Assembly: GCA_008501585.1 (NCBI GenBank)
Contig: QQUN01000002.1
Coordinates: forward strand, 1 to 58,861
DNA: 58,861 bases
Direction of reading: 5' to 3'
DNA from: Pseudomonadota bacterium
GTDB lineage: Bacteria > Pseudomonadota > Gammaproteobacteria > Burkholderiales > Rhodocyclaceae
The notes under the pieces are model-generated. The model did not search any database. It was not told where the DNA came from and saw only the letters and a list, made by a program, of their open reading frames with translations. The translations under genes and the position numbers were made by a program. Positions within the stretch are counted from its first letter, which is position 1, and every line of letters begins with the position of its first letter. Shown here piece after piece: positions 1 through 58,861 of this stretch.

Positions 1-138
1 CTGCGAGATCTCGCGCATGGGCACGCGGATGTCGGGGCGGCTGCCCTCGATGTAGACCTTGCGCGAATTGGGCAGCGGCGCGATGGCCGCCTCGTCGACG
101 TGGGCGCTTGAGGCGATGAATTTTTCGGGCGCGTTCAT
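1..138 (-). CDS. thiC: ThiC N-terminal part (phosphomethylpyrimidine synthase), runs off left edge
   Basis: Only the first 46 codons are in the window. They contain the conserved ThiC N-terminal block with PLPNSRKVY and [11 protein letters not shown], which is specific to bacterial ThiC. The enzyme is a radical-SAM protein making the HMP-P pyrimidine of thiamine. The ATG at 138 follows the stop of the YeiH-type gene by 17 nt and has an AGGAGA ribosome site, so this copy looks co-transcribed with xsc1 and yeiH. There is no room for a TPP riboswitch directly upstream, which is unusual for thiC. Another thiC segment, the C-terminal two thirds, sits at the right end of the window on the same strand. 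Confidence 0.85.
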
Positions 139-155
139 GTTCAGGTCTCCTGTGT

Positions 156-1193
156 TCAGGCGATGGCGCGGCTGATAAAGACGATGATCAGCATGTAGCA
201 GGCGACAAAGATCGCTTCGCTGGACATCAGGGCGATGGGCTTCCAGCCCAGTTCGGCGAGCTTCTCGAGCGAGGTCTTCACGCCAAGGGCGGAGATCGAG
301 ATCACCAGGCACCAGCGCGACACGTCGGAGCTGATCGCCACGGCCTCGGCGGGCAGCCAGCCCATGCTGTTGGCGGCGGCCAGCAGCGCGAACACCACCA
401 GGAACAGCGGCAGGATGGGCGGTGCCTTGGTGCCGGCGGTTTCGGTCTGCTTGCGCTCCTTGTGGAAGGTCAGCGCCAGGATGACGACCACCGGCATCAG
501 CATGGCGACACGGAACATCTTCGACAGCGTGGCGGCGTCGCCCACCTCGGGCGAAATGATCAGGCCGGCGCCCACCACCTGGGCCACGTCGTGGATCGAG
601 CCGCCGAGAAACAGGCCGGCCTCGGCCGTGCTCATGCCGACCGTCTTGACCACCAGCGGGTAGAGCACCATCGCCACGGTCGAGAAGATCGCCACGCCGA
701 TCGCGGTGAGCAGGGTGTAGCGCTCGTTTTCGCGGGTCGAGGGCAGGGTGGCGGAGATGGCCATGGTGGCCGAGATGCCGCAGATGCCGGTACCGCCGCC
801 GGAGAGCAGGCCGAGCTTGCTCGGCAGGCCGAGGATGCGCGCCATCAGCAGGCCGAAGCCGATGGTGAAGCCGACCGCACCGACCAGTGCGGCCACGCCG
901 AGCAGGCCGAGGTCGCTTACGTCACTGGCGACGATACGCGCGCCGAGCAGGGCCACGCCGAAACGCACCAGCTTCTTGGCCGAGAACTCGATGCCCGGAA
1001 TGCACTTGTCGTTGTCCGAGAGGAAATGGAAGGCGATGCCGATCAGCAGTGCGTAGAGAAACTGCGGGCCGCCGTAGTGCTCCGACACGAAGGTGGCGGC
1101 CACGGCGATGACGGCGCACAGCAGGATGCCGGGCACCAGTTTGCGGGTGCCGGCAAACATGGCCGGCGGGGCGGCGGTGGTGGATGTGCTCAT
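156..1193 (-). CDS. YeiH/UPF0324-family membrane exporter (putative sulfate/sulfite exporter)
   Basis: A 345-residue, very hydrophobic protein with about ten predicted membrane segments and the family motif GGGTGICG in the middle ([18 protein letters not shown]). UPF0324/YeiH proteins recur beside sulfonate-degradation genes and are thought to export the sulfite or sulfate released by Xsc; that role is inferred, not proven. The ATG at 1193 was chosen because GGAG lies about 8 nt upstream and the longer reading frame adds only repeat-encoded low-complexity residues. It lies downstream of xsc1 and just upstream of thiC on the same strand, so an xsc1-yeiH-thiC transcript is likely. Confidence 0.8.
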
Positions 1194-1206
1194 GGTGTCT
1201 CCGTCC

Positions 1207-1284
1207 GGCTCTGTTGGGGCTCGGGGGCGTGTGTCTGGGCTCTGTTGGGGCTCGGGGGCGTGTGTCTGGGCTCTGTTGGGGCCG
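1207..1284. repeat. 31-bp tandem repeat, about 2.5 copies, between xsc1 and yeiH
   Basis: The unit begins GGCTCTGTTGGGGCTCGG and recurs at 1207, 1238 and 1269, a period of 31 bp. The third copy is degenerate and runs into GC-rich sequence. It lies just upstream of the yeiH start and was not seen elsewhere in the window, including the second xsc locus. Confidence 0.85.
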
Positions 1285-1336
1285 GGGGGCGTCTGGCGGG
1301 GCCGGTCATGGCCGGCCCCGTCCGGTTGTCTGGGTG

Positions 1337-1390
1337 CCCCGGCGATGCCGGGGACTTGCCGGCACACCCCCGTGCAGGGGCGTGCCGGGG
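1337..1390 (-). other. Strongly structured spacer downstream of xsc1 (nested hairpins)
   Basis: CCCCGGC-GAT-GCCGGGG at 1337-1353 is a perfect 7-bp stem. It is followed by CCGGCAC...GTGCCGG enclosing CCCC-GTGCA-GGGG. There is no U tract on either side, so these may be transcript-stabilising or pausing hairpins rather than a true intrinsic terminator between xsc1 and yeiH. Confidence 0.5.
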
Positions 1391-1397
1391 TCAGGCA

Positions 1398-3218
1398 TCA
1401 AACGTAGTCTTTGTACTTATCGAGGAATCGCACCGGCTTGGAGAGCGCATCGCGACGGAACGGATCGCCCAGCTCGCGAGTACACATGATCTCGATGATG
1501 GTGGTCTTGCCCTCGTTCATCTGCATGTCGATCGCCTTCTTGAGCGCCGGGCCCACATCCTCGAGCTTGTCGACCGTGATCCCCTCGGCACCCATGGCGC
1601 GGGCGATCTCGGCAAAGGACTGGTTGTCCAGCTCGCCGGCGACGAAGCGGCGGTTGTAGAAGTCCACCTGGTTCTTCTTCTCCGCGCCCCACTGACGGTT
1701 GTGGAAGACCACCGCCGTGACCGGGATGTTGTGACGCACGCAGGTCATCGTCTCCATCAGGCTCATGCCCCAGGCACCGTCACCGGCGTAAGAGACCGCC
1801 GGGCGATGCGGCGCGGCCACCTTGGCGCCGATGATGGTCGGGAACGCGTAACCGCAGTTGCCGAAGCTCATCGCCGCGAAGAAACTGCGCGGCTTCTCGA
1901 AGCGCAGATAGCTGTTGGCCACCGAGTTGATGTTGCCGATGTCGGTCGACACCATCACGTCTTCCGGCATCGCCTTCTCCAGCTCGCGCAGCACCTGGCG
2001 CGGATGCAGATAGTCGCCGCCCTGGAAGGTCTTCTCCTTCGCGTTCTCGTCGATCATGTCCAGGCTGAAGGGGTCACGCTCATGCGTCCACTCGTCCAGT
2101 TCCTTCTCCCACGCCGCCTTCTCGTTGGCGATGGTCGCCGCGCGCTCGGCCCGGTTCGCATCGCAAGCCAGCGCCTTGTCGGCCAGACGCGCGGTCAGCG
2201 CAATGGCTGCCGCCTTCGCATCGCCGCAGATACCCACCGAGATCTTCTTCACCAGGCCCAGCATCTTGTTGTCCGCATCGATCTGGATGATCTTGGCCTG
2301 CTTGGGCCAGTAATCCATGCCGTGCTGCGGCAGCGTACCGAAGGGGCCCAGGCGCGAGCCCAGCGCCACCACCACGTCCGCCTGCGCCATCAGCTTCATC
2401 GCCGCTTTGGAACCCTGATAGCCCAGCGGGCCGCACCACAGCGGGTGGCTGGCGGGGAAGGAATCGTTGTGCAGGTAGCTGTTCACCACCGGCGCGCCCA
2501 GCCGCTCGGCCAGCGCCTTGCACTCCTCGACCGCATCGGCCATCACCACGCCACCGCCCGAGATGATCACCGGGAACTTCGCCGTCGCCAGCAACTCCGC
2601 CGCCGCGTTCAGCGACTGCTCGCCGCCCGGGCCGCGATCCAGACGCGACGGCTTCGGAATCTCGCAAGTGATCTCGCCATAGAAATAGTCACGCGGGATG
2701 TTCAGCTGCGTCGGCCCCATCTCGCTCATCGCGCGGTCGAAGCAGCGGCCCGTGTACTCCGCCATCCGGGCCGGATGCGTCACATGGCCCTGGTACTTCG
2801 TGAACTCCTGGAACATCGGCAGCTGGTTACACTCCTGGAAACCGCCCAGGCCCATCGTGCCCGTGCCCGTCTCGGGGGTGACGATCACCACCGGCGTGTG
2901 CGCCCAGTAAGCGGCGGCAATGGCCGTCACGCAGTTCGAGATGCCCGGCCCGTTCTGGCCGATCACCACACCATGACGACCCGACACCCGCGCATAGCCA
3001 TCGGCCATGTGCGCCGCGCCCTGCTCATGCACCACCGGAATCAGGCGGATGCCCGCCGGCGCGAAGATATCCATCGCATCCATGAAGGCCGAACCCATGA
3101 TGCCGAACATGTCGGTCACCCCGTTGGAGACCATCGTCTCCACAAAGGCCTCCGAGGGCGTCATCTTGGTCGGGCCGGCGGGCACCGAACGGTTGGCTTG
3201 GGGGGTGTGATCGCTCAT
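1398..3218 (-). CDS. xsc: Sulfoacetaldehyde acetyltransferase, copy 1
   Basis: This 606-residue TPP-dependent enzyme is the desulfonation step of C2-sulfonate catabolism. It cleaves sulfoacetaldehyde with phosphate to acetyl phosphate and sulfite. It has the acetolactate-synthase-like three-domain plan. The TPP-activating glutamate is in HEQGAAHMADGYAR (Glu65), and the TPP/Mg motif begins GDGAWG at 479 and ends HNRQWG near 506-511. The ATG at 3218 has GGAGAGAGA upstream, and the long N-terminal extension of the open frame reads antisense through iclR1. The protein differs from copy 2 (51300-53120) at six residues, including H4Q and a changed LADKAL/LTGKDL patch. It is divergent from iclR1 and probably induced through it. 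Confidence 0.95.
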   Translation of the reverse strand: MSDHTPQANRSVPAGPTKMTPSEAFVETMVSNGVTDMFGIMGSAFMDAMDIFAPAGIRLIPVVHEQGAAHMADGYARVSGRHGVVIGQNGPGISNCVTAIAAAYWAHTPVVIVTPETGTGTMGLGGFQECNQLPMFQEFTKYQGHVTHPARMAEYTGRCFDRAMSEMGPTQLNIPRDYFYGEITCEIPKPSRLDRGPGGEQSLNAAAELLATAKFPVIISGGGVVMADAVEECKALAERLGAPVVNSYLHNDSFPASHPLWCGPLGYQGSKAAMKLMAQADVVVALGSRLGPFGTLPQHGMDYWPKQAKIIQIDADNKMLGLVKKISVGICGDAKAAAIALTARLADKALACDANRAERAATIANEKAAWEKELDEWTHERDPFSLDMIDENAKEKTFQGGDYLHPRQVLRELEKAMPEDVMVSTDIGNINSVANSYLRFEKPRSFFAAMSFGNCGYAFPTIIGAKVAAPHRPAVSYAGDGAWGMSLMETMTCVRHNIPVTAVVFHNRQWGAEKKNQVDFYNRRFVAGELDNQSFAEIARAMGAEGITVDKLEDVGPALKKAIDMQMNEGKTTIIEIMCTRELGDPFRRDALSKPVRFLDKYKDYV

Positions 3219-3386
3219 GATTGTCTCTCTCCGGGGTTTGGGGTTCTTCTCGTTAAACGATACGAAAGATTCCGAAAAACGAGATGTGCCTGAACTGTAG
3301 GCAGGAGAAGCCACGCCGTCAAGAGAAAAATTCAAAAAACGAAACGTATTGTCTTGATAACTGCAATTCACTATGATGGACTCACC
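3219..3386. promoter_or_regulatory. Divergent xsc1/iclR1 control region with two IclR-type operator sites
   Basis: Two copies of a shared palindrome-like element are visible. Site A is TAAACGATACGAAAG at 3254-3268 and site B is GAAACGTATTGTC at 3341-3353. Both match the palindrome GAAACGTATCGTTCC in the iseJ/iseR promoter. The whole 168-bp region is repeated upstream of xsc2 with a single mismatch. IclR-type control from this divergent promoter is inferred. Confidence 0.7.
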
Positions 3387-4208
3387 ATGAACACACCGAG
3401 CCCCACCGCCCCCACCGAGCTGCCGCGCATCGACGGCGACACGCCGACGCTGCGCCTGTTCGGCCTGCTCGAAGTGATCGCCGCCAAGGACCAGTTCTTC
3501 ACGCTGCACGGGCTGGTCGAAGAGACGGGGCTGCCCAAGCCCACGCTGCACCGCATGCTCCAGCAGCTCGAGGCGGCCGGCATGATCCAGAGGGACGGCG
3601 ACGGCCGCCAGTACAGCACCGGCGTGCGCCTGCGCCGCCTGGCCGAGAACCTGCTCTTGAACAACACCGTGCACGGCGCGCGCCACCTGGTGCTGCGCCG
3701 GCTGGTGGAAGAAGTGGGCGAGAGCTGCAACATCACCGCCTTCTCGGGCAGCGAGGTCTTGTATCTGGACCGCGTCGAGACCGCCGCGCCGCTGCGCTTC
3801 TATCTGCACCCCGGCTCACGCGTGCCGGCGCACTGCTCGGCCAGCGGCAAGCTCTTCCTCGCCCAGATGAGCCCGGCCCAACGCCGCCGCCTGCTCGCCC
3901 ATGTGCCGCTCGAGCGCTTCACCAACAAGACGCTGACCACGCTCGCGGCGCTCGAAGACGAGATCGAGACGGTCAAGCGCCAGGGCTATGCGCTGGACGA
4001 CGAAGAGTTCCTGCCCGGGCTGGTGTGCGCCGCGGTGCTGGTGCCCCGGCACAACGCCCGCTCGAACATGGGCATCGCCATCCAGGCACCGGTGATGCGT
4101 CTGGACCGCGAGAAGGTGATCGCGCGCCTGCCGGCACTCAAGCGCGCGGCCGCTGCGCTGGCCGACATCGAGGCACAGGCCGAGAAGGAATTGCAGCACA
4201 GCGCCTGA
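3387..4208 (+). CDS. IclR-family transcriptional regulator, copy 1
   Basis: A 273-residue regulator with an N-terminal winged helix-turn-helix (about residues 20-75, [20 protein letters not shown]). An IclR effector-binding domain follows, including [19 protein letters not shown]. It is divergent from xsc1, the arrangement typical of a pathway-specific activator or repressor of sulfonate degradation. The start is uncertain: ATG 3387 is used, but an in-frame TTG at 3354 would add 11 residues and overlap operator site B, and no strong ribosome site is seen. It differs from copy 2 by six residues. It may be co-transcribed with the downstream cobS-like gene. Confidence 0.88.
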
Positions 4209-4245
4209 GCGGGGGGAGGCTCTCCCGTTCGGGTGGACAACAGAC

Positions 4246-4267
4246 GCCGCGGGCAGAGACCCGCGGC
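4246..4267 (+). other. Perfect 8-bp hairpin between iclR1 and the cobS-like gene
   Basis: GCCGCGGG-CAGAGA-CCCGCGGC forms a perfect stem 25 nt before the cobS-like start. No T tract follows, so it may modulate read-through or mRNA stability rather than terminate. It lies right where homology to the second iclR copy ends. Confidence 0.5.
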
Positions 4268-4291
4268 GCGCAACCCGACATGGAGAGAGCC

Positions 4292-5269
4292 GTGGCAGAC
4301 AATGAAATGATCGCGCCGGACCAGCAAGTGTCCGTGCGTAGCGTGTTTGGTATCGATTCGGACCTGATGGTGCCGGCGTTCAGCGAACGCGACGACCATG
4401 TGCCGGAAATCGACGAGGCCTACCGCTTCAACCCCGACGTGACGCTGGCGATCCTCGCCGGCTTCACCCGCGACCGGCGCGTGATGGTGCAGGGCCTGCA
4501 CGGCACCGGCAAATCGACGCATATCGAACAGGTCGCCGCGCGCCTGAACTGGCCCTGCGTGCGGGTGAACCTCGACGGCCACATCAGCCGGCTCGACCTG
4601 GTCGGCAAAGACACCATCGTGGTGCGCGACGGCCTGCAGGTGACCGAGTTCCAGGAAGGCATCGTGCCCTGGGCGCTGCAACGCCCGGTGGCGATGATCT
4701 TCGACGAATACGACGCCGGCCGGCCGGACGTGATGTTTGTCATCCAGCGCATTCTCGAGCGCGACGGCAAGTTCACCCTGCTCGACCAGAACCGCGTGAT
4801 TCGCCCGCACAAGTACTTCCGCCTGTTTGCCACATCCAACACGGTGGGCCTGGGCAATCTGTCGGGCATGTACCACGGCACCCAGGTGCTCAACCATGCG
4901 CAGATCGACCGCTGGAACATCGTCGCCACGCTCAACTACCTGCCGCACGACGAAGAGGTGGCCATCGTTCTGGCGCGCGTGCCGGCCAAGAATTACGACA
5001 AGGGCCGCAAGCTGATCGCGCAGATGGTGCAGTTGGCCGATCTGACCCGCAAGGGCTTCGCCGCGGGCGACCTGTCCACGCTGATGTCGCCGCGCACGGT
5101 GATCACCTGGGCCGAGAACTGCGAGATCTTCCGCAACCCGGCGCTGGCCTTCCGCCTGTCCTTCCTCAACAAGTGCGACGAGGCCGAGCGCCCGATCGTG
5201 GCCGAGTACTACCAGCGCTGCTTCGGCGAGGAACTGGACGAATCGTGGATGCGCGAGGCGCAGGCGTGA
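4292..5269 (+). CDS. cobS: CobS-like AAA+ ATPase (cobaltochelatase small subunit family)
   Basis: This 325-residue MoxR-type AAA+ ATPase closely resembles aerobic cobaltochelatase CobS. Walker A is GLHGTGKST at 68-76, Walker B is in MIFDEYDAG around 135-143, and the CobS-typical stretches [13 protein letters not shown] and [13 protein letters not shown] are present. CobS and CobT form the ATPase that powers CobN in cobalamin synthesis, but no cobN or corrin gene is in the window. GTG 4292 is preferred because GGAGAGA lies 5 nt upstream; ATG 4280 would add four residues. The stop overlaps the next start by 4 nt (GTGA), so translation is coupled. The cupin/Lin0512 neighbours argue for another client than CobN. 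Confidence 0.88.
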
Positions 5270-7002
5270 ACACCGCGCAACAGCGCGCCAAGCGGCAGCA
5301 GAAGGTCGAAGAGCTGTGCGCCGCCACCTTGCGCGCACTGACCGGCGACGCCCAACTGCACTACCGCGGCCGGCGCCTGCACCGCGGCGCCCGGCCGCTG
5401 CCCATGCATGCGCCGCATCAGCGCGTGGACACCGACCTCGACGGCTTCGACGCCTGCCGTGCCGCGGCCGACGGCATGGCCCTGCGCCTGCTGTATTCCG
5501 ACCCGGATCTGCACCGCCGCCTGTGCCCGGCCGGCGGTGTCGAGCGGCTGGTGTTCGAGTGGCTGGAGCAACTGCGGGTCGAGACCATGGTGCCGGCCGA
5601 CATGCCCGGCATGGCCGATAACCTGGTGCACCGCTTCGAGGACTGGTCGCGCAACTTCTACCGCGAGGGGCTGACCGAAGGGCGGCTCGGCATCCTGCTA
5701 TACACCGTGGCGCAGATGGCCTGGTCGCGGCTGATGGCGCGGCAGGTGCTGGAGGAAACCGAGGACTACATCGAGGGCACCCGCGCCTCGCTGGTCGGCG
5801 TGCTCGGCACCCCGCTGGCTGGCATGCGCCGCCACCGCGACGACCAGGCCGAGTTCGCCCGACACGCGCTGGAAGTGGCGCGCGTGGTCGACGAGACCAT
5901 GCGCTCCGACCGCGCCGAGGCCGGCGGTGACGACAGCGCCCCCGAACCCGACGAGGATGACGAAGCCAAGAGCCGCTTCGCGCTGCTGCTCGACTTCGAC
6001 CCGGACGAGGGCGACGGCGACAACATCGCCGCCGCCACCACCGGCGACAGCAAGGTCTTCGAAGACGCCAAGCAGGCCTACCACGTCTACACCACGCGCT
6101 TCGACACCGAGGTGGCCGCCGGCACCCTGGTGCGCAAGGCCTTGCTGCGCGAATACCGCGAGCGGGTCGACAAGCGCATCAGCGAGCAGGGCATCAACCT
6201 GCCGCGCCTCGCGCGCATGCTCGGTGCGATTCTGGCGCAGCCGCAGCGCGACGGCTGGCTGTTTGGCCAGGAAGAAGGGCGCATCGACGGCGCGCGCCTG
6301 TCGCAGCTGATCAGCTCGCCCGCCGAACGCCGCCTGTTCCGGCAAGACCAGTACCTGCCCAAGGCCGACTGCGTGGTCGCCTTTCTGGTCGATTGCTCAG
6401 GGTCGATGAAGACCCATGCCGAGCCGGTGGCGATGATGATCGATCTGCTGATCCGCGCGCTCGAGATGGTCGGTGTGAGCACCGAGATGCTCGGCTTCAC
6501 CACCGGCGGGTGGAACGGCGGCCGGGCCGCCAAGGCGTGGATGAGCGAGGGCCGCCCGCCGCACCCCGGCCGGCTCAACGAAGTGACCCACATGGTGTTC
6601 AAGGAGGCCGACCGCAACTGGCGCCGCACCCGCATCGACATGATGGCCCTGCTCAAGCCCGACCTGTTCCGCGAAGGCATCGATGGCGAAGCCGTCGACT
6701 GGGCATGCAACCGGCTGCTCGCGCGCAGCGAGGCGCGGCGCATCCTCATCGTCATCTCCGATGGCTGCCCGGCCGACAGCGCCACCGGCCGCGCCAACGA
6801 CGAGTTCTATCTCGACAACCACCTCAAGGACGTGGTGGCCCGGCGCGAGGCGCAGGGCGCGGTGGAGATCCTCGGCCTCGGCGTGGGCCTCGACCTCAGC
6901 CCCTTCTACCGCCGCTGCCTGGCCACCGACATGAGCCAGGCGCTCGACAACGCGCTGTTCCAGGACATCGTGCAACTCATCGGCGGCCGGCACCGGCGCT
7001 GA
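5266..7002 (+). CDS. cobT: CobT-like VWA-domain protein (cobaltochelatase/AAA partner family)
   Basis: A 578-residue partner of the CobS-like ATPase. It has an N-terminal helical region, an acidic linker (about 215-265, rich in Asp and Glu) and a C-terminal von Willebrand A-type domain. The MIDAS-like DCSGS begins at Asp376, and the CobT-like [14 protein letters not shown] block lies near residue 505. CobS/CobT-type pairs, like NorQ/NorD or CbbQ/CbbO, remodel a third protein, often for metal or cofactor loading. The GTG start overlaps the cobS stop by 4 nt, and the stop overlaps a possible ATG of the cupin gene. Whether this pair serves a distant CobN or a local client cannot be told from sequence. 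Confidence 0.85.
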
Positions 7003-7031
7003 TGCCGACCCAAGAATCCACGGAGCGTTCC

Positions 7032-7406
7032 ATGCCCAATACCGTCATCGATTTTGCCGCCTGCACAGCCGACTGGACCGACAGCCGCCTGGCCGACCAG
7101 CCCGGCCGCGTGGTCGGCGGCGACCCGCAGCACCGCAACAAGCCCTGCTTCGAAAGCGCCGACGGCGCGCTCATTGCCGGCACCTGGACCAGCACCCCCG
7201 GCCGCTGGCATGCCTTCACCGATCGCGACGAATTCTGCGTCATCCTCGCCGGCCATTGCCGGCTGATTGCCGAAGACGGCACCGCCAAAAGCTTCAAGGC
7301 CGGCGACGCCTTCATGATCCCCAACGGCTTTCGCGGCTATTGGGAGGTGGTCGAAACCACCACCAAGCACTACGTCATCCGCAGCTACCCCGCCTCCAAG
7401 GACTGA
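7032..7406 (+). CDS. Small single-domain cupin protein
   Basis: A 124-residue protein with one cupin barrel of the Cupin_3/DUF861 type. The core is TSTPGRWHAFTDRDEFCVILAG followed by the second motif GDAFMIPNGFRGYW. The His and Glu in RWHAFTDRDEF are candidate metal ligands. ATG 7032 was chosen for its GGAG six nt upstream; an in-frame ATG at 7002 overlapping the cobT stop would add ten residues. It stands 3 nt before the first Lin0512 gene, in one tight operon with the CobST-like pair. The substrate is unknown. It may be an enzyme or a metal-binding helper of the operon. Confidence 0.75.
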   Translation: MPNTVIDFAACTADWTDSRLADQPGRVVGGDPQHRNKPCFESADGALIAGTWTSTPGRWHAFTDRDEFCVILAGHCRLIAEDGTAKSFKAGDAFMIPNGFRGYWEVVETTTKHYVIRSYPASKD

Positions 7407-7409
7407 ATC

Positions 7410-7763
7410 ATGGCCCTCAAGAAAATGGTGGTGCAGTTCGGCATGGGGACCTCGATCCGCAGCCGCAACTACACCCAGGCCGGCGTGCGCGCCATCCGCG
7501 ACGCGCTCTGGCACCACTCCCTCAACGTCGCCGACGCCTTCGGCTTCCCCCGCACCGCGATGGTGATCGACGCCGTCGTCGCCGTGCAGCGGCCCGACCT
7601 GGTCGACGAAGCCGAGCTGATCAAGGTCTTCCCCTACGGCCAGGTCAGCGTGCGCGTGATCGAAGGCGGCCTCGACGTGCCCAAGCCCAGCGGCGAGAGC
7701 ATCAGCGTCATCGCCAATGCCGCCATCACCGTTTCCTTCGACATGGAGGCCGCACATGACTGA
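7410..7763 (+). CDS. Lin0512-family protein A (diverged motif)
   Basis: This 117-residue protein belongs to the uncharacterised Lin0512 family, usually marked by an N-terminal GxGxDxHG motif. Here the corresponding stretch is GMGTSIRS (residues 11-18), so the family Asp is Ser15 and the last Gly is Ser18. The rest (TQAGVRAIRDAL, RVIEGGLDVP) follows the family. It starts 3 nt after the cupin stop and overlaps the next gene by 8 bp, so it is translationally coupled to paralogue B. No function is known for the family. Loss of the conserved residues suggests a structural or regulatory partner for paralogue B. Confidence 0.75.
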   Translation: MALKKMVVQFGMGTSIRSRNYTQAGVRAIRDALWHHSLNVADAFGFPRTAMVIDAVVAVQRPDLVDEAELIKVFPYGQVSVRVIEGGLDVPKPSGESISVIANAAITVSFDMEAAHD

Positions 7764-8127
7764 AAAACGCATCATCCTCGAAATGGGCACCGGAAACGAC
7801 CTCTACGGAGAGGACTACACCAAAGCCGCCTGCCGCGCCGTGCAAGACGCACTGCACCACTCCTCCATCCTGCTGTTTCGCAGCCTCGATATCGACCACC
7901 GCCAGATGCGCGTGCAGGTCACCATCGGCGTGCAAGAGCCCGGCAAAGTCGACACCGACGCCGTCGCCGACACCTTGCCGCGCGGCTACGCCGAAGTGAA
8001 GGCCGTCAAGGGCGGGCTGAACGTGCACGACCCCGAGCAGGGCACCACGCATGTCATCGCCACGGCGGCGGTGGAGGCGTTTGTGCCGCTGGCTGAGGGG
8101 GCGTGGCGGTTGAGTGAGGAGGGGTGA
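7756..8127 (+). CDS. Lin0512-family protein B (motif retained)
   Basis: A 123-residue paralogue of the preceding gene. It keeps the family motif as GTGNDLYG (residues 11-18, Asp15 present, Tyr where His is usual), followed by EDYTKAACRAVQDALHHSS and VKAVKGGLNVHDPE. Its ATG overlaps the end of paralogue A. Coupled expression and similar length suggest a heteromer. It is the last gene of the iclR1-cobS-cobT-cupin-lin0512A-lin0512B run. No clear terminator follows within the 152-bp gap to sugE, which reads towards it. The biochemical role is unknown. Confidence 0.75.
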   Translation: MTEKRIILEMGTGNDLYGEDYTKAACRAVQDALHHSSILLFRSLDIDHRQMRVQVTIGVQEPGKVDTDAVADTLPRGYAEVKAVKGGLNVHDPEQGTTHVIATAAVEAFVPLAEGAWRLSEEG

Positions 8128-8279
8128 GGGCCCAAGGGAAGCCGTCCTGTTCGGGCAATCAGCGATTGCGGTGTTTGTCGGCTATCGACCCCTTGCCGTC
8201 ATTCGCCCGCTTAGCGTGACCGACCGCAAACGAGCGGCAAGGGGACGTTTTCCCCAGCGGCTGGCTCATGCTGAGCCGG

Positions 8280-8603
8280 TCAAGTATTCGCCGACAGCTT
8301 CAGCCCCACGATGCCAGCCATCACGAAGCCAAGGCTGACCAGCCTGGTAATTGAGATTGGCTCGCCCAACAACGCCATTCCAACAATGGCCGTTCCGATC
8401 ACACCGACGCCGACCCAAACTGCATAGGCAGTCCCGGCAGGCAGGTGCTGCATCGAGCAACTGAGCAGACCGATGCTGAGGAGGAGGGCTACCGCAGTCC
8501 CAAGAGATGGCCAAAGCCGCGTGAAGCCGTCGGTGTACTTGAGACCAATAGCCCAAACCACCTCAAAAAGTCCGGCCATGCACAAAATGATCCAGTTCTT
8601 CAT
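8280..8603 (-). CDS. sugE: SugE/Gdx-type small multidrug resistance protein (guanidinium exporter)
   Basis: A 107-residue four-helix SMR-family membrane protein beginning [22 protein letters not shown], with the membrane Glu14 essential in the family. SugE/Gdx members export guanidinium in exchange for protons. That assignment is strengthened here by the guanidine-II riboswitch hairpins just upstream. The ATG at 8603 was chosen because the longer frame runs through the riboswitch. It is followed on the same strand, upstream, by a LysE-type exporter gene. Confidence 0.88.
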
Positions 8604-8621
8604 CAGGTTCCCCAAAGTGAT

Positions 8622-8667
8622 GGGGCCGTCCCCGACGAAGTAACAGAAGCAAAGTCGTCCCTGCTTC
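8622..8667 (-). promoter_or_regulatory. Guanidine-II (mini-ykkC) riboswitch upstream of sugE
   Basis: Read on the minus strand there are two hairpins, each closed by an ACGR tetraloop. P1 (8667-8646) has a 9-bp stem GAAGCAGGG/CTTTGCTTC around ACGA. P2 (8633-8622) is GGGG-ACGG-CCCC. They are separated by a 12-nt linker and P2 lies about 18 nt before the sugE ATG, next to the ribosome-binding region. Paired ACGR hairpins are the hallmark of the guanidine-II class, and sugE is its usual target. Confidence 0.87.
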
Positions 8668-8715
8668 CCTACGCGGCCTCGGTGGCCGAAGTACTGCCAG
8701 TCTAGCAAACTCTCC

Positions 8716-9333
8716 TCAAGTTCCGCGCCGCGCGTTGGCCAAGAGGACGCCGAGCGCGATCATCGTGCCGCCCGAGATGCGGTTCAGCACCTTGGCCCGA
8801 GTGGCCCTTGCTGTGCTCGACTTCAGCAAGCGATCCGCTCCGAAAACTGCGACTACGTCGACGAGCGTGTTCAGCGCCACGCAGATGCAGCCCAGCAGGA
8901 CCAGTTGCAGCGCCAGTGGCTCGTCCGGCACGGTGAACTGCGGCAGGAAGGCCAGAAAGAATAGCGCCGTCTTGACGTTCAAGGCCTCGACCACGACGCC
9001 CTCCATAAACGCTCGCCGCGCGCCTTGGGAGCGCACGGTGGGAAGCGTGTCGGCTTGGTTACGGCGCATGAGCATGCGCACTCCCAGATAGACGAGGTAG
9101 GCGGCTCCTACGTACTTGACGAGGTTGAACGCCCACGCTGACTGCGCGATGAGCAATGACAGGCCGAACGCGGCGGCCAGCACATGGACGAAACCGCCTA
9201 GTCCGGTCCCTAGGCACGAGGCCAAGCCTTCCGGACGGCCACCGGCTGCCGTGCGGGCGACGACATAGGCGATGCCGGGGCCCGGCGTGATTGCCAGAAC
9301 CACTGCGGCGAAGATGAAGGCGAAGAGCGACAT
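8716..9333 (-). CDS. LysE/RhtB-family amino-acid exporter
   Basis: A 205-residue membrane protein with about six hydrophobic segments and the LysE/RhtB signature near the N-terminus ([19 protein letters not shown]), later [19 protein letters not shown]. Members export amino acids or their derivatives. It reads in the same direction as the ABM-like and PaiB genes upstream, with only 14 bp to the former, so an operon controlled from the paiB/mocR promoter is likely. The substrate cannot be deduced. Confidence 0.85.
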
Positions 9334-9347
9334 GAGGCTTGGGATGT

Positions 9348-9695
9348 TCAGGGTTGGGAGGATGGGCCGGCCTTTGGGGCCGCCCCGAGAGGATGGGCAA
9401 TGCCGCCGTCGCCGTAGGACCGGAGGACCTCAGCGATGACGATGTGATAGCCGTTGAGCCATTTCGCCTGTTGCTGCTTTGCGGCGACATGCAACGGGTG
9501 CTCGATGAGTTGCTGGAGGGCCTCCAGCGTCCGCCAGTAGTAGACGGTGGAAATGAGTCCCGTGGTCGGATTCTCCCAAGCCTCTTCGCCGAGGTAGCCC
9601 GGGATCGCCTTGGCTGCTTCGGCAATGGCTTGGTCCAGCCGGTGGAACTCGCCGTCGTACTGGCCCTTGGCGAAGGTAAACGTGGCGCTATACAA
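9348..9695 (-). CDS. ABM-superfamily (antibiotic biosynthesis monooxygenase-like) protein
   Basis: A 115-residue protein with a dimeric ferredoxin-like ABM fold signature: YSATFTFAKGQYDGEFHRLD, PGYLGEEAWENPTTGLISTVYYW and a helix that ends in AKWLNGYHIVIAEVLRSYG. Proteins of this kind are small heme- or quinone-related enzymes or stress proteins; no substrate can be named. It sits between paiB and the LysE exporter in a likely operon. Confidence 0.65.
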   Translation of the reverse strand: MYSATFTFAKGQYDGEFHRLDQAIAEAAKAIPGYLGEEAWENPTTGLISTVYYWRTLEALQQLIEHPLHVAAKQQQAKWLNGYHIVIAEVLRSYGDGGIAHPLGAAPKAGPSSQP

Positions 9696-9852
9696 GTCGG
9701 GCCTCCTGTGTCAGCCCAGCCGTTGGTAAGGCGCACGCCAGTCGCGAATTTGAGCGACCTGCGTCGCCCGGTCCCGCATGATGGCGTGCGCGAGGGACGA
9801 CCGCGTAGGAGTTGCTGGATTCCTTGAGGCAGTGAAGCACATATGTAGTCAT
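9688..9852 (-). pseudogene. Small ORF, possibly a GST-like gene remnant, coupled to paiB
   Basis: The ATG at 9852 overlaps the paiB stop by 4 nt (ATGA) and opens 54 codons that run 8 nt into the ABM-like gene. The first 18 residues (MTTYVLHCLKESSNSYAV) resemble the N-terminus of some glutathione S-transferases. A different frame then reads DRATQVAQIRDWRAPYQRLG and stops, so a frame change or internal deletion is likely. It is either a decayed gene or a small coupled peptide; the evidence is weak. Confidence 0.3.
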
Positions 9853-10484
9853 GACTTTTGCGTTAGCGTGTCTTTGATCGCCTGCGCAAGCCCATGGTTG
9901 CCGTGCGCTTCCAGCCCGCGGATAGCACCTTCACGATCTTGGAGTTGATAGTGCTGGTTCAGCTTGCGTTTGCCTTCCAAACGGGTGATGCGAATCTCGA
10001 TGCCGACGATATGCCGCAACTCCTCTGCGATGAAATCGGAGGGCGCGTCGCTCATTTTCCAGGGTTGCGCCTGATCGGCCTCATGCTGGCGAGTCAACCG
10101 ACCGACGACGCCCCGGACGAACTTCTCATCGTCGCGGACATGGATCGTGCCGTGGGCATGGACCACCTCGTAGTTCCAGGTCGGCACGCGCCGATGTGTC
10201 TCCTGCTTGCCCGGATACCAGTTGGGCGAGATGTAGCCGTCAACGCCACGGAAAACCACGAGGACAGCGTCGTCGTCCCGAATGTCGCGCCAAATCGGAT
10301 TCGCACGGGCAACGTGAGCGATGAGAACGCCGCCAGTGCCCGGTTGTTCATCCAGCAGGAACGGCAGGTGGTTTGCTTCCAGGCCTGTCGCTGTGTTCGT
10401 CACCAGCATGCCCAGCGAGTTGTCGCGGACGATGCGATGGAGTTCTTGAACCCGAGGTTCGGCGAATTGCTGAGGAACGTACAT
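9849..10484 (-). CDS. PaiB-family FMN-binding protein
   Basis: A 211-residue member of the FMN-binding negative transcriptional regulator family (Bacillus PaiB type). It begins MYVPQQFAEPRVQELHRIV and carries GVDGYISPNWYPGKQETHRRVPTWNYEVVHAHG, the conserved split-barrel segment. It is divergent from the MocR-type regulator across a 118-bp region with repeated CCAGT elements. PaiB proteins are more likely FMN or heme enzymes than repressors, so the family name should be read with care. Confidence 0.85.
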   Translation of the reverse strand: MYVPQQFAEPRVQELHRIVRDNSLGMLVTNTATGLEANHLPFLLDEQPGTGGVLIAHVARANPIWRDIRDDDAVLVVFRGVDGYISPNWYPGKQETHRRVPTWNYEVVHAHGTIHVRDDEKFVRGVVGRLTRQHEADQAQPWKMSDAPSDFIAEELRHIVGIEIRITRLEGKRKLNQHYQLQDREGAIRGLEAHGNHGLAQAIKDTLTQKS

Positions 10485-10539
10485 GAGGCACCCTTTCGAA
10501 TGAAGCTGCCGGAAACGCCCGGCGCAGGGCCTTACTGTG

Positions 10540-10598
10540 CTATTTTACCGGCCAGTATAAAATAGCCAGTTAAATACAACTTAACTAGACCAGTTTGA
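10540..10598. promoter_or_regulatory. paiB/mocR divergent promoter with repeated CCAGT sites
   Basis: Three same-direction CCAGTW elements occur at 10552, 10566 and 10590, the last just ahead of the mocR start. Overlapping them is CTATTTTAC...GTATAAAATAG, an AT-rich inverted repeat that can supply a -10 box in either direction. Direct repeats are typical MocR/GabR operators, so autoregulation and control of the paiB-LysE operon are inferred. Confidence 0.5.
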
Positions 10599-10602
10599 AG
10601 CG

Positions 10603-12108
10603 ATGCGTGCTGATAATGGACGCCAACCAGGACTGAGCCGTGCGCTCTACGAGGAATTCCGGGCTCGGATCGCGGACGGCACCTACGCCGCCGGCGCTGC
10701 GTTGCCATCGACGCGGGCGCTTGCCGCTGAACGCGGCTTGTCTCGGGCCACGGTGTCGCTGGTGTACGAGCAACTGGCGGCCGAAGGTTTCATCGAGACA
10801 CGCACCGGCGCAGCTAGCCGAGTTGCGATGGGGGCTGCCCCCGTAAGGCAAGTGGGCCGGCCTCGGCGGGCTCGCACCAAGCCGGTAGCCAACGAGCATT
10901 TGGCCGGCCGGCTCTCTGCCGTCGGTAACCGTATTACCGCCATGCGCCTTGCAGACGCGGGCCCAACGCGGTCTGGGGAAATCGACTTCGTTTACGGCCC
11001 GTTGGCGGGCAGCGACTTTCCGACCTTGACCTGGATGAAAGCGCTACGCGCCGTGGAGCGCCAGCGAAGCCGTCGCCTGGAATACGAAGACTCGCGCGGT
11101 AACCCGGACCTTCGCCGGGCGTTGCAGGCGCATCTCAGCCAGACACGCGGGCTGGCCTGCTCGGTGGACCAGCTCATGATCGTCAACGGCTCACAGCAAG
11201 CGCTGGATTTGTGTGCCCGATTGCTGATCGATCCGGGCGACGGCGTGGTTGTCGAGAACCCGGGTTATCGGATGGCCCACCATGTGTTCGAGGCCTATGG
11301 CGGCGTGCTCCAGTGCGTGGATGTGGATGGCCACGGCTTGGTAACCGACCAACTCGCCAAGCTAGGGCAGGCGCAACTCGCCTACGTGACGCCGACGCAC
11401 CAGTTCCCGCTGGGCTCCTTCCTGCCCATCGGGCGGCGCCGGCAGCTGCTGGACTGGGCGGAAGAGCACAACGCTTGGGTCATCGAGGACGACTACGACA
11501 GCGAGTACCGCTACGCTGTGCGCCCCGAAGCGACTCTGCAGTCCCTCGATACCCGCGGCTGCGTGATCCACATCGGCACCTTCTCAAAGACACTGTCGCC
11601 TCAGCTCCGGCTGGGCTATATGGTGCTGCCGCCAGCGCTGGTAGAAACATTCGCAGCGACTAAGCGGCTGACCGACCGACATACGGCGACCGGTGTGCAA
11701 CGTGCTTTGGCCATGTTGTTGGAAAACGGCAGCTACGACCGGCATGTCCGCCGCGTCCGGCGCTTTCAGCAGGCTCGACAGCAGGTACTCGTGAGCGCGC
11801 TGGGCCGGCATCTAGGCGATCAGATCGAGGTGCAGGGCGCTGCCAGCGGGCTCCATCTGGTGGTGTGGTTTCGGGCGCTTCCCGCGAGCGCGGAGCCGGC
11901 GCTGGTGCAGGCGGCGCGGCAACGTGGTGTCCGCGTCCATCCGCTCAGCCCGCTATTCAATCCTCGCGGGCCAGCAGCGGCAAGTCGGCGGCCGGCGGGT
12001 CTCGTCATGGGGTATGCGCTGCTCGACCGGGAGGCCATCGAGGACGGCGTTCGGAGCCTTGTCCAAGCGCTTCCAGAGGTAAGGCGGCTGATCCAACGGT
12101 CCCCTTGA
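10603..12108 (+). CDS. MocR/GabR-type regulator (GntR HTH fused to aminotransferase-like domain)
   Basis: A 501-residue fusion. The N-terminal GntR-type winged helix (about residues 10-80, LPSTRALAAERGLSRATVSL) is joined by a linker to a fold-type I aminotransferase domain. The PLP-lysine motif GTFSKTLSPQLRLGY is present, as are DDYDSEYRY and VENPGYR. Such proteins sense PLP or amino-acid adducts and control neighbouring transport or metabolic genes. It is divergent from paiB and the LysE exporter, a frequent arrangement, and is a likely regulator of them. Confidence 0.9.
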   Translation: MRADNGRQPGLSRALYEEFRARIADGTYAAGAALPSTRALAAERGLSRATVSLVYEQLAAEGFIETRTGAASRVAMGAAPVRQVGRPRRARTKPVANEHLAGRLSAVGNRITAMRLADAGPTRSGEIDFVYGPLAGSDFPTLTWMKALRAVERQRSRRLEYEDSRGNPDLRRALQAHLSQTRGLACSVDQLMIVNGSQQALDLCARLLIDPGDGVVVENPGYRMAHHVFEAYGGVLQCVDVDGHGLVTDQLAKLGQAQLAYVTPTHQFPLGSFLPIGRRRQLLDWAEEHNAWVIEDDYDSEYRYAVRPEATLQSLDTRGCVIHIGTFSKTLSPQLRLGYMVLPPALVETFAATKRLTDRHTATGVQRALAMLLENGSYDRHVRRVRRFQQARQQVLVSALGRHLGDQIEVQGAASGLHLVVWFRALPASAEPALVQAARQRGVRVHPLSPLFNPRGPAAASRRPAGLVMGYALLDREAIEDGVRSLVQALPEVRRLIQRSP

Positions 12109-12160
12109 ATACGACCAGCTGTTTTCAGGCCCTAGCAGCCACTCGATGATCTGTGGCGTC

Positions 12161-12186
12161 CGGCCGCTTCTGGCCGAAAGCGGCCG
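12161..12186. repeat. REP-like inverted repeat in 264-bp spacer
   Basis: CGGCCGCTT and AAGCGGCCG form a perfect 9-bp stem with an 8-nt loop. This element resembles dispersed intergenic palindromes of proteobacteria but is single in this window. The rest of the 12109-12372 gap holds no recognisable gene. Confidence 0.45.
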
Positions 12187-12372
12187 TTCTCGGAGCACCG
12201 GCCGCTGGCAGCGCCGTGGTGAGCATGGGTGCGGGTCGCAGTCCTTGCCGCGTTATGCGCGGCGGATCACATCGGCGCACAATGGCACTCTGGATGCGGC
12301 GCCCATCCGCGGTGGCCGCAATTGCGTCGCCGACGGTCGATGGCATGGCGCTGTGTTGGCCAGGAGATGTGG

Positions 12373-13581
12373 GTGAGTACGGAGTCCCAACCTCAACGCG
12401 AGCGCATTCCCCGCGCCATCTGGGCGCTGGGTTTCGTCAGCCTGTTGATGGATGTGTCCTCCGAGCTGATCCACAGCCTGCTGCCGGTGTTCCTGTTCAC
12501 CTCGCTCGGCGTCAGCGCCTTCGCCATCGGGCTGCTCGAAGGGGCGGCCGAGGCGACGGCCTTGATCGTCAAGGTGTTTTCGGGGGCGCTGTCGGACTGG
12601 TGGGGCAAGCGTAAGCCGCTGGCAGTGCTGGGCTACGGGCTGGGGGCGGCGTCCAAGCCGTTGTTCGCGATGGCCGGCGGCCTGGGGCTGGTGGTGGCGG
12701 CGCGGCTGATCGACCGCGTCGGCAAGGGCATTCGCGGGGCGCCGCGCGATGCGCTGGTGGCCGACATCACGCCGCCGGAGATTCGCGGTGCGGCCTTCGG
12801 GCTGCGCCAGGCGCTCGACACCGTCGGTGCTTTTCTCGGCCCGCTGGCGGCGATGGGGCTGATGCTGGCGTGGGCGGACGACTTTCGTGCGGTGTTCTGG
12901 GTGGCGACGATTCCGGCCTTTCTGGCTGTGGCGCTGCTGTGGTTCGGTGTGCGGGAGCCGACACACGCGCCGGCCGGCCGGCGCGTCAATCCGATCCGCG
13001 GCGAGCAACTTCGGCGGCTGCCGGCCGGTTATTGGTGGGTGGTCGGCATCGGCGCCATCGTGGCGCTGGCGCGCTTTTCAGAAGCGTTTCTGGTGCTGCG
13101 CGTGCAGCAGGGCGGGCTGCCGCTGGCCTTGGCGCCGTTGGTGCTGATCGTCATGAACGCGGTGTATGCCGCGGCCGCCTATCCTTTTGGCCGGCTGGCG
13201 GATCGGGTGGATCACGCGCGCTTGCTGGCCGGTGGCCTGTTGGTGCTGGTGGCGGCGGATGCGGCGCTGGCCTGGGACGGGCTCGCCGCCGTCGCCTGGC
13301 TGGGCGTGATGCTGTGGGGCCTGCACATGGCCATGACGCAGGGCCTGCTGGCGGCGATGGTGGCCGACGCAGCGCCGGCCGATCTGCGCGGCACCGCCTA
13401 CGGCATGTTCAACCTGGCCAGCGGGGTGATGATGCTCGCCGGCAGTGCGCTGGCCGGCTTGCTGTGGGACAGCCTTGGCGCTGCCGCCACCTTCTGGGCC
13501 GGTGGGGTGTTCAGCGCGCTGGCGTGCGGCGTCGTGCTGGTGCGACGGCCGGGTAGCGCCATGGGGGCACCGAACTGGTAA
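12373..13581 (+). CDS. MFS transporter
   Basis: A 402-residue, twelve-helix major facilitator. The loop 2-3 motif is SGALSDWWGKRKPLAVLGYGL, followed by RLIDRVGKGIRGAPRDALVAD, a pattern seen in drug/metabolite efflux MFS members. GTG 12373 is chosen since GGAG lies six nt upstream; the longer open frame adds an improbable Arg/Trp-rich tail. Substrate unknown. The flavin reductase gene starts 31 bp downstream on the same strand. Confidence 0.83.
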   Translation: MSTESQPQRERIPRAIWALGFVSLLMDVSSELIHSLLPVFLFTSLGVSAFAIGLLEGAAEATALIVKVFSGALSDWWGKRKPLAVLGYGLGAASKPLFAMAGGLGLVVAARLIDRVGKGIRGAPRDALVADITPPEIRGAAFGLRQALDTVGAFLGPLAAMGLMLAWADDFRAVFWVATIPAFLAVALLWFGVREPTHAPAGRRVNPIRGEQLRRLPAGYWWVVGIGAIVALARFSEAFLVLRVQQGGLPLALAPLVLIVMNAVYAAAAYPFGRLADRVDHARLLAGGLLVLVAADAALAWDGLAAVAWLGVMLWGLHMAMTQGLLAAMVADAAPADLRGTAYGMFNLASGVMMLAGSALAGLLWDSLGAAATFWAGGVFSALACGVVLVRRPGSAMGAPNW

Positions 13582-13612
13582 CGTACCGCCCAGACCCCGC
13601 ACCGAGCCCGCC

Positions 13613-14233
13613 ATGCCCGACACCGAACACTTCTACGAACCGCGCCTGGGCCACGGCCTGCCGCATGATCCGTTCAACGCCATCGTCGGCCCGCGGCCGA
13701 TCGGGTGGATCTCGTCGTGCAGCGCCGACGGCATCCTCAACCTGGCGCCCTACAGTTTCTTCAACGCCTTCAACTACACGCCGCCGATCATCGGTTTCGC
13801 CTCCACCGGTTACAAGGACACGGTGCGCAACATCAAGCAGACCGGCGAGTTCGTCTGGAACCTGGCCACCCGTGAGCTGGCCGAGGCGATGAACCGTAGC
13901 TGTGCCGCGGTGCCGCCCGAGGTGGACGAATTTGCGCTGGCCGGGCTCACGCCGGTGGCCTCGCGCCTGATCGGCGTGCCGCGGGTGGCGGAGAGTCCGG
14001 TGTCGTTCGAATGCCGCCGCACGCAAGTCGTGCAGTTGCAGAGCGCCGCCGGCGAGACGGTGCCGACCTGGCTGGTGCTGGGCGAGGTGGTGGCGGTGCA
14101 TATCGACCGCGCGCTGCTCAAGGACGGCCTCTACGACACCGCCAACGCCGGCCACATCCTGCGCGGCGGCGGGCCGGCGGACTACTTCACGGTGGGGGCG
14201 GCGCAGCTGTTCCGCATGAAGCGGCCGGGCTGA
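13613..14233 (+). CDS. Flavin reductase-like FMN-binding split-barrel protein
   Basis: A 206-residue protein of the flavin reductase/DIM6-NTAB family: PRPIGWISSCSADGILNLAPYSFFNAFNYTPP near the N-terminus and RRTQVVQL in the second half. It binds FMN and usually supplies reduced flavin or reduces small substrates. ATG 13613 is used; upstream sequence belongs to the MFS gene. The GC-rich hairpin after it may end the transcript. Confidence 0.8.
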   Translation: MPDTEHFYEPRLGHGLPHDPFNAIVGPRPIGWISSCSADGILNLAPYSFFNAFNYTPPIIGFASTGYKDTVRNIKQTGEFVWNLATRELAEAMNRSCAAVPPEVDEFALAGLTPVASRLIGVPRVAESPVSFECRRTQVVQLQSAAGETVPTWLVLGEVVAVHIDRALLKDGLYDTANAGHILRGGGPADYFTVGAAQLFRMKRPG

Positions 14234-14304
14234 GGCCTGCAATCTGCCCTGGCGACGCCTGTCGCACTGGCATCTCTCACATCGGTGATCTAGTAGTAGA
14301 AGCA

Positions 14305-14327
14305 GGCGCCCGGTGGTCTCGGGCGCC
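14305..14327 (+). terminator. GC-rich hairpin after the flavin reductase gene
   Basis: GGCGCCCG-GTGGTCT-CGGGCGCC is a perfect 8-bp stem. There is no T tract, so termination efficiency is doubtful. Confidence 0.4.
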
Positions 14328-14431
14328 GGCCTGATCGAGCCCATGACCATCGACCTCTGCGGCCCCTGGCCGTGCCCTCGACAGCGGTGGCGGACGCCCT
14401 GTCCGCGGCCGGATGACATGAGGAGAGCGAC

Positions 14432-14827
14432 ATGAAGCATTGGCGATGGGGCCTCGGTGCGCTGTGCCTGGGCCTGGTGTTGGGGGGCGAGGTGGCAGTG
14501 GCGGCCGTGCCGCGGGTGGATCTGGGCATGGCGCAGAGCCAGTCGATGTGCGATGGCAAGGCGACCTACAAATACGTGGTGATGTGGACGGCGCGCGGCA
14601 AATCTCGCGAGTATCAGATCAACTCGGGCAACAAATGCCAACTGGCAGGGCGGGTGTGCGGCATCAGCACCAAGACCTGCTACACCCAGTGCAGCGCGGG
14701 CGGTGATTGCCGCGCCGAGGTGGTGGGCTGCCAGATCGGGCGCGGCGCGCCGTGGATTCAGGCCTATGCGACGGATGGCTCGGGCTACCAGCGCATTACC
14801 GCGCCGGCGCCGGGAAAGTGCCAGTGA
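14432..14827 (+). CDS. Secreted cysteine-rich small protein of unknown function
   Basis: A 131-residue protein with a clear N-terminal signal peptide (KHWRWGLGALCLGLVLGG, cleavage probably near VAVAA). The mature part holds eight cysteines, enough for four disulfides. An AGGAGAGC ribosome site precedes ATG 14432. No family was recognised. It stands alone between the flavin reductase and a convergent cupin gene, so context does not suggest a role; a periplasmic or extracellular disulfide-stabilised protein is the safe description. Confidence 0.65.
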   Translation: MKHWRWGLGALCLGLVLGGEVAVAAVPRVDLGMAQSQSMCDGKATYKYVVMWTARGKSREYQINSGNKCQLAGRVCGISTKTCYTQCSAGGDCRAEVVGCQIGRGAPWIQAYATDGSGYQRITAPAPGKCQ

Positions 14828-15027
14828 GTTGAGAACTTGTGACTAAATCAACTGCGCGTGCCGATTGCTGCGTTGCTCACTCGCGCACGCCTCGCCTGTC
14901 CATTTGATATGTCTCGTCGTTCGCTCGCGTAGTTGCCAAATGCGGCCTGGCACTCGGCCCTGCACGCTACGATTTCTTCACAAATTCTGACGCCGGGTGC
15001 GCGGTGTGCAGCCCCCGGAGCCTGGGC
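14828..15027. other. Non-coding spacer between convergent genes
   Basis: Two hundred bases with no supported gene. They are rich in short GCG/CTCGC runs of the kind found in decayed dispersed repeats. No clear terminator with a T tract was found. Confidence 0.4.
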
Positions 15028-15477
15028 TCACTGGCCGGCGGGGTGGCCTTGCTGGGCGAGCAGTCCGGCGACATCGGCCACGCTGAGCGTGGCGACGGTG
15101 TGGCCATCGGCATCGAGCACATCGAAGAGCACGCCGTCGGCGCTGCCGCGCGTGCTGTAGAGCACCAGTGCGCCGTCGGGGCCGCCGCCTTCGCTGTGCG
15201 GCTCGGCATCGGCGGCGGTGATGCTGTGCCGGCCGGTCGGGCGGGTGTCGGTCAGGGCGCCGTCGGGGGCGTAGAGGCGGTGCTCGCCCTGCAGCACCAG
15301 GGTATGGGTTTCGGAACGGTGGCGGTGCAGGAAGATGGGCGCGTCCGAGTCGTAGCGGATGATGAAGTCGGTGATCTGGCGCGCTTCATCGACGGCCAGG
15401 ATGGTGTAGTGAAAGTGCGGAAAATCGCCGAGGCGGTGCCAGGTGAAGGCCGCGTCGAGGGGGCTGGGGGTGGTCAT
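15028..15477 (-). CDS. Cupin-like protein
   Basis: A 149-residue protein with one cupin-type barrel: APIFLHRHRSETHTLVLQGEHRLY carries the candidate metal-binding His residues. It starts 12 nt after the Sel1-type gene upstream on the same strand, with GGAGA as ribosome site, so it is the last member of the Sel1/ExbB-like operon. Function unknown; an RmlC-like enzyme or metal-dependent sensor is possible. Confidence 0.65.
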   Translation of the reverse strand: MTTPSPLDAAFTWHRLGDFPHFHYTILAVDEARQITDFIIRYDSDAPIFLHRHRSETHTLVLQGEHRLYAPDGALTDTRPTGRHSITAADAEPHSEGGGPDGALVLYSTRGSADGVLFDVLDADGHTVATLSVADVAGLLAQQGHPAGQ

Positions 15478-15489
15478 GACAGTCTCCGG

Positions 15490-16350
15490 TCAGGGGTGGT
15501 TGGACGGGGTGGGAATCCACGCGGGGTCGGCATAGACGCTGCCGTCTTCGCGGCGCCAGGCGTAGTGCACGCCACGGGCGAGGAAGTCGCGCGCATCGCG
15601 GTCGCCGGCTGCGGCGGCGGTCTTGAACAGGTGCAGGGCGGCGGTGCGATCGGGCGCGGTGCCGACCCCGAAATACAGCGCGGTGGCGTACTGGACGCGG
15701 GCGCCGTCGCTGTAGCCTGGGGTGTGGCTGGCGACGGCCTGGCGCAGGTAGTCGGTCATGCGTTCGGGGCGGCGGGGGACGCCGAGGCCGCTTTCGAAGA
15801 ACTGCGCCAGCCGGACCAGGCCGCCGGCGTGCCCTTCGCGGACACAGGCGGCGAGGATCACCAGTGCCGACTCGTAGTCGCCGCATTTTTCCAGTTCGAA
15901 CAACGCTGACGAGAAGTGGCCGGCACCGAAACTGCAGCTGGCCTTGCCGGTGTAGGTGTCGGCGTCCGGGCCGTTGGTGGCAGGCGCGGGCCCCTGGCAC
16001 AGGTGGTTGGGGCGCGGCAGGCGCGGGGCGGCGTCGGCGACGCGCTGCATCCAGCCTCGGGCCGCGGCGCGGTGCGCAGGCTGCGTGTCGGACGCGTGCC
16101 AGCGAAGGCGGGTGCCGCCGGTGGTGTCGTCCCAATCCACGCTGACCTCGACCGTGCCGGCCCCGGGCAGCGGGAGGCGGCCTTCGAAGCGGTCGAGGTC
16201 GAGCTGCGCGTGTGCGCGCAGGCCGTCGTGCTCGAGCTGGCCGAGCAGGGCGCGCCAGGCGCGTTCGGGGGCGACGGCGATCGGCAAGGTGTCGGCGGTG
16301 GCGGGGGCGGCCAGCAGGGTCGCCAGCAGCAGGGCAGGGAGACGTGTCAT
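15490..16350 (-). CDS. Secreted Sel1-like repeat protein B
   Basis: A 286-residue protein with a signal peptide (TRLPALLLATLLAAPATA). The N-terminal domain (about 20-110) is unrecognised and resembles a lipocalin- or polyketide-cyclase-like beta domain. C-terminal Sel1-like alpha repeats follow (GGLVRLAQFFESGLG..., YATALYFGVGTAPDRTAALHLFKTAAAAGD). Sel1 repeats mediate protein-protein contacts. The ATG overlaps the DUF2149 gene end by 4 nt, so it is coupled to the membrane pair upstream. Confidence 0.72.
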   Translation of the reverse strand: MTRLPALLLATLLAAPATADTLPIAVAPERAWRALLGQLEHDGLRAHAQLDLDRFEGRLPLPGAGTVEVSVDWDDTTGGTRLRWHASDTQPAHRAAARGWMQRVADAAPRLPRPNHLCQGPAPATNGPDADTYTGKASCSFGAGHFSSALFELEKCGDYESALVILAACVREGHAGGLVRLAQFFESGLGVPRRPERMTDYLRQAVASHTPGYSDGARVQYATALYFGVGTAPDRTAALHLFKTAAAAGDRDARDFLARGVHYAWRREDGSVYADPAWIPTPSNHP

Positions 16351-16688
16351 CGGTGGATCTCCGGGGTGGGCGGGTTGGTTTCGGGGACGTAAACCATCGC
16401 GCCGTCGGGCAGGCGGTAGGCGATGCCGGCGCGCACGCCCTGGCCGATGCCGGCGGTGCCGTCGGCGCGGTAGCGCTCGATGCGCTCGCCGTCCTTGATC
16501 ACCAGTTCCATGTCGGCGGCGCCGGGGTTGCGGATCAGCGTCAGCGCGTCGGCGCCGTAGGGCGACAGCGGACTGTTGGTGATGGACAGCAGCAGCGCAG
16601 CGATGAGGACCAGGAACACGTCGATCAGATTGACCACCGACAGGATCGGGTCTTCGTCATGCGCCTCGTCGCGCAGCGGCGGGCGCAT
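16347..16688 (-). CDS. DUF2149-family small membrane protein (ExbD/TolR-like position)
   Basis: A 113-residue protein with a single N-terminal membrane helix starting with an acidic residue: DPILSVVNLIDVFLVLIAALLLS. The C-terminal domain is periplasmic-type. This is the layout of ExbD/TolR proteins, and it follows an ExbB/MotA-like gene with a 1-bp overlap. The Asp in the helix could be the proton-carrying residue. No TonB-like or TolA-like gene is present. Confidence 0.7.
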   Translation of the reverse strand: MRPPLRDEAHDEDPILSVVNLIDVFLVLIAALLLSITNSPLSPYGADALTLIRNPGAADMELVIKDGERIERYRADGTAGIGQGVRAGIAYRLPDGAMVYVPETNPPTPEIHR

Positions 16689-17176
16689 CAGGCCGCCTCC
16701 GTGCGTTGCGCGGCAATGGCGTCGAGATCGCGCACATACCAGCGCCGCCGCCAGGTGAGCACGGTGTAGGTGATCGCGGCGGCGATCAGCGCCAGGATCA
16801 CCGCCGAGAAGGCCACCGCCAGCGCCTGCGAGACGTCGGCCAGCTGCCCCTCGCCCAGCGCGCGCAGCGCCGGCCCCATCGGGATCATGGTGGCGACCAG
16901 GCCGAGCATGGGGGCGATGCGGGTGGCGAGGCGGGCCAGCTCCAGGCGCTCGTGGGCGATGCGTTCGAGCGTGGCGGCGTCCAGCTCGGGGCGGGCCCGG
17001 GCCAGCGTCAGCAACTCGAAGCCTGCGGGATGCCCGCCGCGGCGTTGGCGGGCTTGCCAGGCGAGGGCGCCGAGCGCCGCGAAGGCGTAGGCGAACAGCG
17101 CGGCGATGGCGATCAGCACTGGCGCCAGGAACAACTGGCCGAGGCTGTACATGGCGGTGTCGAGAGTGGTGATCAT
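16688..17176 (-). CDS. MotA/TolQ/ExbB-like membrane protein
   Basis: A 162-residue protein with three membrane helices. The first is near 12-35 (LFLAPVLIAIAALFAYAFAAL), then a cytoplasmic helical segment, then LGLVATMIPMGPALRALGEGQ, which is the MotA/TolQ/ExbB proton-channel motif, and a last helix near 130-150. ATG 17176 is used; the longer frame adds the end of the Sel1A gene. With the DUF2149 protein it should form a proton-driven inner-membrane motor. It stands 1 nt after the Sel1A stop. Confidence 0.78.
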   Translation of the reverse strand: MITTLDTAMYSLGQLFLAPVLIAIAALFAYAFAALGALAWQARQRRGGHPAGFELLTLARARPELDAATLERIAHERLELARLATRIAPMLGLVATMIPMGPALRALGEGQLADVSQALAVAFSAVILALIAAAITYTVLTWRRRWYVRDLDAIAAQRTEAA

Positions 17177-17177
17177 G

Positions 17178-17906
17178 TCAGCAGGCCCCCTGCCGTTCGC
17201 CGCGGGCGCGGGCCGCGGCACCGGCGGCGAGCAGCGCCGCCAGAACGGCGATCAGGCCGAGGGCCGGCGTGGGGACGGGCGCGGCGGCCGGGGCAACGGG
17301 GGCCAGCCGTGGCCCGGTGCTGTCGCGGGCGGCGCGCTGGGCGGCAACGGACCGGCCGCGCTGGTCGCGGTCGGCGGTGTGGGTGCCGCTGTCGAGGAAG
17401 GCCTGGGCGTCGGCGTCGCCTTCGGCGGCTGCTTCGCGAAACCAGCGTTCGGCAGCGGCTTCGTCGCGCGCCACCCCGCGCCCCAGGTACAGGGCCGTGG
17501 CGTAGTGCAGCTTGCCGAGCGTGGCGTATTCGCGGTCGTCGCTGTGGGCGGCGCGGCGCATCAGCTCGGTGGCCGCGGCGCTGTCCTGCGCAATGCCGGT
17601 GCCGTCTTCGAGCAGCAGGGCTTTCCAGATCATCGCGCCGACGTAGCCGGCGGCGATGCAGCGGTCGAAGATGGTGTGGGCAATGGCGTGGTTGCCGCAT
17701 TTCTCGGCCCAGTAGCCGTAGGCGCACATGGTCGAGCTGGCGGGCTGTTGCGACCAGTAGGCCACCGACAGATCGCTCTGCGCGGTGTCGGGGGCGTCCG
17801 GCGGACCGCCGCAGCTGGTTGGCGGGATGCCCGCCGAGGCGGGCGTGACGAGGCCGAGTGCGATGACGAGGAGGGTGGCGGTGCGGGGCAGCAGGTGGCG
17901 CAGCAT
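17178..17906 (-). CDS. Secreted Sel1-like repeat protein A with C-terminal membrane/sorting-like tail
   Basis: A 242-residue protein. It has a signal peptide (LPRTATLLVIALGLVTPASAG), Cys-containing N-terminal region, Sel1-like repeats (KLHYATALYLGRGVARDEAAAERWFREAAAEGDADA) and a Pro/Ala linker. It ends in PVPTPALGLIAVLAALLAAG followed by an Arg-rich tail. The ending resembles IPTL/PEP-CTERM sorting signals or a simple tail anchor. ATG 17906 was chosen for the signal peptide. It heads the Sel1A-ExbB-like-DUF2149-Sel1B-cupin operon. Confidence 0.7.
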   Translation of the reverse strand: MLRHLLPRTATLLVIALGLVTPASAGIPPTSCGGPPDAPDTAQSDLSVAYWSQQPASSTMCAYGYWAEKCGNHAIAHTIFDRCIAAGYVGAMIWKALLLEDGTGIAQDSAAATELMRRAAHSDDREYATLGKLHYATALYLGRGVARDEAAAERWFREAAAEGDADAQAFLDSGTHTADRDQRGRSVAAQRAARDSTGPRLAPVAPAAAPVPTPALGLIAVLAALLAAGAAARARGERQGAC

Positions 17907-17995
17907 GGGGCGCTCCGGGGATGGCAGTGCGGCCATCGTGAGCGTCGCGACTCGCGAGAAAAAGGGGCAAACCGGGGGGCGGGCAGATTGCCCGG

Positions 17996-18009
17996 GCGCC
18001 TTCGGGCGC
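17996..18009 (-). terminator. UUCG-type hairpin after the response-regulator gene
   Basis: GCGCC-TTCG-GGCGC lies about 30 nt beyond the stop of the response regulator. The T-rich run needed for a strong terminator is about 40 nt further, so this is weak. Confidence 0.35.
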
Positions 18010-18039
18010 TTCGCCCGTCGCGCGGCGCGGTTGCGGGGT

Positions 18040-18675
18040 TCAGCCGCGCCCGAGGCCGTGTTCGGTGGCCAGGCGGGCGAGCTCGATATCGCTCCTGGCG
18101 CCGAGCTTGCGCTTGATCTGGTAGTGCGTGTTCTGCACGGTCTTGGGGCTGATGTGCAGGCGTTCGCCGATGCGTGCGTGATCGTCGCCGTCGAGCAGCA
18201 GGCGCAAGACTTCAAACTCGCGTGGCGACAGGGCGTGCAGCGGGCCGGGCGTGTCGTCGAGCAGGGTCATCGCCAGCTCCGGGGCGATATCGGGGCTCAG
18301 CGTCCGCTCGCCGCCGGCGACGCGATACACCGCCTGTACCAGCACCGACGGTTCGCTGCTCTTGGTGACATAGCCGAGCGCGCCAGCCTTGAGCGCCTGG
18401 GCGGCAAACAAGGGGTCGCGGTGCATGCTGAAGGCGAGGATGCGCAGCGCCGGGTCGCGCTGGCGCAGTCGCCCGATCAGCTCGATGCCCCCCATGTCGG
18501 GCAGGGCAAGGTCGAGCACGACGAGGTCGGGCGCGTGCTCGCGTACGGCGCTCAGCGCGACGGCGGCGGTGCCCGCTTCGGCCACGATGCGCAGATCGCC
18601 GCGCCGTTCGAGCAGGCGGCGGTAGCCCTCGCGGACTACCGCGTGGTCATCGACCAGCAGCAGGCGGATGCTCAT
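18040..18675 (-). CDS. NarL/FixJ-family response regulator
   Basis: A 211-residue regulator. The receiver domain has acidic pair Asp9/Asp10, phosphoacceptor Asp55 in LVVLDLALPD and the conserved Lys in GYVTKSS. A C-terminal LuxR-type helix-turn-helix follows (LSPREFEVLRLLLDG...HISPKTVQNTHYQIKRKL). Its start overlaps the end of the histidine kinase gene by 29 bp, so the two form one system. It lies just upstream of the Sel1A operon on the same strand, making that operon a possible target. Confidence 0.92.
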   Translation of the reverse strand: MSIRLLLVDDHAVVREGYRRLLERRGDLRIVAEAGTAAVALSAVREHAPDLVVLDLALPDMGGIELIGRLRQRDPALRILAFSMHRDPLFAAQALKAGALGYVTKSSEPSVLVQAVYRVAGGERTLSPDIAPELAMTLLDDTPGPLHALSPREFEVLRLLLDGDDHARIGERLHISPKTVQNTHYQIKRKLGARSDIELARLATEHGLGRG

Positions 18676-20062
18676 CGGCGGGGTCTCCGTGGATCAGGGC
18701 CGAGGGCGGGAACCCGGCGTGCAGCGTCATGCCACAGGGCTGGCGCGGGGTGAGCGAAAAGTGGCCGCCGAGGGCCTCGACGCGTTCGGTCATGCCGAGC
18801 ACGCCGAGCCCGCTGCCGCGGGTGTCCTGCGCGCCGCTGGTGCCGTCGTCTTCAACGGTGAGCGCAATGCCGTGGGCGTCGCGTTCGAGCGCGAGGCGGA
18901 TCTGGCGCGGCGCACCGTGGCGCAAGGCGTTGCTCAGCCCTTCCTGGGCAATGCGGTAGAGGCTGACGGTGAGCGCGTCGGGGAGGCAGTCGATGTCGTC
19001 GGCCAGATGCAGGTCGATGCGGCAGGCCGGGTGGTGGCGTCGGGCGGTGTCGGCCACTTGGGTCAGGCTGGCGCGCAGGCCGAATTCTTCCAGCCCGACC
19101 GGCCGCAGCTGATGGAGGATGCGCTGCAGGTTGTCCATCATTGTGGCGGTGCTGCGGGCGATGGCGTCAATGGCGGCGGCGCGCTCGGTTGGCGGGGCGT
19201 CGGCGGCGCAGGCGGCTTCGGCGCGGATCGAGGCCAGCGACTGGCCGAACTCGTCGTGCAGCTCGCGCGCCAGCCGGCGGCGTTCCTGCTCGCGCACGGT
19301 GAGCAGGCGCTGGGCAAGCAGGCGCTGGCGGCGGTCGGTGTGTTGCAGGCGCTCGGCGAGGTGGTCGAAGCCTTCGGCGATGCGGCGCAGCTCGATCAGC
19401 GCAGGGCGCGGCATGCGGGCGGTGAGGTCGCCGTGTTCGAGGCGGTGGAGGGTGTCGAGCACCCGCTCGGTCGGGCGCAGCGCGCGGCGCACCGGCAGGT
19501 AGATGAGCAGGTTGAGCAGCAGCACGCCGGCGCTGATGGCCAGCACCAGGCGCAGCTGTTGCCACAGGGCGGCTGCTTCGCTGTCGAGGTCGGGGGTGAC
19601 GGTGACATGGCCGACGGTGATGCCTGGGTACTGGCGGATCGGCCCGGCATGGCGCGCCGCGTCGCCCAGTTGCCAGGCCAGGAGGGCGCGCACCGCCGCC
19701 GGTGCTGCGTCGGAGGCGTCCGGGTAGCAGCGCTGGCGCGACTGGTTGGCGTAGAAGGTGTGCACCTCGATGCACAGCCTGAGCAGCCGGCCCAGGGCGT
19801 CGGGCAGGGCGAGCGCCAGGCCGTCGGCGCTGCGGTCGAAGCCGTTGCGCGGCGTGTCCAGCTCGCGGCCGATGAGCTGCTCGACGGTGGGGCCGCTGAG
19901 CCGCACATGTTCGCCAATGCGCCGTGTGCTTTGGTTGATGACGAAGGCCGATGCGCCCAGACCGATCAGGCAGGCGAACAGGGTGACCCGCAGCGCGAGG
20001 TGGCGCTTGAGATCGATGCCTGGTGGCCGGACGGGCTTCTCCGTGGCGGGGGCTGGGGGCAT
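18647..20062 (-). CDS. NarX/UhpB-type sensor histidine kinase
   Basis: A 471-residue membrane sensor. TM1 is at about 25-43, a periplasmic domain of roughly 125 residues follows, TM2 is at about 172-190, then HAMP. The HisKA_3 phosphoacceptor is His269 in RRRLARELHDEFGQSLASI and an HATPase domain follows (EGLSNALRHG, GSGLGVLGMTERV). ATG 20062 is used; a GTG at 20077 would add five residues. The periplasmic domain was not recognised, so the signal is unknown. It is paired with the downstream NarL-type regulator. Confidence 0.9.
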   Translation of the reverse strand: MPPAPATEKPVRPPGIDLKRHLALRVTLFACLIGLGASAFVINQSTRRIGEHVRLSGPTVEQLIGRELDTPRNGFDRSADGLALALPDALGRLLRLCIEVHTFYANQSRQRCYPDASDAAPAAVRALLAWQLGDAARHAGPIRQYPGITVGHVTVTPDLDSEAAALWQQLRLVLAISAGVLLLNLLIYLPVRRALRPTERVLDTLHRLEHGDLTARMPRPALIELRRIAEGFDHLAERLQHTDRRQRLLAQRLLTVREQERRRLARELHDEFGQSLASIRAEAACAADAPPTERAAAIDAIARSTATMMDNLQRILHQLRPVGLEEFGLRASLTQVADTARRHHPACRIDLHLADDIDCLPDALTVSLYRIAQEGLSNALRHGAPRQIRLALERDAHGIALTVEDDGTSGAQDTRGSGLGVLGMTERVEALGGHFSLTPRQPCGMTLHAGFPPSALIHGDPADEHPPAAGR

Positions 20063-20174
20063 GAGGTGGTAGCGCACGCTCGGGTGCGGGGAGTCACGGA
20101 CGGTACGCGTCAGTGTAATGCGCCGTGTGGGACGGCGCGCAGTGCGGGTTGTGATGCGGGCAAATTGCCCGGTC

Positions 20175-20885
20175 TCAGTCCTTGCGCGCCGCGCGGTCGG
20201 TGGCGAAGTATTCGATCATGTGCAGCGAATGGGTATAGCCGTGGTGGATCTGTGCCGTGTCGTAGCGGTGTGCGGCGCCGACCGGGCAGGCAAGGCGGGC
20301 GAGGCAGGTGGTGGCGCAGCGTGAGCCGCGCAGGCGCCGGTAGCCGATGCAGGCGTCGAGGGCGAAGCTGCCGCCGGCCATGGCGTCGGCGGGGCAGGCG
20401 GTGATGCAGGGGGTGTCGGTGCAACGGGGGCAGGGCGAGGCGGTGGCCGGCGCGGTGGTGGGTGGCAGGTCGGTGTCGGCCAGCAGCGCGACGCGGTAGG
20501 CAAACCAGGTGCCCAGCGCGGCATGGATGCCGACCTTGAACGGGCTGGGGTGGTGCCAGCCGGCGAGCTGGCCGAGGGTTTGCAGGTCGACGGGGGCGTT
20601 GCCGGGGTAGAGGCGGTGGCTGTGGTGGCCCGGGCAGTGTTGCGCGAACCAGCGCGTGACATGACGGATGCTGAAGTCGTCGATCGGGTCGGCGCTGCGG
20701 ATACCCTCGGCGCAGACGGCGCGCCACAGCGCCGGCCCGGCATTGCCGATGAGAATGAGTTGGCGGAAAGCGGCCGGGGGGGCGGGCAGGCGCTCGCGCA
20801 GCTGCGCGGGCAGATGCGCGAGATCGAACACGGCCTGCAGGTTGAGGCCGGCGCGGTCGAGGGCGCTGAAATCGGCGCCGCTCAT
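20175..20885 (-). CDS. 4Fe-4S ferredoxin-type protein (QueG-like cysteine region)
   Basis: A 236-residue protein whose C-terminal third carries clustered cysteines (CPRCTDTPCITACPADA, then CIGYRRLRGSRCATTC and LACPVGAAHRY), enough for one to two 4Fe-4S clusters. The order resembles the ferredoxin part of epoxyqueuosine reductase, but the catalytic N-terminal QueG domain is not evident. It overlaps the thioredoxin-like gene by 4 nt, so both are coupled, suggesting a shared thiol/iron-sulfur redox task. Confidence 0.7.
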   Translation of the reverse strand: MSGADFSALDRAGLNLQAVFDLAHLPAQLRERLPAPPAAFRQLILIGNAGPALWRAVCAEGIRSADPIDDFSIRHVTRWFAQHCPGHHSHRLYPGNAPVDLQTLGQLAGWHHPSPFKVGIHAALGTWFAYRVALLADTDLPPTTAPATASPCPRCTDTPCITACPADAMAGGSFALDACIGYRRLRGSRCATTCLARLACPVGAAHRYDTAQIHHGYTHSLHMIEYFATDRAARKD

Positions 20886-21214
20886 GCGCCCGGATCGATC
20901 AGGGCCAGGGCCTGTTCAAGCGCAGCGTCGTCCTCGGGACGCACTACGCGGGCCACTTCCTGGCCGTGCTTCAGAAACACCAGCGTGGGCCACAGCTTGA
21001 CGCCAAAGCTGCGCCCCAGGCGGCGGCCGGGGCCGTCTTCGATGCGCAGGTGCTGCACGCCGGGGTGTCGGGCAAGGGCGGCCAGCACGCGCGGCGCGGC
21101 GCCCTGGCAGTAGCCGCACCAGTTGGTGCCGAAGTCGAGCACGGTGGGCGCTTCGAGGGCGTCAGTGTCGGCGCGGCGGATTGGCGTGTCGAGATACGGT
21201 GTGTGTGCGGGCAT
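20882..21214 (-). CDS. Thioredoxin-like protein
   Basis: A 110-residue thioredoxin-fold protein with redox motif WCGYC (Cys33, Cys36) and the cis-proline stretch KLWPTLVFLKHGQEVARVVRP. No signal peptide is seen, so it is cytoplasmic. The start lacks a ribosome site and lies inside a GC-rich stem (see hairpin at 21214-21242). It is translationally coupled to the ferredoxin-type gene downstream. Confidence 0.85.
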   Translation of the reverse strand: MPAHTPYLDTPIRRADTDALEAPTVLDFGTNWCGYCQGAAPRVLAALARHPGVQHLRIEDGPGRRLGRSFGVKLWPTLVFLKHGQEVARVVRPEDDAALEQALALIDPGA

Positions 21215-21242
21215 GGGGGCTGGGCCGGTGTGTCAGCCCCCA
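21214..21242 (-). promoter_or_regulatory. Hairpin abutting the thioredoxin start codon
   Basis: TGGGGGCTG and CAGCCCCCA form a perfect 9-bp stem around an 11-nt loop. The first base of the ATG lies at the stem base, and no Shine-Dalgarno is visible. It could hold translation in check or be the footprint of a mis-set start. Confidence 0.4.
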
Positions 21243-21422
21243 GCATAGTTCAGACCGGGGACTCGGTGCACCGCAGCGATCATACCCATGCCGGACATGT
21301 GGTGATGGTAGCGCGTTGTCTGTCATAATGCCGCGATCCCGAAGGGCTATCACTTATGGGTGATGGGATGGCGCGCAAACCCGCGCGTTTATCAGGGTTG
21401 AGCGATATACGACGAGGCCGGC

Positions 21423-22466
21423 ATGACAACGTCCGAGATGGAAGCGCGAGTGAATCCGATGAATGCGGCGGTGCGAGAAGATGACATCGCGTTCCGTGTC
21501 ATCCACTTCCTGTTTGATCATCAGCTGAGCACGACGCCGGTGCACTACGCCGTTGTGCATGCCTACTTCGACGGCCAGCATGCCGAGATTGCCGCCGCGG
21601 TCGATGCGCAACTGGCCGCTGGCAAGCCGCTCGATGCCTTTTTTGTCGCCGAGTTGTACGAGGAGCACCTCGCCGCCGAGGCCATCCGCCGCTTCCGGGG
21701 CGTGGGCTCCGACGTGGAGCGCCTGCTCGACGGCCTGCTCGACAACTTGCGTACGGCCGATCAGGGTTCGGCCGAGTTTCATGAGGCCTTGCAGGAGAAC
21801 ATCGGCAGCATCGGGGCGGCGAGCGATGCGGTGCATCTGCAACAGGTGGCGCAAAGCCTGCTCGAATCGGCGCTCAAGGCCAGCGAAACCAATGCCCTGC
21901 TCAAGCAGAACCTGGAGGCGGCCGACCAGGAAGCGCGCCAGCTGCGCAGCGAGCTGGAAAAACACCGGCGTGAAACCATGACCGACCCGCTCACCGGCCT
22001 GCTCAACCGGCGTGGCATGGAGGTGGAGATGGCCCGTGCGCTGACCGAAGATGCCGACGGCGAGTCGGCCATGCTGGTGCTCGACATCGACCATTTCAAG
22101 CGCATCAACGACACCTATGGCCATGCCATTGGCGATGTGGTGATCCGCAAGGTTGCCCAGACGGTCCGCAAGCTCATCCCCGGCGAAGCGGTGCCGGTGC
22201 GCTACGGCGGCGAGGAGTTCGCGGTCTTGCTGCCGCACTGCTCGACCGAGCGGGCCACGGGGATCGCGGAGTCGATTCGCAAGACCATCGAGAAACTGCG
22301 CCTGGTGCGCCGCACCGACAAGATGGCGATCTCGCAGTTCACCATCTCGATCGGCGTCGCCCGTCGCGACCGGCGCGACGATGTCGACAGCCTCTTCCAG
22401 CGGGCGGACAAGGCGCTCTACGAAGCCAAGACCAGCGGCCGCAACCGGGTGATGCTGGCGGCCTGA
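21423..22466 (+). CDS. Diguanylate cyclase (GGDEF domain) with unrecognised helical N-terminus
   Basis: A 347-residue cytoplasmic protein. The first roughly 180 residues are helical with a probable coiled coil (ALLKQNLEAADQEARQLRSELEKHRRE), joined to a GGDEF domain that begins MTDPLTGLLNRRGM. The active-site loop is GGEEF at 262-266, so c-di-GMP synthesis is expected. The usual RxxD inhibitory site five residues ahead of GGEEF is absent (PGEAVPVRYGGEEF), which would remove product inhibition. It is transcribed alone from a 208-bp spacer. Confidence 0.9.
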   Translation: MTTSEMEARVNPMNAAVREDDIAFRVIHFLFDHQLSTTPVHYAVVHAYFDGQHAEIAAAVDAQLAAGKPLDAFFVAELYEEHLAAEAIRRFRGVGSDVERLLDGLLDNLRTADQGSAEFHEALQENIGSIGAASDAVHLQQVAQSLLESALKASETNALLKQNLEAADQEARQLRSELEKHRRETMTDPLTGLLNRRGMEVEMARALTEDADGESAMLVLDIDHFKRINDTYGHAIGDVVIRKVAQTVRKLIPGEAVPVRYGGEEFAVLLPHCSTERATGIAESIRKTIEKLRLVRRTDKMAISQFTISIGVARRDRRDDVDSLFQRADKALYEAKTSGRNRVMLAA

Positions 22467-22474
22467 GCGCCGGG

Positions 22475-24271
22475 CTACAGGTCGAGCTGCAGCGCGGCCA
22501 GCCGGGCATACAGACCGCCCTGGCGGCGCAGGTCGTCGGGCGTGCCGATTTCCACGATGCGCCCCTTGTCCATCACCACGATGCGGTCGGCCTGCTGCAC
22601 CGTGGCCAGGCGGTGGGCGATGATCAGCGTGGTGCGCCCCGCCATGGCAGCGGCCAGGCCTTGCTGGACGAGGATCTCCGATTCGGCATCGAGCGCGCTG
22701 GTGGCTTCATCCAGCAACAGCAGGCGGGCGCCCTTGAGCATGGCGCGGGCAATCGCGATGCGCTGGCGCTGCCCGCCCGACAATCGCGTGCCGCGCTCGC
22801 CGAGGAAGGTGGCATAGCCCTCGGGCAGGCGCTCGACGAATTCATCCACCCGCGCCGCGCGTGCGGCCTGCAGCACTGCCGAGTCGCTGGCTTCGGGGCT
22901 GCCGTAGCGGATGTTGTCCATGGCGCTGGCGGAGAAGATCACCGGGTCCTGCGGGACGATGGCAATGTCGCGGCGCAGATCGTGCAGGCGCAGTTCGCGG
23001 ATGTCCTGGCCGTTGAGGGTGATCCGGCCGTCCGATACCTCGTAGTAGCGCAGCAGCAGCTGGAACAGCGTGGTCTTGCCGGCGCCCGAGGGGCCGACCA
23101 GGGCCACGGTCTCGCCCGGCGCGATGTCGAGGCTCACATCGTCGAGCGCATTGAGTTGCGGGCGGGCCGGATAGGCGAAGCGCACATGCTCGAAGCGGAT
23201 CGCCGCCTGCGCCGCGGCGGCCGGGGCCTGCGGCGCGACCGCCTCGCGGATGGCCGGCTCGGCCTGCAGCAGCTCGAGCAGGCGCTCGGTGGCGCCGGCG
23301 GCGCGCATGGTGTCGCCCCACACCTCGGCCAGCGTGCCCACCCCGCCGGCCACCAGCGCGGCATACAGCACGAAGGAGAAGAGCTGGCCCTCCGTCATGG
23401 CGCCGTCGGCGACCTGGCGCGCGCCGATCCACAGCACGAAGATGATGGTGCCCATGATGGCGGTGATGATCAGCGCGGTGAGCGCGGCGCGTACCCGGGT
23501 GCGGCGGATGGCGGTGACGAAGCTGGTCTCGGTGCGCGCGGCGAAGCGCCCGGCCTCGGCCGCCTCCTGGGTGTAGGCCTGCACCGTGGGCATGGCGTTG
23601 AGGATTTCGCCCGCGAGCGCCGAGGCGTCGGCAATGCGGTCCTGCGACTCGCGCGACAGCGCGCGCACCTTGCGGCCGATGGCGAAGATCGGCAGCGCCA
23701 GCAGGGCCATCAGCCCGAGGTTGAGCGAGAACAGGTGGAAGCTGGTCACCGCCAGCATCACCATGCCGCCCACGCACTGGAACAGGCTGCGCAGGCCCAT
23801 CGAGATCGAGCTGCCGACCACGGTCTGGATCAGCGTGGTGTCGCCGGTCAGGCGCGACAGCACCTCGCCGGTCTGCAGCGTCTCGAAAAACTGCGGCGAC
23901 TGGCCGAGCACCCGCGCATACACCGCGCTGCGCAGGTCGGCAGTGGCGCGCTCGCCGATCCACGACACCATGTAGTAGCGCCCGGCCACCGCCAGCGCCC
24001 ACACGCTGGCCAACGCGAACAGCGCGAGGAAGCGGCCATCCAGGCTGAGGCCGCCGGCGGGCGGCGCGGCATGGCCGAAGCCGGCGTCGATCAGATCGCG
24101 AAAGGCCAGCGGCACCAGCAGGATCGCCGCCGAGGCCAGGCACAGCAGCACGAAGGCCGCGGCGATGCGCCCCCGATACGGCCGCAGGAAGGGCCACAGC
24201 CCGCGCAGGGCGGAGAGGCGCTGGGTGCCGACAGGGCGGGAGGGGGCGGAGGAGCGGGAGCGGCGGGCCAT
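22475..24271 (-). CDS. ABC-type exporter, fused membrane and ATPase domains
   Basis: A 598-residue half-transporter of the MsbA/LmrA type. It has six membrane helices in the first 330 residues and then a nucleotide-binding domain with Walker A GPSGAGKTT, signature LSGGQRQR and Walker B LLLLDEATSALD followed by the H-loop IIAHRL. It would act as a homodimer exporting lipid, peptide or drug. It is convergent with the diguanylate cyclase gene (8 bp between stops) and divergent from the OYE-family gene. Confidence 0.88.
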   Translation of the reverse strand: MARRSRSSAPSRPVGTQRLSALRGLWPFLRPYRGRIAAAFVLLCLASAAILLVPLAFRDLIDAGFGHAAPPAGGLSLDGRFLALFALASVWALAVAGRYYMVSWIGERATADLRSAVYARVLGQSPQFFETLQTGEVLSRLTGDTTLIQTVVGSSISMGLRSLFQCVGGMVMLAVTSFHLFSLNLGLMALLALPIFAIGRKVRALSRESQDRIADASALAGEILNAMPTVQAYTQEAAEAGRFAARTETSFVTAIRRTRVRAALTALIITAIMGTIIFVLWIGARQVADGAMTEGQLFSFVLYAALVAGGVGTLAEVWGDTMRAAGATERLLELLQAEPAIREAVAPQAPAAAAQAAIRFEHVRFAYPARPQLNALDDVSLDIAPGETVALVGPSGAGKTTLFQLLLRYYEVSDGRITLNGQDIRELRLHDLRRDIAIVPQDPVIFSASAMDNIRYGSPEASDSAVLQAARAARVDEFVERLPEGYATFLGERGTRLSGGQRQRIAIARAMLKGARLLLLDEATSALDAESEILVQQGLAAAMAGRTTLIIAHRLATVQQADRIVVMDKGRIVEIGTPDDLRRQGGLYARLAALQLDL

Positions 24272-24359
24272 GGGCGAGATTATGGTCCATCGGCGCGTTC
24301 GCCGTCGTCATGGGCTACAACACAAGTAGGGCCACCCGACACGCACCGGTGGATGAACC

Positions 24360-25614
24360 ATGACGACCAATCCGGGATTGCTGTTCTCGCCGATCACCCT
24401 CGGCTCGCTCACGCTGCCGGCGCGGCTGTTCAAGACCGCTACGGCCGAGACCCGCGCGGACGCCGACGGCTTCGTCACCGACGCGGTAATCGACTTCTAC
24501 CGCCCGATCGCCGCCGGCGGCGTGCCGCTGATCATTACCGGCAACCTCTACATCAGCCGCCAGGGCAAGTCGGCGCCCCGCCAGCTCGGGGCGGATGCCG
24601 ACGACAAGATCCCCGGCCTGGCGCGCATGGTGGACGCGGTGCATGCACAGGGCGCGAAGTTCTTTGCCCAGCTCAACCATTGTGGCCGCCAGGTGGTGCC
24701 GGACTTCGTCGGTGCGCGCGAAGTGGTGTCGGCCTCGGCGGTCAAGGACCTGCTCACCGGCACCCGGCCGGAAGCGATGACGGTGGCGCAGATCCGGCAG
24801 GTAATCGACGACTTCGCCGCCGCCGCGGCGCGCTGCCAGCAGGCCGGTTTCGACGGCGTGCAGATGCACTCGGCCAACGGCTACCTGCTGAGCCAGTTCC
24901 TCACCCCCTACACCAACCGCCGCAGCGACGACTACGGCGGCTCGCTGGGGCGGCGCACCCGCTTCGGCCGCGAGGTGTACCAGGCCATCCGCGCGCGCGT
25001 CGGGCCGGACTACCCGATCATCCTCAAGATGAACGGCGCCGACCGCCTGCCGCTGCGAGACGGGCTCAAGACCGATGAGTTGGTCGCGGTGGCGCGCATC
25101 ATGGCGGCCGAGGGCATCGACGCGGTGGAGATCTCGGTGGGGCACTACGAGTCGGGCTTTCCGATGGTGTGCGGCAGCTTCCGCCGCTGCCTGCGCCACA
25201 TGATGCGCGGCAGCATGGCCCACTTGCCGCCGCTGCGGCGCAATCTGCTGCGGGTGTTCCGGCCGCTGGTGACGGTGGCCAGCGATCTGCTGTGGCCGGC
25301 TCGCGAGGGCTTCAACCTCGACTACACGCCGCGCTTCAAGGCCGCGCTGGACATCCCGGTGATCTGCGTTGGCGGCTTTCGCACCCGCGAGACCATGGAG
25401 GCGGCGCTGCAGAACGGGCTGTGCGACGCGGTGTCGGCCGGGCGGCCCTTCATTGCCGACCCGTGGCTGTTCCGCCACCTGCGCGACGGCGAGCCCGGCC
25501 CGCGCTGTGTGGACTGCAACGGCTGCGTCGGCCACCTCGGCGCCCAGCCGGCCGACTGCTACCACCCGCGCGTGCGCGCCGAAAAGGATGCGATGCTGGC
25601 GGGGGGCGGACCCC

Positions 25615-25628
<14 letters not shown>
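24360..25628 (+). CDS. Old-yellow-enzyme family NADH:flavin oxidoreductase
   Basis: A 422-residue FMN TIM-barrel enzyme: [57 protein letters not shown] and the C-terminal [15 protein letters not shown]-terminal CVDCNGC cluster recalls the 4Fe-4S branch of the family (2,4-dienoyl-CoA reductase type), but the FAD/NAD domain of that branch is missing. Its end overlaps the convergent sdaA stop by 14 bp. Substrate unknown. Confidence 0.85.
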
Positions 25629-26994
<1,366 letters not shown>

Positions 26995-27010
26995 GGCGCT
27001 GCGCTCCGGA

Positions 27011-28264
27011 TCAGCGGCCGTAGACCGGGTGGCGGGCGCACAGCTCGGCGACCTTGGCGCGCACCGTGTCGATCACGGCCGGGTTGTCGATATCGTCGAG
27101 GATGTCACAGATCCAGCCCGCCAGTGCAGTCACTTCGGCCAGGCCGAAGCCGCGCGTGGTGACCGCCGGCGTGCCGATGCGCACGCCGCTGGTGACGAAG
27201 GGCGACTGCGGGTCGTTGGGCACGGTGTTCTTGTTGACCGTGATGTGCGCAGCGCCCAGCGCGGCGTCGGCGGCCTTGCCGGTGATGCCCTTGGCGATCA
27301 GGTCGACCAGGAACAGGTGATCGTCGGTGCCGCCCGAGACGATGTGGTAGCCGCGCTCGACGAAGACGCCGGCCATGGCGCGGGCGTTGGCGATCACCGC
27401 CTTCTGGTAGTCGGCAAAGGCCGGCTCCAGCGCCTCCTTGAAGGCCACCGCCTTGGCGGCGATGACATGCATCAGCGGCCCGCCCTGGGTGCCGGGGAAG
27501 ACCATCGAGGCGACCTTCTTTTCGATCTCGGCATTGGCGCGGCCGAGGATAAGGCCGCCGCGCGGGCCGCGCAGCGTCTTGTGCGTGGTGCTGGTGACGA
27601 TGTCGGCATGCGGCACCGGGTTGGGGTACAGCCCGGCGGCCACCAGGCCGGCCACATGCGCCATGTCGACAAACAGCAGCGCGCCGGCCTTGTCGGCAAT
27701 CGCGCGAAAGCGGGGGAAGTCGAGCCGGCGCGCGTAGGCCGAGAAGCCGGCGACGATCATCTTCGGCCGGCATTCGACGGCCAGCGCGTCGAGTGCGTCG
27801 TAGTCGATCTCGCCGTCGTCGGTCACGCCGTACTGCACCGCGTTGAACAGCTTGCCCGAGAAGTTCACCTTGGCGCCGTGCGTCAGGTGGCCGCCATGCG
27901 CCAGGCTCATGCCGAGGATGGTGTCGCCCGGCTGCAGCAGCGCCAGGTACACCGCGGCATTGGCCTGCGAGCCGGAGTGCGGCTGCACGTTGGCCCAGTC
28001 GGCGCCGAACAGCTGGCGGGCGCGGTCGATGGCCAGCTGCTCGACCACGTCCACATGCGCGCAACCGCCGTAGTAGCGCTTGCCCGGATAGCCCTCGGCG
28101 TACTTGTTGGTCAGCACCGTGCCCTGGGCCTGGAGCACGCGCGGGCTGGCGTAGTTCTCCGAGGCGATCAGCTCGATGTGGTCTTCCTGGCGCTGGCGCT
28201 CGGCCTCGATGGCCTCCCACAGCGCGGTGTCGTAGTCGGCGATCTGCATGGACGGGTCGAACAT
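27011..28264 (-). CDS. glyA: Serine hydroxymethyltransferase
   Basis: A 417-residue PLP enzyme interconverting serine and glycine with tetrahydrofolate. The PLP lysine is in [15 protein letters not shown], and [14 protein letters not shown] and [11 protein letters not shown] are as in other GlyA proteins. It heads a glyA-sdaA operon and is divergent from a LysR-type gene across 120 bp. Together the pair looks like a serine/glycine catabolic unit, which could also serve one-carbon supply. Confidence 0.96.
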
Positions 28265-28384
28265 GACGGGCTCCTCGGGTGGGTTGGACGGCGCGGACGC
28301 CGGGCCCGCGATCCGGCCATTCTACGATGGGTGGGCTATTGCGATTGTTGATAGTTCCAATAAAATCATTGGCAACGTCAATGG
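28265..28384. promoter_or_regulatory. Divergent glyA/lysR-type control region
   Basis: This AT-rich stretch includes ATTGTTGATAGTTCCAATAA at about 28340-28359, a plausible site for the adjacent LysR-type protein. Control of glyA-sdaA by that protein is inferred from arrangement only. Confidence 0.45.
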
Positions 28385-29242
28385 ATGGCCGCCATGCTCA
28401 ACCTGCCCACCGACCTGCTGCGCACCTTCGTCAAGACGGTCGACACCGGCAGCTTCACCCGCGCCGCCGAGGCCGTCGGGCGCACGCAATCGGCTGTCAG
28501 TCTGCAGATCCGCCGGCTCGAGGCGCTGATCGACGCGCCGCTGTTCGTGCGCGGCTCGCACCGTGTGCGCCTCACCGAGCAGGGCCTGGTGCTGCTCGAC
28601 TTCGGCCGGCGCATGCTGGCGCTCAACGACGAAGCGGTGGGCAGCCTGCGCCCCGCCAAGGTGGCCGGCGCCGTGCGCCTCGGCGCCCCGCACGAATACA
28701 CCGCCTCGCTGCTGCCCGAGATCCTCGGCAAATTCGCGCGCTCGCATCCCAAGGTGTCGCTGGAAGTGACCTGCGACCTCTCCAAGAACCTGCTCGGCCG
28801 GCTGGCGCAGGGCGAGTTCGACCTGGTGGTGGCGCTGCACGACGGCCCCGGTGACGGCCGTGGCACGCCGGTGCTGAGCGAACCGCTGGTGTGGGTCGGC
28901 AGCCCCGACCACGCGCGCCACGAAGAGCGCCCGCTGCCGCTGGTGGTGGCCCCGCCACCGTGCATCTACCGCAGCCGCGTGCTCGCCACGCTGAACCGCC
29001 AGGGCCTGCCCTGGCAGATTGCCTACACCAGCTCCAGCTACAGCGGCATCCTCGCAGCCGTGCGCGCCGGGCTGGGCGTGACTGTGCTGGCCGGCAGCAC
29101 CGTGCCCGAGGGCGTGCGCCGCCTCGGCGAGCGCGAAGGTTTCCCCGCCATGGGCCGCCTCGACGTGCGCGTGCACCGCGCCCCCGAACCGGCCGAAGCC
29201 GCGCTGCGCCTGGCCGACTACATTGCCGACAGCCTGGTCTGA
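28385..29242 (+). CDS. LysR-family transcriptional regulator
   Basis: A 285-residue LTTR. The N-terminal HTH is in LLRTFVKTVDTGSFTRAAEAVGRTQSAVSLQIRRLE, followed by a LysR substrate-binding domain (about 95-280). ATG 28385 is used; ATG 28394 (MLNLPTDLL) is better spaced from GGATGG and may be the true start. It is divergent from glyA-sdaA and is the likely regulator of that operon; the ligand is unknown. Confidence 0.88.
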   Translation: MAAMLNLPTDLLRTFVKTVDTGSFTRAAEAVGRTQSAVSLQIRRLEALIDAPLFVRGSHRVRLTEQGLVLLDFGRRMLALNDEAVGSLRPAKVAGAVRLGAPHEYTASLLPEILGKFARSHPKVSLEVTCDLSKNLLGRLAQGEFDLVVALHDGPGDGRGTPVLSEPLVWVGSPDHARHEERPLPLVVAPPPCIYRSRVLATLNRQGLPWQIAYTSSSYSGILAAVRAGLGVTVLAGSTVPEGVRRLGEREGFPAMGRLDVRVHRAPEPAEAALRLADYIADSLV

Positions 29243-29384
29243 GCGGCCGATACATCGTGAGACGATACGTTGCCGACGGCACCGGCAATCGGTGATAACG
29301 TCGCCGTGCCTGGCAATACCGCCCCGACACTTCCCGTGCGGGCGACCCGCCAGCGCGACATATGAAGATTGATCCGGAGATGGA

Positions 29385-29666
29385 ATGAAAAAAGCTTTGC
29401 TCATGGCAACCGTGCTGGCCGCCATGCCGGTGCTCTCCCTGGCCACCGACCTGCGCGTCGACGTCGACCGCGTCCGCATCCAGGCCGGCGGCGTCACGCT
29501 CTCCATCGGCGACCGCGACCACCGCGGCTACTACTGGGACGGCGGCGTCTGGCGCGACCCGGTGTACTGGAAGAAACACCACCATCACGACTACGACGAC
29601 CATCGTCACAAAGGCAAAAAGGGCTACCACTGTCCGCCGGGGCAGGCCAAGAAGGGCAATTGCTGA
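29385..29666 (+). CDS. DUF2502-family secreted His-rich small protein
   Basis: A 93-residue protein with a signal peptide ([19 protein letters not shown]) and the DUF2502 core [21 protein letters not shown]. It then has a run [16 protein letters not shown] and two cysteines near the end. E. coli YpeC is a relative; no function is established. The His/Asp cluster could bind divalent metal in the periplasm. GGAG precedes the ATG. A partial match to the sulfonate operator palindrome lies about 115 bp upstream (29259-29273). Confidence 0.75.
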
Positions 29667-29682
29667 TCGGGGCCGGGGGCTT

Positions 29683-29713
29683 GTAGGGTGCAATAGCCGA
29701 AGGGCATTGCACC
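29683..29713 (+). repeat. REP element 1 (GTAG plus hairpin)
   Basis: GTAG is followed by an imperfect hairpin with outer stem GGTGCAAT/ATTGCACC and inner GCC-GAAG-GGC. The GTAG-hairpin form is what RAYT transposases recognise. It is in the same orientation as the RAYT gene that starts 92 bp downstream. Confidence 0.85.
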
Positions 29714-29804
29714 ACCCACCGCTTGTTCGCTGAAATGCCGTCGATAGCCAGGCGATGCCCCCAAAGCCATTGCCTCGCGGGTTTGCCAACGTCATCATCC
29801 CCGC

Positions 29805-30338
29805 ATGCCCGACTACCGACGCGCCTGGCAACCCGGCGGCACCTACTTCTTCACCGTCAATGCCCTGCAATGGCACGGCAACGACCTCCTCACCCGTCAC
29901 ATCGAACCGCTTCGTGACGCGGTGCGCGAGGTCCGCCAACGACATCCTTTCATCATCCACGGCTGGGTCGTGCTGCCGGAGCACATGCACTGCGTGATCG
30001 AGCTGCCGCCGGGCGACGCCAACTTCGCCACCCGCTGGCGCCTGATCAAGTCAGGCTTTTCGAAGCGCCTGCCCGCCGTTGAACACCGCTCCACCGTGCG
30101 GCAGGCGAGAGGCGAGCGCGGACTATGGCAACGGCGCTACTGGGAACACCTGATTCGCGATGAGCGCGATTTCGCGGCGCACATGGACTACCTGCACTTC
30201 AACCCCGCCAAGCACGGTCATGTGGCATGCGTGGCCGACTGGCCCTATTCGACCTTCCATCGGCTGGTGGCGGCCGGCGTCTATCCGCAGGACTGGGCGG
30301 GCAGCGTCGGTGCAGACGCTTTGAAGGGTCGGGAGTGA
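29805..30338 (+). CDS. REP-associated tyrosine transposase (RAYT, Y1/TnpA-REP family)
   Basis: A 177-residue HUH-type nuclease. The metal-binding HMH is at 60-62 (VLPEHMHCVIELP), catalytic Tyr130 is in HMDYLHFNPAKHGHV, and the RAYT motif WQRRYWEHLIRDERDF is present. The protein would nick single-stranded REP DNA at GTAG. It is flanked by REP hairpins on both sides (29683, 30361 and, inverted, 30536), forming a typical REPtron. The gene appears intact. The alternative, an unrelated Y1 transposase, is excluded by the REP context. Confidence 0.93.
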   Translation: MPDYRRAWQPGGTYFFTVNALQWHGNDLLTRHIEPLRDAVREVRQRHPFIIHGWVVLPEHMHCVIELPPGDANFATRWRLIKSGFSKRLPAVEHRSTVRQARGERGLWQRRYWEHLIRDERDFAAHMDYLHFNPAKHGHVACVADWPYSTFHRLVAAGVYPQDWAGSVGADALKGRE

Positions 30339-30360
30339 CATACCGAGAAGAGCGGCCTTC

Positions 30361-30391
30361 GTAGGGTGCAATAACCGAAGGGCATTGCACC
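30361..30391 (+). repeat. REP element 2 (GTAG plus hairpin)
   Basis: It has the same GTAG and GGTGCAAT/ATTGCACC outer stem as REP 1, with one change in the inner stem (ACC-GAAG-GGC). It lies 22 bp after the RAYT stop. Confidence 0.85.
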
Positions 30392-30535
30392 ATTCAACGG
30401 CTCTTGCTGCGATGCCGGTCGAAAAGAAACGATTGCCGATTAACCCGCTTCGAATTTTCGCGGGCGGGCCGTGGTTCAGGGAATTGGGCAAGGCGTGCCG
30501 CTCCGAATGCATCGCGCGGTCTTGGCGAGACATGC

Positions 30536-30566
30536 GGCGCAATGCCCTTCGGTTATTGCGCCCTAC
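30536..30566 (-). repeat. REP element 3, inverted
   Basis: The reverse complement reads GTAG followed by GGCGCAAT...ATTGCGCC with the same inner stem as REP 2. Elements 2 and 3 form an inverted BIME-like pair 144 bp apart. REP 3 abuts the helicase remnant. Confidence 0.83.
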
Positions 30567-30749
30567 GAGACTATCCACAGCAGCAAGGGGCTGGAGTTCG
30601 AGCGTGTGATCATGACCGGCATCGGCGAGATGAATGACACCGAGGCCGAGCGCTTGAGTTCGGCGTGGATGCTATACGTGGGCATGACCCGCGCGCAGTC
30701 TGTTGCCGCAGCGCCGGTCGCCGTGCGTCCATTCGATGCGCTGCAATAG
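30567..30749 (+). pseudogene. UvrD/PcrA-type helicase C-terminal remnant
   Basis: About 60 codons encode the last conserved helicase motifs: TIHSSKGLEFERVIM (motif V region) and SAWMLYVGMTRAQ (motif VI), then a short tail and stop at 30749. Everything upstream of motif V is gone and is replaced by the REP/RAYT segment. It is a decayed superfamily-1 helicase gene whose break coincides with REP element 3. Confidence 0.75.
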
Positions 30750-31012
30750 CGATGTCGAGCCTGCCGGTCGTGTCGGCGGCGCGGCCGGCATTGGCTGTCA
30801 GGCGTAGCGCTAGTATCCATTCGGGGTGTGCGCCATGCCGGTGTCGGAACACCACCGATGCTGCGGTGCGAGGATGGCACTCGGGCAGCGCGCGCCACGC
30901 GTTGCCGCGTCGGCAGGCTTGCCTGCATGCCTGAAATGCAATTATTCTTGTCATTGGCGACTGTTGTGCAAATTTAATTGCACGCCGCCTTCGCAAGGAG
31001 ACCCCCCGACCC
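30750..31012 (+). promoter_or_regulatory. Leader of the RpiR operon with palindromic operator
   Basis: A GC-rich non-coding stretch ends in an AT-rich promoter. TTGTCA at 30948-30953 can act as -35. The perfect inverted repeat GTGCAA-N6-TTGCAC at 30966-30983 overlaps the expected -10. AAGGAG at 30995 precedes the GTG start. The palindrome is a likely RpiR-type operator, implying autoregulation. Confidence 0.6.
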
Positions 31013-31951
31013 GTGAATACCCCGCTCGCGCCTGCGCATCTGACCGAGTCGCACCTGCCGCCCCGCAGTGTGGAGGCGCTGCGTGAGCTGGTGGTGCGGA
31101 TTCGTCGCGGGGAAGCCGAGGTGTCGCTGGGCAAGAAGGCGCTGGACGTGGTGGCGCGCCTGGTGGACCGTCCCGAGGAGGTGGCCGTGCGCTCGATCAC
31201 CGAGCTGGCGGCCTGGCTGAGCGTGAATGCGTCGACGCTGTCGCGCCTGGTGCGCAGTCTGGGCTATGCGGGGTTTTCGGATTTCCAGGGCGTGTTCCGT
31301 GAGCGTATTGCTGCGGGGCACGGCAATTTCTATACCCGCCAGGGGCACCGTTTGATCGATGCCGACGCCGGCGCGGATGACTATGTGGGCGTGGTGGTGC
31401 AGCTGGCGCGGGAGTCGATTGCCAACGTCGATGGCTTTCTGTCGCAGCTGGACGCGACCGAATTGCGCCAGGCGGCGCGCTTGCTGGCGCGGGCCCGACG
31501 GGTCCGGCTCTATGGGGTGCGGCAGATCCATGCGGTGACCAGCCTGCTGTCCTACGGCCTGAGCCTGGTGCGGCCGGATGTGTCCTTGCTCGATACGCCG
31601 GGGCAGGGCATTGCCGAGGCGCTGGCGCAGCTGAGCCGGGGGGATGTGCTGGTGGTCTCCAGTGTCAAACCCTACAGCCGGCGGGTGGCGGAGGTGGCGC
31701 GCATTGCCGGGGAGTCGGGCATTGCGGTCATCGCGCTGACCGATTCGCGCGCCTCGCCGCTGGCGGCGCGTGCCGGGCATGTGTTTTTCATTCCCCATCA
31801 AAGCAGCTTCATCAGCAACAGCATCGGCGCCTATGTGGTGTTCTGCGAGGGGCTGGTCAACCTGGTGGCCAAGGAGCTGGGGGGCAAGGCGCTGCGGGCA
31901 CTGGAGCGGCAGGAACGGTTTCTCGACGCGCTGGGCGTCGAGATGCGATGA
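31013..31951 (+). CDS. MurR/RpiR-family transcriptional regulator
   Basis: A 312-residue regulator with N-terminal HTH_6 (ITELAAWLSVNASTLSRLVRSLGYAGFSDFQ) and a C-terminal SIS domain (about 145-280, RVRLYGVRQIHAVTSLLS...VLVVSSVKPYSRRVAEVA), which usually binds phospho-sugars or other phosphorylated effectors. GTG 31013 is the start with AAGGAG upstream. It heads an operon with two enoyl-CoA hydratases and an acyl-CoA synthetase and is the probable regulator of that pathway. Confidence 0.9.
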   Translation: MNTPLAPAHLTESHLPPRSVEALRELVVRIRRGEAEVSLGKKALDVVARLVDRPEEVAVRSITELAAWLSVNASTLSRLVRSLGYAGFSDFQGVFRERIAAGHGNFYTRQGHRLIDADAGADDYVGVVVQLARESIANVDGFLSQLDATELRQAARLLARARRVRLYGVRQIHAVTSLLSYGLSLVRPDVSLLDTPGQGIAEALAQLSRGDVLVVSSVKPYSRRVAEVARIAGESGIAVIALTDSRASPLAARAGHVFFIPHQSSFISNSIGAYVVFCEGLVNLVAKELGGKALRALERQERFLDALGVEMR

Positions 31952-31978
31952 GGTGATGGGTGATTCTGGGAGAGGGGC

Positions 31979-32761
31979 ATGGCTTACGAAACGATTCTGT
32001 ATGAGATGAAAGACGGCATTGCCGAGATCCGGCTCAACCGGCCGCACCGGCTCAATGCGGTGACGCAGACGCTGTACGACGAACTGAACGACGCGCTCGG
32101 CGTGGCCGAGGCCGACCGTGACGCGCGCGTGGTGCTGCTCACCGGCGAGGGGCGGGCGTTTTGCGTGGGCGCCGACCTCAAGGAGCACAAGACCGGCCGC
32201 ACGGCGTTCGACCGCCGCCAGTACCTGCAGGGCGAGCAGATTGTCTGCAAGCGGCTGATGCTGCTGTCCAAGCCGGTGGTGGCGGCCGTCAATGGCTTTG
32301 CGCTGGGGGCGGGCGCGGAGGTGGCGATGGCGTCGGACTTCATCCTGATGGCCGAGAGCGCGCAGATCGGCCTGCCCGAGGTGAGCATCGGCAACTACCT
32401 GGGCGGCGGCGTGACCTATCTGCTGCCGCGGCTGGTGGGGCTGGCCAAGGCGCGCGAGCTGGTGTTTTTGGGCGAGCGGATCAAGGGCGAGGAGGCGGTG
32501 CGTATCGGCCTGGCCAACCGGGTGTTTCCGGACGAGGGCTTTCTGGACGCCGCCCGCGCGTTTGCGCAGCGCGTGGCCAGCAAGGCGCCGTTCTCGATGC
32601 AGCTGGCCAAGGAGCACCTCAACATGGCGGCCGAGCGCACGCTGGATGCGGCGCTCACCGCCGAGCTCGAAGGCATGATGTTTGTCGGCACCACCCGCGA
32701 CTGGCAGGAAGGTATTGACGCTTTCGCCGAGAAGCGGACACCGGTTTTCAAGGGGGTTTGA
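31979..32761 (+). CDS. Enoyl-CoA hydratase/isomerase family protein 1
   Basis: A 260-residue crotonase-fold protein: IRLNRPHRLNAVT, GRAFCVGADLKE (oxyanion-hole region) and VNGFALGAGAEVAMASDF. The second catalytic segment is LPEVSIGNYLGGGVTYLLPRLVG. It would hydrate, isomerise or cleave an acyl-CoA thioester. It is the first enzyme gene after RpiR, 3 bp before the CoA ligase gene. The substrate is unknown. Confidence 0.88.
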   Translation: MAYETILYEMKDGIAEIRLNRPHRLNAVTQTLYDELNDALGVAEADRDARVVLLTGEGRAFCVGADLKEHKTGRTAFDRRQYLQGEQIVCKRLMLLSKPVVAAVNGFALGAGAEVAMASDFILMAESAQIGLPEVSIGNYLGGGVTYLLPRLVGLAKARELVFLGERIKGEEAVRIGLANRVFPDEGFLDAARAFAQRVASKAPFSMQLAKEHLNMAAERTLDAALTAELEGMMFVGTTRDWQEGIDAFAEKRTPVFKGV

Positions 32762-32764
32762 CCT

Positions 32765-34939
32765 ATGGCAATTGCAAAACACCAATCGCTCAGCGGCCGC
32801 AGCCCGCTGCACGACATCCTGGCGCCCGAGGCCATCGCCATTGTCGGGGCCTCGTCCGACACCACCAAGCGCGGCTACAAGGCCATGGTCGGCCTGATCA
32901 AGGACGGCTATGCCGGCGCGATCTATCCGATCAACCCCAAGGCGGACATGATCCTCGGCGTCAAGGCCTATCCGTCGCTGGAGGCCATTCCGGGCAAGGT
33001 CGACCTGGCGCTGATCTGCACCCCGGCGTCGTCGTTGCCGGGCCTGATTGCCGAATGCGGCAGGAAGGGCGTCAAGGGCGCGGTGGTGCTGGCCAGCGGC
33101 TTCAAGGAGATCGGCGGCGAGGGCGTCAAGCTCGAGGCCGCCATGATGGCCGCTGCCCGCGAGCACAATGTGCGCATCATCGGCCCGAACACCTCGGGCA
33201 TGTTCAACCTGCACAAGAAGGTCAACCTGCTGGCGCTGGCCAACGTCAAGCCGGGCCATGTGGGCTTCATCTCGCAGTCGGGCAACATGCTGTTGTCGCT
33301 GGTGCTCGAGGCCGAGCACAACCGCCATGTGGGCTTCTCGACCTATGTCGGCCCCGGCAACCAGGCCGACATCGGCTTCAACGACTATCTGCGCTACCTG
33401 GGCGAAGACGACCAGACCCATGTGGCCACGCTGTATGTCGAGGGCTTCCGCGATGGCGAGCGCTTCTTGCAGGTGGCGCGCGACGTGACGGCGGTGAAGC
33501 CGGTGGTGGTGTACAAGTCCGGCTCCACCGAGCTGGGCGCCAAGGCCGCCAGCTCGCACACCGGTGCGCTGGCCGGCAGCTACGCGATGACGGTCGACCT
33601 GCTGCGCCAGGTGGGTGTGAGCGTGGTGCAGAACTCCGACGAGGTGCTGCCCGTGGCCGAGGGCCTGGCCCAGTTGCAGAAGGCGCCGGGCAAGCGCGTG
33701 GCGGTCATCTCCGACGGCGGCGGCCAGGCCACCATTGCCTCCGACCGCCTGTCCGAAGCCGGGCTCGAACTGGCCACGCTCAGCGCCGAGACGCAGCAGC
33801 GCCTGCGCGACGTGCTGTTCGCCCAGGCCTCGGTGATCAACCCGGTCGACGTGGCCGGCAGTACCGATGCCGACCCGGCCCTGCTCGCCACCTGCATGGA
33901 GATCGTGGCCGATGATCCGGGCGTGGATCAGGTCTTCCTGGTCGGCATGTTCGGCGGCTACAGCATCCGCTTTGCCGAACAGCTGCTGGGCGACGAGATG
34001 CGTGGCGCCGAGGCGATGATCGAGCTGGCCCACCGGGTGGACAAGCCGCTGGTCATCTACAGCCTGTATGCGCCGATCAAACCGCCGGCGCTGCGCCGGC
34101 TGCACGAGGCCGGCCTGCCGGTGTACAGCTCCATCGAGCACGCCGTGCGGGTGCTGGCCGCACTCGGCGAGCGCGGGCTGTATCTCAAGAACGCGGCCGA
34201 CCAGGTGCCCATCGAGGCGGTGGTGCCGCATGCCAACCAGCTGGCGGTGTTTGAAAAGGCGCGTGCCGAAGGGCGCGACCTGTTCGAGGTGGAGGCCAAG
34301 GCCTTGCTGCGCTCGCACGGCACTGCCGTGGCCGAGGAGATCCTGGTCACCGACGCCTCCGAGTTGGGTGATGTGGCGGCCCACTTCGGCGAGCAGGCGC
34401 TGGTCATGAAGGTGGTGTCGAAGGACATCCTGCACAAGTCCGACGCGGGCGGCGTCAAGCTCTTCCTGCGCGGCGAGACCGCGCTGCGCGACGCGTGGGA
34501 GCAGATCATGCGCTCGTGCAAGGCCTACCTGCCGACCGCCGAGATCAAGGGGGTGCTGGTCACCCCGATGGCCAAGAAGGGCACCGAGGTCATCGTCGGC
34601 GTCAGCCGCGACCCGATCTTCGGGCCGGTGCTGATGTTCGGCCTCGGCGGCATCTTCGTCGAGATCCTCGAAGACGTGGCCTTCCGCGCCATTCCGCTGT
34701 CGCGCCATGCGGCCGAGACCATGGTCGACCAGATCAAGGCGCGCAAGATCCTCGAAGGCGCGCGGGGCGAGGCGGCGGTGGACAAGGCCGCGCTGGTCGA
34801 CCTGCTGCTCAAGGTGTCGAGCATCGTCTCGGCCTATCCGCAGCTGGCCGAACTCGATCTCAACCCGGTGCTCGCCTACCCGGATGGCTACGCCATCGTC
34901 GATGCGCGCGTCATCGTCAACCAGGAGGAAAAGGCATGA
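32765..34939 (+). CDS. NDP-forming acyl-CoA synthetase (CoA-binding, ligase and ATP-grasp domains)
   Basis: A 724-residue fused acyl-CoA ligase of the ADP-forming acetyl-CoA synthetase/PatZ-like type without an acetyltransferase domain. The CoA-binding domain is at about 15-145 (AIVGASSDTTKRGYKAM). The ligase domain carries the phosphohistidine motif ASSHTGALAG near 260. A C-terminal ATP-grasp follows (about 495-720, VMKVVSKDILHKSDAGGVKL, DLNPVLAY). It activates an unknown carboxylic acid as its CoA thioester. The next ATG overlaps its stop (ATGA), so translation is coupled with hydratase 2. Confidence 0.9.
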   Translation: MAIAKHQSLSGRSPLHDILAPEAIAIVGASSDTTKRGYKAMVGLIKDGYAGAIYPINPKADMILGVKAYPSLEAIPGKVDLALICTPASSLPGLIAECGRKGVKGAVVLASGFKEIGGEGVKLEAAMMAAAREHNVRIIGPNTSGMFNLHKKVNLLALANVKPGHVGFISQSGNMLLSLVLEAEHNRHVGFSTYVGPGNQADIGFNDYLRYLGEDDQTHVATLYVEGFRDGERFLQVARDVTAVKPVVVYKSGSTELGAKAASSHTGALAGSYAMTVDLLRQVGVSVVQNSDEVLPVAEGLAQLQKAPGKRVAVISDGGGQATIASDRLSEAGLELATLSAETQQRLRDVLFAQASVINPVDVAGSTDADPALLATCMEIVADDPGVDQVFLVGMFGGYSIRFAEQLLGDEMRGAEAMIELAHRVDKPLVIYSLYAPIKPPALRRLHEAGLPVYSSIEHAVRVLAALGERGLYLKNAADQVPIEAVVPHANQLAVFEKARAEGRDLFEVEAKALLRSHGTAVAEEILVTDASELGDVAAHFGEQALVMKVVSKDILHKSDAGGVKLFLRGETALRDAWEQIMRSCKAYLPTAEIKGVLVTPMAKKGTEVIVGVSRDPIFGPVLMFGLGGIFVEILEDVAFRAIPLSRHAAETMVDQIKARKILEGARGEAAVDKAALVDLLLKVSSIVSAYPQLAELDLNPVLAYPDGYAIVDARVIVNQEEKA

Positions 34940-35724
34940 ACACCCCCGCGCTCACCGATGCCACGCTCGCCATCGACGGCCGCGTCGCCACGCTCACCTT
35001 CAATCGCGACGATGTGCGCAATGCGCTCACCGGCACCGGCCTGATCGACGACATCGTCAATGTCGCCGAGTGGGTCAATGGCTGCGACGACGTTTCGGTG
35101 CTGGTCATGACCGGCGCCGGCAGCGCTTTCTCGGCTGGCGGCAACGTCAAGGACATGGCCGAGCGCGGCGGCGACTTCGCCGGCGACGTGGCCGAGTGCG
35201 CCGACCGCTACCGTCGCGGCATCCAGCGCATCCCGCTGGCGCTGCACAACGTCGAGATCCCGGTGATTGCCGCGGTCAACGGCCCGGCCATCGGCGCCGG
35301 CTTCGACCTGGCCAACATGGCCGACATCCGCGTTGCCTCCAGCAAGGCCAAGTTCGGCGAAACCTTTCTCAACCTCGGCATCATCCCCGGCGACGGCGGC
35401 GCGTGGTTCATGCAGCGCCTGATCGGCTACCAGCAGGCCTTCGAGCTGACGCTCTCCGGGCGCATCGTCGGCGCCGACGAGGCGAAGTCGCTGGGCATCG
35501 TGCTCGATGTGGTCGAGCCGGACCAGTTGATGACGCGGGCGCAGGAGATCGCCACCTGCATCGCCAGCCAACCGCCCAAGGCCACGCGCCTCACCAAGCG
35601 CCTGATGAAGATGGCCCAGCGCATGGAACTGAAAGACTTCCTCGACCTGTGCGCCACCTTCCAGGGCATGTGCCACAACGAGCCGGAGCACCTCGAGGCG
35701 GTGCATCGGATGCTCAAGCGGTAG
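34936..35724 (+). CDS. Enoyl-CoA hydratase/isomerase family protein 2
   Basis: A 262-residue crotonase-fold protein with FNRDDVRNALTG, GSAFSAGGNVKDMA and VNGPAIGAGFDLANMAD, then LNLGIIPGDGGAWFMQRLIG. The ATG at 34936 overlaps the ligase stop. It is quite different from hydratase 1, so the pair probably catalyses successive steps on one CoA ester, as in side-chain shortening of aromatic or branched acids. A strong terminator follows. Confidence 0.88.
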   Translation: MNTPALTDATLAIDGRVATLTFNRDDVRNALTGTGLIDDIVNVAEWVNGCDDVSVLVMTGAGSAFSAGGNVKDMAERGGDFAGDVAECADRYRRGIQRIPLALHNVEIPVIAAVNGPAIGAGFDLANMADIRVASSKAKFGETFLNLGIIPGDGGAWFMQRLIGYQQAFELTLSGRIVGADEAKSLGIVLDVVEPDQLMTRAQEIATCIASQPPKATRLTKRLMKMAQRMELKDFLDLCATFQGMCHNEPEHLEAVHRMLKR

Positions 35725-35748
35725 CGCCGTGGCGTGATCGCTGCACGA

Positions 35749-35778
35749 CAAACAACGGGCCGCGCGGCCCGTTGTTTG
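35749..35778. terminator. Bidirectional terminator between convergent genes
   Basis: CAAACAACGGGCC and GGCCCGTTGTTTG form a perfect 13-bp stem around GCGC. The stem ends in TTGTTTG for either direction. It separates hydratase 2 (plus) from the HAD gene (minus). Confidence 0.8.
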
Positions 35779-35803
35779 CATTCAAGGCGCGCCGGGCGCG
35801 GCA

Positions 35804-36517
35804 CTACGCGGCATGCGGCTCGAGCCGCTGCGCCAGCGCCGTCAGGCTCCCCGCCGACACATCCACGGGCACGGTCGCCGCCGCTTCGCCCCGCCCCGGG
35901 CCGAACTCGTCCGGCCGGGCGATGAAGGCGGTGCGCAGGCCGATCTCGGCCGCGGCGGCCAGGTCGGCGGAATGGGCGGCGACCATCATGGTTTCTTCGG
36001 GGCGCAGGTCGAAGGCGTCGGCCGCGGCCAGGTAGACCGCGGGCTTGGGTTTGTAGTCGCGCGCCACTTCGGCGCCGAGGATGGCGTCCCAGGGGAAGTC
36101 GTTGCGCCGCGCCAGGTCGACCATCAGCGAGATGTTGCCGTTGGAGCAGGGCGCGAGGCGAAAGCGACGGCGCAGCGCATGCAGGCCGGGGCTGACGTCG
36201 GGCCAGGCGTCGAGGCGGTGCCAGGCGAGGTTGAGCTGCTGGCGGACGGCCTCATCGACCGCGTTGAGGCCGAGGTCGGCCAGCACCACATCGAGGTTGC
36301 GCCGGTGCAGGCGGTCGAGCTTGCAGAAGGGGATGCGCCCGGCGCGCACCTCTTCCATCGCCGGCTGGTACTGGTCGCGCCAGGCGTCGGCGAAGGCGAG
36401 CCAGTCGGTGGTGATGCCCAGCGGCGCCAGCGAGTGCTCGGCTTCGCGGGCAATGGAGGTGCGCCAATCGACCAGCGTGCCGAAGACGTCGAAGACCAGT
36501 GCCTTGATCGGTGCCAT
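35804..36517 (-). CDS. HAD-superfamily haloacid dehalogenase type II
   Basis: A 237-residue protein of the 2-haloacid dehalogenase subgroup. The nucleophile motif is VFDVFGTLVDW (Asp near residue 10), followed by APCSNGNISLM, then DYKPKPAVY and VAAHSADLAAAAEIGLRTAFI. Type II members release halide from 2-haloacids, though many relatives act on phosphoesters. ATG 36517 was chosen at the family start APIKALVFD. It may share a transcript with the BASS-type transporter gene upstream (55 bp). Confidence 0.85.
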   Translation of the reverse strand: MAPIKALVFDVFGTLVDWRTSIAREAEHSLAPLGITTDWLAFADAWRDQYQPAMEEVRAGRIPFCKLDRLHRRNLDVVLADLGLNAVDEAVRQQLNLAWHRLDAWPDVSPGLHALRRRFRLAPCSNGNISLMVDLARRNDFPWDAILGAEVARDYKPKPAVYLAAADAFDLRPEETMMVAAHSADLAAAAEIGLRTAFIARPDEFGPGRGEAAATVPVDVSAGSLTALAQRLEPHAA

Positions 36518-36572
36518 GGGTGTGCCTCTGTCCGGTTGGTTGCGATGCGCCGACGATAGCAGCGTGCCGGCC

Positions 36573-37565
36573 TCAGGCTGCGTCGAGCGTGCTGCCGGGG
36601 GCAGCGTCGCGCTGGGCATAGTGCTGCGCCAGCGCGGCGCAGACCATCAGCTGGATCTGGTGGAACAGCATCAATGGCAGGATCAGCGGCCCCACCGCGC
36701 CGCCGGCAAAGAGGATCTGGGCCATCGGCACGCCGGTGGCCAGGCTCTTCTTGGAGCCGGCGAAGACGATGGTGATGCAGTCTTCGGTATTGAAGCCCAG
36801 GCGCAGCGCCAGCATCTGTGTGGTCCACAGCACGATGGCCAGCAGCAGGCAGCACACCAGCGCCAGCGCCAGCAGTTCGGTCACCGGCACCAGCTGCCAC
36901 AGGCCGCCGCTGACCGCATCGCTGAAGGCGGTATACACCACCAGCAGGATCGAGCCCTGGTCGACACGCTTGAGCCAGCGCTGGTGGCGCGCCACCCAGG
37001 CGCCGATCCACGGCCGCGCCACATGCCCGGCAACAAAGGGCACCAGCAGTTGCAGCACGATCTTGCCGACCGCGTCGAGCCCCGAGCCGCTGCCGTCGCC
37101 GGCATTCATCAGCAGCAGCACCAGCAGCGGCGTCACAACGATGCCCAGCAGGCTGGAGGCGGCGGCGCTGCAGATGGCCGCCGGCACGTTGCCGCGCGCC
37201 AGCGAGGTGAAGGCGATGGCCGACTGTACGGTGGCCGGCAGCACCGACAGATAGATCATGCCGCGGTACAGCGTCTCGCCCACCAGCGGCAGCATCAGCG
37301 GCTTGAGCGCCAGCACCAGCAGCGGGAAGAGCACGAAGGTGCAGGCAAACACCAGCGCGTGCAGGCGCCAGTGGCCGGCCCCGGCGAGGATGGCCGCCCG
37401 TGACAGGCGCGCGCCGTGCAGGAAGAACAGCAGCGCGATGGCCAGGTGGGTCAGCCCGCCGAACACGGTGGCGCCGCGCCCCACGGCCGGCAGCAGGGTG
37501 GCGATCAGTACGACGACGATGAGCGCGATGGAGAAGGGATCGAACAGGCGGCGCAGGAACGTCAT
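36573..37565 (-). CDS. BASS/SBF-like family membrane transporter
   Basis: A 330-residue protein with nine to ten membrane helices, similar to bile acid:sodium symporter-like (SBF-like) proteins: LFFLHGARLSRAAILAG, LPATVQSAIAFTSLARGNVPAA and FAGSKKSLATGVPMAQI. The latter two are family signature loops. It probably imports an organic anion with sodium. It is divergent from an AraC-type regulator that may control it and the adjacent dehalogenase. Confidence 0.85.
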   Translation of the reverse strand: MTFLRRLFDPFSIALIVVVLIATLLPAVGRGATVFGGLTHLAIALLFFLHGARLSRAAILAGAGHWRLHALVFACTFVLFPLLVLALKPLMLPLVGETLYRGMIYLSVLPATVQSAIAFTSLARGNVPAAICSAAASSLLGIVVTPLLVLLLMNAGDGSGSGLDAVGKIVLQLLVPFVAGHVARPWIGAWVARHQRWLKRVDQGSILLVVYTAFSDAVSGGLWQLVPVTELLALALVCCLLLAIVLWTTQMLALRLGFNTEDCITIVFAGSKKSLATGVPMAQILFAGGAVGPLILPLMLFHQIQLMVCAALAQHYAQRDAAPGSTLDAA

Positions 37566-37650
37566 GGCAAACCCCGGCTTGCGTTGAGATGGGGGCCACG
37601 GTAGCGTGTTTGCGAATTTCCGACTAACGCAGATAGGCCATCAAGTGTCG

Positions 37651-38463
37651 ATGAACGGACAGGCGGCGGCGCCGACGGCCCGCCAGTTGAGCGAACTCAA
37701 GCAGCTGCCGCGGCCGCTCTACGGCCATGTCGAGGCCCTGCCCAACCGGGTGCTGGGCTATCGCCACCGCCACCCCTGGGGGCAGTTCGCCTATGCCGAG
37801 CAGGGCGTGCTCGAAGTGCGCAGCCCGGCTGGGCGTTTCGTGGCGCCACCGCAGCGCGCGGTGTGGATTCCCGCCGGGGTGATGCACCGGGTGGTGAGCA
37901 GCGCGCAGACTCGCATCCGCAGCCTGTATGTGGCCCCGGCGATTCCCGGCTGGGACACGGACCGCTGCCGGGTGCTGGTGGTCAGCCCCTTGTTGCGCGA
38001 GCTCATCCGTGCCTTCAGCCAGGTGCCCGAGGCCTATGACGAAGCCGGCGCAGACGGCCGCCTGGCGGCGGTGCTGTTCGATCAGATCGCGGCGGCGCCG
38101 GAGGTGGCCTTGATGCTGCCGCTGCCCACCGACCCGCGCCTGCGCACGCTGTGCGACCGGGTGCAGGCCCATCCCGACCGGCGCGTCACGCTGGCCGACT
38201 GGAGCGCCCGGGTGGGGGTGTCGGAGAAAACCCTGAGCCGGGTGTTCGTGCGCGAGACCGGCTTGAGCTTTCGCGTCTGGCGCCAGCGCGTGCGCCTGCT
38301 CGGTGCCTTGCCGGCGCTGGCGCGCGGCGAGCGGGTGACCGATGTGGCGCTGGCTTGCGGTTATGACTCGCTGTCGGCCTTCATCGCCGCCTTCAAGCAG
38401 CAGTTCGATGCCACGCCGGGGGCGTTCGTGCAGGCCAACCGCGAGCTGTCGGACGACGCCTGA
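37651..38463 (+). CDS. AraC-family transcriptional regulator
   Basis: A 270-residue regulator with an N-terminal cupin-like sensing domain (HRHPWGQFAYAEQGVLEV, PPQRAVWIPAGVMHRV) and a C-terminal double HTH (VTLADWSARVGVSEKTLSRVFVRETGLSF; VTDVALACGYDSLSAFIAAFKQQFDATPGAF). ATG 37651 is used; a GTG at 37606 would add 15 residues but overlaps the promoter space. It is divergent from the BASS-type transporter and is its likely regulator. Confidence 0.87.
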   Translation: MNGQAAAPTARQLSELKQLPRPLYGHVEALPNRVLGYRHRHPWGQFAYAEQGVLEVRSPAGRFVAPPQRAVWIPAGVMHRVVSSAQTRIRSLYVAPAIPGWDTDRCRVLVVSPLLRELIRAFSQVPEAYDEAGADGRLAAVLFDQIAAAPEVALMLPLPTDPRLRTLCDRVQAHPDRRVTLADWSARVGVSEKTLSRVFVRETGLSFRVWRQRVRLLGALPALARGERVTDVALACGYDSLSAFIAAFKQQFDATPGAFVQANRELSDDA

Positions 38464-38474
38464 GCTGGGCGGCG

Positions 38475-39731
38475 CTACGGCGTGTGGACTTTGCCCGCGA
38501 AACTGAAAGGCTTGGTCAGGTCGCCGGGTTCGGGCCAGGCTTGCGGGCCTTTCATGGTGAGGTAGGTGTCATAGGCCGGCAGCGTGTTGCCGACGAAATT
38601 CATCCAGAAGTCTGCCGGGATGTAGGGCGGGCGGGCCGGGATCTTCCAGCCGAGGCGGTCGAACACCTGCGTCATCGGGCCGTCGGCGAAGCGGGCTGCG
38701 TAGTCGGCGCCCTGCAGCGGCTTGCCGAGCTTGCCCTGGACGAACAACCACATGGCGATGTCGGTATTCTGGCGCCCCCAGAAGGCACCGAGGGGATACA
38801 GGTAGCTGAGCTTGTAGAGCAGGTTGTACTCGGCCAGCTGCTGGGCCAGCAGCGGGCGGGAGAAGTGGCGCAACTCGGGCTGCCCGGCCATGACGTCGGC
38901 GGCCAGGGCGGGGTTCAGGCGCAGCCACAGCTCGGCCTCGACCAGCGCTTCGGTGATGGCGAGGGCCACGTCGGGGACATCGCGCACCAGGGCCTCGCGG
39001 ACAAAGAAGCTGCCTTGATAGACGTTGTACGGATAGCTCACGTCGATGGCGCGGCCGGACTTCAAGTCGGTGGTGATCTGGGTGGCGGTCGGATCCCATG
39101 GCACCACCGCGGCCAGCTCGGCGGGCAGGCGGCGCTGCTCGTCCTGCGATACGTTCTTGAGGACGACATCGCGCCCCAGCTTGAGCCCGTGGGTGGCGGC
39201 CGCCGCCTGGAAATAGAACTCCGCCGAGGAGCCGAGCACCAGCCCGATGGTGGCCGGTGGCTGCATGCCCTTGAAATCCGACAAGGACTGGATGGGCGAG
39301 GCCGTCGGTACGATGACCTGATGCTTCAGGTTGGGCGCGGTGATCGCGATGACGCGGATCGGGGCGCCCTGGTCGACGAGCTGGGTGAGGGGGAAGTTTC
39401 CGCCCGCACCGAGCTGCGCGCTGCCGTCGCTGATGGCGGCATTGACCGCCACGCCGGAGGCCATCGGCACAAAGCGCGCGTCGAGCCCGCGTCGTGACAG
39501 CAGGGCGTTGGCCTTCAGGGCCACCACGGTGGCGTTCTGGCCGGCAAAGGCGGGTTGCCATGCCACGGTGAGCGGCCACCAGCCCTTGGTTTTGAGCCAG
39601 TCGACCGAGGTGCCGGAGACCTGCGTGTATGGCGTGGGCCAGCCGGTCGGGGAGGCGGCGAGTGCCGGGCCGGCGAGCAGGCACAGGCACAGCATGCGCC
39701 GTAGCGCGGCCAGCAGGCGGAGGGGCATCAT
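38475..39731 (-). CDS. Periplasmic sulfonate/nitrate-type binding protein (SsuA/TauA/NMT1-like), orphan
   Basis: A 418-residue secreted binding protein. It has a signal peptide ([17 protein letters not shown]) and an SBP fold of the aliphatic-sulfonate/taurine type ([48 protein letters not shown]). No ABC permease or ATPase is nearby. Instead its ATG overlaps the stop of the chemoreceptor gene upstream by 4 nt, so it is made together with that receptor and probably presents ligand to it. A taurine or isethionate ligand is suggested by context only. Confidence 0.8.
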
Positions 39732-41395
39732 GATGTGGCTCCGGCGGCCGGGGCGCCGACGTCGCCAGCGGCCAGCTCAAAGCTGCTGACCGAGGCCTTG
39801 AGGTCTCGGGCGAGCGAGCGCAGGTCTTCGGACGTGGCTGCCATGCGGGCCAGGGTGCCCTGGTTGTCGCGCACCATGGCGGCCATGTCGTCGACGTTGT
39901 GCGCAATCCGGGCACTCAGGTCGCTCTGCTCGCGCACCGCGCGGGAGATCTCGCTGACTTCGCTGGCGGTGTGTTGTGCGCAGGCGTTGGCGTCGGCGAC
40001 GGCCTCGGTGGCGGCTTCGGTGTCGTGGCGGATCGCCTGCATGGACTTGAGCCCCTTGCCCAGCTCGGTTTCGAGCACGCGCGCCTGTTCGCCCAGGGTG
40101 ATGGTGATGCCGTCGATCTCGCTGGCCGACTGGCCCGATTTTTCGGCCAGCTTGCGCACTTCGTCAGCCACCACGGCAAAGCCCCGGCCCTGCTCGCCGG
40201 CGCGGGCGGCCTCAATGGCGGCGTTGAGGGCGAGCAGGTTGGTTTGTTCGGCGATCTCCCGCACCTGCTTGGTCATGGCGGTGATCTCCTGCGCGTTGTT
40301 GATGAAGGCGTGCGCGGTCTTCGCCACGTCCTGCATCACGGTGGCGGTCTCTTCCATCGAGCGGCCCAGTGCGTCCAGCCGTTGGGCGGCGCGTGACGAG
40401 GCGTCCAGGCCTTGCCGCGAGAGCTGGCTGACCTGCTCCGAGTTGCTGCTGATTCGCGAGATGGCGGCGGTGACGTCATCGACCCCGGCGGCCGCGGCGT
40501 TGGCCGAGTCGCGCTGGCGTTCGCCCGAGTGCGCCGCGCTGTGCGAGGCGTCGGCCACCGCGATGGCGGCGTTGTCGACCCGGTCGACCGAGCCGGTAAC
40601 CCGGCCAATCAGCTGGCCAAGATCAGTCCTCAGCGTTTCGGCGCTGACCGCGATGCGCCCGAGTTCGTCTGTTGTGTAGGCGCGGATGGCCTGGCTGAAG
40701 TCACCCTGAGCCAGCCGCTTGAGTCCGTGCTCCAGCGCACGCGCCGGAACAATGAGTTGGCGCTGGAGCAGCCACAGGAAGGCGGCGAAGGAGATGGCAC
40801 AGGCCAGCGCCATGAGGGCCAGGCTGATGGTGATGGCGTTCTGCGCTTCTGCGCTGATGGTGTCGGTGCGGCTACGGATCTGCGCGTCAATGCTGCTGGT
40901 GAGCTTGTCGAGCGAGGCGGCGACGGCCTTGTCCGAGTCGCGCGACTGCTCTTCGAGCGTGTAGATGGCGAAGCTGACGCGGTAGTCGGCGATGGCCTTG
41001 GCGTAGCTTGTGCCGAGCGCTTCGTGTTCGGCCAGGAACTGCGCAGCGAGCTGCCGGGTGCCGGTGTCGAGCGAGGGGTCGTCGGCAAACGGCGCCAGTG
41101 CCTGGCGCAGCTGTTCGCCCTTGGTCATGTAGGCGGCCAGGTGCGCGTCGGCGGCCTGATCGTCGGTGATGCGCACGAGTGCGTTCTTCCACTCGAGCAG
41201 TTGGTGGTAGAAATCGGCTTTCTTCTGCGCCAGCACGACTTGCCGGGCGTGCAGCGCCTCGACCTCGCCGGTCATGGTGGCGACGGCCTGCCGTTGCAGG
41301 GCCAGGCCGACGCTGGCGGCGACCAGTAGCAGCACGGTGCCGCCGCCGCAGATCAGCAGCAGCTTGTTGCGGATGCTCGAGAGCAGGTAGTGCAT
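39728..41395 (-). CDS. Methyl-accepting chemotaxis protein (four-helix-bundle sensor type)
   Basis: A 555-residue receptor. TM1 is at about 12-32, a helical periplasmic domain of roughly 155 residues follows, TM2 is near 190-210, then HAMP. The signalling hairpin tip is [41 protein letters not shown]. The helical sensor and the coupled downstream binding-protein gene suggest indirect sensing via that protein. ATG 41395 is used; the longer frame lacks a signal-anchor. It lies between the binding protein and the TRAP operon. Confidence 0.9.
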
Positions 41396-41490
41396 CGGAG
41401 CAGTCTCCTGAAGGGGGCGGCGCGCGAGCGCGGCCCTGGGCGGTCGATGGCGACCGCGTCCGGGGGTACGACAGAAGAAGGGGAGGCCGT

Positions 41491-41529
41491 TGCCGATGCC
41501 CTGGCGCTGAGGCGGCCAGGGCATCGGCA
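41491..41529 (-). terminator. 15-bp perfect hairpin downstream of the TRAP dctM gene
   Basis: TGCCGATGCCCTGGC and GCCAGGGCATCGGCA pair perfectly around a 9-nt loop, 17 nt after the dctM stop. No T tract follows, so it may be a Rho-dependent or 3'-end-protecting structure rather than a classical terminator. Confidence 0.55.
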
Positions 41530-41545
41530 GTGGTGCAGGCGGATC

Positions 41546-42832
41546 TCAGCCGGGGGCCGGGATCAGGCCGAGCGACAGCCACGGGATGAAGGCGATGATC
41601 AGCCAGGAGATGATCAGGCCGGTCATGTACATCACCGCGAACTTCACCAGCTTGGAGTAGGGGATGCCGGTGACGCCGCTGGCCACGAACAGGTTGAGAC
41701 CGAAGGGCGGGGTGATGAAGCCGATGGCCGCGCCGACCAGGAAGATCACCGAGAAATGCACCGGATCGACGCCCGTGGCCACCGCGATGGGCGCCAGGAT
41801 GGGGGCGAAGATGACGGTCACCGGCAGGCTCTCGAGGATGCAGCCGGCCGCGAGCACGATGGCCATGCACACCAGCAGCACCACGATTTCGCCGTCGCCG
41901 AACCAGGCCACGAAGGCCTGCACCGTCTCCGCCGCACCGAGCAGGGCGAAGACCTGCTGCATGACGATGGAGATGGCGATCATCGGGGCGAGCATGCCGG
42001 TGAGCTGACCGGAGCGCAGCAGGATGTCGGGCAGCGCTTTCCACTTGATTTCGCGGGTGATCAGCAGGCCGGCGATGAGGCAGAAGCCTACCGTGATGGC
42101 CGCCGCTTCGGTGGGCGAGAAGATGCCCGAGTAGATGCCGAAGATGACGATGAAGATGGCGAAGAAGCCGAGGTAGGCGCTGCGTGCGGTGCGCAGCACG
42201 CGGCCCATGTCGAGCGGCGTGACCGAGCCCCAGCCGTGCTTGCGGCACATCCACCAGCACACGATCTGCATGGCGATCACCATCAGCGCACCTGGCAGGA
42301 TGCCGGCGACGAACAAGTCGGAGATCGACAGGTTCATCAGGAAGCCATACACGATGAAGATGATCGACGGCGGGATGATGATGCCCACCGTGCCGCCGGC
42401 GGCCGCGGTGGCGGCAGCGAAACGGCTGTCATAGCCGTCCTTTTCGAGCAGCGGGTGCATGATGCCGCCGATGGTGGCGGTGGTGGCCGAGTTGGAGCCC
42501 GAGATGGCCGCGAACAGCCCGCAGGAGCCGATGGTGGCCAGGCCGAGGCCGCCGCGCATCCAGCTCAGGCAGGCGTGGGCGAAGTTGGCCAGCCGGGTGG
42601 CGATGCCCGCCGCGGCGATCAGGTCGCCGGTGAGGATGAACAGCGGCAGTGATAGCAGGCCGAAGAAGTTGAGCCCTTCGAACAGGGTGACGCCGATGTT
42701 GGCCAGCGTGAAGTCGATGACCAGCGAGACGCCGGTAACCCACAGGCCGATGACGAGGAAGATCGGTACGCCGACCAGGAACAGGACGACGACGCCGAGC
42801 GATACGAGGGTGATGAGCAATGTCTGGTCCAT
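41546..42832 (-). CDS. iseM: TRAP transporter large permease (DctM), isethionate transporter candidate
   Basis: A 428-residue, twelve-helix TRAP large subunit: LPLFILTGDLIAAAGIATRLANFA, GSNSATTATIGGIMHPLLEKDGYD and IIIPPSIIFIVYGFL. ATG 42832 is preferred (GGAG 8 nt upstream) over one at 42850 that lies inside dctQ. It starts 4 nt after the dctQ stop. Neighbours iseJ, the IclR gene and xsc/pta indicate isethionate (or a related C2 sulfonate) as substrate; this is inferred from published IseKLM clusters. Confidence 0.88.
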   Translation of the reverse strand: MDQTLLITLVSLGVVVLFLVGVPIFLVIGLWVTGVSLVIDFTLANIGVTLFEGLNFFGLLSLPLFILTGDLIAAAGIATRLANFAHACLSWMRGGLGLATIGSCGLFAAISGSNSATTATIGGIMHPLLEKDGYDSRFAAATAAAGGTVGIIIPPSIIFIVYGFLMNLSISDLFVAGILPGALMVIAMQIVCWWMCRKHGWGSVTPLDMGRVLRTARSAYLGFFAIFIVIFGIYSGIFSPTEAAAITVGFCLIAGLLITREIKWKALPDILLRSGQLTGMLAPMIAISIVMQQVFALLGAAETVQAFVAWFGDGEIVVLLVCMAIVLAAGCILESLPVTVIFAPILAPIAVATGVDPVHFSVIFLVGAAIGFITPPFGLNLFVASGVTGIPYSKLVKFAVMYMTGLIISWLIIAFIPWLSLGLIPAPG

Positions 42833-42836
42833 GGTC

Positions 42837-43370
42837 TCAGTCTCCACCAATGGTCTGGATGTCGACCAGGAAGGGTTCGCCGCGGCGATAGCGGCCGATG
42901 TCCTGGATCAGGTTCTGCAGCGCGCGGAACATCAGCAGGCCCCAGCCGACCGGTGTGGCGAGGTAGAACCACCATTGCATGATGTTGTCGGTGCCCTGCA
43001 CGATGGCGAAGTTCATGTAGGCCAGCTGGGTCTGCTCGATGGTGAACCAGGCCACCATGGAGCCGAAGCCGATCCACAGGATGGCGTCCAGCCACATCAT
43101 GGCGAACTGCCAGCCGTAGGACATGCGCAGGCGGAACTCGTTGAAGACGAGATGGGTGCGCTTGTTGACGTTGTAGGCGCAACCGACCCAGGTCACCCAC
43201 AGGAACAGGTAGATCGGGATCGAGGAGCTCCAGGGAATCTGGGTGCTGAAGACGTAACGCTCGAAGACCGCGAACACAATGATCAGCGCCATGCTGGCGT
43301 AGGCGATCAGAATGAGCGTGCGCTCGGCGTGGCGGTCCAGCCACCGAAGTAGTGCCATCAGATAAGACAT
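42837..43370 (-). CDS. iseL: TRAP transporter small permease (DctQ), isethionate transporter candidate
   Basis: A 177-residue four-helix DctQ protein (VFERYVFSTQIPWSSSIPIYLFLWVTWVGCAYNVNKRTHL is the family region). It couples the binding protein to the large permease. It is tightly linked to dctM but separated from dctP by an intrinsic terminator hairpin at 43394-43427. Confidence 0.87.
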   Translation of the reverse strand: MSYLMALLRWLDRHAERTLILIAYASMALIIVFAVFERYVFSTQIPWSSSIPIYLFLWVTWVGCAYNVNKRTHLVFNEFRLRMSYGWQFAMMWLDAILWIGFGSMVAWFTIEQTQLAYMNFAIVQGTDNIMQWWFYLATPVGWGLLMFRALQNLIQDIGRYRRGEPFLVDIQTIGGD

Positions 43371-43393
43371 GAGGTGGCCTCCGAAGTCAGGGG

Positions 43394-43427
43394 AAAAAGC
43401 CCGCCCCGGTCTGCGCCGGGGCTGGGC
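43394..43427 (-). terminator. Intrinsic terminator between dctP and dctQ (attenuator)
   Basis: On the minus strand GCCC-A-GCCCCGG, loop CGCAGA, CCGGGGC-GGGC are followed by TTTTT: an 11-bp stem with one bulge and a U tract. It sits inside the TRAP operon and would lower permease expression relative to the binding protein. Confidence 0.82.
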
Positions 43428-43456
43428 AATGAGATGCGCAGTGACTCAGGCGCCGG

Positions 43457-44683
43457 TCAGGCGCTCTGCCACCAGCGGCGGGGCTTCACGTCGGCGACGG
43501 GCAGGTCCTTGGGGATCTCGCGCGCGATGGTGTAGATCTCCTTGTACACATCCTGGCCGCCGGACATCTTGTTGAGACGCTCGCGCCACTCCTCCCACGG
43601 CTTGGGGTTGTACTCGGGCGAGCACATCTTCTCGGCCTTGAGAATCTCGGCGTCGGAGAGCGTCGCGACGCGCACGCCGTTCTTGCCGAAGACGGTGTCC
43701 GGGCCCGGGTTGGGCACCGCGCCGACCACTTCGATCAGCGCACGTTCCTGCTCGCGCTGGGTGTATTGCTGTGCGTCGTAGGCCGTTTCCATGACGATGT
43801 CGCGCAGCGTCGAGGGCAGCTTCTCGAAGGTCTTGTTGTTCATTGCGGTGTGTTCGGTGCCGCAGAAGAACTTCAGATCCACCGCCTGCGACAGCACCGG
43901 CGACATGTTGGCGTAGGCGGCCGCGCCCATCCAGGTCTCGGCGCCGTCGATCAGGCCCTGCTTGAGGCCGTCGAGGGTCTCTTCCCAGGCGATCGGTACC
44001 GGGTTCAGGTTCATCAGCTGCATGGCGATGCGGCCGAGCTGGGTGCCGGTGACGCGGTTCTTGGTGCCAGCCAGCTCATCGATGCTGGTGATCAGCGGCT
44101 TGTCGGCGAACTTCTTGCCCAGCATCAGGCCGCGCAGTTCGCAGTGGGTGTAGAGGAACTGGATGTTGTGCAGCTTGCGCATCGGCTCGCGCAGCAGCTT
44201 CTCGCTCTTGGGGTGGTAGAAGAAGTGGTGCTGGGCCGCGCGCGACGGGAACATGTAGGCGAAGTCGAGCACGTTGTAATAGGGCGCCGAGCCGGCCGAG
44301 TTCTGCGTGCTGGCCGAGTAGATGTCCACGATGCCCTGCTGGGTCTTTTTCACGCAGTCGAGCTGGTTGCAGATCGCGTTGCTGCCGATGAACTCGATCT
44401 TCATCGCGCCGTTGCTGCGCTCTTCCAGTTGCTGGGCAAACCACAGCTGGCCCGATTCCTGGATCTTCAGGTTGGCTTCGTTGAAGCCGGAGGCGCCGAA
44501 CTTCAGCGTCACCAGCGGCGTGCCCTTGGCGCGGGCGTCGGCCGTCTGCGAGGCGGCCTGGGCCACGCTGCTGAGCGTCAGCGGGCCGGCGACGCTGGCC
44601 GCGGCGAAGGCGGTGGAGGTCAGGCCGTAGCGACTCGCAATGCGCAGGAATCCACGGCGATCGAGGGTGTTGTCGTTAGCCAT
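43457..44683 (-). CDS. iseK: TRAP transporter substrate-binding protein (DctP), isethionate-binding candidate
   Basis: A 408-residue DctP-family binding protein. It has a twin-arginine-like signal ([14 protein letters not shown], then a hydrophobic stretch ending SVAQAAS). The TRAP ligand-binding residue region is [32 protein letters not shown] 44683 is used with GGAG upstream. It reads just after iseJ on the same strand and before the attenuator and permease genes. Isethionate is the inferred ligand. Confidence 0.87.
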
Positions 44684-44754
44684 TTGAGTGTCTCCTCTGG
44701 GTGGCAGGGCGGGCATGATTGCCCTTGTGAAGCGTTTTTTAGGTACCGCGGTGG

Positions 44755-46350
44755 TCAGCGGTTGTCGGCCAGGATCATGTCGGCTGCCTTTTCAGCGATC
44801 ATGATCGTCGGCGCATTGGTGTTGCCCGAGACCAGCTCCGGCATGATCGAGGCGTCGACCACGCGCAGATTGCCCAGCCCGTGCACCTTAAGCCGTGCGT
44901 CGACCACCGCCATCGGGTCATTCCCCATCTTGCAGGTGCCGGCCGGGTGGTAAATCGACTGGCTGTAGCGGCGCGCGGCATCGAGCAGCTCGTCGTCGGT
45001 CTGGAACTGCCGGCCGGGCACGAACTCGTCGATGATGTGTTTCTTGAGCGAGGGCGCGTCGGCGATGGCGCGGGCCACCTTGATGCCGCCGATCACCACC
45101 GGGTGGTCGCGCTCGTCCGACAGGTAGTTGGGCTGGATCGCCGGGTATTCGAGCGCATCGGCCGAGCGGATGCGCACATGGCCGCGGCTGTACGGGCGCA
45201 ACTGGCACACCGACGAGGTAAAGGCCGAGAACGGATGCGCGCCTTCGCCCGGCTTGTCGGCCGACAGCGGCTGCATGTGGAACTGGATGTCGGGGCGGGT
45301 CACGCCCGGGCCCGAGCGGGTGAAGATCGTCACCTGGCTGGCGGCGAGGGTCAGCGGGCCGGTGCGGTTGACCATGTACTGCATGCCGATCCACAGCTTG
45401 TTGATCGGGTTGTTGACCTCGTCGTTGAGCGTGCGCTCGCGGGTCTTGAGCACCAGCCGTACCTGCAGGTGGTCCTGCAGGTTCTCGCCCACGCCGGGCA
45501 GGTCGTGATGCACCGCCACGCCGGCCTTTTGCAATACCTCGGCCGGGCCGACGCCGGAGTTCTGCAGGATCTGCGGCGAACCGATGGCACCGGAAGCGAG
45601 GATGACCTCGGCGCGGGCACGCGCCTGACGCAGCTGGCCGCCCTGCATGAACTCCACGCCCACGGCGCGCTTGCCTTCGAACAGCACCCGGGTGGTCTGG
45701 GCGCGGGTCTCGACGATCAGGTTCGGCCGCTTGCGCGCCGGCTTCAGGAAGCCCTTGGCCGTGCTCCAGCGAAAGCCCTTGTGGGCGGTCTGCTGGAAAT
45801 AGCCGACACCTTCCTGCGTGGCGCCGTTGTAATCGTCGTTGTAGGGGATGCCGATATCCTTGGCTGCCGCAATGAAGTGGTCGGCGATCGGACGGCGCAG
45901 ACGCAGATCCGACACTTTCAGCGGGCCGCCGACACCGTGGTACTCGCTGGCGCCGCGTTCCTGGTCTTCGGACTTCTTGAAGTAGGGCAACACCTCGGCG
46001 AAGCTCCAGCCGTCGTTGCCCAGTTCGGCCCAGCGGTCGTAATCCTCGTGCTGGCCGCGCACATACAGCAGGCCGTTGAGCGAGCTGGAGCCGCCCAGCA
46101 CCTTGCCGCGCGGCCACTGCAGCTGGCGCCCGGCGATGCCGGCGTCGGCCTCGGTCTTGTAGCACCAGTCGTACTTCGGGTCGTGCATGGTCTTGAAGTA
46201 ACCGACCGGGATGTGGATCCACGGGTTGTTGTCCGGGCCGCCGGCCTCGAGCAGCAGGACGCGGTTGGCCGGGTCAGCGGACAGACGGTTGGCCAGTACG
46301 CAGCCGGCAGAGCCGGCACCGACCACAATGTAGTCAACGTCGATCGACAT
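44755..46350 (-). CDS. iseJ: GMC-family oxidoreductase, isethionate dehydrogenase candidate
   Basis: A 531-residue FAD enzyme of the choline dehydrogenase group. It has a dinucleotide fold GAGSAG at 11-16, GMC signature 1 ([26 protein letters not shown]), signature 2 ([15 protein letters not shown]) and the C-terminal active-site His in [10 protein letters not shown]. Published isethionate clusters use such an enzyme (IseJ) to make sulfoacetaldehyde for Xsc. Its place between an IclR gene, a TRAP transporter and xsc/pta fits exactly. Choline or another alcohol remains possible from sequence alone. Confidence 0.85.
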
Positions 46351-46521
46351 GAATCTTGTCTCCGGGGGGCTCGGCCAATGACAGCGTGGTGTCCTGCCGA
46401 TGTTGTTTATAAATGAAACGTATCGTTCCAATAAATCCTTGAATGCACTATTGTGGCAGTCACATGAAAAGCCAAGCGCTATTCGCACTTGAGGCCGAAA
46501 CTGAAACGGAAGTCGCTTGAT
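46351..46521. promoter_or_regulatory. iseJ/iseR divergent promoter with operator palindrome
   Basis: GAAACGTATCGTTCC at 46415-46429 is a 15-bp palindrome-like site whose core (AACGATACG on the other strand) recurs in both xsc promoters. It lies about 65 bp upstream of the iseJ start. Binding by the IclR-type proteins is inferred. Confidence 0.7.
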
Positions 46522-47355
46522 ATGGATCAAAATCGCACCGCAACACCGATCGAACCCGTGTTTGACGATGTCGAAGACGTTGCCCACACCGGTGCCAACG
46601 AAGACATCCGGCGCCTGCGCCCGCTCACCGTGCTCGAACTGCTGACCGAGTCGCCCCAGCCACTGACGCTGGCCCAGCTGGCCGCGCTCATGCAGGTGCC
46701 CAAGAGCACGCTGATGCGCCTGCTGCACTCGATGGAGGCGCAGGGCTATGTGCTGCACATGCCGGCCGAGCGTGGCTATGTGACCGGCACGCGGGCGGTG
46801 GCGCTGTCGCTCAAGACGCTGCGCGGCTCGAACATGCGGCGTGAGTGCCGCGCCGTGCTGCGCGCCCTGGTGCGGCGCCTGGGCGAGACCTGCAACCTCA
46901 CCGTGCCCGACGCCGGGCGGGTGCTCTACGTGGAACGGGTGGACACCGCCGAGCCGCTGCGCATGCATGTGCAGCCGGGCACCTGGGTGCCGATGCACTG
47001 CACCGCCAGTGGCAAGCTGTTCCTGTCGTCGATGTCGCTGCTCGAGCGCCAGTCGGTGCTGGCCAACCTGCCGCTGCCGCGCTCGTCGCCGCGCACCCTT
47101 GTGGAGCGCGCCGCGCTGGAGGCCGAACTGGACCGCCTGGCCAAGCTCGGTATCGGTATCGACAACGAGGAATTCGTGCGCGGCATGATTGCCGTGGCGG
47201 TGCCGGTACGTGACCGCGAGGGCAAGCTGGTGGCCGCGATCGCCTGCCATGCGCCGAGCGCGCGTATGTCGCTCGACGAGCTGATGGGCAACGTGCCGCA
47301 GCTGCGCGCCGCGGCCGAGCGCATGCGCGAAGTCTTGCTGCCGCCGATGGGGTAG
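46522..47355 (+). CDS. iseR: IclR-family regulator of the isethionate cluster
   Basis: A 277-residue IclR protein. The HTH is at about 35-95 (TLAQLAALMQVPKSTLMRLLHSMEAQGYV), and the effector domain includes HVQPGTWVPMHCTASGKLFLSS and IDNEEFVRGMIAVAVPV. ATG 46522 is preferred; an upstream start would add 11 residues. It is divergent from iseJ, as IseR is in described clusters. It is related to but clearly distinct from the two xsc-linked IclR proteins. Confidence 0.87.
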   Translation: MDQNRTATPIEPVFDDVEDVAHTGANEDIRRLRPLTVLELLTESPQPLTLAQLAALMQVPKSTLMRLLHSMEAQGYVLHMPAERGYVTGTRAVALSLKTLRGSNMRRECRAVLRALVRRLGETCNLTVPDAGRVLYVERVDTAEPLRMHVQPGTWVPMHCTASGKLFLSSMSLLERQSVLANLPLPRSSPRTLVERAALEAELDRLAKLGIGIDNEEFVRGMIAVAVPVRDREGKLVAAIACHAPSARMSLDELMGNVPQLRAAAERMREVLLPPMG

Positions 47356-47359
47356 CGGG

Positions 47360-47382
47360 GCGCGGGGGCAATGCCCCCGCGC
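47360..47382. terminator. GC-rich palindrome between convergent iseR and chemoreceptor genes
   Basis: GCGCGGGGGCA and TGCCCCCGCGC are perfect reverse complements with one base between them. There is no T tract. It sits exactly in the 33-bp gap between the stops. Confidence 0.5.
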
Positions 47383-47388
47383 GGCAGG

Positions 47389-49269
47389 TCAGACCTTGAA
47401 GCGCTCGAGCAAGGCGTTCTGCTGGCCGATGTGCTCGACCATCGACGAACACAGCGCCACCCGTCGGCTGGCGCCGCCGGCCACTTCCTGGCTGATGTCG
47501 CGAATGGTCGCGGTACGGGCGTTCAGCTCACCGGCGGCGTCGCTCTGGGTTTTGGCCACGGCGGCGATGTGCAGGCTCATGTCGTTGATTCGCGTGATGG
47601 CGCTGCGCACCTCGTCGAGGATGGCGTTGGCGGCCCCGGCCTCTTCGACCGTCCGGCTGGCGGTGGTGCTGCACTGGTGCATGCTGCTCTCGGCCAGCTT
47701 CACGCCGCTTTGCAGCTGCTCGATGATGCTGCGGATCTCGCCGGTCGACTCCTGCGTCAGCGAGGCCAGCGTGCGCACCTCGTCAGCCACCACGGCAAAG
47801 CCGCGCCCCGATTCGCCAGCGCGGGCGGCCTCGATGGCGGCGTTGAGCGCCAGCAGGTTGGTCTGGTCGGCGATGCCGGTGATCTTGGCCAGGATGGTGT
47901 CGATATGCTTGCTCAGCGCCACCAGGCGGTTGATCGACTGGCCCGTGTCGTTCAGGTCGGTGGCCAGGCGTTGGATCGCGTCGGAGGACTGCGACACCGC
48001 CTTGACGCCCTGTTCGGTCTGCGCGTTGGCCGTCTGCGCGGCGCTGGCGGCGGCGGCCGCATGCTCGGCCACCGACACCGCGGTGCTGTTCATGCCGTCC
48101 ATTTCGGCGGCCAGCCGGTCGAGCTCTTCGAGTTGCGCATGGAGCCGGCTGGCGGCCGTCTGTACCTGAGTAGATGTTTCGGTGCTGGTCTCGCGCACCC
48201 GCGTGGCCTGGCCCATGATGTTGCCGATCAGCGACTGCAGCGATTCAACAAAGCGGTTGAACTCCTGCGACAGCTGGGCCACCTCGTCCTGGCCCTCGGC
48301 CGGCAGTCGGCGGGTGAGGTCGCCGGCGCCGCCGTTGATCTCGCGCAGCGCCTGATGCAGGCGTTGCAGCGGCGTGAGCATGCGGCCCATCAGGGCCGCC
48401 AGCACGATGACGCTGAGCACCACGCCGACCACCGTGCCGATGATGGCGCGCACCGTGGCCGCCTGCGCCTCCTGCATGAGCACCGATTCGTCCAGCGCCA
48501 CGCCGAGGTACCAGTCCATGCCCTTCAGGCCGCTGAGCGGCGTGAAGGACACCAGCAAGGCCTTGCCGCCGCTGTTGACCGAGCTGAGCGTGCTGTTCAG
48601 CGCCGGGCGCTGGCCGTCGAAGAGTTCGTCGTAGGGCTTGCCGTTGCGCGCCGCGTCGGGGTGCGAAATGATCTTGCCGTTGCCGGCCATCAGGAAGGCG
48701 TGACCGGCGCCGTTGAGGTCGAGCGCGTTGACCGCTTCCGAGATGGTCTTCAGGCTGAGATCGCCGCCGAAGGCGCCCATGAACTGACCCTTGTCGGTGA
48801 GCCTGGCGACGGCGGAGATCAGGATCTCGCCGGTGGCGGCGTCGGCATAGGGCTCGGTCAGGGCGGCCTGGGCCGTGTCCCGGGCCACCGGATACCACGG
48901 GCGTTTGCGGGCATCCCAGCCGGCGGGATTCCAGCCCGGCGTGTTGGTGATGCGTGCGCCGTCGGTCGCCAGCCCGCCGAAGATGAGCAGGAACTGGGTC
49001 TTCAGGATGGGCAGGTCGAACACCTGCTGGATGTGCTCGGGGGTGAACTCGGCGTCGATGCTTTGCGCCATGGCGTCGATCAGCTGCAACTTGCCGTTGA
49101 GCCAGTTCTCGATCTGCCGCGCCAGCGTGCTGCCGGACTGGGTGATGCTCGACTCGGCCTGTGCACGCAGGCTGCTGCGCAGCTGGCTGACCTGGATCGC
49201 TGACAGCAGGCTGACCGTCAGGCACAGCACGGCCGCGGCCGCCAGGCCGACCTTGTGGGAAATCTTCAT
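47389..49269 (-). CDS. Methyl-accepting chemotaxis protein with dCache-type sensor
   Basis: A 626-residue receptor. TM1 is at about 8-28. The periplasmic double-Cache domain (about 30-275) includes [34 protein letters not shown], typical of amino-acid or organic-acid sensing receptors. TM2 is near 285-305, then HAMP and a tip [34 protein letters not shown]. It lies between iseR and the sulfite exporter, suggesting a role in taxis to a sulfonate or related nutrient. Confidence 0.92.
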
Positions 49270-49363
49270 CTTGCGTCTCTCCGTGGGGGCGGCACCTTGG
49301 GTGCCGCTCGGGTTGGGCCCAGATCGCGCGTCTGGTTTCCCGTGTTATCGGCGTGATGGTGGC

Positions 49364-50122
49364 TTACTGAAGCGCAGCGAGAGCCGAGGCGATCAGGCTC
49401 AGGCCGATCAGGATCAGCACCGTGAAGGCGATGCGCCGCATCACCGTCGGCGGCAGTGGCGGCGGGTAGCGGCGGCCGGCGAAGGCGGCGGCGGTGACCA
49501 GCACGAAGGCGAAGGCGGTGAGTAGCCAGACCTCGGCGGTCAGCCCGCCCTGGATACCGACGAACACCGTGCGGCTGGCCGAGGTGAAGGTGAACACCAG
49601 CAGCAGCATGCTGCGCACCGCGGGCAGCGCCATCGGCTGGCGGTAGAAGTGGAAGATCACCGGCGGCCCGGCCATGCCGAACAGGCCGCCGAACAGGCCG
49701 GCAAGGAAGCCGCTGGCCAGGAAGCTGCGGTTGGGTGAGCGTGTCGGCAGCTGCGTGGGGCGCAGCGCAAAGACGATGCCGCTGTAGGCAATGACGACGC
49801 CGAGCAGCAGCTTGAGGGCCGTGGCGGCGACGGCGCTGAGGTAGTCGAGCAGCAGCACGCCGAGCACGATGGCCGGCACCACGCCGATCAGCACCGCCCG
49901 GGCGGCCGGCCAGTCGATCAGGTGCAGTTTGCCGGGCAGGGCCACGGCGCTGTTGGTCAGCGCCATCAGGCTGACCACCGCGGCCACCACGGGCAGCGGC
50001 GCCAGGTCGAAGCCGCTCGCCGCCCCCATCACGATCATGCCCAGCCCGAAGCCGGTGACGGTCTGGAAATAAGTGCCGACGGCAAAGAAGGCCAGCAGGG
50101 CGATGAGGGCGGGATCGGGCAT
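49364..50122 (-). CDS. TauE/SafE-family sulfite exporter
   Basis: A 252-residue membrane protein with about eight helices and the family repeats (FFAVGTYFQTVTGFGLGMIVMGAA; SGFLAGLFGGLFGMAGPPVIFHF). TauE/SafE members export sulfite or sulfoacetate during sulfonate breakdown. It begins 4 nt after the pta stop and is the distal gene of an xsc2-pta-exporter operon. It differs in family from the YeiH-type exporter beside xsc1. Confidence 0.85.
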   Translation of the reverse strand: MPDPALIALLAFFAVGTYFQTVTGFGLGMIVMGAASGFDLAPLPVVAAVVSLMALTNSAVALPGKLHLIDWPAARAVLIGVVPAIVLGVLLLDYLSAVAATALKLLLGVVIAYSGIVFALRPTQLPTRSPNRSFLASGFLAGLFGGLFGMAGPPVIFHFYRQPMALPAVRSMLLLVFTFTSASRTVFVGIQGGLTAEVWLLTAFAFVLVTAAAFAGRRYPPPLPPTVMRRIAFTVLILIGLSLIASALAALQ

Positions 50123-50126
50123 GGCG

Positions 50127-51134
50127 TCAGCTGCCGGCCGGGCGGTGGCCCTGCACCACGGTCACCGCGATCACGTGGAACACATCCTCGGCGCTGCAAC
50201 CGCGCGACAGATCGTTGGCCGGCAGGCTCAGACCCTGCATCAGCGGGCCGATGGCCACCGCGCCGCCGACCCGTTCGGCCAGCTTGTAGCCGATGTTGCC
50301 GGCTTCGAGATTGGGGAAGATCAGCACGTTGGCCTTGCCCTTGACCTGAGAGTCCGGCAGCTTGCGGTTGGCGATTTCGGCCACGATGGCGGCGTCCAGT
50401 TGCACGTCTTCGTCGATGGCCATGTCGGGGCGCTGCGCCTTGACCCGGCGTGAGGCCTCGACCACCTTGTCGACCGCGGCGTGCTTGGCGCTGCCGCGCG
50501 TGGAGAACGATAGCATCGCTACGCGCGGTTCTTCCATCAACAGGTCGCGCGCCGAATCGGCGGCGGCCATGGCAATCTCCGACAGCTCCTCGGCGTTCGG
50601 ATCGACCACCAGCCCGCAGTCGGAGAAGATCAGCCCGCCCTTGAGCGAGTGGAAGGGCTCGCACAGCATCATCAGGAAGAAGCTGGACACCAGCTTGAAG
50701 CCCGGTTTGACGCCGAGGATCTGGATCGCCGCCCGGACCACATCGCCGGTGGTGTGCACCGCGCCCGACACGGTGCCGTCGGCGTGGCCGGCCTTGACCA
50801 GCAGGTTGGCGCAGATCAGCGGCTGGGCGGCCTGCTCGGCGGCCTGCTCGCGCGTCATGCCCTTGTGGCGGCGCAGTTCAAACAAAGTATCAACCAGCTC
50901 GGGCATCAGCGGCGAGGTGGCCGGATCGACGAAGTCGATGCCGTCGAGCGGCAGGCCTTCCCTGGCGGCGAGCGCTTCGGCGGCGGCGCGGCTGCCGACC
51001 AGGATGATACGGGCGATGCCCTGCTGGGTGGCACGCACGGCGGCGGCCAGGATCCGGGCGTCGTCGCCTTCGGAGAGGGCGATGCGGCCCGGCTTGGCGC
51101 GGGCCTGCTCGATGATGCGATTGAGTGCTTTCAT
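50127..51134 (-). CDS. pta: Phosphate acetyltransferase (short form)
   Basis: A 335-residue PTA_PTB-family enzyme converting acetyl phosphate from Xsc into acetyl-CoA. Family stretches include GRIALSEGDDARILAA, CANLLVKAGHADGTVSGAVHTTGDVVRAAIQILG and FPNLEAGNIGYKLAER. It lacks the N-terminal DRTGG region of long Pta, as in other sulfonate operons. ATG 51134 follows GGAG closely. It stands after xsc2 but behind an intrinsic terminator, so its level is probably set below xsc2. Confidence 0.95.
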   Translation of the reverse strand: MKALNRIIEQARAKPGRIALSEGDDARILAAAVRATQQGIARIILVGSRAAAEALAAREGLPLDGIDFVDPATSPLMPELVDTLFELRRHKGMTREQAAEQAAQPLICANLLVKAGHADGTVSGAVHTTGDVVRAAIQILGVKPGFKLVSSFFLMMLCEPFHSLKGGLIFSDCGLVVDPNAEELSEIAMAAADSARDLLMEEPRVAMLSFSTRGSAKHAAVDKVVEASRRVKAQRPDMAIDEDVQLDAAIVAEIANRKLPDSQVKGKANVLIFPNLEAGNIGYKLAERVGGAVAIGPLMQGLSLPANDLSRGCSAEDVFHVIAVTVVQGHRPAGS

Positions 51135-51150
51135 GCGTCGATGCTCCTGC

Positions 51151-51182
51151 GCCGGCGGGCGGGGGTGGCCCCGTCCGCCGGC
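51151..51182 (-). other. GC-rich hairpin in the pta leader
   Basis: GCCGGCGG...CCGCCGGC with inner GGGG/CCCC pairs lies immediately upstream of the pta ribosome site on the minus strand. It may protect a processed pta message or modulate its translation. Confidence 0.5.
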
Positions 51183-51183
51183 C

Positions 51184-51234
51184 AAAAAAGAAAGCCGGAA
51201 CGAGACGCATCGGGGGATGATGGCTCGTTCCGGC
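51184..51234 (-). terminator. Intrinsic terminator between xsc2 and pta
   Basis: On the minus strand GCCGGAACGAG and CTCGTTCCGGC pair perfectly over 11 bp with a 19-nt loop that itself holds CATC/GATG. The stem is followed by TTTCTTTTTT. It lies 66 nt after the xsc2 stop and would partially uncouple pta and the exporter from xsc2. Confidence 0.82.
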
Positions 51235-51299
51235 AAAGCCTCGATCCGTTATGCGAGGGACGGACGAGGCGGGAGGCGGGTTGCAGTTCCCTGAAAGCC

Positions 51300-53120
51300 T
51301 TACACGTAATCCTTGTACTTATCGAGGAATCGCACCGGCTTGGACAGCGCATCGCGGCGGAACGGATCGCCCAGCTCGCGGGTACACATGATCTCGATGA
51401 TGGTGGTCTTGCCCTCGTTCATCTGCATGTCGATGGCTTTCTTGAGCGCCGGGCCCACATCCTCGAGCTTGTCGACCGTGATCCCCTCGGCACCCATGGC
51501 GCGGGCGATCTCGGCAAAGGACTGGTTGTCCAGCTCGCCGGCGACGAAGCGGCGGTTGTAGAAGTCCACCTGGTTCTTCTTCTCCGCGCCCCACTGACGG
51601 TTGTGGAACACCACCGCCGTGACCGGGATGTTGTGACGCACGCAGGTCATCGTCTCCATCAGGCTCATGCCCCAGGCACCGTCACCGGCGTAGGACACCG
51701 CCGGGCGATGCGGCGCGGCCACCTTGGCACCGATGATGGTCGGGAAGGCATAACCGCAGTTACCGAAGCTCATCGCCGCGAAGAAGGAGCGCGGCTTCTC
51801 GAAACGCAGATAGCTGTTGGCCACCGAGTTGATGTTGCCGATGTCGGTGGAGACCATCACGTCTTCCGGCATGGCTTTTTCCAGCTCGCGCAGCACCTGG
51901 CGCGGATGCAGATAATCGCCGCCCTGGAAGGTCTTCTCCTTCGCGTTCTCCTCGATCATGTCCAGGCTGAAGGGGTCGCGCTCGTGCGTCCACTCGTCCA
52001 GCTCCTTCTCCCACGCCGCCTTCTCGTTGGCGATGGTCGCCGCGCGCTCGGCCCGGTTCGCATCGCAGGCCAGATCCTTGCCGGTCAGACGCGCGGTCAG
52101 TGCAATGGCCGCCGCCTTCGCATCGCCGCAGATGCCCACCGAAATCTTCTTCACCAGGCCCAGCATCTTGTTGTCCGCATCGATCTGGATGATCTTGGCC
52201 TGCTTGGGCCAGTAATCCATGCCGTGCTGCGGCAGCGTACCGAAGGGCCCCAGACGCGAACCGAGCGCCACCACCACATCCGCCTGCGCCATCAGCTTCA
52301 TCGCTGCTTTGGAACCCTGATAGCCCAGCGGGCCGCACCACAGCGGGTGGCTGGCGGGGAAGGAATCGTTGTGCAGATAGCTATTGACCACCGGCGCGCC
52401 CAGGCGCTCGGCCAGCGCCTTGCACTCCTCGATGGCATCGGCCATCACCACGCCGCCGCCCGAGATGATCACCGGGAACTTGGCCGTGGCCAGCAACTCC
52501 GCCGCCGCATTGAGCGACTGCTCGCCGCCCGGGCCGCGATCCAGACGCGAGGGCTTCGGAATCTCGCAAGTGATCTCGCCATAGAAATAGTCACGCGGGA
52601 TGTTCAGCTGCGTCGGGCCCATCTCGCTCATCGCGCGGTCGAAGCAACGCCCCGTGTACTCCGCCATCCGCGCCGGATGCGTCACATGGCCCTGGTACTT
52701 GGTGAACTCCTGGAACATCGGCAGCTGGTTACACTCCTGGAAGCCGCCCAGGCCCATCGTGCCCGTGCCCGTCTCCGGGGTCACGATCACCACCGGCGTA
52801 TGCGCCCAGTACGCGGCTGCAATGGCCGTCACGCAGTTCGAGATGCCCGGCCCGTTCTGGCCGATCACCACGCCATGGCGACCCGACACCCGCGCATAGC
52901 CATCGGCCATGTGCGCCGCGCCCTGCTCATGCACCACCGGAATCAAACGGATGCCGGCCGGCGCGAAGATATCCATCGCATCCATGAAGGCCGAACCCAT
53001 GATGCCGAACATGTCGGTCACCCCGTTGGAGACCATGGTCTCCACGAAGGCCTCCGAGGGCGTCATCTTGGTCGGGCCGGCAGGCACCGAACGGTTGGCT
53101 TGGGGGGTCTGATCGCTCAT
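51300..53120 (-). CDS. xsc: Sulfoacetaldehyde acetyltransferase, copy 2
   Basis: A 606-residue near-duplicate of copy 1. It has the same TPP elements (Glu65; GDGAWG from 479) and only six amino-acid differences, while many synonymous bases differ. Every coordinate is offset by exactly 49,902 bp from copy 1. In this locus the downstream genes are pta and a TauE/SafE exporter, which complete conversion of sulfoacetaldehyde to acetyl-CoA. It is therefore the copy most likely serving isethionate. It is divergent from iclR2. Confidence 0.96.
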   Translation of the reverse strand: MSDQTPQANRSVPAGPTKMTPSEAFVETMVSNGVTDMFGIMGSAFMDAMDIFAPAGIRLIPVVHEQGAAHMADGYARVSGRHGVVIGQNGPGISNCVTAIAAAYWAHTPVVIVTPETGTGTMGLGGFQECNQLPMFQEFTKYQGHVTHPARMAEYTGRCFDRAMSEMGPTQLNIPRDYFYGEITCEIPKPSRLDRGPGGEQSLNAAAELLATAKFPVIISGGGVVMADAIEECKALAERLGAPVVNSYLHNDSFPASHPLWCGPLGYQGSKAAMKLMAQADVVVALGSRLGPFGTLPQHGMDYWPKQAKIIQIDADNKMLGLVKKISVGICGDAKAAAIALTARLTGKDLACDANRAERAATIANEKAAWEKELDEWTHERDPFSLDMIEENAKEKTFQGGDYLHPRQVLRELEKAMPEDVMVSTDIGNINSVANSYLRFEKPRSFFAAMSFGNCGYAFPTIIGAKVAAPHRPAVSYAGDGAWGMSLMETMTCVRHNIPVTAVVFHNRQWGAEKKNQVDFYNRRFVAGELDNQSFAEIARAMGAEGITVDKLEDVGPALKKAIDMQMNEGKTTIIEIMCTRELGDPFRRDALSKPVRFLDKYKDYV

Positions 53121-53288
53121 GATTGTCTCTCTCCGGGGTTTGGGGTTCTTCTCGTTAAACGATACGAAAGATTCCGAAAAACGAGATGTGCCTGAACTGT
53201 AGGCAGGAGATGCCACGCCGTCAAGAGAAAAATTCAAAAAACGAAACGTATTGTCTTGATAACTGCAATTCACTATGATGGACTCACC
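53121..53288. promoter_or_regulatory. Divergent xsc2/iclR2 control region, copy of the xsc1 region
   Basis: It is identical to 3219-3386 apart from one base. It carries operator-like sites at 53156-53170 (TAAACGATACGAAAG) and 53243-53255 (GAAACGTATTGTC). The near-perfect conservation of non-coding sequence exceeds that of the flanking genes. Confidence 0.7.
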
Positions 53289-54110
53289 ATGAACGCACCG
53301 AGCCCCACCGCCCCGACCGAGCTGCCGCGCATCGACGGCGACACGCCGACGCTGCGCCTGTTCGGCCTGCTCGAAGTGATCGCCGCCAAGGACCAGTTCT
53401 TCACGCTGCACGGGCTGGTCGAAGAGACCGCGCTCCCGAAGCCCACGCTGCACCGCATGCTCCAGCAGCTCGAGGCGGCCGGCATGATCCAGCGCGACGG
53501 CGACGGCCGTCAGTACAGCACCGGCGTGCGCCTGCGCCGCCTGGCCGAGAACCTGCTCTTGAACAACACCGTGCACGGCGCGCGCCACCTGGTGCTGCGC
53601 CGGCTGGTCGAAGAAGTGGGCGAGAGCTGCAACATCACCGCCTTCTCGGGCAGCGAGGTCTTGTATCTGGACCGCGTCGAGACGGCCGCACCGCTGCGCT
53701 TCTACCTGCACCCCGGCTCACGCGTGCCGGCGCACTGCTCCGCCAGCGGCAAGCTCTTCCTCGCGCAGATGAGCCCGGCCCAACGCCGCCGCCTGCTCGC
53801 CCATGTGCCGCTCGAGCGCTTCACCAACAAGACGCTGACCACGCTCGCGGCGCTCGAAGAAGAGATCGAGACGGTCAAGCGCCAGGGCTATGCGCTGGAC
53901 GACGAAGAATTCCTGCCCGGGCTGGTGTGCGCCGCGGTGCTGGTGCCCCGACACAACGCCCGCTCGAACATGGGCATCGCCATTCAGGCACCGGTGATGC
54001 GTCTGGACCGGGAGAAGGTGCTCGCGCAGCTGCCGGCACTCAAGCGCGCCGCCGAGGCGCTGGCCGACATCGAGGCGCAGGCCGAGAAAGAACTGCAGCA
54101 CAGCGCCTGA
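53289..54110 (+). CDS. IclR-family transcriptional regulator, copy 2
   Basis: A 273-residue protein differing from copy 1 at six positions: T3A, G-to-A in the HTH (ETALPKPT) and a cluster near the C-terminus. The divergent arrangement with xsc2 is the same. The single change in the HTH is near but not in the recognition helix, so both proteins probably bind the same sites. A strong terminator follows here, unlike copy 1, which may read into the cobS-like gene. Confidence 0.88.
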   Translation: MNAPSPTAPTELPRIDGDTPTLRLFGLLEVIAAKDQFFTLHGLVEETALPKPTLHRMLQQLEAAGMIQRDGDGRQYSTGVRLRRLAENLLLNNTVHGARHLVLRRLVEEVGESCNITAFSGSEVLYLDRVETAAPLRFYLHPGSRVPAHCSASGKLFLAQMSPAQRRRLLAHVPLERFTNKTLTTLAALEEEIETVKRQGYALDDEEFLPGLVCAAVLVPRHNARSNMGIAIQAPVMRLDREKVLAQLPALKRAAEALADIEAQAEKELQHSA

Positions 54111-54145
54111 GCGGGGGGAGGCTCTCCCGTTCTGGCGGCCAACAA

Positions 54146-54176
54146 CGCCCCGGCGAAAACCGGGGCGTTTTTATTT
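54146..54176 (+). terminator. Intrinsic terminator after iclR2
   Basis: CGCCCCGG-CGAAAA-CCGGGGCG is a perfect 8-bp stem followed by TTTTTATTTT. It lies 36 nt after the iclR2 stop, just past the end of the duplicated segment. Confidence 0.92.
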
Positions 54177-54216
54177 TCTGGCGTGCTTGTTGCGGGGATT
54201 GACTGGGGCATAAAAA

Positions 54217-54229
54217 GGACATAATGTCC
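54217..54229. promoter_or_regulatory. Palindrome at the dcm translation start, possible autoregulatory operator
   Basis: GGACAT-A-ATGTCC is a perfect 6+1+6 inverted repeat overlapping the first possible ATG (54224). AATGTCCGCAA is then repeated directly at 54256, at the second possible ATG. The N-terminus of the methyltransferase has an HTH-like segment, so it could bind here and regulate its own gene, as known for some m5C methyltransferases. Confidence 0.5.
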
Positions 54230-54256
54230 GCAAAAATTCCCAGCGAAGGCGCAAAA

Positions 54257-55537
54257 ATGTCCGCAACCGTCCTCACCACCGGCCCCGATGCCGATGTGGC
54301 CCTGCAATACCTCACCGAAGCACTCAAGCTCCGTAGCCAGACCGAAGTGGCCCGCCTGCTGGGCAAGGATGCACGCACCGTGCGCCGGTGGATCGCCGAG
54401 CAGGCGGTGCCGCCGCACTACCGCTATGCCCTCCAGCAACTCCTCCCGTTTGGCGGCGAAGCGCCCTCAGAAGGGCAGTTCCGTTTCATCGACCTGTTTG
54501 CCGGGGTCGGCGGGATCCGCGCCGCCTTCGAAGGGATCGGCGGCCAATGCGTATTCACCAGCGAATGGGACAACTACGCGCAGAAAACCTACGCCGAGAA
54601 CTATCGCGACGAGCACCCCATTCACGGTGACATCACACAGATTGCGGCAGCCGAGGTGCCCGATCACGACGTGTTGCTTGCCGGCTTCCCGTGCCAGCCG
54701 TTCTCCATTGCCGGGGTTTCCAAGAAGAATGCGCTCGGTCGTGCCCACGGATTTTCCGACGAGACACAGGGGACGCTGTTCTTCGACATCTGCCGCATCA
54801 TCGAAGAAAAGCAGCCGCGCGCCTTCCTGCTCGAAAACGTCAAGAACCTCATGTCCCACGACAAGGGGCGCACATGGGATGTCATCAAGCGGAATCTGAT
54901 CGATCTCGGCTACGACATCTCTCCGCGTGTGGTGGACGGTGCCCACTTCGTGCCCCAGCATCGCGAACGCATTCTCATCGTCGGCTTCCGTCGCGATCTG
55001 GGCGTCAGCTTCGACTGGGACGCACTGCCGCTGCCGGAGAAAGGGCACAAGAAGCTCGGCAGTATCCTGCATCGCACCGATGGCAGCGAGCCTGTCCTCG
55101 ACTGGGATGGCGACCGCTTCTTCGACCACGCTGCACGCAAGGTGCAGGACAAATACACCCTTACCCCCAAGCTGTGGGCCTACCTGCAGGGCTATGCCGA
55201 GAAGCACCGTGCCAAGGGCAACGGCTTCGGCTTCGGATTGGTCTTCCCCGACAGCGTCACCCGCACGCTGTCGGCCCGCTACTACAAGGACGGGTCGGAG
55301 ATTCTGGTCTATCAGGGCGAGCACAAGAATCCGCGCCGGCTCACGCCGCGCGAATGCGCACGGCTGATGGGTTTTCCGGATACGTTCCGGATTCCGGTGT
55401 CGGATACGCGGGCCTACAAGCAGTTTGGTAATTCGGTGGTTGTTGACGTCATGCGACATGTCGCAAGGTTGATGCAACCGCGCCTGGATGCTGATATCCT
55501 GGAGCCGGAACTTCCCCTTCGCTATGCAACCGCCTGA
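54257..55537 (+). CDS. dcm: DNA cytosine-5 methyltransferase (Dcm/M.EcoRII-like)
   Basis: A 426-residue m5C methyltransferase very similar to Dcm/M.EcoRII, expected to modify CCWGG. SAM motif I is [21 protein letters not shown]. The catalytic Cys146 is in [24 protein letters not shown], with ENVKNL and QHRERI following. The C-terminal motif X region is [11 protein letters not shown]. The first 60 residues include an HTH-like segment ([21 protein letters not shown]). ATG 54257 has GAAGG upstream; an in-frame ATG at 54224 would add 11 residues. It leads the restriction island. Confidence 0.93.
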
Positions 55538-55546
55538 GGAATCATC

Positions 55547-55825
55547 ATGACTATCGAATCCCGCATCCCCGCGCTACATGGTCTTTCGTTCGATCATGCA
55601 TTGATGTGGTTTTCAGAACTGCAGTGCAAAGGACTTCTGTTCCATCCTGATGACGATCCGGACGACATTGTGACGATTCGGGAGGGTGAGAAGTTGTTCT
55701 CAGATGTTGAGGTTGCCGAAGCCCGGTTCGTGATTGGCGAACTGTTCACTGAACTCGGCGACGACGTATACGAAGCCGCCTATCCGGTTTTTATGAACGC
55801 CATGGGATTCAAGCTCGACGCGTGA
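55547..55825 (+). CDS. Small acidic protein of unknown function between dcm and vsr
   Basis: A 92-residue protein not recognised as any family. It has about 19 Asp/Glu against 6 Lys/Arg, including DDDPDD at 35-40, and no membrane segment. It starts 9 nt after the dcm stop and its stop overlaps the vsr start (TGATG), so it is made with the restriction system. The charge would suit a DNA-mimic or protein-binding modulator, but that is a guess from composition. Confidence 0.65.
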   Translation: MTIESRIPALHGLSFDHALMWFSELQCKGLLFHPDDDPDDIVTIREGEKLFSDVEVAEARFVIGELFTELGDDVYEAAYPVFMNAMGFKLDA

Positions 55826-56250
55826 TGGTTGATGTTGTCGATCGGGCAACCCGTAGCCGGATGATGTCCGGTATTCGGGGGAAGAACACGAAGCCTGAAA
55901 TGGTGGTTAGACGTTATCTGCACGCCCAGGGGCTGCGGTATCGACTACACGTCTCGAGGCTGCCGGGAAAGCCCGATCTCGTCTTCCCAAAGTATCGAGT
56001 TGCGCTGTTCGTGCATGGTTGCTTTTGGCACAGGCATTCGGGCTGCAAATATGCGACGACGCCAGGGACTCGAACTGATTTCTGGCTGAGAAAATTTGCT
56101 GAAAACACGGAGAGAGATAGATTGGTGCTGGAAGCTCTGCATGGGTTAGGTTGGCGCCCCCTGGTTGTGTGGGAGTGCGAGTTGAAGTCTGGGGCCGAGC
56201 GGCTGGCGCTACTGCGCTCAGAGATCACCGGGAATTCATCATATGGTTGA
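55825..56250 (+). CDS. vsr: Very short patch repair endonuclease
   Basis: A 141-residue Vsr protein that nicks next to T:G mismatches arising from deamination of Dcm-methylated cytosine. Typical stretches are RSRMMSGIRGKNTKPE, LPGKPDLVFPKYRVALFVHGCFWHRHSGC and LGWRPLVVWECEL. Asp51 corresponds to the catalytic Asp of E. coli Vsr and His64/His69 to its active-site histidines. ATG 55825 overlaps the preceding stop. Its end overlaps the restriction enzyme start by 8 bp. Confidence 0.94.
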   Translation: MVDVVDRATRSRMMSGIRGKNTKPEMVVRRYLHAQGLRYRLHVSRLPGKPDLVFPKYRVALFVHGCFWHRHSGCKYATTPGTRTDFWLRKFAENTERDRLVLEALHGLGWRPLVVWECELKSGAERLALLRSEITGNSSYG

Positions 56251-57562
56251 GACTGATGATCTTTGGGATGAGTTGCTGCGATGGGCAGCCAAGAGCCAGC
56301 AGCTTTTCGTTAAAAAACTCGCTCGGAATGATTGTTCATGGGCCGATGATCCAGGCAAGCATCAGAACGGCTTTTATGTTCCAAGCGAGATACGGGAGTC
56401 AGGCTTTTTCCCGGAGCTTAAGAATGTCAATCCAGAGAAGTCGCACATCTTCGAGTCTTCACTTCCCACTGTTTGGCCGGCAACCGGTGAGGTTAAACGG
56501 TCCAATTTGAAGCACTACTCCAACAAGGGGTCGGAGATGCATTGCACGGGGGTCCCAAAGGAGGCGTTTGCCGACCTGACCCCGGCTTCGCTGCTTGTGG
56601 GTGGTGTCTTGAAAGAGCCTTTGTCTGGATACATCTGGCACTGGTTCTTTACCGTTGATTCCGGGTCTGATCTTGCTGCAAGAATAGAGACGTCGCTTGA
56701 TGTTGGCGTCAGTTTTCTCTCCGGTCTATTTGAACCTTCGATTCTCGAAGGCGAAGGGGCCGATGAGCTGGCGAGACTTGTCGCAGAAATTGAGGAGGCA
56801 ATGCGGTCTGACACGTTGGCTGATTTCATCGCTGCTGCAGGGCTGATGCCGACACCGGAAGCGTTGGCCATTCAGGCGCAGAGCCGATACATGACCAAGA
56901 GCGGTGCGCGGAGCCTGGATCCGTTTGCGATTGATAGCCCTGGTGACGCGCTCATGGAAATCAGCAGAGACATCGAGTTCTCTTTGTACAAGACGGCCGA
57001 AATGCGTTTCAGGGCGGCAGAGGTCATCAAGATCGTGTCGAGTGGAGATGACGTTGTATCAACCGTCGTAAGGAATTTCGGTCGCCTTGACGCCTTATTC
57101 TTGAGCGCCAGTCAGCAGCGAAAATCTCGAGCGGGAAGGTCTTTCGAGAACCACATTGCGAAGATGCTTGGTGATGGGCGTATCGCTTTCGAGGAACAGG
57201 TGGTCACGGGAGGTCGCCGCCCGGATTTTGTTCTTCCCGATTTGGCGACGCTGAACAACCATGAGCGAGGCAGTGATGATGTGCTGATTCTGTCTGCCAA
57301 GACTACCTTGCGAGAACGCTGGAAGCAGCTTGCGCTGGAGAAGTTCCGGTGCGGGCTGTTTCTGGCAACTGTTGATGATCGTGTTTCCGCCAGTGCAATT
57401 GATGACATGAGCACGCAAGGGATTCACTTGGTCGTGCCGGAATCTCTCAAGAAGGCAAAGGAGGCCTGCTACGCCAAGAAATCGAATGTGATTTCTTTTC
57501 GGGAGTTCTTTGATGACGAACTGGCTCAGAAACGCGCGCACTTGATTTATCCCTTGGCCTGA
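56243..57562 (+). CDS. EcoRII-like type II restriction endonuclease
   Basis: A 439-residue protein. The C-terminal half matches the EcoRII catalytic domain: RAGRSFENHI (296-305), FEEQVVTGGRRPDFVLP with Asp328, and LSAKTTLRERWKQL with Lys353, the PD-(D/E)xK-like core. The N-terminal half should be the effector DNA-binding domain of type IIE enzymes (WADDPGKHQNGFYVPSEIRESGFFP). With the Dcm-like methylase it forms a CCWGG-type system. Base composition is lower in GC than the window, pointing to horizontal acquisition. A terminator follows. Confidence 0.9.
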   Translation: MVETDDLWDELLRWAAKSQQLFVKKLARNDCSWADDPGKHQNGFYVPSEIRESGFFPELKNVNPEKSHIFESSLPTVWPATGEVKRSNLKHYSNKGSEMHCTGVPKEAFADLTPASLLVGGVLKEPLSGYIWHWFFTVDSGSDLAARIETSLDVGVSFLSGLFEPSILEGEGADELARLVAEIEEAMRSDTLADFIAAAGLMPTPEALAIQAQSRYMTKSGARSLDPFAIDSPGDALMEISRDIEFSLYKTAEMRFRAAEVIKIVSSGDDVVSTVVRNFGRLDALFLSASQQRKSRAGRSFENHIAKMLGDGRIAFEEQVVTGGRRPDFVLPDLATLNNHERGSDDVLILSAKTTLRERWKQLALEKFRCGLFLATVDDRVSASAIDDMSTQGIHLVVPESLKKAKEACYAKKSNVISFREFFDDELAQKRAHLIYPLA

Positions 57563-57596
57563 GCGCACGGTGATTTTGGTTTAAAGGGGTAGGGAA

Positions 57597-57621
57597 ACGG
57601 GCCGCAATCGCGACCCGTTTT
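57597..57621 (+). terminator. Intrinsic terminator after the restriction endonuclease
   Basis: ACGGG...CCCGT with inner CGC/GCG pairs is followed by TTTT. It lies 35 nt after the stop, between this gene and convergent thiC. Confidence 0.72.
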
Positions 57622-57644
57622 GCATGCAGACGGCAGGGGAGGGC

Positions 57645-58861
<1,217 letters not shown>

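Follow-up and report, generated by a model that had tools for sequence, protein, structure and literature searches.

The closest described relatives of the gene pair analysed here are CobS and CobT of the cobaltochelatase CobN-CobS-CobT (9uka, 21vu and others), which are homologous to it, the CobT N-terminal domain included, which represent its nearest solved relatives by sequence, and with which it has the gene order cobS-cobT in common. NorQ/NorD likewise consist of a MoxR-type AAA+ ATPase and a VWA partner with a DxSxS-T-D MIDAS motif, the client in that case being nitric oxide reductase (PMC13036017, PMC9976466; motif from the former). The window, i.e. the whole stretch of 58,861 nucleotides that was analysed, encodes a CobS/CobT-like pair to which databases ascribe cobalt insertion in vitamin B12 synthesis, but whose role is probably to serve the sulfonate-degrading machinery instead.

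The gene run and its sulfonate setting

A cobS-like gene specifying a MoxR-type AAA+ ATPase (4292..5269, +; 325 aa; Pfam CobS_N and AAA_5) is followed by a cobT-like gene for a VWA protein (5266..7002, +; about 578 aa; Pfam CobT and CobT_C), a cupin gene, viewed here as an optional accessory (7032..7406, +; Pfam Cupin_3, 2.8e-21), and two genes of the Lin0512 family, Lin0512-A (7410..7763, +; PF09585, 7.2e-29) and Lin0512-B (7756..8127, +; PF09585, 2.2e-34). The cobS and cobT genes overlap by 4 bases (GTGA), with the presumed cobT start at GTG 5266; gaps of 29 and 3 bases separate cobT from the cupin gene and the latter from Lin0512-A, and the two Lin0512 genes overlap by 8 bases. The tight five-gene run claimed in the preliminary description was thus recovered in full.

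The run is preceded by iclR1, encoding an IclR-type regulator (3354..4208, +; Pfam IclR_C and HTH_IclR), from whose end at 4208 cobS begins 83 bases on, and by xsc1 (1398..3218, -), which encodes the proposed client, sulfoacetaldehyde acetyltransferase, the enzyme releasing sulfite from sulfoacetaldehyde (TIGR03457, 1091.8 bits; cut-off 676.4). The preliminary description had placed the run behind iclR1 without a terminator, and a consensus scan of the iclR1-cobS gap indeed detected no terminator-like site, yet RNA folding of positions 4205-4295 predicted a strong hairpin (-48.3 kcal/mol). This GC-rich hairpin (4218..4291, +) is largely kept in sequence in four close relatives (alignment of five). 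Transcriptional read-through from iclR1 into cobS is thus plausible.

The xsc1-iclR1 block is duplicated (96.1% over 2851 bases versus block 51304-54153), with xsc2 (51300..53123, -) and iclR2 (53256..54110, +) encoding proteins that are 99 and 98% identical to those of xsc1 and iclR1, respectively. Further sulfonate-related genes in the window are pta (50127..51236, -; Pfam PTA_PTB), whose phosphate acetyltransferase product catalyses the step after Xsc, a gene for a TauE/SafE sulfite-exporter family protein (49364..50122, -; Pfam TauE), those for TRAP transporter proteins DctM and DctP (41546..44716, -; Pfam DctM and DctP) and, adjoining xsc1, one for a PF03601 (YeiH-type) membrane protein (156..1193, -; cluster c15, 14 loci), a candidate sulfite/sulfate exporter. 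A GMC oxidoreductase (44755..46362, -, coordinates without a fixed start as the ORF extends further upstream; Pfam GMC_oxred; 81% identity to the cluster c10 representative) represents a candidate isethionate dehydrogenase, its substrate presumably being isethionate. No corrin genes are present among the genes annotated in the window.

Lineage of the CobS/CobT pair and distribution of CobN

The CobS-like protein scored 551.0 bits against TIGR01650, slightly below the equivalog cut-off of 558.55, and the CobT-like protein 300.6 bits against TIGR01651, missing the cut-off of 759.05. Sequence alignment revealed GLHGTGKST and IFDEYDAG in the AAA_5-containing CobS-like protein, which we take to be its Walker A and Walker B motifs, and 62-88% identity to nine other orphan CobS proteins. 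The MIDAS residues D380, S382, S384, T417 and D503 of the CobT-like protein (numbered on the 5254-6999 translation, T417 and D503 being assigned by position) are invariant in all 34 proteins compared, and the nearest fold to its modelled VWA domain, in the library used, was the VWA domain of NorD. Profile and protein searches of the own genome returned a single CobS_N match and a single CobT protein.

Identity of the CobT-like protein to the Sinorhizobium and Cereibacter CobTs is about 31-34%. In a CobT tree, the 25 CobTs from comparable gene contexts fell on one side of a branch with 100/100 support and three annotated cobaltochelatase CobTs fell outside it, in agreement with the orphan status suggested previously; a second quick tree with two more outside rows gave the same branch with a support of 100 (22 of 36 rows being context CobTs). 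Xsc is encoded on the stretch read for 20 of these 25 rows; the other five are L018, from a cut contig, and L080, L086, L202 and L204, whose genomes carry Xsc elsewhere. The frameshifted L011 CobT was excluded from protein alignments, and L088 is absent from the CobT tree. Judged by sequence, the CobS/CobT pair is a distinct and widespread lineage.

CobN was proposed to be missing near the pair, and a PF02514 search gave no match in the entire own genome (99.99% complete). CobN is likewise absent from the seven other pair-bearing genomes related to it at the level of genus, family or order (G001, G004, G006, G009, G010, G045 and G284). Of 48 further pair-bearing genomes, 18 encode a CobN-family protein and 30 do not. 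In the reading favoured below, the pair in the own genome is not a cobaltochelatase; this absence of CobN, the separate CobT phylogeny and the Lin0512 linkage reported below all agree with the orphan status assigned earlier.

Other origins were also considered. A search of viral contigs using six peptide patterns found no relative of the pair, and a role in defence was dismissed, with just a weak IetA match of the CobS-like ATPase. Many plasmids of enterobacteria and Acinetobacter carry weak CobT-like matches (933 records, none reaching 60% identity).

Xsc, Lin0512 and cupin genes around the pair

CobS is encoded next to CobT in 91 of the 92 loci collected (L013 and L014 being excluded from this count); in 90 loci, cobS immediately precedes cobT at a distance of no more than 400 bases. 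The pair is also found in Cupriavidus necator A5-1 (L096). Of the 50 full-flank loci, which extend at least 9 kb beyond the pair in both directions, 44 have Xsc no more than 10 kb away; the window locus, being close to a contig end, is not part of this set of 50. These frequencies indicate that the arrangement is not due to chance, and they bear out the suggested tie to sulfonate catabolism, the link being Xsc. The six full-flank loci without nearby Xsc contain taurine (five) or sulfoacetate (one) genes, and all six genomes encode Xsc elsewhere. Within 10 kb, the same 50 loci carry a TauY-like gene (39 loci), a GMC gene (22) or SauS with a CoA ligase (7), while the nearest pathway gene is pta in 20, xsc in 20 and a TauY-like gene in 8. 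The upstream routes from taurine, isethionate and sulfoacetate thus vary around the pair, and the common enzyme is Xsc. In genome G203, from another order of the same class, xsc-pta-cobS-cobT-lin0512 are arranged on a single strand.

In a quick Xsc tree, for which L027 provided no full-length sequence, the 21 rows of linked Xscs, contributed by 17 loci, fall within one clade. CobT of the context lineage was found in five of seven sampled genomes with Xsc of this clade, the own genome included, versus none of 14 others (Fisher 0.001, kinship uncorrected; G120, with a partial Xsc below the cut-off and no CobT, was left out of these 21 genomes); one of the five is unsure, as L204 has a very long branch in both CobT trees and its placement is uncertain. 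CobT was undetectable in G102 and G243 (96 and 87% complete, respectively), both of which encode a linked-clade Xsc, indicating that the pair is not an absolute requirement for Xsc. Conversely, Xsc was not found in nine of the 48 pair-bearing genomes; in eight of these, including L029 with an Xsc fragment, no more than about 420 bases separate the contig start from cobS, and L070 has 4.7 kb ahead of cobS, still with no Xsc. A scan for positions specific to linked Xscs, directed at an acidic residue for docking to the MIDAS, revealed no clear candidate.

Lin0512-A and Lin0512-B scored 100.6 and 118.4 bits against PF09585 (gathering cut-off 23.4); the TIGR02058 cut-off of 56.85 was passed by Lin0512-B (57.2) and missed by Lin0512-A (47.6). 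The Lin0512-B model fits the solved structure 3c8l; further matches of the Lin0512 fold, to FtsZ, chorismate mutase and RidA-like proteins, lacked the strength for naming a reaction. In 29 of the 92 loci, CobT is followed on its own strand by Lin0512 genes, invariably as an A and B pair, and a cupin was detected in seven of the 92; four of the 92 loci end less than 1.2 kb past CobT. Xsc is a more constant partner of the pair than either Lin0512 or the cupin, and, being optional, these two are probably accessories rather than an obligate client.

Unexpectedly, within family f241, another family of the same phylum, Lin0512 pairs are located near cobO in 12 and near CobN in 10 of 28 loci (controls 0/20), suggesting that Lin0512 may serve CobST-type machines generally. 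A general tie of Lin0512 to thiamine-diphosphate enzymes was rejected and dropped as evidence, since the f241 counts were 4/28 versus 1/20 for controls (Fisher 0.30). Outside f241, such a tie is hinted at in four of 11 Lin0512 loci, all four in family f234.

Candidate clients and comparison with known systems

At about even chances, in our estimate, the pair constitutes a dedicated MoxR-AAA+/VWA remodeller for the sulfoacetaldehyde branch, with Xsc as its likeliest client and Lin0512 and the cupin as accessories. The CobS-like ring would hydrolyse ATP and the CobT-like VWA domain would dock the client through its MIDAS metal site; Xsc would then be reactivated, opened in conformation or loaded with cofactor, while Lin0512-A/B, joined by the cupin in a smaller number of lineages, could act as adaptors or accessory subunits. 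We infer complex formation, the identity of the client, the kind of remodelling and the part played by Lin0512 and the cupin. A bolder version, which we advance tentatively and consider rather doubtful, is that the thiamine-diphosphate enzyme Xsc is activated or repaired by an ATP-driven machine that evolved from a cobaltochelatase-type CobS/CobT. Lin0512-A/B would then be a general CobST-motor accessory, working alongside CobN in Rhodobacteraceae-like genomes and, in Beta- and Gammaproteobacteria, alongside the Xsc-linked pair.

Lin0512 and/or the cupin, proposed earlier as the client, would instead be true enzymes loaded or remodelled by the pair. The position of Lin0512-A/B just past CobT and the single Lin0512 closing the G203 operon are consistent with this, as is co-occurrence with Xsc: in a sample of the class, all three of 369 genomes with Lin0512 over the cut-off encode Xsc (in G318 on a different contig, the Xsc being of the unlinked clade), and in f241 Xsc is found in 17/20 versus 29/60 genomes (Fisher 0.0035; 0.011 for genomes of at least 3.5 Mb only; kinship uncorrected in both). 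However, 63 of the 92 pair loci lack Lin0512 and 85 lack a detected cupin in an unchanged sulfonate setting, and no CobS/CobT was found in the fetched stretch around the Lin0512 pairs of all 28 f241 loci, which renders this reading unlikely and argues against the earlier proposal. We are similarly sceptical that the pair serves an upstream enzyme, i.e. a TauX/TauY-like taurine dehydrogenase or a GMC isethionate dehydrogenase, rather than Xsc: the TauY-like FAD oxidoreductase is frequent nearby and sometimes the nearest pathway gene, but six full-flank loci (L008, L037, L060, L076, L081 and L099) have Xsc and no TauY-like or GMC gene within 10 kb, and both are missing from the G203 operon.

A genuine metal chelatase or inserter, with its large subunit supplied in trans or acting on a metalloenzyme of the pathway (e.g. 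sulfite dehydrogenase), would be in keeping with homology to CobS/CobT along most of their length, with the CobN-family proteins of 18 pair-bearing genomes and of G203, the genome with the clearest operon, and with the f241 Lin0512 pairs beside cobO and CobN. Its probability is nonetheless low, given the lack of CobN in the near-complete own genome and 30 others, the separate CobT lineage and the failure to reach both NCBI equivalog cut-offs. Least credible, and in our opinion very improbable, is hitch-hiking of an unrelated pair within a mobile sulfonate gene block. The duplicated xsc-iclR block, the patchy occurrence of the pair (seven of the 61 nearest genomes, own included) and five pair loci on megaplasmids are compatible with such transfer, but the pair proteins have stayed conserved, motifs included, in a wide range of genera, and linkage to Xsc persists while gene order relative to it changes between loci.

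Open-licence PMC text contained no mention of 'lin0512' and no joint mention of sulfoacetaldehyde acetyltransferase with cobaltochelatase or with MoxR, and none of the matches listed there joins Xsc and CobST by title. A methanogen gene survey (PMC3087415) reportedly names sulfoacetaldehyde and CobS/CobT in one text. Thiamine-diphosphate enzymes are not known to us as clients of a MoxR/VWA ATPase. If the proposed reading is correct, the 'cobaltochelatase subunits' assigned by family models in many sulfonate degraders would move from vitamin B12 to sulfonate metabolism and B12 predictions would be corrected; Xsc as client would represent a new target class for MoxR/VWA machines, and the Lin0512 family would gain a first testable role.

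Compared with the cobaltochelatase CobNST, the window pair is without CobN, has a diverged CobT and is linked to xsc. The CobST of Pandoraea pPO70-1, located beside urease genes and ureG, likewise adjoins an unrelated metabolic enzyme, but its CobT is positioned on the opposite side of the CobT tree from the context CobTs. Both small window proteins are members of the Lin0512 family (PF09585/3c8l); here A and B are encoded in tandem and linked to a CobST-type motor. Sequence similarity between CbbQ and the CobS-like protein is weak (E about 4e-9), but in its mode of action the pair may resemble the Rubisco activase CbbQ/CbbO, which performs ATP-driven reactivation of one metabolic enzyme.

Genomic linkage of the pair to Xsc

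In the window, xsc1 (1398-3218, minus strand), encoding sulfoacetaldehyde acetyltransferase (Xsc), is divergent from iclR1 (3354-4208, plus strand), which is located upstream of the genes encoding the CobS-like AAA+ protein (4292-5269, plus strand), the CobT-like VWA protein (5266-7002, plus strand), a cupin, Lin0512-A and Lin0512-B. Neighbouring genes in this run of five either overlap or lie 3-29 bases apart, and both the run and its placement behind iclR1 were correctly recognized in the preliminary description. The intervening region between iclR1 and cobS (4218-4291) contains a strong GC-rich hairpin, the sequence of which is largely kept in four relatives; its inner stem is kept in three of these, with a C-to-T change that still permits pairing.

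The xsc1-iclR1 block (1402-4252) exhibits 96.1% identity over 2851 bases to a second block (51304-54153), which is accompanied by pta, a TauE protein, a GMC oxidoreductase and a TRAP transporter, a gene content that appears to fit isethionate use. Behind iclR2, a C5 cytosine methylase and an EcoRII-type restriction nuclease (54224-57562, 3' of iclR2) occupy the position held by cobST behind iclR1. Near-identical xsc copies were also observed in loci L008, L036 and L073, and may explain why several contigs end just upstream of cobS.

For comparison, 92 mutually non-independent loci, picked by CobT similarity and not by their neighbours, were collected from the window, five plasmids, six relatives and the best 80 of at least 380 scan matches, including representatives of Azoarcus, Thauera, Aromatoleum, Halomonas, Paraburkholderia, Caballeronia, Cupriavidus, Janthinobacterium, Photobacterium and Oceanisphaera. 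CobS was encoded in 91 of these 92 loci, directly upstream of CobT in 90. Fifty of the 92 loci have flanks of 9 kb or more on both sides; in 44 of them Xsc was encoded within 10 kb, which lends comparative support to the previously proposed tie to sulfonate metabolism, and the six others all derive from genomes with Xsc elsewhere. Within the same distance, these 50 loci encode Pta, catalysing the step after Xsc (37 loci), a TauY-like FAD oxidoreductase (39), a GMC oxidoreductase (22) and sulfoacetate genes (seven). One representative SauS scored 768.6 bits against an NCBI model cut-off of 600. The TauX/TauY assignments are putative, supported by SnoaL-like and DAO domains. On Caballeronia plasmid pNK83 (L010), the stretch after cobT (11669-15910) encodes, on the opposite strand, a GTP-binding protein, an amidohydrolase and a sodium:solute symporter; similar GTPase genes occur in several Paraburkholderia loci.

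When 50 of the best 80 loci were traced to 48 pair-bearing genomes, an Xsc match was found in 39 (38 above the cut-off), and in eight of the nine genomes without a match, L070 being the exception, the contig starts within ~420 bases of cobS. Genome G203 belongs to a different order within the class; here a single strand carries xsc, a gene for a phosphate acetyl/butyryl transferase, cobS, cobT and one lin0512 gene, in this order.

Conversely, Xsc exceeded the cut-off in 21 of 369 genomes of the class, including the own genome, and CobT was searched for in the other 20 as well as in G120 (partial Xsc) and G204. Linked Xscs (21 rows, 17 loci) formed a single clade in a quick tree, and CobT of the window-type lineage was present in 5/7 sampled genomes of this clade (own genome included) versus 0/14 others (Fisher 0.001, uncorrected for kinship). 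No CobT was found in G102 and G243, both of which encode an Xsc of the linked clade. The pair itself is present in seven of the 61 nearest genomes, own included. Among the matches listed, no paper joining these genes was found in open-licence PMC text.

Relationship to cobaltochelatase

The absence of cobN noted in the preliminary description extends to the entire own genome (99.99% complete), in which no CobN match was found. This genome yielded a single CobS_N and a single CobT match. The CobS-like and CobT-like proteins score narrowly and far below the NCBI equivalog cut-offs, respectively. In a CobT tree of 37 rows, a branch supported at 100/100 set the 25 rows labelled by us as window-type CobTs apart from three annotated CobTs, a CobT linked to urease and eight further rows; L204 and L020 sit on long branches and their placement is unsure. 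Xsc was read on the same stretch for 20 of the 25. A quick 36-row tree, to which the CobT of G413 and a second copy from G318 were added, placed both opposite the window-type side. On a Pandoraea oxalativorans plasmid (L014, 2219-9677), a different CobS/CobT pair comes immediately after ureG among the urease genes.

Seven genomes that carry the pair and share the genus, family or order (G001, G004, G006, G009, G010, G045 and G284) likewise lack CobN, as do 30 of 48 further pair-bearing genomes. CobN is present in the remaining 18 and in G203, where a link between CobN and the pair may thus exist. In its own genome, the pair is most likely not a cobaltochelatase.

Lin0512 and cupin proteins

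Lin0512-A and -B, always both, were encoded downstream of CobT in 29 of the 92 collected loci, and a cupin was detected in seven (including the best 80 of at least 380 matches). A general client role is therefore unlikely for either, and the earlier proposal of a Lin0512 or cupin enzyme as the client is probably wrong. The predicted Lin0512-B structure is fairly good (mean pLDDT 83.5) and matches 3c8l, a solved structure without a function.

In another family of this phylum, f241 (presumably Rhodobacteraceae), tandem Lin0512 pairs were located within ~9.5 kb of cobO in 12/28 loci (L191, L192, L195, L196, L200, L201, L227, L229, L235, L238, L240 and L241, often with CobN, CobW or BluB) versus 0/20 arbitrary control regions (Fisher 0.0004), and of CobN in 10/28 versus 0/20 (Fisher 0.002), these genomes being related, some loci cut by contig ends and one control region containing a CobS/CobT pair. 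CobN, CobW, CobO and BluB of representative loci scored above NCBI cut-offs. Among 80 f241 genomes, Xsc was present in 17/20 with a Lin0512 pair versus 29/60 without. As part of a cobaltochelatase-type machine is encoded in both contexts, this correlation suggests that Lin0512 proteins may be accessories of such machines. Four genomes of family f234, which we take to be Bradyrhizobium, each carry one Lin0512 gene in the neighbourhood of an acetolactate synthase-like enzyme (L182, L183, L184 and L190).

Proposed function and comparison with known systems

Alignment revealed AAA+ motifs in the CobS-like protein, and the MIDAS residues of the CobT-like VWA domain are invariant across 34 proteins. 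The pair thus has the parts of a MoxR AAA+/VWA machine and is assigned to this kind. According to PMC13036017 and PMC9976466, the MIDAS of MoxR/VWA pairs is the binding site for a client residue, and the clients named for such pairs are nitric oxide reductase, fumarate reductase and Rubisco. By analogy, the pair would act on the Xsc module, with Xsc itself as the most likely client.

Among known systems, cobaltochelatase provides the solved proteins nearest to the pair by sequence, i.e. CobT and CobS, yet differs in that CobN has no counterpart in the own genome. The likeness to NorQD resides in the VWA fold of the CobT-like protein, for which NorD in the NorQD complex was the best match in the fold library used, with no CobT among the first 50 matches listed.
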